From positions 1-35,470 of the forward strand of contig JAJZLV010000118.1 of the NCBI GenBank assembly GCA_021803215.1: a DNA stretch of 35,470 bases. Direction: 5' to 3'. The translations under genes were made by a program, and so were the position numbers. Shown one piece after another: positions 1 through 35,470 of the stretch. This DNA is from Actinomycetes bacterium. GTDB taxonomy: Bacteria; Actinomycetota; Acidimicrobiia; Acidimicrobiales; Bog-793. The first letter of the stretch is position 1, and each line of letters opens with the position of its first letter. Below the pieces are notes generated by a model. The model searched no databases. It saw only the letters and a program-made list of their open reading frames with translations, and was not told where the DNA came from.

Positions 1-491
1 TTACGGACGGACGCCATGCTCTCCTCATACACGAGGTGGCGGTCTGACAGCGGGTAGAAGACCCGCTCTGAGGCCTCGTCGAGAGGCAAGCGGATCTTCG
101 CGAAGCACCGCTGGTGCGAGCCAAAGACGATGAAGCTTCCAAGCGCCTCGCCTGTGACCATCCCGGCAGTCGCCGAGAACTTCTGCCTCTCCCGTATCTC
201 CTTCTCCTGGCTCTCCCACTGGCCGAGCTCGGCGACATCAGCGATGTCAAAGCAGCGCTCACTCGCGCCTCGACAGACCAACCCGCGGCGCTCCGCCAGT
301 ATCGACTCGTCGTCCAGTATCGACTCGTCGTCCCCGGAGCCGGCGCAGACCATGAGCAGCATGGCGAGTTTGAGGTCGACCAGGCAGCGGCGCACGTTCT
401 CCCGCTCGAGCCACACGATGCCCCGGAGCTCCTCGAGCGCCCCGGCGAAGATCCACTTCGCAGCGATCTCGCCAGCCACCGTGGCGCTCAT
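1..491 (-). CDS. Partial hypothetical protein (C-terminus beyond window edge)
   Basis: An open minus-strand frame runs from an ATG at 491 off the left edge with no stop, giving at least 163 codons. It starts MSATVAGEIAAKWIFAGALE and later reads ERENVRRCLVDLKLAMLLM, then DIADVAELGQWESQEKEIRE, a helical charged stretch, and ends VFYPLSDRHLVYEESMASVR at the edge. Residue use looks like real protein. I do not recognise the family. The same frame stays open upstream of the ATG to beyond position 600 (TTG at about 583 preceded by GAAGG), so the true start may lie upstream. It may be the second half of the reading frame at 604-765, separated by a frameshift. An in-frame 18-bp tandem duplication (298-333) repeats DDESIL. 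Sure that it is coding: moderate; function unknown. Confidence 0.5.
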   Translation of the reverse strand, partial: MSATVAGEIAAKWIFAGALEELRGIVWLERENVRRCLVDLKLAMLLMVCAGSGDDESILDDESILAERRGLVCRGASERCFDIADVAELGQWESQEKEIRERQKFSATAGMVTGEALGSFIVFGSHQRCFAKIRLPLDEASERVFYPLSDRHLVYEESMASVR

Positions 492-603
492 CACCGCCAC
501 CGGCGGGCTGACGGCGGCCAGCCAGAGCGGGCTGACGGCACTCTCTGCAGGCGGCCCCTCGCGTACCCGGGAGCGGTCGACTGGGAACAATTTGCCTTCA
601 AAG

Positions 604-765
604 CTAGGGCGCGCCTCGCTCGGCAAGGGTGCAGAGGATCTCCCCGGTCTCAGGATCGAGCCCGACCGGCCGGTCGGGCTCGATCCCGCGGCACCGGTGA
701 ATGAGGCCGATGCCGACAAGCCCAAAGGGCTGGAATAGGGCGCCGGACAGAGGGAGGGCCGCCAT
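604..765 (-). CDS. Small 53-aa reading frame, likely 5' part of a frameshifted gene
   Basis: ATG at 765, TAG at 604-606. The peptide has a hydrophobic N-terminus (MAALPLSGALFQPFGLVGIG) followed by a charged part containing GLDPETGEILCTLAERGAP. Just before its stop the neighbouring frame takes over with ARPSFEGKLFPVDRSRV, and that frame runs on into the partial gene at 1-491. Joined with one frame change near 615-625 the two would give one smooth protein of more than 210 residues. Either this is a true small gene with a second gene behind it, or a single gene broken by an indel (or an assembly error). Not recognised. Confidence 0.35.
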   Translation of the reverse strand: MAALPLSGALFQPFGLVGIGLIHRCRGIEPDRPVGLDPETGEILCTLAERGAP

Positions 766-789
766 GGCGAGCAGCGTCGGCGTGCGAGG

Positions 790-991
790 CTAGCTCGCGA
801 CGCTCGCGCCGAGGCGGACCTCCTCGGCCTCGCGTGCCGGTGGCGCAAGGAGCGAGAGGCTCTGCCCGCTGGGCTCCTCTCCGAGGAAAGAGCCGTCGGA
901 GTCAAGCTGGTCGGCCTCTCGCGAAGCGCACGAGGCCAAGGTCGCCGAGGTCCCATCTGTGGAACAGGCCGACTGTCTGCTGCCTCTTCAC
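790..991 (-). pseudogene. Decayed minus-strand reading frame, family unknown
   Basis: Two overlapping minus-strand frames look like consecutive parts of one protein. The first begins at GTG 991 and reads VGLFHRWDLGDLGLVRFAR before stopping at 902-904. The second takes over near 910-920 and reads EADQLDSDGSFLGEEPSGQS and onward to LGASVAS, with stop TAG at 790-792. Neither piece has a good start and a good end by itself. The stop lies 25 bases before the start of the 604-765 frame, so they may once have been one transcript. No family recognised. This is a pattern-based call and could be chance in GC-rich DNA. Confidence 0.3.
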
Positions 992-1300
992 AGGACACAC
1001 CCCTTTCGGAGCTGCTCGCCGGTTCGCTCTCCCTATCTGTCAACTTCAAGGCCTGTCCGATGACGGAGCGGGATTGCTCGCCGGTTTCTTCGGCCGTAGC
1101 TTAGACCATTATTCCGCTCCGCGGCAACATCTGACAATCTGTTCCGCATCCCGGAATAATGATCAGCTATCTTGATCCTCGGGCGCTCCACGGAGACGCT
1201 GGATGGCGTTCCGCCTCTACGGACTGTCTGGGCTCGAGCGGTCTTCTGAAACGAGCCTGGGAACATGGTCGACAACGAGCTCGACGCCGGCAGCGCGGGC
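992..1300. other. Gene-poor stretch with a large imperfect inverted repeat
   Basis: I see no convincing coding frame on either strand here. The stretch is more AT-rich than its surroundings between 1100 and 1170 and contains the inverted repeat listed separately. It lies directly upstream of the transposase remnant and may hold the rest of the lost element. Confidence 0.4.
1104..1164. repeat. Inverted repeat, 13-bp arms, 35-bp spacer
   Basis: Left arm GACCATTATTCCG at 1104-1116 and right arm CGGAATAATGATC at 1152-1164 are reverse complements with one mismatch. With a two-base gap the match extends outward by AGCT on both sides. The arms are AT-rich in a GC-rich neighbourhood. It could be an operator, a hairpin, or an end of the degraded mobile element that follows. 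No gene with a clear start lies next to it. Confidence 0.45.
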
Positions 1301-1612
1301 TTCCACCTGAACGCGCTCTCCTCGGAGCTCCCGCAACGTCGACTTCGACACGATGCTCACCGCCCTCACCGGCAACTGCCACCGGCTGCTCGCCAGAAAG
1401 CTCCCCCGCTACGAGCTGGCCACTCCGGCCGGCTCTGGCGACACTTCCTCGACGAGACCGGGACCCTGAGCGTCGAAGGCGGCCACGGGCGCGTGGACCT
1501 CGCGCTGCGCCGTTACACGCCAGTGCTGATCGGCGCCGGCTTCCCCGAGCTCGACCTCGAAGTCCCCTGGTGGGAATGCCGCAAGCTCCGCTTCGGCTTC
1601 CCGCCGCGCTGA
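1301..1612 (+). pseudogene. Transposase 3' remnant with two frameshifts
   Basis: Three frame segments line up as the C-terminal third of a DDE-type transposase of the kind common in actinobacteria. Segment one reads FHLNALSSELP (1301-1333). Two bases then appear to be missing, and segment two, starting at 1335 in another frame, reads NVDFDTMLTALTGNCHRLLA and RKLPRYELATP. Around 1428-1431 the frame returns and reads LWRHFLDETGTLSV, then LEVPWWECRKLRFGF, with stop TGA at 1610-1612. The order of motifs (leucine-rich NVDFDTML block, LWRHFLDE, closing PWW..RKLRF) is what I know from intact relatives. The N-terminal catalytic part is absent. I cannot assign an IS family with confidence. Dead element. 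Confidence 0.55.
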
Positions 1613-1685
1613 ACCTCGAGGCGACTGAAATGCGGGCTCTCGAGGGTCGCGCCTGACCCACGCGTGAGCCGTGCGGGCCACCTCC

Positions 1686-2120
1686 TCACTCGAGGAGGTC
1701 GAAAAGGGCCGGCCCTTCCGCCTCGTCCAGCTCGGGCGCCCAGTAGGACATTGGCACGAGGACCTCTGCACCGCGCTCCAGCCTGCCACCGAGCACCTCG
1801 ATGACCCAGAGCGTCCCGTCCGACAGCGGCCGTGAGGACGAGACCCGCCCCTCCAGCGAGCCGTAAGTGTTGTCCACCGCGAACGACAAAGTAGCGAGCC
1901 CTCTCGCGGCGAGATTGGCGTTCGGGCGACGCCCGTGCACAAGGGCAAGGACTTCCCCTTCACGGACAACGATCTGGCGGCGCGACAACAGGCAGCAAAA
2001 GGGGAGCCCGTCGTCACCGACAGTGATGAGCTCTACGACCGCAGCGAGGCCGGACGGCAGCAACGCCTCGGAAAGAAGCCCTTCTAGCGCCGAGAGCACC
2101 TCTGACTGGCTCACTGCCAC
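1686..2120 (-). CDS. Pyridoxamine 5'-phosphate oxidase-like FMN split-barrel protein
   Basis: 144 residues from GTG 2120 (VAVSQSEV...). The core GDDGLPFCCLLSRRQIVV, then EVLALVHGRRPNANLAARG and LATLSFAVDNTYGSLEGRV, matches the beta-strand pattern of flavin-reductase-like or PNPOx-like split barrels. Such proteins bind FMN, F420 or haem; the substrate cannot be told. The start overlaps the end of the ubiX fragment by ten bases, so the gene was translationally coupled to ubiX in an ancestral operon. UbiX makes prenylated FMN for UbiD decarboxylases, so this gene may have served a decarboxylase operon whose other members are lost. No ubiD is present. Coding is fairly sure, family moderate, role unknown. 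Confidence 0.55.
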   Translation of the reverse strand: MAVSQSEVLSALEGLLSEALLPSGLAAVVELITVGDDGLPFCCLLSRRQIVVREGEVLALVHGRRPNANLAARGLATLSFAVDNTYGSLEGRVSSSRPLSDGTLWVIEVLGGRLERGAEVLVPMSYWAPELDEAEGPALFDLLE

Positions 2121-2353
2121 CTTCGAAGCCGCCCATGCTCGATCCCGAACTGGCCAGGCACCACTTCTGTGAGGTGGCCCAAGATGTCGCCGACCGCGTT
2201 CGGCGTGTGGTAGCTGGCGGCCACCGGGGAGAGGATAGTCGCACCGGCAACCGGCAGCCTCTCAGTGTCGTTCGGGTTGACCTGCTTGAAAGGCCTCTCC
2301 CTCGCTGCGAGAACAAGACAGCGGCGCTCCTCAAGGCAGATGCCTGCCGCCCG
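2111..2353 (-). pseudogene. ubiX: C-terminal fragment of UbiX flavin prenyltransferase
   Basis: About 80 codons ending in TGA at 2111-2113. The frame reads RAAGICLEERRCLVLAARE, then RPFKQVNPNDTERLPVAGA, TILSPVAASYHTPNAVGDIL and GQFGIEHGRLRRW. This follows the end of UbiX proteins block by block: the RAADVxLKERRxLVLxxRExPF region, an asparagine-rich helix, the IxPxxxxYHxP segment and the final GI...RW. UbiX is normally close to 190-200 residues. The N-terminal two thirds with the FMN-binding site are missing: upstream codons in this frame give unrelated residues and no start before the divergent mannosidase gene at 2475. The break is at about 2353. The enzyme cannot be functional as it stands. 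Confidence 0.7.
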
Positions 2354-2474
2354 ACTGACTACGGCACCGGTCGGCCCGAGGCGATCGCGCCGAGGGTTTA
2401 CACGGAGCTCGAGGTGACCGGCTGGTCGAGACCATGTGAAGCTCTTCGCCCGGTTGATTGACTAGACAGGGCGG

Positions 2475-5400
2475 ATGGGCTCTGTGGCGAAGATAAGGCG
2501 CGAGCGGATCGGCCGGCTGCTGCGCATGGTGATCTGGCCGGCCACCCATCCGCTCTCTCACCCGCTCGAGCTGTCCATCCACCGGCTGCCAGGTGAACCG
2601 ATCCCACCCGAGCGGGCGCCCGCTTTGTCCTTCGAGCCCTTCTCGGTCGGGCAAGCTTGGGGCGGTGCCTGGTCGACCGCCTGGTTCAGAGCGGCCGGCA
2701 CCGTCCCGGACGAGTTCGCCGGTCATCGGGTCGTAGCCAGGATCGATCTCGGCTTTCACGGCCAGCCCGGCTTCGGGGGCGAGGCTCTCGTCTTCTCTGA
2801 CGGGCGCCCCCTGCAGGGGGTCAACCCTGCCCACAACTCGGTCCGGCTCACCGACAGCGCCGCCGGCGGCGAGCGGGTGGACCTCCTCGTCGAGGCGGCC
2901 GCCAACCCGGTCGAGCGAGGCGCAGCCTTGGAGTGGCCCCTCCTGCTGCCCGACTACCGCGGCCGAGACCTCTACACCCTGGCCCGCTTCGACATCGCGG
3001 CGGTCGACACCGCCATGATGGAGGTCCTCTACGACTGGACGATCCTCACCGAGCTGGTCGACGAGCTCGGGCTCGAGGACCGCCGTTCCGCCGAGATCCT
3101 CCAGGCTCTCGACCAGGTGGCCCGCGAGGCAGATCTCGCCGACCTCCAAAACAGCGTCGTCGAGCGCCGAGAGAGCTGGGCCGAGCTCCTCGAGCGCCCG
3201 ACGAGAGCCGGGTCGCACGAGACCTACGCAGTCGGCCACGCCCACATCGACTCGGCTTGGCTCTGGCCGATCCGGGAGACAAAGCGCAAGTGCGCCCGCA
3301 CGTTCTCGACGGCTGTCGGCCTCATGAAAGGCGACCCGGACTTCGTCTTCGTCTGCTCGCAGGCACAGCAGCACGCCTGGATGAAAGAGGACTACCCGAC
3401 GCTGTTCGCCGAGATGAGACGGTTCGCCGGCGAGGGTCAGCTCGAGCCGGTCGGCAGCATGTGGGTCGAGCCCGACACCAACCTTCCCTCGGGCGAGTCG
3501 CTCGTCCGCCAGCTCGTCTTCGGGAAGCGGTTCTTCCTCGAGCACTACGGGCTCGAGACGAGCGATTGCTGGCTGCCCGACGCCTTCGGCTACTCGGGCA
3601 ACCTGCCCCAGATCCTGCGATCGGCCGGCGTGGACCGCTTTTTCACCCAGAAGCTCAGCTGGAACGAGATCGACGCCTTTCCCCACCACACCTTCTGGTG
3701 GGAGGGAATCGACGGTTCGAGGGTGCTCGCCCACTGTCCGCCGACGGACACCTACAACGCCGCCATGACAGTGAGTGAGCTGATGGAGGGCGAGCGGCAC
3801 TTCGCCCAGCACGGGGTGAGCGGCAGGTCCCTTTACGTCTACGGCTTCGGAGACGGAGGCGGCGGCCCGACCGAGGAGATGCTGGAGCGGGCCCGGCGAC
3901 TCGCCGACCTCGACCCGCTGCCGAGGCTGCGGCTGTCGCGCGCCAAGAGCTTCTTCGACGACCTCGAGAAGGACCTGGCCCTGGCAGACGAGAGGGAGCA
4001 AGCGGCTTTCGCCGGATCGAGCCGGACGGCCCATGCACCTGGCCCGGGCCGGCTCCCTGTATGGTTCGGCGAGCTGTACCTCGAGCGCCACCGGGGCGTG
4101 CAGACGACCCAGGCCCAGTCGAAGCTCGGCAATCGGCGCTCCGAGCGCCTCCTGCGAGAGGCCGAGCTCTCCGTCCTGCTCTTCCTCGACCAGAAGGAGG
4201 CGGCCTCTGCCACGCGGCGGATCGAGCAGGCCTGGAAGACAGTCCTTCTCCACCAGTTCCACGACATCTTGCCGGGCTCGGGCATCCACTGGGTCCACCA
4301 GGACTCCCGGCGGGCCTACGCCGAGGTCGAGTCAGAGCTCACGGAGGTGATCGGCCAGGCGCTTCAAAGCCTGGCGGGCCGCCTCGCCGAACGTCGGAGC
4401 GGGCCGGCCCTGCTGGCCTTCAACGCCGCTACGGCCCAGCGCAGCGAGGTGGTCGAGGTGGACCGCGGCTCGCTCGGCTGGACCGAGAGCGAGGAGGCGA
4501 GCCTGCAGCCGATCGGCGAGGGCCGAGCCCTTGTCCGCCTCGGGGTCGAGGGAAGCGGCTGGACCACCGTCGCGGCCGACGGGGCGGCGGCGGCGCGACC
4601 GGCCGCGGTCGATCCCGGCGGCCGCTCGATCGAAAACGGGCTCGTCTGCCTCTCGCTCGACGAGAACGGCAACCTGAGCTCTCTTTGCGACCTCGTTCTC
4701 GGCCGCGAGCTCCTGGCCGAAGGATCGACCGGCAACCTCTTCCAGCTCCACCACGACCTGCCGAACAACTTCGACGCCTGGGATGTCGACCAGGGTGCCT
4801 TCGAGCGCGCCTACGACCAGCTCGAGGCGGAGTCGATCGAGGTGACCGAGAACGGCCCTCTCCGGGCGGCATTGCGAGTGAGGCGCAGGATAGGGCGGGC
4901 GAGCCGGCTCACCCAGGAGATCCGGCTGGCGGCCGGGAGCAAGCGGGTGGACTTCGTCACGACGGTCGACTGGCAAGAGTCTCACCGGATGCTCAAGGTC
5001 TCCTTCCCGCTCTCGGTTCGCTCCCCCCGGGCGACCTTCGAGGTGCAGTTCGGCCACGTGGAGCGCCCGACCCATGCCAACACCTCTTGGGACGAGGCCC
5101 GCTTCGAGGTCCCGGCCCAGCGCTTCGCGGCCCTCGCGGAGCCCGGCTTCGGCGTCGGCCTGTTGAACGACTGCAAGCACGGCTACGACGTGCGAGCGAA
5201 CGTCCTGCGGCTCTCCCTCCTTCGCGCGCCCGGCTGGCCCGACCCGAAGGCCGACCGCGGGCGCCACCAGTTCACCTACGCGCTCTACCCCTATGCCGGC
5301 GAGGCCGGCTTCTCCGAGCTGCTGCACGAGGCCGAGCGCCTGAACGTCCCGATCCGCCTTGTTCCCCTGCCGCCTTCGACCGAGGCTCGCGGCGCGGGAT

Positions 5401-5744
5401 CGCTCCCTGCCTCCGGCAGCGCCCTAGCTCTTAGCGGGGCGATGCTGAGCTCCTTGAAGCTGGCCGACGACTCCTCGGGCGACAGGATCGTCCGGCTCTA
5501 CGAGGCGACCGGCGCCCGTTCCATGGCCCGCTTGAGCGGCCTCGGCCGCACGGCCGTGAGCCGGGTCGACTCCCTCGAGCGCCCCGGCGATGAGATCGGA
5601 GAGGTCGACGGTGAGCTCCATCTCGAGTTGAGGCCCTTCGAGCTCGTCACCCTGCGACTTCGCCGCCCTCGCCCGACGGGCCAGGCGGCCCGAGACCCTT
5701 CGGCGCCGCCCACCGGGCGAGCTCGGCCATCGCCCGGCGCATGA
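2475..5744 (+). CDS. Alpha-mannosidase, glycoside hydrolase family 38
   Basis: 1089 residues from ATG 2475, with AGGGCGG just upstream. The N-terminal IRPAxxPxxxPL-like segment and the YEPFxxGxxWGxxWxTxWF-like region (FEPFSVGQAWGGAWSTAWF) match the ancillary N-domain of bacterial GH38 enzymes. The catalytic domain starts near residue 250: VGHAHIDSAWLW gives zinc ligands H257 and D259, WLPDAFGYSGNLPQ gives nucleophile D369, and HQFHDILPGSGIHW (from H593) is the third family signature. The C-terminal beta domain ends around residue 1060 in LELRPFELVTLRLRR. The last 25 or so residues are Pro/Ala/Arg-rich and probably a non-conserved tail. It hydrolyses terminal alpha-mannosides, with retention of configuration. 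No signal peptide is visible, so it is probably cytosolic. Flanked by decayed DNA and with no sugar transporter nearby. Confidence 0.95.
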   Translation: MGSVAKIRRERIGRLLRMVIWPATHPLSHPLELSIHRLPGEPIPPERAPALSFEPFSVGQAWGGAWSTAWFRAAGTVPDEFAGHRVVARIDLGFHGQPGFGGEALVFSDGRPLQGVNPAHNSVRLTDSAAGGERVDLLVEAAANPVERGAALEWPLLLPDYRGRDLYTLARFDIAAVDTAMMEVLYDWTILTELVDELGLEDRRSAEILQALDQVAREADLADLQNSVVERRESWAELLERPTRAGSHETYAVGHAHIDSAWLWPIRETKRKCARTFSTAVGLMKGDPDFVFVCSQAQQHAWMKEDYPTLFAEMRRFAGEGQLEPVGSMWVEPDTNLPSGESLVRQLVFGKRFFLEHYGLETSDCWLPDAFGYSGNLPQILRSAGVDRFFTQKLSWNEIDAFPHHTFWWEGIDGSRVLAHCPPTDTYNAAMTVSELMEGERHFAQHGVSGRSLYVYGFGDGGGGPTEEMLERARRLADLDPLPRLRLSRAKSFFDDLEKDLALADEREQAAFAGSSRTAHAPGPGRLPVWFGELYLERHRGVQTTQAQSKLGNRRSERLLREAELSVLLFLDQKEAASATRRIEQAWKTVLLHQFHDILPGSGIHWVHQDSRRAYAEVESELTEVIGQALQSLAGRLAERRSGPALLAFNAATAQRSEVVEVDRGSLGWTESEEASLQPIGEGRALVRLGVEGSGWTTVAADGAAAARPAAVDPGGRSIENGLVCLSLDENGNLSSLCDLVLGRELLAEGSTGNLFQLHHDLPNNFDAWDVDQGAFERAYDQLEAESIEVTENGPLRAALRVRRRIGRASRLTQEIRLAAGSKRVDFVTTVDWQESHRMLKVSFPLSVRSPRATFEVQFGHVERPTHANTSWDEARFEVPAQRFAALAEPGFGVGLLNDCKHGYDVRANVLRLSLLRAPGWPDPKADRGRHQFTYALYPYAGEAGFSELLHEAERLNVPIRLVPLPPSTEARGAGSLPASGSALALSGAMLSSLKLADDSSGDRIVRLYEATGARSMARLSGLGRTAVSRVDSLERPGDEIGEVDGELHLELRPFELVTLRLRRPRPTGQAARDPSAPPTGRARPSPGA

Positions 5745-6220
5745 GAGCCGAGCCGGCCCTTCTCCTCACGAGCCGGCGGCCGAGCTGGTGCAGGGCCGTG
5801 CGGCCACAAAAGGGCGCTGGCGCACTCCCCGGCCGCCTCCCGCAAAGGGCGAGCTCTCCTCATGCCCCCGAGAACGACAAAGCGGCCGAGATCTTGCGCT
5901 CCGTCTCGCTGACAGCCCGAGGGGCCCAGAGCCGGGGAGAGACGGTCCACCGCCCGGCCCACTTGGGCTCAGGCGGTAGACGAGCTCGGGGGGGAGGACT
6001 CGAACTCCCGCCACGCCATCATCGGCTATACCCCGCCGTCACGAGTTCGCTGTTCACAGCGGGTTTTGGGTGATCTGTCCATCCCTGCTGGTCGGCGCCT
6101 GTACCCCTCGATCCCGGCAAGTCTGTGACCAAGTTGTGACCACAGCACCGCCCCGAATCGAGCCGCCGGGTTACGGTGGCGAGGTGACTGCGGGAGACCG
6201 AAACGGGATCCTGTCCCCAC
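5745..6220. other. Intergenic stretch holding an att-like repeat and a possible integrase 3' relic
   Basis: No gene is convincing on the plus strand. On the minus strand two short frames look protein-like: one read just downstream of the tRNA-derived repeat (PPEPKWAGRWTVSPRLWAP then AVSETERKISAALSFSGA, stop at about 5855), and one continuing behind that stop (CGRTALHQLGRRLVRRRAG), overlapping the mannosidase 3' end. I do not recognise them. At 6120-6142 the sequence has two direct copies of TGTGACCA. Read on the minus strand this gives WSQLGHR or CGHNLVTD, the kind of peptide often seen at the extreme 3' end of actinobacterial tyrosine-integrase genes next to their attachment site. The rest of such a gene is absent. 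Confidence 0.35.
5983..6005 (-). repeat. Direct repeat of the tRNA-Gln 3' end (att-like site)
   Basis: These 23 bases are identical, in the same orientation, to 10647-10669, which is the discriminator/acceptor 3' strand and T-arm part of the tRNA-Gln gene. Upstream of the T-arm the sequence diverges at once, and no 5' acceptor strand able to pair is found at the right distance, so this is a fragment and not a second tRNA. A truncated tRNA 3' end at the far side of a set of accessory genes is the usual scar of site-specific integration into a tRNA gene. Confidence 0.7.
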
Positions 6221-6625
6221 GTGTTGGCCGTGCGTGAACCCCTGCAGCTCCGGGAAGCCACGACGCCGACAACACTGCTCCGCGTCCGCTCCGGCCGCAC
6301 CACCTTGAGCGACGACAAGCTCCGTCAGAACTGCGAGGTCACCTTCGCCAGGTGGGGACTGCACGGCTTCTCGGTGTTCGAACTGCCGGACGGCGACTAC
6401 AAGCGTCTGGCCCGCCTTCTCCCCCTCCTGCTCGACCGCCAATGGGTTCTCGAGGCGACCGGCGCCGATCTGCTTACACACGGCTTCCCACTTCTTCCGA
6501 CTCGGGAGCATCCCCACTGGACGATCGTGCTGGCAGAGCCCACCTCGACTCAGTTCGCACGTGTCCGCAACCACTTCTCCGACCCGAAACGAAACCCGGT
6601 CTGGGCCGGGCCGCGCCGACGGTAA
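6221..6625 (+). CDS. Hypothetical protein (134 aa), first gene of an unknown pair
   Basis: 134 residues, starting TTG/GTG-type at 6221 and ending TAA at 6623-6625. The start is uncertain; the protein-like part begins near TTLSDDKLRQNCEVTFARWG. It continues FSVFELPDGDYKRLARLLP, LLDRQWVLEATGADLLTHG and HPHWTIVLAEPTSTQFARV, ending RNHFSDPKRNPVW. It looks like a compact alpha/beta domain. No catalytic motif that I can name and no signal peptide or membrane segment. The next gene starts ten bases after the stop, so the two are very probably co-transcribed. Both lie at the left end of the putative tRNA-Gln island. I do not recognise the family. Confidence 0.55.
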   Translation: MLAVREPLQLREATTPTTLLRVRSGRTTLSDDKLRQNCEVTFARWGLHGFSVFELPDGDYKRLARLLPLLLDRQWVLEATGADLLTHGFPLLPTREHPHWTIVLAEPTSTQFARVRNHFSDPKRNPVWAGPRRR

Positions 6626-6635
6626 CATCAGCGTC

Positions 6636-6878
6636 GTGGCTGACGAGCGCTACGACCTTCGATACGACCCCAATGAGGTCGGGGGGGACCTGGTCGTCGA
6701 GTGCTGGATCTCGCACGGCCCCCGCGCGCACGACCCCAGCTTTGACCCCCAGCCCGCGGACGAGGTCACCCTCGGCGACGACGAGGAAGCCCCCTACCGA
6801 GGACGGGTCATTCGCCGTGACGGCATCCGGGTCTGGGTCCAAATCGATCGCGAATCGGCGGCTCATACCGCCGCCTGA
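6636..6878 (+). CDS. Hypothetical small acidic protein (80 aa), second gene of an unknown pair
   Basis: I chose GTG 6636 (VADERYDLRYDPNEVGGD) because it lies ten bases after the upstream stop and the residues before it in the same frame look random. The protein has 80 residues with about 18 Asp/Glu, including a DDEE run (GDDEEAPYRGRVIRRDG), and ends RVWVQIDRESAAHTAA. The RGRVIRRDGIRVWVQID stretch would suit a short beta-hairpin. No family recognised. The pair layout (135-residue protein followed by a small acidic one) resembles toxin-antitoxin or effector-immunity pairs in outline only; no motif supports that. Confidence 0.5.
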   Translation: MADERYDLRYDPNEVGGDLVVECWISHGPRAHDPSFDPQPADEVTLGDDEEAPYRGRVIRRDGIRVWVQIDRESAAHTAA

Positions 6879-6971
6879 AAAGCCTCCCACCAGCTCATCG
6901 GCAGACGCCGACGTGCGTCCTCGTAGGCCATGACGGTGGCGCGGTTGTGATCATCCGGTGATCGTGTCGCT

Positions 6972-7928
6972 CTATCCGAAATCGATGCCAGTGGAAAGGC
7001 CCGAGCGATAGGGGGTCAGGTCAGCCTTGGCGTAGCGAGCCTGGGTGTCCGCCAGGGTTTGCTCATCCCAGTACGGGTCGCCCGGAGCCGGGAAGCCGAA
7101 CACCGACCGCTCCCGTGGAGTTGCTCGCTCGATGAGGTCGCCCCACTCTGCGGTGTTCGAGTCGCGGGCCCAGCCGACCCGGCCCGTCCAGCGCGGCCCC
7201 CAGACGTCGTAGTGAGCGAGGAGGGCGAATCGGGCTGATCGCTCGGCGGTCATGCGCGATCCCCGGTGCACGATGTCGGTCCGGAAGGAGAACAGCGTTC
7301 CCGCCGGCCCGGTCACGGGGACCTCTTGGTCGGCGAAAGCCCCGGGCGGGAGGTAGCTCGTGACGTATTCGTTCGCCGAACCGTCGAGCGTGTCCGGCCA
7401 GTACGGGACGCTCTCGGCGACGGAGAGGAGGACGACCTTGGTGGGGCCGTCGTCGGGGCCGACATCGGAGAGGCGGATCCAGTTCTGCAGCTGGGTTGCC
7501 GGGTCGGACCGTTTGGGGACGACGAGGGTGTGGTTGGCGAAGTCCCGGTGATGCTGCTGCTCGTAGTCGACGGCCCCGGCGTATTTGCCCCACAGTTCGG
7601 CGTCGTAGAAACGGAGGTCGGCCGAGCCCAGGAAGCGCTCCACCAGGTCGAGGAGGTCGGGATGAAACATGAGGCGGTTCAGGTTGCAGGAGCGCCACGG
7701 GGCGCGGATAAGGCCAGCCCACTGGCTCGTGGACAGCCAGGCGTGAGCGGCCGGGTCGGCGAAGTGCTCCTCGGGCCGGGGGTAGTGCTGCCAGAGAGCC
7801 TCCTGAGCCGCCACCAGCTCCGCGGCACTGAGGAAGCCCTCGAAAACCAGAAAGCCGCGCTCCCGCAAGTCCGACAGGAAGAATCCGGCACCCCCATGGA
7901 GACCCAAAGCTCCCGCTCCGGTCTCCAA
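6972..7928 (-). CDS. Phytanoyl-CoA dioxygenase (PhyH) family oxygenase
   Basis: 318 residues from a TTG at 7928. The first recognisable block is FLSDLRERGFLVFEGFLSAA, the N-terminal helix-turn of PhyH proteins. The iron site is present: H127-R-D129 in QQHHRDFANHTLV and the distal H221 in FSFRTDIVHRGSRMT, with arginines just after it that would bind 2-oxoglutarate. Fe(II)/2-oxoglutarate oxygenases of this family hydroxylate diverse small molecules; the substrate here cannot be told. The gene is divergent from the methyltransferase at 8016, with under 90 bases between, so the two may share a control region and a pathway. The start is uncertain because the ATG nearby is out of frame. It sits inside the putative island. 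Confidence 0.85.
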   Translation of the reverse strand: METGAGALGLHGGAGFFLSDLRERGFLVFEGFLSAAELVAAQEALWQHYPRPEEHFADPAAHAWLSTSQWAGLIRAPWRSCNLNRLMFHPDLLDLVERFLGSADLRFYDAELWGKYAGAVDYEQQHHRDFANHTLVVPKRSDPATQLQNWIRLSDVGPDDGPTKVVLLSVAESVPYWPDTLDGSANEYVTSYLPPGAFADQEVPVTGPAGTLFSFRTDIVHRGSRMTAERSARFALLAHYDVWGPRWTGRVGWARDSNTAEWGDLIERATPRERSVFGFPAPGDPYWDEQTLADTQARYAKADLTPYRSGLSTGIDFG

Positions 7929-8015
7929 ATCCGTGTCCTCGGACCGGTTCCCAAGCGTCGGCGGATCCCGAGCTAATCGATGGCATTCCCAGAGGCAACG
8001 CTTCTAGCCTTGATC

Positions 8016-8771
8016 ATGGTCCGATTCGATTTCGACGATGTGTTCGGGGCGAACTACCTCCACTTCTACCTTCCTCGCCTCTCCGAAGACCGGAACCGTG
8101 CCGAGGCAGCCGAAATCATCGACCTGCTCGGGCTGCAGCCCGGGGACCGTGTGCTCGATGCCCCGTGCGGCCACGGCCGAATTGCCAACCTCCTCGCAGC
8201 GACGGGCGCCGTCACAACCGGAGTCGACGCCTCTGGGGTGTTCCTGGAGCTAGGTCGCGCCCAGGCGACGGAGGCCGGCGTCGAGGTCGACTATCGACCC
8301 GGCGACCTTCGCCAGTTGCCGGTTCCCAACCAGGAGTATGACTGCGTCGTCAACTGGTTCACGTCGTTCGGCTACTTCGATGACAACGACAACGTGTTGG
8401 TGTTGCGCGAATTTCACCGCGTCCTGCGCCCGGGCGGGAGACTTCTGATCGAAACGATGCACCGTGACGGGATAGTCAGAGCATTCCCGGCAACCGGTTC
8501 CACTCATGTGGAGCGCGCCGGGCCTGATGGCATGGACCTGATGATCGACAGCTCGACGTTCGACGTCGACAGCGGAAGGCTCCTTACGGAGCGCATCGTC
8601 GTCCGTGATGGGAAGAGCACGACTTCGAACTACAGCGTCCGCCTTCCTGCCCCCACCGGGTTCCGCACCTGGCTGCAAGAGGCTGGATTTCGCTCGCTGC
8701 GCTTCTCGACCCGCCACGGCCAGCCACTAACCCTGGACAGCCGGAGACTGGTCGTCGTCGCCGAAGCCTAA
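8016..8771 (+). CDS. Class I SAM-dependent methyltransferase
   Basis: 251 residues if started at ATG 8016 (MVRFDFDDVFGANYLHFYL), which fits the family better than an in-frame ATG 36 bases upstream. Motif I is GDRVLDAPCGHGRIANLLA, with GVDAS as the acidic end of strand 2. Later blocks are YDCVVNWFTSFGYFDD and HRVLRPGGRLLIETMHRDG. The order and spacing are those of Methyltransf_11/25-type small-molecule methyltransferases. Substrate unknown. It is transcribed away from the PhyH oxygenase; an oxygenase next to a methyltransferase suggests tailoring of a small molecule, which is inference. Confidence 0.85.
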   Translation: MVRFDFDDVFGANYLHFYLPRLSEDRNRAEAAEIIDLLGLQPGDRVLDAPCGHGRIANLLAATGAVTTGVDASGVFLELGRAQATEAGVEVDYRPGDLRQLPVPNQEYDCVVNWFTSFGYFDDNDNVLVLREFHRVLRPGGRLLIETMHRDGIVRAFPATGSTHVERAGPDGMDLMIDSSTFDVDSGRLLTERIVVRDGKSTTSNYSVRLPAPTGFRTWLQEAGFRSLRFSTRHGQPLTLDSRRLVVVAEA

Positions 8772-8905
8772 AGGCTCAAGTCGGGTCTGGTGACAGCGAT
8801 CTGGTAAGCCGGCTACGGAGCGTCAGCCTCGCCAGCCAGGGGCCGCCACCCGCTTTTCGCCGCGGCGCTCTCACGACAACGCTGGATCGATGCTATGCAG
8901 GCCGG

Positions 8906-9110
8906 GTGAGCAGCCTGAGCCGCTGGCCGAACGAGGATGAGATGGTTGCCGAGCTGTACGGCGGCGCGTGGGCGGACTCGGAGAGCTGGGCCCGACGATG
9001 CCGACGGGATGGCTGCGTGGTGTGTCTGTCGGGCCACCCGTTCGGGATCATCGGCGAGCTTGACCATGTTTGGGTCGCCACCGACCATGAGGTTGCCGTG
9101 GCCGGCTACG
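8906..9110 (+). pseudogene. N-terminal fragment of a HIT-like protein
   Basis: From GTG 8906 the frame reads RWPNEDEMVAELYGGAWAD, RRDGCVVCLSGHPFGIIGE and ELDHVWVATDHEVAVAGYA. This resembles the start of HIT proteins of the CPxC...GxP type: a CxxC-like pair, then an EL...WV strand and the PGY(A/V)CV turn. The following part, which should carry the SKRH segment and the HxHxH active site, is missing: after about 9107 the sequence is unrelated in all frames. A separate open frame at 9107-9243 (GYEVGFARRPRMASLLFGSG) is not recognised. No active enzyme is expected. An intact HIT gene is found at 34455. Confidence 0.5.
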
Positions 9111-9244
9111 CGACGACAGCCTCGGTAGAGGCTACGAGGTCGGCTTCGCCCGGCGGCCCCGCATGGCCTCACTGCTGTTCGGGAGCGGATCCGACCGGCT
9201 TGCATCTGGCCCCTCTCGGGGGCAACGCATCACGTCTTGAGCGT

Positions 9245-9705
9245 CTATTCGAGGTGCGGGCGGTGACGGATGAGCCAGGCGGCGGAGCGAAGCCGCCAGG
9301 CCACGGCCCACCCGGGATCGGCCGGGATCGGCCGGGCCGTCGGGTGCTTTAGCCATGCTCAGCCCTCCAGAGAGGGTGAGCTCGTTCGCGGCGTCGCGCA
9401 CGGCGTGCTCGATCATCCTGGTGACCAGTTCCGCCCGCTCGGTACGGTCGAGGCCGTAGGCGTCGGCGAACAGGCCGAGTTGGCGGGCGCGGTGCGCTGC
9501 CGTCGGAAGGTGGTTGCGGGTTGCGATGTCGTCGTCGTGGAGTTGGGCGTTGAGCCAGGCAACCTGGGCGACCTCGTCGAGGCGGTCGATGGGGCCGGCG
9601 AACTCCCAGTCGATGAACCCGACGGGCAGCCCTTGGCGGGCGACGATGTTCCACGGGCCGAGGTCGCCGTGTCCGTGGATGGCGTGGGGGATTGAGAATG
9701 ACGTC
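9245..9705 (-). pseudogene. Aminoglycoside phosphotransferase-like (APH) pseudogene
   Basis: The minus strand encodes the C-terminal half of an APH-fold kinase: HGHGDLGPWNIVARQGLPVG holds the Brenner-type HGDxxxxN catalytic loop, and FIDWEFAGPIDRLDEVAQV holds the metal-binding D. Then LNAQLHDDDIATRNHLPTAA and RARQLGLFADAYGLDRTER follow as in intact relatives. Near the end, a 10-bp unit (GGGATCGGCC on the plus strand) is present twice in tandem at 9314-9333 and shifts the frame. Removing one copy restores PADPGWAVAWRLRSAAWLIR and the natural end IRHRPHLE with TAG at 9245-9247. The N-terminal nucleotide-binding lobe is missing or unrecognisable upstream of about 9705. Two independent lesions make this a pseudogene. 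Confidence 0.75.
9314..9333. repeat. 10-bp tandem duplication inactivating the APH gene
   Basis: GGGATCGGCC occurs twice back to back. Ten is not a multiple of three, and deleting one copy restores the expected C-terminal reading frame of the phosphotransferase. This is a slippage-type mutation in a GC-rich context. Confidence 0.8.
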
Positions 9706-9785
9706 CTCGGAAAGCTCCGAGTACCGGAAGATGCTGAACACGACGGTCCCTTCGGTCGGTGTCGGACGGAACACAGCGCGCACAA

Positions 9786-10221
9786 AGCGCGCCGGCAGCA
9801 GCTGGGCTCAGCTGTTCGAGGCCGGCACCGGTGGGCCGATCGGCCCGCCCGGACTAACCGGTCATCAAGAGACGGTGCGCGGCCCCAACTCGACCGTGGC
9901 AGGCATCGTGGTCATCTGGCTCCTTCCAAGCACTGACTGACGGATGCACATTATGCGACGACCGCTGGACGGGCCTACAGTCCGGAGCCGTCCTTCTGCC
10001 CCCGACCACGCGGTGACATCACGCCCAAGGCATCGCCGAATCAGAGGCATCGAGAACCGAGAAGCCGAACATCCGTGCTCTAGCGCCCCGGATGGCGTCG
10101 GTGGTCGTCGCGCGCTGGCGGAGGGTCAACATCGCGCATGCTCCCGCGCGCATTCCGAGAGCCCGCCGTCGAGGAGCGTCATCGGCTGGACCGTACTTCG
10201 TCGCGCACCCCCTCGCTCGGG
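9786..10221. other. Stretch without a recognisable gene
   Basis: Several overlapping frames exist on both strands but their residue composition is Arg/Pro/Ser-rich and changes style along the length, as expected of non-coding GC-rich DNA. A minus-strand frame ending at 10019 (ARMFGFSVLDASDSAMPWA) looks slightly protein-like but has no homologue I know. I see no repeats or hairpins worth listing. Confidence 0.4.
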
Positions 10222-10596
10222 TCACAGGCCGATCTGCGGCACTTCGAGCTGCATCGTGTCGACGCTCTCGATCGTGGCGCTCCCCGGCTGAGGGACCGCC
10301 AACGACGTCCGACCAAGGGCTGCCTGGGCGGCCACGTGACGCCGCAGCTGCTCGTGCAGATCGACCGCTTCTCTGGCCAGGTGGGCCCACTCTCCTGGGT
10401 CGGGGCGCGCCGCGGAGGACAGGTACCGGTCGGCGACGGCGATCTCCTGCCGGGCCCGGTCGCTCCACTGGTCCCATCCCGTCCACGCTGCGCTGGTGCC
10501 GTCGTTCCGGTCGAGGGTGGCTTCCACTGCCATGGCGTGGTGGCACCACACGGCCCGCCCGGCCGATGAGGCGGGGACCGGTCGACGAGACGGCAC
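10222..10596 (-). CDS. Hypothetical protein, mostly helical
   Basis: Up to 124 residues; the start is either 10596 or the in-frame ATG at 10533 (MAVEATLDRNDGTSAAWTGW), and I favour the latter. The middle part reads DQWSDRARQEIAVADRYLS, GEWAHLAREAVDLHEQLRR and HVAAQAALGRTSLAVPQPG, an amphipathic helical protein. The C-terminus is SATIESVDTMQLEVPQIGL. No signal peptide, no known motif. It is the first gene of the island next to the tRNA-Gln gene and is read away from it, behind the tRNA terminator. I do not recognise it. Confidence 0.5.
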   Translation of the reverse strand: MPSRRPVPASSAGRAVWCHHAMAVEATLDRNDGTSAAWTGWDQWSDRARQEIAVADRYLSSAARPDPGEWAHLAREAVDLHEQLRRHVAAQAALGRTSLAVPQPGSATIESVDTMQLEVPQIGL

Positions 10597-10605
10597 GACA
10601 AGAGG

Positions 10606-10632
10606 AAGCCCCAGGCCGCTGACCTGGGGCTT
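10606..10632 (-). terminator. Hairpin terminator downstream of tRNA-Gln
   Basis: Ten-base arms AAGCCCCAGG (10606-10615) and CCTGGGGCTT (10623-10632) pair perfectly around a 7-base loop. It lies 17 bases beyond the tRNA 3' end. The bases after the hairpin are only moderately T-rich on either strand, so it may act in both directions. Confidence 0.7.
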
Positions 10633-10648
10633 TGTCCCTTGAGCGCAG

Positions 10649-10720
10649 CTCGGGGGGGAGGACTCGAACCCCCAATAACAGGGCCAGAACCTGTCGTGTT
10701 GCCGATTACACCACCCCCGA
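10649..10720 (-). tRNA. tRNA-Gln, anticodon CTG
   Basis: 72 nt. The 5' acceptor strand TCGGGGG pairs with 3' CCCCCGA, with discriminator G. The D-arm GTGTAATCGGCAACAC, the anticodon stem-loop ACAGG-TTCTGGC-CCTGT with CTG as anticodon, a 4-nt variable loop and the T-arm GGGGG-TTCGAGT-CCTCC all fold. CCA is not encoded. The T at position 1 and the D-arm are typical of bacterial glutamine tRNAs. Its 3' part is copied at 5983-6005, so it is probably the integration site of the element to its left; the tRNA itself was kept intact. Confidence 0.93.
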
Positions 10721-10832
10721 AGGGCGCCGCCATCGTATCAGGGCGGCCAGAGCAGCCCTGTCCCGGACACATGCGATGGCGGGACTGCCTAGTGTCGCTA
10801 CCCGGCAACAAGGCTCGAAAGAGAGGGACCGG

Positions 10833-11800
<968 letters not shown>

Positions 11801-11801
<1 letters not shown>

Positions 11802-11821
11802 CCCGGCCGGGTCGGCCGGGC
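11801..11821 (+). terminator. GC hairpin after the aldo/keto reductase gene
   Basis: Nine-base perfect arms (GCCCGGCCG and CGGCCGGGC) around a 3-base loop begin at the last base of the stop codon. There is no T-run. Hairpins without a U-tail are proposed to work as terminators in some actinobacteria, so this is possible but unproven. Confidence 0.4.
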
Positions 11822-11948
11822 CACCCGGGGCCGCCGAGCCTGCGGGCCGGGCAGGACCCCCCGGCCGTTGAGAAGTGGGGCGCCTCGGGGTAAACCTATG
11901 GGTGCGCGGAGAGTGGCCGGGCACGCACCCTGGGAGCAGGATCGGGCG

Positions 11949-13238
11949 ATGGAGCAGAGCGCTACCAGCATCGAGCAGGCGATCCGGAACGCCACCGACC
12001 CGGCCTCGCTCCTGCGGCGCATCGTGGAGGAGGCCACCAGGCTCATTCCCGCGGCGGAAGGTGCCGCTCTGCTGCTGCTCGACGGCGACGAGTTCACGTG
12101 GGTCTGCGCCGGCGGGCTGCTCTCCATCCCGGCGGGCATGCGGATGCCGGTCGCCGGCAGCCTGGCCGGCCTTGCGATAGAGCAGGGCCGCACCGTCTTC
12201 TCAGAAGACGCCCGGCACGACCGGCGAGCCAACACCCGGGCGGTCGAGCTGAGCGGGACCGCCGCCACGGCGAGCGTGCCGCTCTACTACGAGAGCCGGC
12301 CAATCGGCTGCCTCACCATCGGGTCGCCCTATCCGGGCGCCTTCAGCCACGAGCGCGTCGAGGTGCTCAACACGCTCGCCGAGTTCATCTCGACCGCGAT
12401 CGCGACCGTCATCAAGATGAACCGGATAACGGCTCAGCTCCTCGAGATTGACGACGGGCCGCTGCTCAACGGCCTCCGGGCCGAGCCGGCCTCGGTCGCC
12501 CACTTCGTCGCCAACGTCCTGCACCCGGGCACCGGCTCGGACATAGTCCGCCGCCAGCAGATCGAGCGGGTGCTCGAAGAGGGCATCACGACCTGCTTCC
12601 AGCCGATAGTGGAGCTGTCGAGCCGGCACCTGCTCGGCTTCGAGGCCCTCGCCCGCTTCCCGAGCGGTCAAACGGTCGACTGGTTCGCCGACGCCCATCG
12701 CCTCGGCCTCGGCACCGCCCTCGAGGAAGCCACCTGCCGGCGGGCCCTCTCCTGCATCGGCCTTTTGCCGCCCGAGTGCTACCTCGCCGTCAACCTGAGC
12801 CCTATCGCCCTCTCGCGAAAGGGCGTGCCGGAGCTCTTCGGACAGGTCGACCCCAACAGGATCGTCCTGGAGCTGACCGAGCACCTGCGGGTCGAGGACT
12901 ATCCGAGCCTGCGCCGGCGAGTCTCGGAGCTGCGCCGGCAGGGCTTTCGCCTGGCGATCGACGACACCGGGGCCGGCTTTGCCAGCCTCTCGCACATCAT
13001 CAGGCTCGAGCCCGACATCATCAAGCTCGACCTCGACCTCACCAGGGGCATCGACCTCGACCCGGTGCGGCGCTCCCTTGCCACCGCGCTCATGACCTTC
13101 GCGGCAGACATAGATGCCCTCGTCATCGCCGAGGGCATCGAGACCGAGGGGGAGCTCGCCACCCTTCTCGAGCTCGGCATCGGCGTCGGCCAGGGTTACC
13201 TCCTCGGCCGACCGGAGCCAGCCGCTCAGCTCGCCTGA
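11949..13238 (+). CDS. GAF-EAL cyclic-di-GMP phosphodiesterase
   Basis: 429 residues from ATG 11949, chosen over an in-frame ATG at 11898 because of GGGAGCAGGA upstream and the helical start SATSIEQAIRNATDPASLLR. GAF domain about residues 15-160. EAL domain about 205-425, with all residues needed for two-metal c-di-GMP hydrolysis visible: E232 in FEALARF, N282 in VNLSPIAL, E308 in LELTEHLRV, D338/D339 in AIDDTGAGFASL, K359 in IIKLDLDL, E395 in IAEGIETEGE and Q415 in GQGYLLGRP. Expected to linearise c-di-GMP in the cytoplasm under control of a ligand or signal at the GAF domain. No membrane segments. With the cyclase at 18902 and BldD at 32478 it probably belongs to one signalling network. Confidence 0.93.
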   Translation: MEQSATSIEQAIRNATDPASLLRRIVEEATRLIPAAEGAALLLLDGDEFTWVCAGGLLSIPAGMRMPVAGSLAGLAIEQGRTVFSEDARHDRRANTRAVELSGTAATASVPLYYESRPIGCLTIGSPYPGAFSHERVEVLNTLAEFISTAIATVIKMNRITAQLLEIDDGPLLNGLRAEPASVAHFVANVLHPGTGSDIVRRQQIERVLEEGITTCFQPIVELSSRHLLGFEALARFPSGQTVDWFADAHRLGLGTALEEATCRRALSCIGLLPPECYLAVNLSPIALSRKGVPELFGQVDPNRIVLELTEHLRVEDYPSLRRRVSELRRQGFRLAIDDTGAGFASLSHIIRLEPDIIKLDLDLTRGIDLDPVRRSLATALMTFAADIDALVIAEGIETEGELATLLELGIGVGQGYLLGRPEPAAQLA

Positions 13239-13244
13239 GGTGCC

Positions 13245-13844
13245 TCAGCCGGCGATGAACCCTGTCTGGGCGAAACCGGCGATGCGCCCCCAGGCGACGG
13301 CGGCCGCCTGAACCGCCACCGTCGAGGCTTCGTTCCCGATGCCGCCGGAGACAGGAGCGACGGGCGACGAGACGACGTGGAAGCCCTCGGCGGTGGCGAG
13401 ATGTCCGAGCCAGAAGATCTGCCAGCTGTCCGCCACGAGGAGCGCCTGGCGCGGTGGGTTCGAGTCGGCATATAGGTGAAGAGCCCCCGGAAGCTCGGCT
13501 GCGGCGTAGGTGGATATCGCGGGGGAGGGCACCTTGCGCGAGAGGAGGTAAAGGCGCGCTCGCACCGCCTGAGGCTGCGAGAAGCAGAGGACCACGACCT
13601 TCCGGGCCCGATCGGCCGAGCGGAGGGCGACGGCGTGGCCGAGGCGAGCCCGGAAGTCGGCGTCGAGAGGTCCGCTCGGAGTTCCGGTGCCGGCCACTAT
13701 CACGGCCGGGCGGAACGGAGCTGCGGCGACGGCGCCCGGCGCCCGGGAGGCGAGCACCACCTGCACCCCGCTCACCACGTAGTAGCTCACGGCCGCCAGC
13801 ACGACGAGCTCTATCAATCGCTTGGCGAGGGAGAAGATGAACAC
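13245..13844 (-). CDS. Membrane-anchored DUF218/YdcF-like protein
   Basis: 199 residues from GTG 13844. One N-terminal membrane segment (about residues 9-31) is followed by an extracytoplasmic domain: PAVIVAGTGTPSGPLDADFR, LRSADRARKVVVLCFSQP, RALYLL-like RARLYLLSRKVPSP, and RQALLVADSWQIFWLGHLA then GFHVVSSPVAPVSG. The alternation of beta strands, the arginine after the first strand and the ALLVxxxxHxxRA-like strand follow DUF218, although the usual polar residues are not all kept. Function of the family is poorly known, with some links to the envelope. It begins 14 bases after gltX and is probably in the same transcript. Converges with the EAL gene, six bases apart. Confidence 0.6.
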   Translation of the reverse strand: MFIFSLAKRLIELVVLAAVSYYVVSGVQVVLASRAPGAVAAAPFRPAVIVAGTGTPSGPLDADFRARLGHAVALRSADRARKVVVLCFSQPQAVRARLYLLSRKVPSPAISTYAAAELPGALHLYADSNPPRQALLVADSWQIFWLGHLATAEGFHVVSSPVAPVSGGIGNEASTVAVQAAAVAWGRIAGFAQTGFIAG

Positions 13845-13858
13845 CTAAGCCACCCCTT

Positions 13859-15292
13859 TCAGCCTTCCCGGCCACACGCCGTGAGGGCCGCCTCGATCCG
13901 CTCGAGGGTCTCGTGCCTTCCGAGCGCCTCGAGAGACTCAAAGAGAGGCAGGCCGACGCTTCTCCCGAGAGTCGCCACCCGGACCGGCGCCTGGGTCTTT
14001 CCGAGCCGGCGCCCGTGGCGCTCCCCGACTCTCTCGAGGGCGGCCCTCAGCTCCTCGGCCCGCCAGCTGGAGACGGCCGCGAAGCCCGCCGCGGTCTCGC
14101 GCAGGATCGCCGGGGCGAGCCCGTCTCGCGCGATCGCCTTCTCGAAAGAGGCGGCCTCCATCGAGAACCCCGGGGCGAAGAGGAACTCGACGAGCCCGGG
14201 CACCTCCGAGAGGATCCGCGCCCTCTCTTGCACCAGGGGGGCGAGCTTCTCCCAGCGCTCTCCCGAGTAGCAGGCCGCGCCGAGGCGGTCTTCGGTCTCC
14301 CTCGCCCACTCGGTCACCCGGCGGGTGAACTCCGCCACGGGGAGCTCTCTCATGTAGACGGAATTGAAGTGGGTGAGCTTCACCTGGTCAAAGAAGGCGG
14401 GCGAGCTGTTCACGTCTTCCAGTCGGAAGTCGCGCACGAGGTCGTCGAGGCCGAAGAACTCGCCGCCTGCCGGCGGCGACCAGCCGAGCAGGCAGAGGTA
14501 GTTGGCCATCGCCTCGGGCAGGTAGCCGAGCGCCTCGAAGTCCTCGAGGGCCACCCGGTCCCGACGCTTGGAGATCTTCTGGCGCCTCTCGTTCACGAGC
14601 ACCGGCAGGTGGGCGAAGTAAGGGAGCGGCACCTCTTGAGCGGCCTCGTTGAGAGCCTCCCAGAGCAAGACGGCCTTCGGCGTGGTGGGGAGGTGCTCTT
14701 CTGCCCGGATGACATGGCTTATGGCCATGTCGCGGTCGTCGGCCACGACCGCCAGGACGAAAAGCGCCTCTCCGCTCGAGCGGGCGACGACGAAGTCCTC
14801 GATGGTCGAGTTGGCGAACTCGACCTCTCCCCGCACGAGGTCGTGCACGACCGTCACCCCGTCGTCCGGGACGGCGAAGCGGAGCGCCCGGCCGGGGCCC
14901 CGCTCTAGGCCGCGCCGGCGGCAGTAGCCGTCGTAGCCGGGCGTCGGGTTTCTCTTCGTCCGCGCCAGGACCGCCTCCCGGCTGCAGTCGCAGGCATAGA
15001 GGGCGCCCGCCTCCCACAACGAGTCGAGCGTCGAGGCGTACAGCCCGCCCCGCTCCGACTGGCGGTAGGGCCCCTCGTCCCAGACAGCGCCTATCCAGCG
15101 CAGGGCGGCCTCGATGCCCGAGACCGACTCCTCTTTGTTGCGGGCGGCGTCGGTGTCCTCGATGCGCAGCACGAACTTCCCACCGTGCTGGCGGGCGAAG
15201 GCCCAATTGTAAAGGGCCGTCCGGGCGGTGCCGACGTGAAAGTAGCCGGTCGGCGAGGGGGCGATCCGCACCCTCACCGGTCGATCGCCCAT
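13859..15292 (-). CDS. gltX: Glutamyl-tRNA synthetase
   Basis: 477 residues from ATG 15292 (MGDRPVRVRIAPSPTGYFHV). The class I HIGH motif appears as FHVGTARTALYNWAFAR, and the KMSKS loop as KISKRRD. IEDTDAARNKEES is the conserved acceptor-recognition segment, and a CDC...GYC cysteine set (CDCSREAVLARTK, then PGYDGYCRR) could bind zinc. A GTG at 15310 is an alternative start that overlaps the stop of the ferredoxin gene, so the two genes are translationally coupled. It charges tRNA-Glu in the cytoplasm. In actinobacteria such non-discriminating enzymes also charge tRNA-Gln for the GatCAB route; whether this one does cannot be read from the sequence. Confidence 0.97.
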   Translation of the reverse strand: MGDRPVRVRIAPSPTGYFHVGTARTALYNWAFARQHGGKFVLRIEDTDAARNKEESVSGIEAALRWIGAVWDEGPYRQSERGGLYASTLDSLWEAGALYACDCSREAVLARTKRNPTPGYDGYCRRRGLERGPGRALRFAVPDDGVTVVHDLVRGEVEFANSTIEDFVVARSSGEALFVLAVVADDRDMAISHVIRAEEHLPTTPKAVLLWEALNEAAQEVPLPYFAHLPVLVNERRQKISKRRDRVALEDFEALGYLPEAMANYLCLLGWSPPAGGEFFGLDDLVRDFRLEDVNSSPAFFDQVKLTHFNSVYMRELPVAEFTRRVTEWARETEDRLGAACYSGERWEKLAPLVQERARILSEVPGLVEFLFAPGFSMEAASFEKAIARDGLAPAILRETAAGFAAVSSWRAEELRAALERVGERHGRRLGKTQAPVRVATLGRSVGLPLFESLEALGRHETLERIEAALTACGREG

Positions 15293-15306
15293 GGTGGCCT
15301 CGCTGC

Positions 15307-15501
15307 TCACTCCTCGGCGAGCGAGATGGCGGCCGTCGGGCAGGCGCGGACGCACTCGAGCAGCTTCTCGCGGTACTGCTCGGAGGGGTGATCGTCGAGG
15401 ACGTACATGAAGCCGTCGTCGCGCACCTCGAAGACCTCCGGCAGGATGCCCATGCAAATGGCGTTCGACTGGCAAAGGTCGTAGTCGACCACGACGCGCA
15501 C
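15307..15501 (-). CDS. Small single-cluster ferredoxin
   Basis: 64 residues from GTG 15501. The cluster ligands are in DYDLCQSNAICMGILPEVF (first and last Cys) and LECVRACPTAAI. The middle position of the first motif is Asn (C-x2-N-x2-C), where [4Fe-4S] ferredoxins have Cys. This pattern is known from the [3Fe-4S] ferredoxins that feed cytochrome P450s in actinobacteria. No P450 is in the window, so the partner is unknown. It precedes gltX with overlapping coupling, an odd pairing that may only reflect a shared promoter. An acyl-CoA dehydrogenase starts divergently 74 bases away. Confidence 0.85.
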   Translation of the reverse strand: MRVVVDYDLCQSNAICMGILPEVFEVRDDGFMYVLDDHPSEQYREKLLECVRACPTAAISLAEE

Positions 15502-15574
15502 CGCTCTCCTCCTCGTCTCTCTGCCGCTTCCAAGGCCGAGACTACCTGGCCAGGGCGGCGAGTATCGTCGGCTC

Positions 15575-16699
15575 GTGGGCCCCGCCCTTCCAAGAGCACA
15601 TCCCGAGCGCCAGGCGGTGAGGGACTTCCTCGCCCGCCACCCGAGCCCGAGCGGGCGAGAGCTCGCCGAGGCGGGCTACGTCGCCCCCCACTGGCCGGCT
15701 CCCTACGGGCGGGGCGCCGACCCGCTCTCCCAGCTCGTCATCGACGAGGAGCTCTCACGGGCAGGGGTCTCGCGCCCCGAGAACCCGATCGGGATCGGCT
15801 GGGCCGGCCCCACCATCCTCGAGGCGGGAAGCGAGGCGCAAAAAGAGCGCTACCTGCTCCCGCTCCTCGCGGGCGAGGAGCTGTGGTGCCAGCTCTTCTC
15901 GGAGCCGGGCGCCGGCTCCGACCTGGCGGCGATCTCGGCGCGAGCGGTGCGCGACGGGGAGAGCTACGTCGTGTCGGGCCAGAAGCTCTGGACCTCGCTC
16001 GCCCACCGGGCCGCCTTCGGCATCCTGCTCGTCCGGACCGACCAGTCGGCCCCCCGCCGCCGCGGCATCACCTATCTCATCTGCCCGATGCGCAGCGACG
16101 GGCTCACGATCCGGCCGATCATCGACATGACCGGCTCGCACAGCTTCAACGAGGTCTTCTTCGACGAGGTGCGGATAGCCGTCGCCAACCGGGTGGGCGA
16201 GGAGAACGATGGCTGGCGCCTTGCCAAGGTGACCCTCGCCAACGAACGGGTCTCGCTCTCGAAAGAGGGCGCCCTCTGGGGAAGGGGACCGACGGCCCGC
16301 GACCTCGTGGCGGCGGTCGGCCGGGGCCAATCCCGGCTCCCGCCCGTGCTTCGCGACCGCCTGACCCGCCTCTGCATCGAAGGAGAGGTCCTCTCCTCGC
16401 TCCGCCAGCGATCGCTGGCCGCCGCCATCGCCGGCCGGAGCCCGGGCCCGGAGGCCTCGGTGCGAAAGGCGCTCGCCGACGCCCACGGCCAGCGCCTGAT
16501 GGACCTCTCCCGCGACCTCGCCGGCCCGGCCGCAGCGCTCGGGCTCGAAGAGGCGGACCGCTTCGGCCCGGAGTACCGCTACGGCTTTTTGTTCTCGCCC
16601 GCTCTCACCATCGGAGGCGGGACGGCCGAGGTGCAGCGAAACATCATCGCCGAACGGCTCCTCGGGCTACCTCGCGAGGCCGAGCTGGAGCAGCCCTAG
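15575..16699 (+). CDS. Acyl-CoA dehydrogenase
   Basis: 374 residues from GTG 15575. The N-terminal helical domain includes GRELAEAGYVAPHWPAPYGR. The FAD/substrate middle domain has LWCQLFSEPGAGSDLAAIS and VSGQKLWTSLAHRA, followed by RGITYLICPM and FNEVFFDEVRI. The C-terminal helical domain ends LTIGGGTAEVQRNIIAERL. All are hallmarks of this flavoprotein family, which makes the first double bond in acyl-CoA breakdown; this subgroup resembles FadE-type enzymes. Substrate is not readable. It ends on a CTAG shared with the convergent Nudix gene. Divergent from the ferredoxin-gltX operon. Confidence 0.93.
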   Translation: MGPALPRAHPERQAVRDFLARHPSPSGRELAEAGYVAPHWPAPYGRGADPLSQLVIDEELSRAGVSRPENPIGIGWAGPTILEAGSEAQKERYLLPLLAGEELWCQLFSEPGAGSDLAAISARAVRDGESYVVSGQKLWTSLAHRAAFGILLVRTDQSAPRRRGITYLICPMRSDGLTIRPIIDMTGSHSFNEVFFDEVRIAVANRVGEENDGWRLAKVTLANERVSLSKEGALWGRGPTARDLVAAVGRGQSRLPPVLRDRLTRLCIEGEVLSSLRQRSLAAAIAGRSPGPEASVRKALADAHGQRLMDLSRDLAGPAAALGLEEADRFGPEYRYGFLFSPALTIGGGTAEVQRNIIAERLLGLPREAELEQP

Positions 16700-17172
16700 C
16701 CCGCCGGAGCCTCGATGGCCGCCAGCAGCCGGTCGACCAGCTCCGCCTGGGAGGGATTCAGCCGGCGGCGCGCCTCGCTCGGCGGAAACCAGGCGAGCCG
16801 GTCCACCTCGGGAAAGAGCTCCACGCGGCCCGAACCCGGCGGCCACTCCAGCTCGAAGAGATTGCTCCTTGCCTGCTCGCAGTCGAGCTCTCCCTCTACT
16901 GCGTAGACCCGCACCCGCTTGCCACCCGCCTGGCGCACCTCTCCGAGCTCGAGGCGCCGGCCGGCCGGGGCGGGAAGGCCGGTCTCCTCCTCGAACTCCC
17001 GCTCGGCCGCGGCGAGCGGCCCTTCCGCCGGCTGGTACTCGCCCTTCGGGACGGTCCAGACGCCGAGGTCGCGCTTTAGAAAGTACGGGCCACCCGGGTG
17101 GGCGAGAAAGAGCTCGAGGCCCTCTTCGCCCTGTCGGCGGTAGACCAGCAGCCCGGCCGAGAGACGGGCCAC
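16696..17172 (-). CDS. Nudix hydrolase
   Basis: 158 residues from GTG 17172. The Nudix box is complete: G44, E50, R58-E59, E62-E63 and G65 in GEYQPAEGPLAAAEREFEEE and TG, matching GX5EX7REUXEEXGU. The N-terminus SAGLLVYRRQGEEGLELFLA and the VWTVPKGEY turn are like DUF-type Nudix proteins annotated as NTP or (di)nucleoside polyphosphate hydrolases. Substrate unknown. It starts three bases after the stop of the mutase gene, so it is the last gene of a minus-strand operon cyclase-mutase-Nudix. Confidence 0.9.
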   Translation of the reverse strand: MARLSAGLLVYRRQGEEGLELFLAHPGGPYFLKRDLGVWTVPKGEYQPAEGPLAAAEREFEEETGLPAPAGRRLELGEVRQAGGKRVRVYAVEGELDCEQARSNLFELEWPPGSGRVELFPEVDRLAWFPPSEARRRLNPSQAELVDRLLAAIEAPAG

Positions 17173-17175
17173 CTC

Positions 17176-18858
17176 TCAGATGGACGGCGTCTCTTGCCAG
17201 CGGCCGAAGACCTCTGCCATGGCCGACATGATCTCGCCCACCGTCGCGTAGGCCGAGACCGCTTGCAGGATCGACGGCATGAGGTTCTCCGACGGCTCTC
17301 CGGCCGCCCGCCGGATCTCGGCCAGCGAGGCATCCACCTCCTCGGCCGAGCGGCGGCCCTTCACGTCGCCCAACCGCTTCAGCTGCAGCTCTTCCACCTC
17401 GGGCCCGATCTGGAGGATCTCCGGCCTTCGCTCCTCGTTGCCCTCCAGGTAGCCGTTCACTCCGACGACGATCCGGCGCCCTTGCGAGATCTTCTGCTCG
17501 TAGCTGTAGGCCGCCTCAGCGATCTCTGCTTGGAACCAGCCCTCTTCTATGCCGGCGTAGACCCCTTCGAGGATCGATCCCTCGCCGAGCTCGTCGAGGT
17601 GGGAGAAGATCTCCTCTGCCCGCCTCTCCATCTCGTCTGTGAGCGCCTCGACGAAATACGAGCCGCCAAGGGGGTCGGCGACGTGGGTCACCCCGATCTC
17701 GTGGGCGATGACCTGCTGGGTGCGCAAGGCGATGCGAGCCGCCTTCTCCGTCGGCAGCGCCAGCACTTCGTCCATCGAGTTGGTGTGGAGGCTCTGGGTG
17801 CCCCCGAGCACGCCCGCCAGGGCCTCGAGGGCCGTGCGGACGATGTTCACCTCGGGTTGCTGGGCGGTGAGAGAGCAGCCGGCGGTCTGGGTGTGGAAGC
17901 GGAGCTGCATCGAGCGCTCGCTCCTCGCCCCGTAACGCTCCTTCATCCAGCGGGCCCAGAGGCGCCGGGCGGCCCGGTACTTGGCGATCTCCTCGAAGAA
18001 GTCGAGGTGGGCGTTGAAAAAGAAGCTCAGGCGCGGGGAGAACTCGTCGACCCCGAGCCCGACCGCCATGGCCGCCTCGACGTATGCGAAACCGTTGGCG
18101 AGGGTGAAGGCGAGCTCCTGGGCGGCCGTCGAGCCGGCCTCGCGGATGTGGTAGCCCGAGACCGAGATCGTGTGCCACTTCGGCATCTCGGCGGTGCAAA
18201 AGCGGATCATGTCGGTGACGACCCTCATCGAGGGGCGGGGTGGGAAGACGTACTCCTTCTGGGCCTGGTACTCCTTCAAGATGTCGTTCTGGATCGTCCC
18301 GCCCAGAGCGGCGCGGGGGGTGCCCGACTTCTCGGCCGCCGCCAGGTACATGGCGAGCAGCACGGCGGCCGGAGAGTTGATCGTCATCGAGGTGGTGACC
18401 GCTGCGAGGTCGATGCCGGCGAAGAGGTCCTCGACATCGGCCAGCGTGTCGACGGCCACTCCGCAGCGGCCGACCTCGCCGAGGGAGTCCGGGTCGTCGG
18501 AGTCCCGACCCATGAGGGTCGGGAGGTCGAAGGCGGTCGAGAGGCCGTCGCCGCCCGAACGGAGGATCTCTTTGAAGCGGACGTTGGTGTCCTCGGCCGT
18601 CCCGAAGCCGGCGAAGAGCCGCATCGTCCAGAGCTTCGATCGGTACATCGAGGCGTACGGGCCCCGCGTGTAGGGGTAGACACCGGGCCGGGCCTCTTCG
18701 GGGGGGCCGTAGACGGGGTCGAGCGGGATGCCCGACATCGTCTCGAAGTCGGCATCGCGCAGCCTGGAGGCCTCGTAGAGGCGCTGCCAGCGCTCTCCGG
18801 GCGAGGTCGCCGCCGCCTCGCCCGCCACCTGTTGCTCCTCGCCAGCGCCTGTGCTCAC
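17176..18858 (-). CDS. B12-dependent acyl-CoA mutase large subunit, isobutyryl-CoA-mutase-like
   Basis: 560 residues from GTG 18858 (VSTGAGEEQQVAGEAAATSP). The TIM-barrel substrate domain is complete: YPYTRGPYASMYRSKLWTM, AFDLPTLMGRDSDDP, GTIQNDILKEYQAQKEYVFP, ISVSGYHIREAG and QSLHTNSMDEVLALPTEKA. There is no cobalamin-binding domain (no DxHxxG), so a separate small subunit is needed; none is in the window. Residues that set substrate choice in methylmalonyl-CoA mutase are Y89 and R207. Counting from the shared H244 (here H237), the equivalents are F82 (RLFAGFG) and Q200 (YQAQKEY), the pair known from isobutyryl-CoA mutase. I therefore favour isobutyryl/n-butyryl-CoA over succinyl/methylmalonyl-CoA as substrates. 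It follows the cyclase by 43 bases. Confidence 0.88.
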   Translation of the reverse strand: MSTGAGEEQQVAGEAAATSPGERWQRLYEASRLRDADFETMSGIPLDPVYGPPEEARPGVYPYTRGPYASMYRSKLWTMRLFAGFGTAEDTNVRFKEILRSGGDGLSTAFDLPTLMGRDSDDPDSLGEVGRCGVAVDTLADVEDLFAGIDLAAVTTSMTINSPAAVLLAMYLAAAEKSGTPRAALGGTIQNDILKEYQAQKEYVFPPRPSMRVVTDMIRFCTAEMPKWHTISVSGYHIREAGSTAAQELAFTLANGFAYVEAAMAVGLGVDEFSPRLSFFFNAHLDFFEEIAKYRAARRLWARWMKERYGARSERSMQLRFHTQTAGCSLTAQQPEVNIVRTALEALAGVLGGTQSLHTNSMDEVLALPTEKAARIALRTQQVIAHEIGVTHVADPLGGSYFVEALTDEMERRAEEIFSHLDELGEGSILEGVYAGIEEGWFQAEIAEAAYSYEQKISQGRRIVVGVNGYLEGNEERRPEILQIGPEVEELQLKRLGDVKGRRSAEEVDASLAEIRRAAGEPSENLMPSILQAVSAYATVGEIMSAMAEVFGRWQETPSI

Positions 18859-18901
18859 CCGAGAAAGTCTAGAGGCGGTACGGCTCGAGCCGCCGAGAGG
18901 C

Positions 18902-20494
18902 TCAGCGGGCCGCCACACAGACGCAGTTGCGCCCCTTGTTCTTGGCCCGGTACATCGCCGCGTCGGCCTTGGCGAGCAAGCTGGCGGCATCGAGGCCGTC
19001 CCGGCCGACGGCCGCCACCCCGATCGAGACCCTGATCGGGATGTCGCCACAGAGCTCGGAGAGGTCGACCGCCTCCACCCTGGCCCGGAGGGACTCGGCC
19101 AGGTTGGCTCCCGTCTCGCGATCGGTGGCCGGCAGGAGGGCGACGAACTCCTCCCCGCCGTAGCGGGCCACGAGGTCGCCCCGCCTCAGCCGCTCCCGGA
19201 GCACCTCGGCCACCCGCTTGAGCAGCCGGTCGCCCGTTGCATGCCCGAAGGTGTCGTTCACCGTCTTGAAGTGGTCGATGTCGACGAAAAGGAGGGCGGC
19301 CGGCTCCTGGAAGTGCTCGTAGCGGGTGATCGAGACCCCGATCACCTCTTCGAGGGCCCGGCGGTTGGCGAGCCCCGTCAGCGGATCCGTCTGCGCCTCG
19401 GCCTGCACCGCCTCGAAGCGGCGGGCCTGGATGACGGCGGCGGCACACTGGTCGGCGAAGTACTCAAGGGTCTCGATGTGGGCCCGATCCGGCAGCAACC
19501 CGTTCGAGGACTCGTCGAGGGAGATGAGGCCGAGCAGCTCGCCGCTCTTCTCGACGAGCGGGACGATCAGCATGTCCTCGGGGTGCCACTGGCCCTCCTT
19601 CCAGTCCCGTTCGACCTTCGGCACGTTCGTCTTGCGGTGCAGATCGCTCGGCATCTCGAAGCGGCTGTGGTCGAACAGGTAGGAGCGGCTCACCTGCATG
19701 GCGGGATGCATGAGGGGGGCGAAATCGTCGAGGCTGAGCACGGTCGCCCGCAGCTCGGCGTCCTCTTCGGGGCTGAGGCCGACAGTCGCCCGGCACTCGA
19801 GGCGACCCTCCTCGAGGAGGTTCACGGCCGCCCGGTCGAATCCGCCGGCCGAGGTCATGGCGACAGCCATCTCGTGCAGCACCTCGTCGAGCAGGATGCC
19901 GCCTCGCACCTCGGCGCTCGCCATGAAGAGAGCTTCGAGCTGGCGTCGCTGGGCCTCGACCACGGCGAGGGCGGAGCGCTCGAGCGCCCTCGTGCGGACG
20001 AACTCGAGGCCGACCACGGTCAGCTCGGCGAGCGCCTCGAGCAGGAGGGCCTGGTCGTAGTTGGGCAGCTCGCCCGAGCTCGGGACGTCGGGGTTCAAGA
20101 GCCCGAGGACGGCGCCGTCGCTGCCGATGAGCGGGACGAAGAGGAAGGACTCGGGCCGCCAGCTCCCGAGCGGCCCGGCCACGCCGGTCTCGACCATGGC
20201 GCCGGCCACCTCCTCGTCTTGGAGGACGGGATGGCCACCTTCCACCACGTAGAGACGGCCGTTCTGGCTGGCGGCCGCCAAAAGCCGCTCGAAGCCCTCG
20301 GTCGTGAGCGTGCGGCTCCGCACCCGCGCCTCCACCTCGGCAGGCAGCCCCTCCCCGGCTGCGAAGCGGAAGCCGCCGTCGTCGCTCCGCAAGGCGACGG
20401 CGCAGGTGCCGAAGCCCACCTGCTCTGTGGCAGTGCGACAGACGAGGTGGAGCAACTCGAGCTCGTCCTCGACGCTGCTCAACCGGCGCGCCAA
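18902..20494 (-). CDS. GAF-GAF-GGDEF diguanylate cyclase
   Basis: 530 residues from TTG 20494. The frame stays open for about 100 bases upstream and is protein-like there (TASHLRGVLQLARRLSSVED), but offers no ATG or GTG, so the start is uncertain. Two GAF domains, about residues 10-165 and 190-350, precede the catalytic domain. That domain begins with TDPLTGLANRRALEEVI, has LLFVDIDHFKTVNDTFGHA, and the active site R-Y-GGEEF at 446-450. R437-R-G-D440 five residues before it is an RxxD I-site, so product inhibition is expected. It makes c-di-GMP from two GTP; the GAF domains sense an unknown ligand. No membrane segments. Confidence 0.93.
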   Translation of the reverse strand: MARRLSSVEDELELLHLVCRTATEQVGFGTCAVALRSDDGGFRFAAGEGLPAEVEARVRSRTLTTEGFERLLAAASQNGRLYVVEGGHPVLQDEEVAGAMVETGVAGPLGSWRPESFLFVPLIGSDGAVLGLLNPDVPSSGELPNYDQALLLEALAELTVVGLEFVRTRALERSALAVVEAQRRQLEALFMASAEVRGGILLDEVLHEMAVAMTSAGGFDRAAVNLLEEGRLECRATVGLSPEEDAELRATVLSLDDFAPLMHPAMQVSRSYLFDHSRFEMPSDLHRKTNVPKVERDWKEGQWHPEDMLIVPLVEKSGELLGLISLDESSNGLLPDRAHIETLEYFADQCAAAVIQARRFEAVQAEAQTDPLTGLANRRALEEVIGVSITRYEHFQEPAALLFVDIDHFKTVNDTFGHATGDRLLKRVAEVLRERLRRGDLVARYGGEEFVALLPATDRETGANLAESLRARVEAVDLSELCGDIPIRVSIGVAAVGRDGLDAASLLAKADAAMYRAKNKGRNCVCVAAR

Positions 20495-20673
20495 TTGAAG
20501 GACACCGCGCAGATGCGACGCCGTGGTGTCGAATTCGCCAGGCCAGCCCTCGGCCCCCGGTGGTGTGGCTACCCCTGTGACAGCTCGATGCTAAAGCTCG
20601 CGGCGGCCCCGTGCTCGGAAATGGGACTTATGGCGGTCGACCCGGACCGCCCGGGTTTGCTAGACCGCACGAC

Positions 20674-21810
20674 ATGCATGTCGCCGTTCCCCGCGAGAGC
20701 GCCGCCGACGAGCGACGCGTCGCCCTCGTGCCGGACGCCATCGGGCGGCTGAAGGCACGGGGCGTCGAGGCAGTCGTAGAAAGAGGGGCTGGCGAGGGCG
20801 CCCTCTTCGCCGACGCCTCCTACGAGGAGAAAGGCGCCCGGCTCGCCTCCTCGCCGGCCGAGGCCTTCGGCGCCGCCGACGTCGTCTGCAAGGTGCAGGC
20901 GCCGACGCCGCAAGAGGCGGCGTTGATCAAAAAGGGCGCCGCTCTCATCTCCTTTCTGCAGCCGGCAGCCGACCCGCAGCTGATCGGAGTGCTCTCCGAG
21001 CGGCACGTCTCGGCTTTCAGCCTCGACCTCCTGCCCCGCATCAGCCGGGCCCAGTCGATGGACGCCCTCAGCTCGCAGGCGACCGTCTCGGGCTACGAGG
21101 CGGCCCTCATCGCGGCGAGACGGCTGCCCCGCTTCTTCCCGATGTTCATGACGGCCGCCGGCACCGTGCCGCCCGCCAAGGTGCTCGTGCTCGGAGCCGG
21201 CGTCGCCGGGCTGCAGGCGATAGCCACGGCGAGGCGGCTCGGCGCCGTCGTCCGGGCCTACGACGTCCGCCCGGCGGCGGCCGACGAGGTGCGCTCCCTC
21301 GGAGCGACCTTCGTCGAGCTCGCCCTCGAGGCCCAGGAGGGAACCGGCGGCTACGCCCGTGAGCAGTCCGAGGACTTCCTCGCCCGCCAGCGAGAGCTGA
21401 TCGCCAAGGAGGTGGCGGCGGCCGACGTGGTGATAACAACCGCCGCCATCCCGGGTCGCAGGGCCCCTGTCCTCGTGACCGCCTCTATGGTCACCCAGAT
21501 GGCACCCGGGAGCGTCATAGTCGACCTGGCAGCCGAGACGGGCGGCAACTGCGAGCTCTCCCGCCCGGGAGAGGAGTTCGAGTCAAACGGCGTGGTGATC
21601 CACGGCGTGCGCAACCTGCCGAGCCAGATGGCGACCCACGCGAGCTTCCTCTACTCCCGCAACGTGAGCGAGCTCCTCGGGCTCATGGTGAAAGAGGGCG
21701 GGTTCGCCCCCGACTTCTCCGACGAGATTGTCGCCGGCACCTGCGTCACCCACGCCGGCGAGGTGAGGAACGAGGCCGCCAGGGCGGCGCTGGAAGGGGT
21801 GGAGGCGTGA
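20674..21810 (+). CDS. pntAA: Proton-translocating NAD(P) transhydrogenase, subunit alpha part 1
   Basis: 378 residues from ATG 20674 (MHVAVPRESAADERRVALVP). This is domain I, the soluble NAD(H)-binding part. Visible are the Rossmann motif KVLVLGAGVAGLQAIATAR, the RAYDVRPAAADEVRSLGA strand, the mobile-loop region and the end GTCVTHAGEVRN. The N-terminal half has the alanine-dehydrogenase-like fold (LQPAADPQLI). It has no membrane helices, in keeping with a split alpha subunit. The stop TGA overlaps the next start (GTGA), so the three pnt genes are translationally coupled. Divergent from the diguanylate cyclase gene, with 179 bases between. Confidence 0.95.
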   Translation: MHVAVPRESAADERRVALVPDAIGRLKARGVEAVVERGAGEGALFADASYEEKGARLASSPAEAFGAADVVCKVQAPTPQEAALIKKGAALISFLQPAADPQLIGVLSERHVSAFSLDLLPRISRAQSMDALSSQATVSGYEAALIAARRLPRFFPMFMTAAGTVPPAKVLVLGAGVAGLQAIATARRLGAVVRAYDVRPAAADEVRSLGATFVELALEAQEGTGGYAREQSEDFLARQRELIAKEVAAADVVITTAAIPGRRAPVLVTASMVTQMAPGSVIVDLAAETGGNCELSRPGEEFESNGVVIHGVRNLPSQMATHASFLYSRNVSELLGLMVKEGGFAPDFSDEIVAGTCVTHAGEVRNEAARAALEGVEA

Positions 21811-22333
21811 GCGGCTCCGACATCCTCACCCTCGTGACGGTCTTCGTCCTCTCGGCCTTCGTCGGCTTCGAGGTGATCTCGAAGGTCCCGAGCGTCCTGC
21901 ACACCCCCCTCATGTCGGGGACCAACGCCGTGCACGGCGTGGTGCTCGTCGGCTCGATGGCCATCCTCGGCACGGCCCACGGGGCCCTCGAGGTCACCCT
22001 CGGCTTCATCGCCGTCGTGCTCTCCACCGTCAACGTCGTCGGGGGCTTCGTGGTGACCGATCGGATGCTCGAGATGTTCAAGGGCCGCCAGCCCGGGCGG
22101 CCGGCCCGCCCCGAGCCGGCGACCGCCCCGAACCCGCCCGAAGCGGCCCCTCTGGCGACAGAGCCCGCCGGGCCCGAGGAGCCGGCCAACCAGGCTGAGG
22201 CACCGGACGGGGCGCCGGGCCCGGCGCCGGCCACCGCCGGCCTCGACCAGCCGACCGAGGTCCTCTCCACGGCCGCGGCGCCCCCGGACGACACCCAGGT
22301 CGTCGAGATCGACGAGAAGGGCGGTGAGGCCAG

Positions 22334-22337
<4 letters not shown>
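21807..22337 (+). CDS. pntAB: Transhydrogenase subunit alpha part 2, with long Pro/Ala-rich tail
   Basis: 176 residues from GTG 21807. The first 90 or so are the expected membrane domain: ILTLVTVFVLSAFVGFEVIS, SVLHTPLMSGTNAVHGVVLV, TLGFIAVVLSTVNVVGGFVV and TDRMLEMFK, three helices. From about residue 93 a roughly 80-residue tail follows, rich in Pro, Ala and Glu, ending QVVEIDEKGGEAR. PntAB proteins are normally about 100 residues, so the tail is an addition of unknown role, probably disordered and cytoplasmic. It overlaps both neighbours by four bases. Confidence 0.93.
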
Positions 22338-23712
<1,375 letters not shown>

Positions 23713-23716
<4 letters not shown>

Positions 23717-24810
23717 CCCGCCGCCAGCTGCCCGCCGGCCTCGGCCAGCTGGGCGAAGAGGAGGGTGCCCTGGCCGGTCGGGCGGCTCGACAGGACGACC
23801 ACGTCGACGGCGCTCGAGCCGACCAGGTGCTCGGCTCCGTTCACCACGACCATCTCGCCCTCCGGCAGGTAGCCGACCGCCTGGTTCTCCTGGCGGCCGG
23901 CCCGGACGAGGTCGATCCTGAGGTGCTCACCCGGGACGTGGTCGGGGCTGAGGTCGCCCGCCAGCGCCCGCAACTCGACCACCGGGAGGCCGGTCCGGCC
24001 GGCCGCTCTCGCCACCTCGGCCGAGCAGGTGACGAGGCGGGCTCCGAGCTCGGAGGCGAGCTGCAGGACCTTCTCCTCTCTGAGGGCCAGACCGGCGAGC
24101 TCGCCGGGCACCAGGCTCACCACCACCCCGGCCTCGCCCAGGGCCTGCAGGGCCTCGAGCCCCCGTTGGGCCCGCCGGCTGGCGACCGGGTCCGGCCCGT
24201 CCGCCAGGCTCCGCAGCTCGTCCGCCACCACCTGGGGCAAGAGGAGCTCCCGGCCGAGCAGGCCCGCCCGGCCGAGCACGAGCAGGCAGCGGTCCATCAC
24301 CGCCGAGCTGTCGACCATGACGGCGCCCTCCGGCGCCTGCTGGAAGGGAGCCAGCTGGCGGGTGATGCGGGCCGCCTCGGCCAGGCGGCGGCCGTTCGTC
24401 CGCCCGAGGCGGAGCCCGAGCGCCCCGGCCGTCCAGGCGACGGCCGCCGCCGCCGGATAGTCGAAGGTCCCCCGCGCGAAGATGAAGATGGGGAGGCAGG
24501 CGAGGGCGCCGAGGATGAACCCGAGGCCGCCGAGGAGCGCGCCCGAGAGCACCTCGATGGCAGGCACCTCGAGGAGCGAGCTGTCGGCTCGGCGCACCTC
24601 CCGAGCCACGAACCGCCCGGCCACGCCGCCCGCCACGTAGCCGACGAGGACCCCGACGACCGCCCCGAGCACCCGTCCGCCCCCGCCGTCGATGCCGGCG
24701 CCGAGGCCGAGGCCGGTTGTCGCCCCGACGAGGACGACCGTGAGCCGGAGGACCTCGACGAAGACGGCTGCGCCCCGCTTGCTTTGTGCAGGAGACGGCG
24801 CCAAGCTCAC
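23713..24810 (-). CDS. PIN/TRAM domain membrane protein, YacL-like
   Basis: 365 residues from GTG 24810 (VSLAPSPAQSKRGAAVFVEV); the start is uncertain. Four membrane segments (about residues 15-165: VLRLTVVLVGATTGLGLGAG, VLGAVVGVLVGYVAGGVAG, LSGALLGGLGFILGALACLP, AAAVAWTAGALGLRLG) are followed by a PIN nuclease-like domain starting MVDSSAVMDRC, with a second acidic cluster VVADELRSLADG and a late LVTCSAEVARAAG. A TRAM domain follows at the C-terminus (RAGRQENQAVGYLPEGEMV, then SSAVDVVVLSSRPTGQGTLL). This is the YacL architecture, conserved in Gram-positives, with a proposed but unproven RNA role. The third PIN acid is less clear. Confidence 0.88.
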
Positions 24811-24900
24811 CCGAGCAGCATCGGCAGTTGCGGGCCGGAGCTTGAGAAGACCAGCCCCTGCCTGCCACCGGGCGCGGGGCAGGACTACGCTCCCGCAGCC

Positions 24901-26172
24901 ATGCGGCAAGGGCGGAGAAGATGCCGGCTACCGGCCCTCCTGGCGCTCCTCGGTGCCTGCAGCCTTCTCGCAGGGGCCTGCGGGATCCTCGGCCGGCCGG
25001 CCGCCAGCTCCTCTCCGCCGCCCCCGACGAGCGTCTACAACAAGTTCGTCGGCATAGAGCAGCAGGCCTACAAGACGGCCCTTTCCGACCTGAAGGGCTT
25101 GGCCCTGCCCAAGAGGGCCGGCGCCCCGGCTCCCTCGCTGCCGCCGGACGCCTTCGGCAAGGGACTCCGCTCCCACCTCGTCCTCGGCTTCCTCCCGAGC
25201 TGGGAGATCTACCGGGCCTCCTCCATCGACTACCGGGCGCTCAGCGAGGTGAGCTACTTCGCCCTCCAGGTCGAGCCGGGGGGCAAGATCCTCCGCTCGG
25301 GCCAGGGATGGAACGTGCTGCGGCGAGGTGGCGTCGGCCAAGTCGTGGCCGACGCCCACCTGGCGGGCGACCGCGCGCTCCTCACGCTCTACACCGGCAC
25401 CGCCTCGACCATCTCCCAGATGGCAAAGGCCCCGCTCGCCGCCGGGACCGAGCTCGCCGCCGAGGTGGCGCCGCTGCTGGCGACCTACCACTTCGACGGG
25501 GTCGACCTCGACTTCGAGAGCCAGCAGGGCTCGGCCCGGGCCGGCTTCACCGCCTTCGTGGCCGCCTTCGCCAAGGCGCTCCACCTGCGGGGTCCGCACT
25601 ACCAGATAGTGCTCAACACCTTCCCCCAGGCGGCGGTGGACCCGGACGGCCTCTACGACGTGAAGGCGCTCGCCCGATATGTCAACGACCTCTTCGTCAT
25701 GGCCTACGACATGGGCTCCACCTCCTCGCCCGGCCCGACGGCCCCTCTCGTCGGGCTCAACCTGACAGATGCCTCCGTCCTCGCCTCCTACGAGGCGGTG
25801 GTGCCGGCGAGAAAGATCATCCTCGGAATCCCCTTTTACGGCTACGACTTCACCGCCAGCGGGAAGAGCCCGCCTGCGGTCACCCTCGGCGGCCCGGTGG
25901 CGGTCACCTACGCCTCGATAGCCGCCACCGGGCGGAGCGCTCTTTGGGACCCGTCCTCGCAGACTCCCTACATCTCGTTCAAACGGTCCGGCCAGTGGCA
26001 CCAGACCTGGTTCGACGACCCGGTCTCGGTCGCGCTCAAGGTGGCGCTCGCCGCCGCCTTCCACACCGCCGGCGTCGGCGTCTGGGAGCTCGGCATGGCC
26101 GCCGGCCGCCCGGCCATGGTGCGGGCGCTCGACGGCGGCTCCCCCCCGCTCCGGCTGCCTGCCGCCGGCTAG
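24901..26172 (+). CDS. GH18-like secreted lipoprotein
   Basis: 423 residues from ATG 24901. Arg-rich start and a hydrophobic core (LPALLALLGACSLLAGAC) with a lipobox ending at C20 or C27 indicate a lipoprotein. A Pro-rich linker follows. The glycoside hydrolase 18 domain spans about residues 90-415: HLVLGFLPSWEIYRASSIDY, LLTLYTGTASTIS, then D199-G-V-D202-L-D204-F-E206, the DxxDxDxE active-site motif with the catalytic Glu present. Later come NDLFVMAYDMGSTSSPGPT and IILGIPFYGYDF. It could cleave N-acetylglucosamine-containing glycans at the outer face of the membrane. It is transcribed away from the PIN protein and ends on a CTAG shared with the GNAT gene. Confidence 0.88.
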   Translation: MRQGRRRCRLPALLALLGACSLLAGACGILGRPAASSSPPPPTSVYNKFVGIEQQAYKTALSDLKGLALPKRAGAPAPSLPPDAFGKGLRSHLVLGFLPSWEIYRASSIDYRALSEVSYFALQVEPGGKILRSGQGWNVLRRGGVGQVVADAHLAGDRALLTLYTGTASTISQMAKAPLAAGTELAAEVAPLLATYHFDGVDLDFESQQGSARAGFTAFVAAFAKALHLRGPHYQIVLNTFPQAAVDPDGLYDVKALARYVNDLFVMAYDMGSTSSPGPTAPLVGLNLTDASVLASYEAVVPARKIILGIPFYGYDFTASGKSPPAVTLGGPVAVTYASIAATGRSALWDPSSQTPYISFKRSGQWHQTWFDDPVSVALKVALAAAFHTAGVGVWELGMAAGRPAMVRALDGGSPPLRLPAAG

Positions 26173-27029
26173 CCGACCGGGAGCGAGAAGTAGTCCTCCG
26201 TCCCGATCACCTCGAAGCCGCAGGACTCGTAGAGGTGAAGGGCAGCATCGTTGTGCGAGAGGACCTCGAGGGAGATCACCCCGACGCCGGCCCGTCGAAG
26301 CTGGCGGGTGACCGCGCAGAGCGCCGCCCGGCCGTAGCCCTTCTTCTGGAGCGCCGGCACGACGGCAAAGCCGTAGATCGAAGCGGCGCCGCCGCCCCTC
26401 TCGAGCCGCATCACACCCACCTGGGCGCTCGTCGTCGGATCCTCGACGACGAGCGTGCCCGCGAGCACCTCGGCGACCGCCTCTCGATCGCCGAGGTCGC
26501 TCACCCGCGGCTCCTCCTCGAAGGCATCCGCCAGGCAGGAGACGACGAAAGAGGCGTCCTCTCTCCTCGCCCGCCGCAGGCGAACAACCCTCTCGCCCCG
26601 GCGCCGGTCCGGCTCGCGGCCCTGGCGCATGCGGTGCTCGGAGTGGACGAGCACACCGCCTCTCGAGAGGGCGAAGCGCCTCCCGTCGGGAAAGGCCCGC
26701 TCGACGACCATGAGGGCGTTCGCCGGGCGCCGCCGGGCGATCTCGGCGGCCACGGCGTCGTAAAGCAGGCCGCCGATGCCCTGGCGGCGCCGGGCCGGAT
26801 GGACCATGCCGCAGAGCTCCAGCTGCACGGGACGCCACTGGTAGAGGCCGGCGAAGCCGACCACCTCGCCGTCGAGCAGGTAGACGAAGTCGTTCGTCTG
26901 GCCGGCGGGACGGTGCCGAAGCATCGACCACTCGAGCTTGAGCCGCCCGCCGTCGCTTGCGAGACAGGCGGACTCGAGGCAGGCGACGCTCGCGAGCTCC
27001 CCGCTGCTCAGCTGGGGGAGGGCCAGCAA
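26169..27029 (-). CDS. Tandem GNAT acetyltransferase
   Basis: About 286 residues if started at TTG 27029, 23 bases after the rpsT stop. Upstream codons overlap rpsT in another frame and are not protein-like. Two GNAT domains: the first has VVGFAGLYQWRPVQLELCGM and VHPARRRQGIGGLLYDAVA, with the acetyl-CoA loop RRRQGIG. The second has QVGVMRLERGGGAASIYGF, AVVPALQKKGYGRAALCAV (loop QKKGYG) and DAALHLYESCGFEVIG. Two-domain GNATs of this size include mycothiol synthase MshD, but I see nothing that proves that substrate. The gene probably shares the rpsT promoter. Confidence 0.82.
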   Translation of the reverse strand: MLALPQLSSGELASVACLESACLASDGGRLKLEWSMLRHRPAGQTNDFVYLLDGEVVGFAGLYQWRPVQLELCGMVHPARRRQGIGGLLYDAVAAEIARRRPANALMVVERAFPDGRRFALSRGGVLVHSEHRMRQGREPDRRRGERVVRLRRARREDASFVVSCLADAFEEEPRVSDLGDREAVAEVLAGTLVVEDPTTSAQVGVMRLERGGGAASIYGFAVVPALQKKGYGRAALCAVTRQLRRAGVGVISLEVLSHNDAALHLYESCGFEVIGTEDYFSLPVG

Positions 27030-27051
27030 CTCCCCCGCCGGGGCCTTCCTG

Positions 27052-27330
27052 CTAGTCGGCGGAATTCTCTTCGGCGAGCCGGGCGATGTGGCGGGCAAGG
27101 CGGGACTTGCGGCGGGCCGCCTGGTTCGGGTGGATGACGCCCTTGGCGGCGGCCTTGTCGATGCGCCGGACCGCCTCTCGGAGCCTTTCGGCGAGATCGC
27201 CGGCGCCCTCTTCGGCTGCCCGGACGGCGCTTTTGGTCCTCGTCCTCATCTCGGAGCGGACGGCCTTGTTGCGCTCGCGGCGACGCTCGTTCTGACGGTT
27301 GCGCTTGATCTGACTCTTAATGTTGGCCAT
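27052..27330 (-). CDS. rpsT: Ribosomal protein S20
   Basis: 92 residues from ATG 27330, with AAGGA before it. [20 protein letters not shown] is the typical S20 start, followed by [20 protein letters not shown] and the helical end [21 protein letters not shown]20 is a basic three-helix protein of the small subunit. Divergent from lepA, an arrangement found in many bacteria. It is part of the organism's core block. Confidence 0.96.
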
Positions 27331-27418
27331 GTCGTCCTTGCTACGTTCTGGCGGCGCGGTCTCCGGCTTCGGGCCGGCCGCGCGAGGCTGGCGCGAGAAA
27401 GCCACGCTTGGGGGACAG

Positions 27419-27446
27419 ACTTTAGCACCAGGTCACCGCCCTACAA
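27419..27446 (-). promoter_or_regulatory. Possible rpsT promoter
   Basis: On the minus strand TTGTAG (27441-27446) and TAAAGT (27419-27424) lie 16 bases apart and about 90 bases upstream of the rpsT start. The match to a sigma-70-type promoter is fair. The region also serves lepA on the other strand. Confidence 0.35.
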
Positions 27447-27458
27447 CCCGGAGCCAGC

Positions 27459-29246
<1,788 letters not shown>

Positions 29247-29318
29247 GGCGCGCCCGGTGAGGGCCCCACCGGCCGAGAACGGTGCCGGAGCTCTCAGGCC
29301 GGTAAAATTCGCCTCGCA

Positions 29319-30371
29319 GTGGCCGATGAGGACAAGACCGTGAGCAGCGACGAGGACAGGACCCTCGACGCCCGCAAGGCGGCCATCTTGAAGACGGTCG
29401 TGACCGGGTACGTCGAGACCTCGGTCCCGATCGGCTCGGCCCAGGTGGCCCGTGACCCGGAGATCGACGTCTCGCCGGCGACGGTGCGAGCCGACATGGC
29501 CGCCTTGGAGCGAGACGGCTACCTCACCCACCCCCACACCTCGGCCGGCCGGGTGCCGACCGACAAGGGCTACCGCTTTTTCGTCGACCACCTGGCGCCG
29601 CCCCTGCCGCTCGGAGAGGCCCAGCAGGAGCAGGTGCAAGAGTTCTTCTCCCGCGCCCACGGCGAGCTCGAGCGGATGCTGTCGGACACGAGCCAGCTGT
29701 TGGCGCGCCTGACCGACACCGCCGCCATAGTCGTGCCGCCGGCCCATGAGGGGCTCGTGGTCCGCTCCGCCATCTTGAGCCGCCTCTCGCCCCACACCGC
29801 TCTTTTGGTCCTCGTCCTGTCGAACGGTGCCCTCGAGCGCCAGGCGATCCCGATCCCAGAGGAGGTGGCGGGCGAGGACCTGCGGGCCGCGAGCAACTTC
29901 TTGGACCAGCACCTCTCCGGCCGGGCTCCCTCCGAGCTCGGCCTCGAGCTCCCCCTCACCGGCCGCCCCGAGCTCGACGACCTCGTCTCGAGGGTTCGAG
30001 AGCTGCTGGTCGCCCCGGTGGTGGACGAGCACCCGCCCGAGCAGGTCTTCGTCGGCGGGGCGGCCCGCATGACCGAGCACTTCGCGGCCGTCGAGCAGGT
30101 GCGGGCGGTCCTGTCGATCCTCGAGGAGTCCTTCGTGGTGGTCTCGCTCCTGCACGAGGTCCTCACGAAGGGCCAGAGCGTCTCCATCGGCTCCGAGCAC
30201 GGGCTCGAGCCGCTGGCGGAGTGCTCCCTCGTCGTGGCGCCCTTCGGGGCCAAAGGAGAGGCTGCCGGCACTATCGGTATCCTCGGACCGACCCGGATGG
30301 ACTACCCCCAGGCGCTCGCCGCCGTGGCGGTCGTCGGCCAGCGGCTCTCTCGGGAGCTGGAGTCCGATTGA
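29319..30371 (+). CDS. hrcA: Heat-inducible transcription repressor HrcA
   Basis: 350 residues from GTG 29319. The N-terminal winged helix contains RKAAILKTVVTGYVETSVPI and VSPATVRADMAALERDGYLT, followed by HPHTSAGRVPTDKGYRFFVD, the strongest HrcA signature. The central GAF-like domain reads EQVRAVLSILEESFVVVSLL, and the C-terminus has TIGILGPTRMDYPQALAAV. HrcA represses groE and dnaK-type operons at CIRCE sites. I find no CIRCE inverted repeat upstream of hrcA or dnaJ here, so its targets are probably elsewhere. dnaJ follows 36 bases later. Confidence 0.96.
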   Translation: MADEDKTVSSDEDRTLDARKAAILKTVVTGYVETSVPIGSAQVARDPEIDVSPATVRADMAALERDGYLTHPHTSAGRVPTDKGYRFFVDHLAPPLPLGEAQQEQVQEFFSRAHGELERMLSDTSQLLARLTDTAAIVVPPAHEGLVVRSAILSRLSPHTALLVLVLSNGALERQAIPIPEEVAGEDLRAASNFLDQHLSGRAPSELGLELPLTGRPELDDLVSRVRELLVAPVVDEHPPEQVFVGGAARMTEHFAAVEQVRAVLSILEESFVVVSLLHEVLTKGQSVSIGSEHGLEPLAECSLVVAPFGAKGEAAGTIGILGPTRMDYPQALAAVAVVGQRLSRELESD

Positions 30372-30389
30372 GCCCGCCGGGCCGCCGTC

Positions 30390-30399
30390 TTTCATGAAA
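30390..30399. promoter_or_regulatory. 10-bp palindrome TTTCATGAAA before dnaJ
   Basis: A perfect AT-rich palindrome lies in the 36-bp hrcA-dnaJ gap, nine bases upstream of the dnaJ start, where it would overlap ribosome binding. It could be an operator or chance. Confidence 0.3.
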
Positions 30400-30407
30400 C
30401 GAGTCGA

Positions 30408-31541
30408 ATGAGCGTGGCAACCGACTACTACGAGCTGCTCGGCGTGGGCCGAAGCGCCACCGACGAGGAGCTGAAGAGGGCCTATCGCCGGCTGGCTCGC
30501 GAGCTGCACCCCGACGCCAACCCGGGCGACGCCGAGGCCGAGGCGCGCTTCAAGGAGGTCACGATCGCCTACGAGACCCTGCGGGATCCCGAGCGGCGGC
30601 AGCGCTACGACATGTTCGGGCCCGAGGCCGTCCGCGGAGCGGGCGGCGGCGGAGCGGACCCCTTCGGGTTCGGCGTCAACATCGGCGACATCTTCGAGAG
30701 CTTCTTCGGCGGTCAGCCGGGCGGCTTCGGCGGCACCGGCCAGCGGGCCGGCACCCGCCGGGGCAACGACGCCGAGATCTTCGTCGATCTCAGCCTCTAC
30801 GAGGCGGCCTTCGGCATCGCCAAGGAGGTGACGATCACCCTGCCCGTCCCCTGCGACACCTGCCAGGCGACCGGGGCGAGGCCGGGCACCACTCCCATCA
30901 CCTGCACCGAGTGCCGGGGGGCCGGTCAGGTGCAGCAGGTGCGCCAGTCCTTCCTCGGCCAGATGGTGACCTCGATCGTCTGTCCCCGTTGCCACGGCCT
31001 CGGTCAGATCATCACCTCCCCCTGCCCGGACTGCCGAGGCGAGGGACGCCGCACCAAAGAGCGGCCGCTCACCGTCGAGGTGCCGGCCGGCGTCGACGAC
31101 GGCACGACCTTGCGGGTCTCGGGCGCCGGGCCGGCCGCCGTGCGCGGCGGCGTATCAGGCGACCTCTACGTCCACCTCCGGGTCGCCCCCGAGCCCGGCC
31201 TGGAGCGCTCGGGAACCGACCTTTTGTGCAAGGCGAGGATCTCCTTCGCCCAGGCGGCCCTAGGCACGACCGTCGAGGTGCCCTCGCTCGAGGGACCTCT
31301 CGAGCTCGATATCCCGGCCGGCACCCAGTCGGGCGAGGTGTTGCGCCTGGCCGGAAAGGGCGTTCCCCGCCTGCGGAGCAAGCGACGGGGCGACCTCCTC
31401 GTGAGCGTCTCCGTCGAGACGCCGAGCCGTCTCACCAAGGACGAGGAGGCCCTCTTGCGGCGCCTGGCCGAGCTGCGAGGCGAGGAGGTGGCGCCGCCCG
31501 AGAGCAGCCTCATCTCCAAGATCCGCTCGGGCTTCCGCTGA
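30408..31541 (+). CDS. dnaJ: Chaperone protein DnaJ
   Basis: 377 residues from ATG 30408. J-domain with DYYELLGVGRSATDEELKRA, the HPD motif (ELHPDANPGD) and YDMFGPEA; then a Gly/Phe-rich linker (residues about 75-110). Four zinc-binding repeats are seen: CDTCQATGARPG, CTECRGAGQV, CPRCHGLGQI and CPDCRGEGR. Substrate-binding C-terminal domains follow. This is the full type I DnaJ architecture. It stimulates DnaK ATPase. In actinobacteria the copy behind hrcA is usually DnaJ2. The rsmE reading frame starts at its stop codon. Confidence 0.97.
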   Translation: MSVATDYYELLGVGRSATDEELKRAYRRLARELHPDANPGDAEAEARFKEVTIAYETLRDPERRQRYDMFGPEAVRGAGGGGADPFGFGVNIGDIFESFFGGQPGGFGGTGQRAGTRRGNDAEIFVDLSLYEAAFGIAKEVTITLPVPCDTCQATGARPGTTPITCTECRGAGQVQQVRQSFLGQMVTSIVCPRCHGLGQIITSPCPDCRGEGRRTKERPLTVEVPAGVDDGTTLRVSGAGPAAVRGGVSGDLYVHLRVAPEPGLERSGTDLLCKARISFAQAALGTTVEVPSLEGPLELDIPAGTQSGEVLRLAGKGVPRLRSKRRGDLLVSVSVETPSRLTKDEEALLRRLAELRGEEVAPPESSLISKIRSGFR

Positions 31542-32302
31542 GGGAGGCGGCCGGCGGCCCGGGAGGAGGGGAGCGGGCAGCCGCCGCCCTCTGCTATCTC
31601 TCCGACCTCGAGGGCCTGCAGCTCTCGGAGGAGGACACCCACCACTTGGAGCGGGTGCTGCGCCTGCGAGACGGCGAGGCCGTGGCCGTTTCCGACGGGG
31701 CCGGCAGCTACCGCCCCTGCAGGGCGCGCAGAGGAGCGGGCCGCCGGCTCTGTCTCGAGCCTGCCGGGCCGGTCGGCTTCCAGCCCCGCTCCGAGCCGGC
31801 GGTGACGGTCGCCTTCTCGCTGCTGAAAGGCGAGCGGACCGAGTGGGCGGTCGAGAAGCTGACCGAGGCGGGTGTCGACGAGATCCTGCTGCTCGTCTGC
31901 GAGCGCACGGTCGTCCGCCCCTCGGAGGATCGCTCCGAGCGACGCTGGCGCCGCCTGGAGAAGGTCGCCCGGCAGGCGGCCATGCAGTCTCGCCGCCTCT
32001 ACCTACCCCGCCTCGCCCGGCCGGTCGGGGTAGAAGAGGCGATCTCTCGCGCGGCCGGCCGGGGTTTCATCGCCGAGCCCGGGGGCGGCCCGCCCCGCCT
32101 CGACCGACCCTTCGCCCTCGTCGGCCCGGAAGGAGGCTGGTCTTCGGCCGAGCTCGCCCGCGCCGGGCGGCACGGCCTCGAGCCCCTCTCGCTCGGAGCC
32201 GGGGTTCTCCGGGCCGAGACGGCCGCCGTTGCGGCCGGCCTCCTGCTGACGGCGCTCCGCTCTGGCCTGGTGGCGGCATCCACCGATGACCGCTCTCGGT
32301 GA
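31538..32302 (+). CDS. rsmE: 16S rRNA (uracil1498-N3)-methyltransferase RsmE
   Basis: About 254 residues if read from the CTG at 31538, which overlaps the dnaJ stop (CTGA). No ATG, GTG or TTG lies at a fitting place. The protein part starts at about residue 17 with CYLSDLEGLQLSEEDTHHLE and RVLRLRDGEAVAVSDGAG, the N-terminal PUA-like domain. The SPOUT domain contains SLLKGERTEWAVEKLTEAG, QAAMQSRRLYLPRL, the knot motif ALVGPEGGWSSAELARAG and SLGAGVLRAETAAVAAGL. All family blocks are present. It methylates U1498 of 16S rRNA. The true start codon is open. Confidence 0.93.
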   Translation: MREAAGGPGGGERAAAALCYLSDLEGLQLSEEDTHHLERVLRLRDGEAVAVSDGAGSYRPCRARRGAGRRLCLEPAGPVGFQPRSEPAVTVAFSLLKGERTEWAVEKLTEAGVDEILLLVCERTVVRPSEDRSERRWRRLEKVARQAAMQSRRLYLPRLARPVGVEEAISRAAGRGFIAEPGGGPPRLDRPFALVGPEGGWSSAELARAGRHGLEPLSLGAGVLRAETAAVAAGLLLTALRSGLVAASTDDRSR

Positions 32303-32334
32303 GATACTCTGCCGCCCGCTGTGAGGGCTGGCCG

Positions 32335-32352
32335 CTATTAGTGGTGTAATAG
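32335..32352. promoter_or_regulatory. Inverted repeat upstream of bldD
   Basis: CTATTA (32335-32340), six spacer bases GTGGTG and TAATAG (32347-32352) form a perfect interrupted palindrome in the 175-bp gap between rsmE and bldD. The right part, GTGTAAT, fits one half of the published BldD site consensus, but the other half does not fit. BldD regulates its own gene in Streptomyces, so an operator is plausible. Confidence 0.35.
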
Positions 32353-32477
32353 ACGGCAAGAGCGGTAAAGCACAGGCTGTGAGCGTCGACCCGTCGAAGG
32401 CCCGGAGACCGGTGCCAGGAGCCAGAGCTCATCTGGCGCCGCGTCCCGCCGACGGCCCAGGTCAACGTGGGGGTCGC

Positions 32478-33050
32478 ATGGAGAAGGCATCGATGGCACG
32501 CCGGGAGAACGAGGACGATGCAGCAGCCCGCTACGCCCAGGCTGTCGGCACCAGGCTGCGGGCGGTGCGCCGGCAAAAGCGCCTCTCTCTCCAGGCGGTC
32601 GAGAAGGCCTCCGGCGAGGAGTTCAAGGCCTCCGTGCTCGGCGCCTACGAGCGGGGTGAGCGGACCATCTCGGTGCCGCGCCTCCAGCGGCTCGCCCAGA
32701 TCTACGACGTCCCCGTCGACCAGCTGCTGCCGAGCGACACCAGCGACCCGCTCAGCCGGGCCTCTCAGATCGGGGCCGTCCGGGCCAAGAGCGGTGCCCG
32801 CGCGGGCCGCAAGATCACCGTCGACCTCGCCCGCGTCAACGAGGCCCGCGGGCCCGAGCGCGACTTCCTCCGACACTTCCTCGCCTCGGTCCAGGTGCAG
32901 CGCCAGGACTTCAACGGCAAGGTGCTCACCATCCGGACAGACGACCTCTCGGTGATGGCCTCGATGTTCGGCATGAACGTCGACACCCTCATCTCCCGTT
33001 TCGAGCAGCTCGGCATCCTGCGGGCCTCTCCGAACGGCAGCTCCTCCTGA
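32478..33050 (+). CDS. bldD: BldD-like c-di-GMP-responsive transcription regulator
   Basis: 190 residues from ATG 32478, preceded by GTGGGGG; an ATG at 32493 is also possible. The N-terminal XRE-type HTH reads RLRAVRRQKRLSLQAVEKAS, then LGAYERGERTISVPRLQRLA and QIYDVPVDQLLP. A variable linker (about residues 85-112) leads to the C-terminal domain ITVDLARVNEA...FLASVQVQ. That domain carries R142-Q-D144, eight residues (FNGKVLTI) and R153-T-D-D156, exactly the RxD-X8-RxxD motif that binds tetrameric c-di-GMP in Streptomyces BldD. Length (167 in Streptomyces) is slightly greater because of the N-terminus and linker. It probably represses developmental or physiological genes when c-di-GMP is high. 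Confidence 0.9.
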   Translation: MEKASMARRENEDDAAARYAQAVGTRLRAVRRQKRLSLQAVEKASGEEFKASVLGAYERGERTISVPRLQRLAQIYDVPVDQLLPSDTSDPLSRASQIGAVRAKSGARAGRKITVDLARVNEARGPERDFLRHFLASVQVQRQDFNGKVLTIRTDDLSVMASMFGMNVDTLISRFEQLGILRASPNGSSS

Positions 33051-34252
33051 GCGGTCTCCTCCCTCTCGCCCCCGGGACGGGCGCCTACGTCCACATCCCT
33101 TTCTGCACGAGCCGCTGCGACTACTGCGCCTTCGCGACCTGGACGGACCGCCACGCTCTGCGGGCCCCCTACACCGACGGCTGCATCGCCCACCTCGACG
33201 CCCTCCAGCGGCGAGAGGGTGCTCTGGCCCGCAGCCTCGAGCCCTGGCCGGCGGCCGAGAAGGTCGCCACCGTCTACCTCGGCGGCGGAACCCCCTCCCA
33301 GCTCGAGGTGGCCGACCTCGCCCGCCTGCTCGCTGCCATCTCCCGCTCGGAGGAGGCCGAGGTGACGGTCGAGGCCAACCCCGAGGACGTCACGGCCGGC
33401 TGGGCCCGGGCCGCCGCGCAGGCCGGGGCCACCCGGGTCTCCCTCGGGGTCCAGTCGCTCGATCCGGTCGTGCTTGCCGGCCTCGGGCGGAGCCACGACC
33501 CGGCCGCCGTCGGGCTGGCGGCCGAGGCGATCGGAGCAGCCGGCATCTCCTCCTACAGCATCGACCTCATCTACGGCGGGGCGGGCGAGAGCGACGCCAG
33601 CTTCCTCTCGGGCCTCGAGAAGGTCCTCGCCCTGGAGCCGGCCCCGAGCCATGTGAGCGCCTACGCCCTCACCGTCGAGCCGGGCACGCCGCTTTGGAGG
33701 GACCCCGCCCGTCACCCCGACGACGACACCCAGGCCCGGCGCTACGAGCTGGCGGACGAGGCGCTCGGGGCCGCCGGCCTGTCGTGGTACGAGATATCGA
33801 ACTGGGCGAGACCAGGCCACGAGGCCCGCCACAACATCGGCTACTGGGACCAGGGCGACTACCTCGCCATCGGGGCGGCCGCCCATGGTCATCGGGCCGG
33901 ACACAGGTGGTGGAACCTCCGCACACCCGAGCGCTACCTCCGGGCCGTCCGAGAAGGCCGGCGCCCGGTCGCCGCCGGAGAGAGGCTCGAGCCGAGCACC
34001 AGGCGGCGCGAGGCCCTCGAGCTCGCCCTCCGGACCCGCTGGGGCGTGCCGGAATGGGCCCTCGCGAAGGACGACGAAGCCCTCGACGGCCTGCTCGAGC
34101 CGGCCGAGGAGGAGGGTCGGATCCGGCTCAGCCTGCGAGGCCGGCTGCTCGCCAACGAGGTGTCGCACCGCCTTCGGCCCTGTATGGGATCAGCTGAAAG
34201 GCAAGAAGGTAGCGCTATGCTCGAGATATGCCCGAGCCAATTCGGTGGATGA
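33047..34252 (+). CDS. hemW: Radical SAM haem chaperone HemW-like protein
   Basis: About 401 residues if started at CTG 33047, which overlaps the bldD stop (CTGA). No ATG, GTG or TTG occurs before the Fe-S motif, and the first GTG (33308) would remove it. TGAYVHIPFCTSRCDYCAFAT holds the radical SAM CxxxCxxC. Then come VYLGGGTPSQL, VEANPEDVT, RVSLGVQSLDPVVLAGLGR, YSIDLIYGG, HVSAYALTVEPGTPL and YEISNWARPGHEARHNIGYW, all HemW blocks. The C-terminal domain ends LLANEVSHRL; the last 25 or so residues overlap the next gene and are probably not conserved. HemW delivers haem to respiratory proteins; it lacks true coproporphyrinogen oxidase activity. Confidence 0.92.
   Translation: MSGLLPLAPGTGAYVHIPFCTSRCDYCAFATWTDRHALRAPYTDGCIAHLDALQRREGALARSLEPWPAAEKVATVYLGGGTPSQLEVADLARLLAAISRSEEAEVTVEANPEDVTAGWARAAAQAGATRVSLGVQSLDPVVLAGLGRSHDPAAVGLAAEAIGAAGISSYSIDLIYGGAGESDASFLSGLEKVLALEPAPSHVSAYALTVEPGTPLWRDPARHPDDDTQARRYELADEALGAAGLSWYEISNWARPGHEARHNIGYWDQGDYLAIGAAAHGHRAGHRWWNLRTPERYLRAVREGRRPVAAGERLEPSTRRREALELALRTRWGVPEWALAKDDEALDGLLEPAEEEGRIRLSLRGRLLANEVSHRLRPCMGSAERQEGSAMLEICPSQFGG
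34194..34221 (+). promoter_or_regulatory. Possible promoter for a leaderless HTH mRNA
   Basis: CTGAAA (34194-34199) and TATGCT (34216-34221) are 16 bases apart inside the hemW 3' end. The start site expected six to seven bases after TATGCT coincides with the ATG at 34228, and there is no good Shine-Dalgarno sequence next to that ATG. Leaderless transcripts are frequent in actinobacteria. Confidence 0.4.
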
Positions 34253-34455
34253 GCACCGGCGAGGTGGCCCGGTACCTGGGAGTGAACACGCGCACGCTCT
34301 ACCGGATGATCGACGAGGGAGAGCTCCCGGCCTACAAGTTCGGCCGGGTGATCCGCCTGCAGGAGGGGGACGTCCTCGCCTTCGTCGAGCGGGCCCGCAT
34401 CGCGCCCGGGAGCCTCGAGCACCTCTATCCCGTGCCGAGCCGGACCGAGGCCTGA
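34228..34455 (+). CDS. Small excisionase-type helix-turn-helix protein
   Basis: 75 residues from ATG 34228, overlapping the hemW 3' end by 25 bases. WMSTGEVARYLGVNTRTLYR is the HTH_17/MerR-like helix-turn-helix; MIDEGELPAYKFGRVIRLQE is the wing with the GRVIR strand; LAFVERARIAPGSLEHLYPV closes it. It is a one-domain DNA-binding protein of the AlpA/BldC-like type. Despite the excisionase name such proteins in actinobacterial core blocks are chromosomal regulators; nothing mobile is nearby. Its stop and the next start share bases (TGATG). Confidence 0.85.
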   Translation: MPEPIRWMSTGEVARYLGVNTRTLYRMIDEGELPAYKFGRVIRLQEGDVLAFVERARIAPGSLEHLYPVPSRTEA

Positions 34456-34814
34456 TGGCGACCGCGGTGCCCGGGGCCGACTGCCTGTTCTGCAAGATCC
34501 TGGCCGGCGAGATCCCCTCTGTCGAGGTCGCCTCCTCCGAGTCCGCCTACGCCTTCAGGGACATAGCACCTCGCGCCCCGAGCCACGTGCTCGTCGTGCC
34601 TCGCCGCCACCTGGAAGACGCCGCCGAGCTCGGCCCCGCAGACGGACCCCTCCTCGCCGGGCTCTTCTCGCTCGCCAACGAGGTGGCGCGAAAAGAGGGG
34701 CTCGTCTCCGGCTACCGGCTCGTGTTCAACGTCGGTGACGACGCCGGCAACTCGGTGCCCCACCTCCATCTCCACGTCCTGGGCGGCCGGGTCATGGCCT
34801 GGCCACCCGGGTGA
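34455..34814 (+). CDS. HIT family (HINT-like) purine nucleoside phosphoramidase
   Basis: 119 residues from ATG 34455, overlapping the previous stop by one base. CLFCKILAGEIPSVEV is the usual HINT start, YAFRDIAPRAPSHVLVVPRR and HLEDAAELGP follow, and the active site is HLHLHVLGG (H-x-H-x-H-hydrophobic), with FNVGDDAGNSVPHLH ahead of it. HINT proteins hydrolyse AMP-lysine or AMP-phosphoramidates and are close to universal. Placed between the HTH gene and phoH, probably in one transcript. Confidence 0.94.
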   Translation: MATAVPGADCLFCKILAGEIPSVEVASSESAYAFRDIAPRAPSHVLVVPRRHLEDAAELGPADGPLLAGLFSLANEVARKEGLVSGYRLVFNVGDDAGNSVPHLHLHVLGGRVMAWPPG

Positions 34815-34815
34815 G

Positions 34816-35470
34816 ATGGGCGCCGTCAGGCCCGCCGAGCCGTTAGCCTTCTCCTCGATCCAAGTGCCAGACACTCAGGTAAAGGTCCTCGTCCCGGGGA
34901 ACCATCTCATGATCGGCCTGCTCGGCCAGCAAGACGAGTTGCTCCGCGTCGTGGAGAAGGCCTTTTCTGGCACGAACATCCACGTCCGGGGGAACGAGAT
35001 CACCCTCTCGGGCCCGGACGCCGACAAGGTCGGCCGGCTCTTCGAAGAGCTCGTCTCGCTCCTCGAGCGGGGCCACGGCATCGACTTCACCAACCTCGGG
35101 CGCTCGATCGAGATGGTGAAGGAGGACATCCGGCCTTCCGAGGTGCTCTCGGCCGAGGTCGCCCGCTCGAGCCGGGGACGCCGGGTGCACCCGAAGACGG
35201 CCGGCCAGAAGCGCTACACCGACGCCATCGCCGCCAACGTCCTCACCTTCGGCATCGGGCCGGCCGGCACCGGCAAGTCCTACCTGGCCGTCGCCTCGGC
35301 CGTGCAGGCCCTGCAGGCCAAGGAGGCCACCCGGATCATCCTCACCCGCCCGGCCGTCGAGGCGGGCGAGAAGCTCGGCTTCCTGCCGGGCGACCTCATG
35401 GCCAAGGTCGACCCCTACCTGCGGCCGCTCTACGACGCCCTCTACGACATGCTCGAGCCGGAGGGCACCC
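34816..35470 (+). CDS. phoH: PhoH-like ATPase, C-terminus cut by window edge
   Basis: At least 218 residues from ATG 34816, one base after the HIT stop; GTG 34864 (VPDTQVKVLVPGNH) is an alternative start. The N-terminal part contains LLGQQDELLRVVEKAFSG and ITLSGPDADKVGRLFEELV. VHPKTAGQKRYTDAIAANV leads into the P-loop GPAGTGKSYLAVASAVQAL and ILTRPAVEAGEKLGFLPGDL, all typical of PhoH. It runs off the right edge at LYDMLEPEGT, so the Walker B and arginine-finger parts are outside. PhoH-like proteins are NTPases linked to RNA metabolism, often next to ybeY; the downstream neighbour cannot be seen. Confidence 0.93.
   Translation, partial: MGAVRPAEPLAFSSIQVPDTQVKVLVPGNHLMIGLLGQQDELLRVVEKAFSGTNIHVRGNEITLSGPDADKVGRLFEELVSLLERGHGIDFTNLGRSIEMVKEDIRPSEVLSAEVARSSRGRRVHPKTAGQKRYTDAIAANVLTFGIGPAGTGKSYLAVASAVQALQAKEATRIILTRPAVEAGEKLGFLPGDLMAKVDPYLRPLYDALYDMLEPEGT

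Follow-up and report, generated by a model that had tools for sequence, protein, structure and literature searches.

Tycheposons target tRNA genes. Like the other phage satellites named in PMC11389934, they are cargo elements dependent on helpers. Islands placed in tRNA genes by tyrosine integrases are catalogued by Islander, whose procedure, in the parts of PMC4383910 that set it out, requires an integrase gene inside the island. The locus described here lies in a window (the whole stretch of DNA analysed, 35,470 nucleotides on contig C42) from the 2.64 Mb genome of an uncultured Acidimicrobiales bacterium, in which an island of foreign genes, ~4.7 kb long, adjoins tRNA-Gln(CTG). The segment 5983-10669 is very probably an element that was inserted at this tRNA gene by a tyrosine integrase like those of related temperate phages and has since lost that integrase. 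Because the island retains phage-type integration marks at its ends but no integrase, it is best read as stranded mobile-element cargo. The target and its duplication are as follows.

10648-10720, minus strand: intact tRNA-Gln(CTG), the target gene (ARAGORN)
10647-10669, plus strand: tRNA-side att copy within the intact tRNA-Gln (exact 23-bp repeat)
5983-6005, plus strand: distal att copy, the displaced tRNA-Gln 3' end (23 of 23 positions identical to 10647-10669)

The 23-bp exact repeat AGCTCGGGGGGGAGGACTCGAAC matches the 3' end of tRNA-Gln(CTG), which faces the enclosed segment, and both copies lie on the same strand, so that this part of the original prediction holds with its coordinates unchanged. 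A search of the whole genome, even with 3 mismatches allowed, returned these two copies only and not the many unrelated positions that had been named as evidence against an island. Elsewhere in the window the longest exact tRNA-Gln fragment was 22 nt, compared with at most 14 nt in 300 first-order shuffles. The chromosomal surroundings were compared with G001, a genome of the same genus.

2475-5744, plus strand: alpha-mannosidase-like gene, left neighbour, outside the island (open reading frame collinear with G001)
5861-5878, plus strand: 18-bp block of the native downstream flank of tRNA-Gln, common to G001
5940-5978, minus strand: hairpin in native flank that has been displaced (5940-5982 folds at -32.3 kcal/mol, z -6.0)
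10834-11801, plus strand: aldo/keto reductase, right neighbour, outside the island (within the region collinear with G001)

G001 presents an empty site consisting of the mannosidase, a 0.66-kb spacer, a single tRNA-Gln and the aldo/keto reductase, so that the island represents an insertion of about 4.66 kb. The mannosidase side there joins one tRNA-Gln, as had been predicted for a sister genome, and this site together with the uniqueness of the repeat supports an integrative island at tRNA-Gln. Collinearity with G001 extends over the mannosidase region (2460-5663, 76% DNA identity) and the right flank (10647-20380, 79%), and the mannosidase lies on the same side of tRNA-Gln in six further genomes of the family. 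The 18-bp flank block stands 122 bp from the core here and 119 bp from it in G001, and its first 16 bp are present at two other loci (L071 in G006 and L074 in G023). Judging from its fold, the hairpin at 5940-5978 is probably the original tRNA terminator. Precise excision would leave an identical empty site, and the genus comprises two genomes, so the island could be ancestral and lost from G001; this is very unlikely, as the six other family genomes that keep the mannosidase and tRNA-Gln have different genes between them, a comparison with 27 tRNA-Gln loci gave no match for any island protein, and none of the 17 other listed genomes of the family has the PhyH gene of the island (see below).

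Evidence for the type of integrase comes from the element-side sequence next to the two cores.

6006-6142, plus strand: element-side distal (P') arm (alignments with the G342 prophage and G122 units)
6124-6131, plus strand: arm-type site 1, TGTGACCA, at offset 141 from the core start, as in G342, G122 and G289
6135-6142, plus strand: arm-type site 2, TGTGACCA, at offset 152 from the core start, as in G342
10606-10632, minus strand: hairpin resembling a terminator, in the island's tRNA-side arm (10600-10647 folds at -25.8 kcal/mol, z -3.5)

A prophage in G342 (locus L253) is inserted at the same tRNA-Gln(CTG), and positions 5984-6007 are identical over 24 bp to its distal att. Island and prophage thus share the target tRNA, the 24-bp distal core followed by TC, and a TGTGACC pair at offsets 141 and 152. 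Unlike the island, the prophage is 18.6 kb long, encodes an integrase, terminase and tape measure protein, and has TGTGACC paired on its tRNA side as well; the two have no cargo in common. The distal arm begins with TC in the G122 units too, unlike the tRNA, which has CC; G122 contains another two copies of the tRNA-Gln 3' end that are followed by this arm, at offset 141. A misjoin of the contig at the 23-bp repeat might be suspected in a genome of 148 contigs. Usual assembly k-mers are longer than 23 bp, however, and the arm beside the core matches the elements of other genomes at the expected offsets, making such an artefact extremely improbable. Two insertions in tandem, the core between them (near 6200) having been lost, were also considered and dropped, as the distal-arm offsets match those of intact elements.

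The TGTGACCA repeats noted at the left boundary in the original prediction are present at 6124 and 6135, and the motif occurs three times in the window against 0.32 expected. A scan of 397 genomes of the order found the motif pair, TGTGACCANNNTGTGACCA, at 45 places, spread over 33 genomes, and the reversed pattern at none. At 16 of 30 such loci an opposite-strand tRNA 3' end lies 76-94 bp away, the 14 without a tRNA at that distance including the window's own, and at several loci a tyrosine integrase gene has its stop codon within or next to the pair. On the strength of this recurrence the TGTGACCA pair is a predicted integrase arm-site signature. TGTGACC would be bound by the arm-binding domain of the integrase; Arm-DNA-bind_4 domain matches were obtained in four of six integrases scanned, one of them over the cut-off. 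The open-access papers searched yielded no relevant one linking TGTGACCA to an integrase and nothing relevant on arm-type sites in Actinobacteria. Among 298 genomes of the order, 8 contained the combined pattern of arm-site pair and tRNA 3'-end copy (one hit for the reversed control).

The repeats and nearby peptides had been taken for the end of a lost integrase, and this reading is not upheld. WSQLGHR and CGHNLVTD are genuine minus-strand translations, but the minus-strand frames in 6019-6628 had no Pfam match at E up to 1, so that an integrase C-terminus at 6006-6220 finds no support. Intact elements have the pair at the same place in their distal arm, remote from the integrase: in the integrase-bearing L253, L252 and L259 the distal-arm sites are far from that gene. 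For the same reason a plus-strand frame of about 21 codons, which runs to 6139 and has the motif at its end, was rejected as an integrase tail.

No match to PF00589 (tyrosine integrase) was found on the contig, and no TGTGACC-type integrase was seen in the genome, which at 148 contigs and 95.5% completeness could miss one. Four PF00589 genes are present in the genome: a XerC/D-like pair, a 158-aa fragment, and an integrase that overlaps tRNA-Ala and is associated with other repeats. The island has neither the tRNA-side TGTGACC pair nor an integrase belonging to the L253 group. Phage structural or packaging genes were likewise absent (PHROGs searches with eight queries matched a methyltransferase and families of unknown function only), as were relaxase or conjugation genes among the Pfam matches of 10 queried open reading frames, and general family-profile searches (Pfam, PHROGs) recognised no helper-dependent packaging or replication gene. 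With no recognised phage, conjugation or integrase gene inside, the vehicle is read from the island ends alone. The enclosed genes are the following.

6221-6625, plus strand: 134-aa protein of no known function, first of a two-gene cassette (relatives in genomes of the order)
6633-6878, plus strand: 81-aa protein of no known function, second of the cassette (conserved pairing)
6972-7928, minus strand: intact PhyH-type dioxygenase (PF05721, E 1.1e-9)
7980-8771, plus strand: intact SAM methyltransferase (PF13649, E 5.8e-21; best relative 49%, in G153)
8906-9352, plus strand: open reading frame that fits no recognised family and may be a fragment (unmatched in Pfam, PHROGs, PADLOC and NCBIfam)
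9132-9785, minus strand: truncated phosphotransferase (APH) remnant (PF01636, E 6.5e-6)
10222-10596, minus strand: 124-aa open reading frame of no known function (relatives in genomes of the order)

The 134-aa protein had matches in 14 of 198 genomes of the order, its own included (52% in G118 and G183), and none in five listed other genomes of the family or in the viral contigs searched. A 60% identical partner of the 81-aa protein lies directly 3' of the first cassette gene in L273 and L274. The 124-aa protein had matches in 5 of 198 genomes, its own included (best other 41%), and neither it nor the 134-aa protein matched the phages or plasmids searched. Two further families of the order have PhyH relatives at 79%, and by sequence comparison the gene is foreign to this family. 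A PhyH relative near tRNA-Lys in G071 (L124) does not mark a shared element, since no tRNA-Lys end repeat lies within 14 kb and no other island gene is present. Of at least two genes thought to be broken, one clear case was confirmed, the APH remnant, whose match is confined to positions 171-213 of a profile 239 positions long; neither PhyH nor the methyltransferase appears broken. The description of the island as decayed therefore applies to the lost integrase and this truncated gene, not to those two cargo genes.

Eight delimited units, the one in the window and seven others, were compared; L194, a self-repetition of the motif, was left out, as were L212 and L244, which are viral contigs of unknown host. 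A tRNA-end copy in G033:C64 (93% over 27 bp) was rejected as lying inside a primase-like frame, presumably dnaG, with similarity that stops within the core; another, in G013:C5, sits on a tRNA-Gln(TTG) gene. Integrase-bearing units have TGTGACC on both arms, and the G040 unit combines a truncated integrase with a single tRNA-side copy. Three of the eight units, those of the window, G122 (L295, tRNA-Gln, 1.66 kb) and G289 (L296, tRNA-Leu, 2.9 kb), are small and lack both the integrase and the tRNA-side arm pair, and all keep the distal arm at offset 141; their cargo differs. These three, with the 7.6-kb G225 unit as a partial fourth (no PF00589 gene, both arms kept), would fit a standing class of live cargo cassettes that carry only the distal arm and are moved in trans by phage integrases of the same tRNA. 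This is unlikely for the island: integrase-bearing units have both arms, so that losing one more simply means lost mobility, none of the other genomes showed the unit a second time, and one of its genes is truncated. It is similarly doubtful that Acidimicrobiales harbour, as a group, minimal integrase-less cassettes bounded by tRNA 3' ends, with a single distal arm (141/152), inserted in trans by same-tRNA phage integrases; if they do, tRNA-Gln(CTG) is a docking place common to phages and their cargo.

On the tRNA side no TGTGACCA-like site was found at 1 mismatch on the arm strand within 400 bp left of the core, and 10605-10669, with its hairpin, aligns at 80.6% with the DNA that lies beyond the prophage's distal att in G342, which makes this boundary the less certain one. 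Both observations could mean that the island arrived by homologous recombination or by aberrant, specialised-transduction-like excision, its tRNA-side end being the native tRNA-Gln flank of another species. We consider this improbable, because hairpins of the same kind lie between arm pair and core in tandem and intact units, and the tRNA core accounts for 23 of the 65 bases in the alignment. Under insertion by a phage-type integrase, the enzyme would have acted at the 3' end of tRNA-Gln(CTG), with core exchange within the T-arm block, and the element's copy would have restored the tRNA. The integrase and tRNA-side arm sites may later have been lost together, as they are contiguous in intact relatives, and the leftover cargo would be unable to move by itself.

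The arm-site pair and tRNA 3'-end copy locate an island end alone, stranded islands included, and the combined pattern also found the second tRNA-Gln unit, in G122, which belongs to a tandem series whose next stretch holds defence genes (SIR2/ThsA-like and type IIG restriction-methylation). The comparison also suggests a likely helper, a phage type with the same tRNA-Gln and arm sites, which would make mobilisation in trans testable. The island is best read as the relic of a phage-type element at tRNA-Gln, non-autonomous and of a kind already known. It resembles tycheposons and other phage satellites in being a cargo element, perhaps one that would need a helper, but no satellite hallmark gene was recognised in it. 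With Islander islands, as characterised in PMC4383910, it shares an intact tRNA and a displaced 3' fragment in matching orientation, and a crossover block in the T-stem region; because the integrase gene that this description requires is missing here, such a catalogue would pass over the island.

In the source genome G000, whose assembly comprises 2.64 Mb in 148 contigs (95.5% completeness) and contributes the window as one entire contig (C42, 35,470 bp), the originally noted duplication of the tRNA-Gln 3' end was confirmed. The 23-bp repeat is exact, both copies lie on the same strand, and no further copy was found in the G000 genome at up to 3 mismatches. The enclosed island has a GC content of approximately 0.64-0.69, a little under most of the flanking DNA.

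5983-6005, distal copy of the 23-bp core
10647-10669, tRNA-side copy of the core, same strand as the distal copy
10648-10720, minus strand, tRNA-Gln(CTG) gene

The anticipated empty site was found in the same-genus genome G001, where a 0.66-kb spacer separates the mannosidase gene from one tRNA-Gln, and the aldo/keto reductase region comes next. Identity to G001 was 76% on the mannosidase side (window 2460-5663) and 79% on the aldo/keto reductase side (window 10647-20380). Furthermore, an 18-bp block is common to the G001 spacer and the left flank of the window, at 119 bp from the core in the former vs 122 bp in the latter. Six further family members also carry the mannosidase gene on this side of tRNA-Gln, at a distance of 1.2-8.0 kb, and by eye the interval contains ordinary chromosomal genes (ion channel, glycogen debranching, histidyl-tRNA synthetase). 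When 27 tRNA-Gln loci were searched, none yielded a match to an island protein. Together, the empty site, the shared block and the family loci lacking island proteins indicate that the copy at 5983-6005 belongs to the native flank and that the DNA from there to 10646 was inserted.

At the left boundary, a TGTGACCA pair (TGTGACC) is present 118 bp inside the distal core copy, where the C-terminus of a lost tyrosine integrase had been proposed. A matching prophage, L253 (G342), sits at tRNA-Gln(CTG); it encodes an integrase, the large subunit of terminase and a tape measure protein, and its two 24-bp core copies lie 18.6 kb apart. Window 5984-6007 and the distal core of the prophage are identical, and both have TC in place of the CC of the intact tRNA. 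Measured from the core start, TGTGACC stands at 141 and 152 bp in prophage and window alike. These equal offsets identify the window motif, at the level of sequence, as the distal arm of the element, such that an integrase tail is not needed. Distal-arm sites were also observed in a tRNA-Leu element of G192 (143/154, each with 1 mismatch to TGTGACCA) and, with a longer core, in a tRNA-Lys element of G061 (175/186), while the tRNA-Arg repeat L261 had no TGTGACC sites at a comparable distal-arm place. Directly outside the distal core in G061 (L259, G061:C6, ~6179-6254) lie a lone TGTGACCA and a hairpin, as if an older unit adjoined the present one at tRNA-Lys.

Across the order Acidimicrobiales, 33 of 397 genomes contained TGTGACCANNNTGTGACCA, with 45 occurrences in all, and its reversed control was found in none of the 397. 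An opposite-strand tRNA gene started 76-94 bp from the motif in 16 of 30 loci and was absent from that interval in the other 14, including the window's own. In several loci a tyrosine-recombinase frame ends at motif +5 or +16 with its stop codon within the repeat (e.g. L150, L152, L155 and L160; viral L241 and L246); by a simple pattern, such frame ends near the motif, on the motif strand, were found at only 13 of 117 motif places. Most of 80 viral motif loci had neither a nearby tRNA nor a recombinase frame end. No published description of this arm signature was found in the open-access literature searched.

Window 10577-10646, adjoining the intact tRNA, contains a terminator-like hairpin and no TGTGACC arm pair. 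It resembles by eye the G061 unit's tRNA-side arm and also the DNA that flanks the G342 prophage outside its distal att, and because of this double likeness it may derive from either the element or the donor chromosome. Eight delimited units, seven chromosomal (three rows dropped) and the window, were compared, a small sample selected by the motif itself. G342 and G192 carry an integrase, a PF00589 (tyrosine integrase) match lies inside the unit of G061, the G040 integrase is truncated, and no PF00589 match was detected on the unit stretches of G122, G289 and G225 or on the window. Four units (G342, G192, G061 and G225) have the tRNA-side TGTGACC pair, G040 has a single copy, and G122, G289 and the window have none. 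Since the integrase is contiguous or nearly so with the tRNA-side pair in intact relatives, joint loss of the two is the simplest account. The 7.6-kb G225 unit (L258, G225:C143), which lies at tRNA-Lys, has an arm pair on either side, and its contig carries no PF00589 gene. In G122, a genome with 29 PF00589 matches, a unit series at the tRNA-Gln 3' end (L295, G122:C47, 3393-12693) has two core copies 1.66 kb apart, followed by a SIR2/ThsA-like gene, a resolvase-type recombinase, a type IIG restriction-methylation gene and the contig end.

G000 encodes four PF00589 genes, two of which we take to be XerC/D-like; these are 40% identical to each other. L099 (G000:C2, 3396-4754), a 452-aa integrase frame overlapping tRNA-Ala(TGC), has its own tandem repeat near its end (GCGCGATGG twice), differing from the TGTGACC repeats, and is a second, different tRNA-targeting integrase in G000. 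The remaining gene, whose contig also carries tRNA-Ile, is a fragment of 158 aa. Full-length TGTGACC-type integrases mostly shared 41-57% identity with that of L253 (L257, 30%); for the G000 genes the values were 25% over 330 aa (L099) and 37-45% over 40-87 aa (the others). Judged from these comparisons, no helper integrase is visible among the four.

The island's PhyH-type dioxygenase shares 79% identity with proteins from two further families in Acidimicrobiales; no relative was present in the 17 other genomes listed for its own family. One relative (L124, G071:C66, 4380-9356) sits amid accessory-looking genes; the 3' end of a tRNA-Lys lies ~4 kb away, and beyond that tRNA a long frame resembles, by eye, a type IV coupling protein. 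The best relative of the island methyltransferase is 49% identical, and the phosphotransferase is truncated. The protein at 7980-8771 matched the PADLOC model mad2 (E 1.1e-18) over its methyltransferase core only, a match that gives no evidence for a role in defence. A two-gene cassette (window 6221-6878; 134 and 81 aa, function unassigned) is also adjacent in G118 and G183, and the two genes are thus neighbours in three families of Acidimicrobiales (window, L273 and L274). L274 has a second match to the 81-aa protein.

According to Islander, a regenerated tRNA and a displaced fragment mark tRNA-targeted islands, and 1836 of 3919 have T-stem crossover sites (PMC4383910). An integrase is required there (PMC4383910), whereas the window island has no PF00589 match. 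In a review, cassette arrays that lack an integrase are counted as hitchers together with satellites, and gene loss is given as one route by which they arise (PMC11389934). The island fits the known picture of tRNA-targeted islands and integrase-less hitchers.

Follow-up and report, generated by a model that had tools for sequence, protein, structure and literature searches.

The closest described relatives of the protein analysed here are the BldD regulators of Streptomyces coelicolor and S. venezuelae (PDB IDs: 2ewt, 4ob4, 4oaz, and 5khd), with which it shares its domain layout and fold, the RxD-x8-RxxD signature for c-di-GMP, N118, and the core of the HTH domain. In Streptomyces, BldD acts as a repressor that c-di-GMP activates. 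Streptomyces BldD recognises the box TNAC-N5-GTNA, for which the core of the crystallised 21-mer is TCACGCTGCGTGA (PMC4151990). That bldD is ancient and has an orthologue in Acidimicrobium was recognised by Chater and Chandra (2014; PMC4255298), who suggested a stationary-phase role for it in simpler actinomycetes. Their article predates the c-di-GMP work and covers neither ligand nor box nor regulon for Acidimicrobiia, which are the points added here. Our literature search found no paper linking BldD of this class to c-di-GMP. In unicellular actinobacteria, c-di-GMP controls a developmental-type regulator by way of the (RsiG)2-(c-di-GMP)2-WhiG switch of Rubrobacter (PMC8325347), although both the protein and the binding mode differ from those of BldD. 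A WhiG/FliA-type sigma gene that exceeds the TIGR02479 cut-off is also found in the genome studied here (G000 contig 40, 12483-13259, locus L275), in the order xerD-like, whiG, rpsB, and tsf, while the proteins from the 42% of this genome that was read contain no RsiG-like motif.

The window, by which we mean the whole 35,470-nucleotide stretch that was analysed, corresponds to contig 42 in a metagenome-assembled genome (MAG) of 2.64 Mb that is 95.5% complete and belongs to the class Acidimicrobiia. Among the relatives bearing names are Acidimicrobiaceae and Acidimicrobiales MAGs, Ferrithrix, Acidithrix, Aciditerrimonas, and Aquihabitans. Unlike Streptomyces, the members of this class are not known to sporulate. 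As for development markers, a search for SsgA gave no matches in the genome, though the control genomes gave none either. We consider it likely that the bldD-family gene of the window encodes a c-di-GMP-responsive autorepressor, and unlikely that its physiological role is in sporulation.

The bldD-family protein and its ligand site

In the initial annotation, an open reading frame was placed at 32478-33050, and its translation was reproduced here, with the pattern R.D.{8}R..D occurring once, at R142 (RQDFNGKVLTIRTDD). The true start, however, is probably the ATG at 32493 instead of the one at 32478. Here, a Shine-Dalgarno-like GGAGAAGG is found at 32480-32487, five bases 5' of the ATG at 32493, and this same start was picked by the gene caller. 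The gene (32493-33050, + strand) would then encode a protein of 185 residues with an XRE HTH domain followed by a BldD-like C-terminal domain, and the signature residues would be numbered R137, D139, R148, and D151.

Membership of the BldD family is agreed upon by profile, fold, and ligand residues. Both HTH_3/HTH_31 and PF21179 (BldD-like_C; 62.9 bits with a cut-off of 27) exceed their thresholds, which gives the two-domain layout of BldD. Moreover, TransRegBldD is the top NCBIfam match (139.3 bits, ahead by about 110 bits) and also matches all of the aligned orthologs (38/38). The score does fall short of the 250-bit equivalog cut-off of this profile, which weakens the case for outright identity with the Streptomyces bldD gene, but not its place in the family or a BldD-like way of working. 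A sequence search of the PDB gave Streptomyces BldD, with each of its two domains, as the strong relatives, the window protein being identical at 35 of 69 positions in the DNA-binding domain and 25 of 74 in the C-terminal domain. An AlphaFold model made from the 38 orthologs (pLDDT of 83, with a low-confidence linker) found its best PDB matches in the BldD DNA-binding domain (2ewt; 1.2 Å for 69 columns) and in the c-di-GMP-bound C-terminal domain (4oaz; 1.7 Å for 74 columns). No matches to the protein were found in phages, whereas plasmid records gave two, one being a Nonomuraea record of 11.85 Mb, effectively a chromosome.

The c-di-GMP signature, R142-x-D144-x8-R153-x-x-D156 when numbered from 32478, is encoded at 32901-32945 (+ strand). 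It had been described as an exact match to that of Streptomyces BldD, and this is so for the four residues themselves, but the remaining ligand contacts are partly changed. Thus, while N118 and a K84-like lysine are kept, S123 is replaced by threonine and I110 by valine, which are conservative changes, and R130, a phosphate contact, is replaced by serine. Judged from the sequence, this serine may weaken the phosphate contact in the window protein. The signature itself is not a chance match, since it lies within the PF21179 domain, at the ligand positions of the BldD structures, and in the most conserved columns of the domain. Among 107 non-redundant orthologs (copies differing by more than 10%), the four ligand residues, N118, and the glycine that follows it are invariant, with the equivalents of R114, D116, N118, R125, and D128 being 100% conserved against a mean top-residue frequency of 0.58 for the domain. 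The HTH core (KASVLGAYERGER) is also nearly invariant. All 193 copies found by the search pattern have the R, D, R, and D, but as this pattern partly demands motif 1, seven loci that it had missed were inspected manually: in five, none of the four residues is changed, L034 was seen for motif 1 only, and L085 is altered. The last of these, from a small-genome lineage (G009), is a divergent BldD ortholog with asparagine in place of the first aspartate of the signature.

Distribution and phylogeny of the rsmE-linked protein

Of the 247 genomes of the class, 146 have a PF21179 match over the cut-off, as do 109 of 348 genomes of the phylum. In the window, the gene upstream of bldD is rsmE (16S rRNA methyltransferase; 31544-32302, + strand), a setting that differs from that of Streptomyces bldD and is conserved across the class, with rsmE directly upstream in 160 of the 184 loci that had enough flank. 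Downstream, and in part of the class, there is a hemW-like radical-SAM gene (33053-34252, start not fixed, + strand). Beyond it, at 34249-34455 (+ strand), the window encodes a small HTH_17/MerR-type protein, excisionase/BldC-like, whose gene lies near the 3' side of bldD in many relatives, with hemW in between in some and without hemW in others. With regard to the ligand, the claim that the c-di-GMP signature is intact in a lineage without known sporulation holds across the class. Moreover, among 60 relatives compared, BldD is absent from all three that lack a GGDEF match; put differently, such a match is missing in 3 of 7 relatives without BldD and in 0 of 53 with it (p 0.001, with kinship and incompleteness ignored).

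In the tree, the rsmE-linked proteins of Acidimicrobiia form a separate supported clan next to the BldD proteins of Streptomyces and Nonomuraea. An origin of BldD before Streptomyces, as already proposed by Chater and Chandra (2014; PMC4255298), is upheld by this analysis. A second, divergent BldD-like protein with an intact signature is encoded beside lysC and asd in one genome of the class (L091, G006; 3953-4477), and it joins the actinomycete BldD side of the tree (support of 98/97), though with a very long branch and an unsure placement.

One reading of this tree, which we regard as rather unlikely but the most serious of the alternatives, is that of an ancient paralogy between BldD and the rsmE-linked protein, with a ligand and box in common, but with a role and regulon that had diverged before the classes split, in which case an ancestral BldD circuit would be the wrong frame. 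Consistent with this are the separate clan, the position of L091 on the actinomycete side, the 2-5 BldD-like_C proteins found in several genomes of the phylum, the score below the equivalog cut-off, and a gene neighbourhood unlike that of actinomycete bldD, with no rsmE, hemW, or dnaJ found within 12 kb of Nonomuraea bldD, the one actinomycete region compared. Set against it are the long branch and unsure place of L091, the box and ligand site being the same as those of BldD, and the single copy carried by most genomes of the class, which is the rsmE-linked one. Our own, tentative proposal, which we rate as slightly less likely than not, is that an ancestral autorepression loop of c-di-GMP and BldD persists in Acidimicrobiia without a change in its ligand or box specificity, and would serve a few envelope or surface genes and not sporulation, and that Streptomyces later put development under this ready-made switch. 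With the same ligand site and box occurring class-wide in bacteria not known to sporulate, a pre-sporulation role for BldD becomes directly testable, for which Acidithrix, Ferrithrix, and Aciditerrimonas offer cultivable relatives and the RsiG-WhiG pair of Rubrobacter a precedent.

The box upstream of bldD and other predicted targets

A BldD-type box before bldD across the class is new here. For the motif search, 61 non-redundant rsmE-bldD intergenic promoters were used, in which the top de novo dyad was CCAC-N5-GTGG. CAC-N5-GTG occurs in 25 of these promoters, compared with 2.2 in shuffles (at most 6 in any of 100) and 2.0 in segments drawn at random from these loci (at most 8 in any of 300 draws), with a spacer of five only and a comparable excess at no other spacer, and with a central A/T in 37 of 42 sites. 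Expectation maximisation (EM), which, unlike the dyad search, was started from the AC-N5-GT frame, gave the motif RYCAC[GT]CWG[AC]GTGRY. A first dyad match upstream of bldD, GTCTC-N4-CGCA, was set aside as the coding end of rsmE and not regulatory. The class motif agrees with the Streptomyces BldD box, and a matrix built from Acidimicrobiia promoters alone, with the genus of the window left out, gives the Streptomyces crystal 21-mer a score of 14.0 and detects a site scoring 14.1 in front of Nonomuraea bldD, at a distance of 163 bases. On these grounds, both DNA specificity and autoregulation are predicted to be conserved outside the sporulating actinomycetes.

Within the window, a candidate BldD box, AGCACAGGCTGTGAG, is found upstream of bldD at 32369-32383. 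This is a perfect CAC-N5-GTG palindrome and identical in the close relative G247, and other loci of the family have a box in the equivalent position, but whereas the Streptomyces box (TCAC-N5-GTGA) has a central A/T, the centre here is G, and the matrix score is -1.9 bits. A second candidate, the degenerate GCCGCTATTAGTGGT at 32331-32345, scores 10.0 bits (promoter rank 13 of 564) and overlaps a conserved promoter-like element; by eye, the upstream sequences show a putative -10 element, TGTAAT (32345-32350, + strand), in the family-conserved GTGGTGTAAT.

Mechanistically, high c-di-GMP would lead to the ligand being sandwiched between two C-terminal domains by way of the RxD-x8-RxxD signature, and the domains so joined would pair two HTH domains and hold them on YCAC-N5-GTGR boxes. 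The best supported target would be the bldD promoter itself, with repression as the presumed sign of regulation and hence negative autoregulation, and there would be few other candidate promoters, among them that of a membrane-anchored protein and perhaps that of one remote GGDEF gene.

These other targets come from a scan of 1.1 Mb (42% of the genome), covering 564 promoters. Ranked first is the promoter of a gene (contig 77, 13376-14335) whose membrane-anchored product matches no Pfam family; here, candidate boxes ATCACGCACAGTGGT and ATCACGCTAGGCGGC lie on either side of TATAAT with a spacing of 21 bp. In G247, the ortholog, which is 49% identical, is preceded by candidate boxes ACCACGGAGAGTGGT and ATCACGTAGAGAGAA, spaced in the same way. 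For a GGDEF gene on contig 48, there is a candidate box 20 bases upstream of the gene start (9.4 bits, rank 16), which may be due to chance. Over the sampled 42%, the box showed no genome-wide excess in the 428 intergenic regions that bear promoters, so that either the regulon is small or the box is too weak to count; from sequence, a small regulon is probable, which is another difference from Streptomyces BldD.

An alternative that we find improbable is an XRE regulator that has kept the BldD fold but, within this genus, no longer responds to c-di-GMP, with the R130-to-serine change and the altered box as drift. Both of these changes, the latter being the G at the box centre, do occur in the genus, and the L085 ortholog shows that motif 1 can be lost. 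Nevertheless, the window protein retains the four specificity residues together with N118 and the K84-like lysine, and in both species of the genus there is a target with paired boxes.

Several further matrix matches stand apart from these. Between dnaA and dnaN (G000 contig 75, about 11222-11236, locus L310), there is a near-perfect palindrome, ATCACGGAACGTGAT, which at 16.7 bits is the second best candidate in the sampled genome. For mraZ, considered as a BldD target, the strong matches in many relatives proved to be conserved AGTGG direct repeats beside a TACNTA element; at loci L321-L347, these repeats are of the MraZ-site type and mimic half a BldD box. A site in the window at 2013-2027 (14.2 bits) was rejected as well, being probably a chance occurrence, as it has no homologous G247 DNA beyond the GH38 gene and no clear gene behind it.

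Neighbouring cyclase and phosphodiesterase genes

The window also encodes two enzymes of c-di-GMP turnover, both of them intact as first annotated. On the - strand, at 18902-20494, there is a GAF-GAF-GGEEF diguanylate cyclase, in which RRGD-x5-GGEEF at residue 437 makes up the I-site and A-site. On the + strand, at 11949-13238 (open reading frame of 11868-13238, likely start at 11949), there is a GAF-EAL phosphodiesterase with one GAF domain and with the EAL, NLS, ELTE, DDTGAG, IKLD, AEGIE, and QGY motifs all present. The two genes are 12-20 kb from bldD. When the DNA upstream of 11949 and 20494 was inspected for BldD sites, as had been proposed, no convincing box was seen at either, the matrix giving 6.7 bits (rank 36) for the EAL promoter and 3.3 bits (rank 160 of 564) for the cyclase promoter, nor does the cyclase promoter of G247 have a BldD box. 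Moreover, the cyclase is found beside pntA only in the close relatives G247 and G270, the position of the EAL gene is kept only in G247, and the genome has nine GGDEF and six EAL matches in about ten genes.

Overall, the ancestral, non-developmental BldD/c-di-GMP circuit that had been put forward is partly supported: the family membership, the ancestry, and the signature stand, and a class-wide box is added here, but there is no support for a circuit with the nearby cyclase and EAL gene, which look like ordinary neighbours and not BldD partners. As c-di-GMP is diffusible, BldD could still be supplied by these enzymes, but their linkage is no evidence of it. Least probable by far is a local module in which BldD acts together with the two enzymes and controls both of their genes, for, even with all three intact and within 21 kb, and with BldD known to repress several cyclase genes in Streptomyces (PMC8325347), no convincing box marks either gene or the G247 cyclase, the neighbourhood is conserved only among the closest relatives, housekeeping genes on both strands intervene, and further GGDEF and EAL genes occur elsewhere in the genome.

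Elsewhere in the window, positions 1-2400 contain no recognisable genes, have no homologous counterpart in the compared part of the sister-species contig, and are possibly a rearranged or mobile region. Between pntB and lepA, there is a glycosyl hydrolase family 18 gene (23827-26172, + strand, locus L137) that is 62% identical to its counterpart in the sister species, where pntB and lepA are 92-97% identical.
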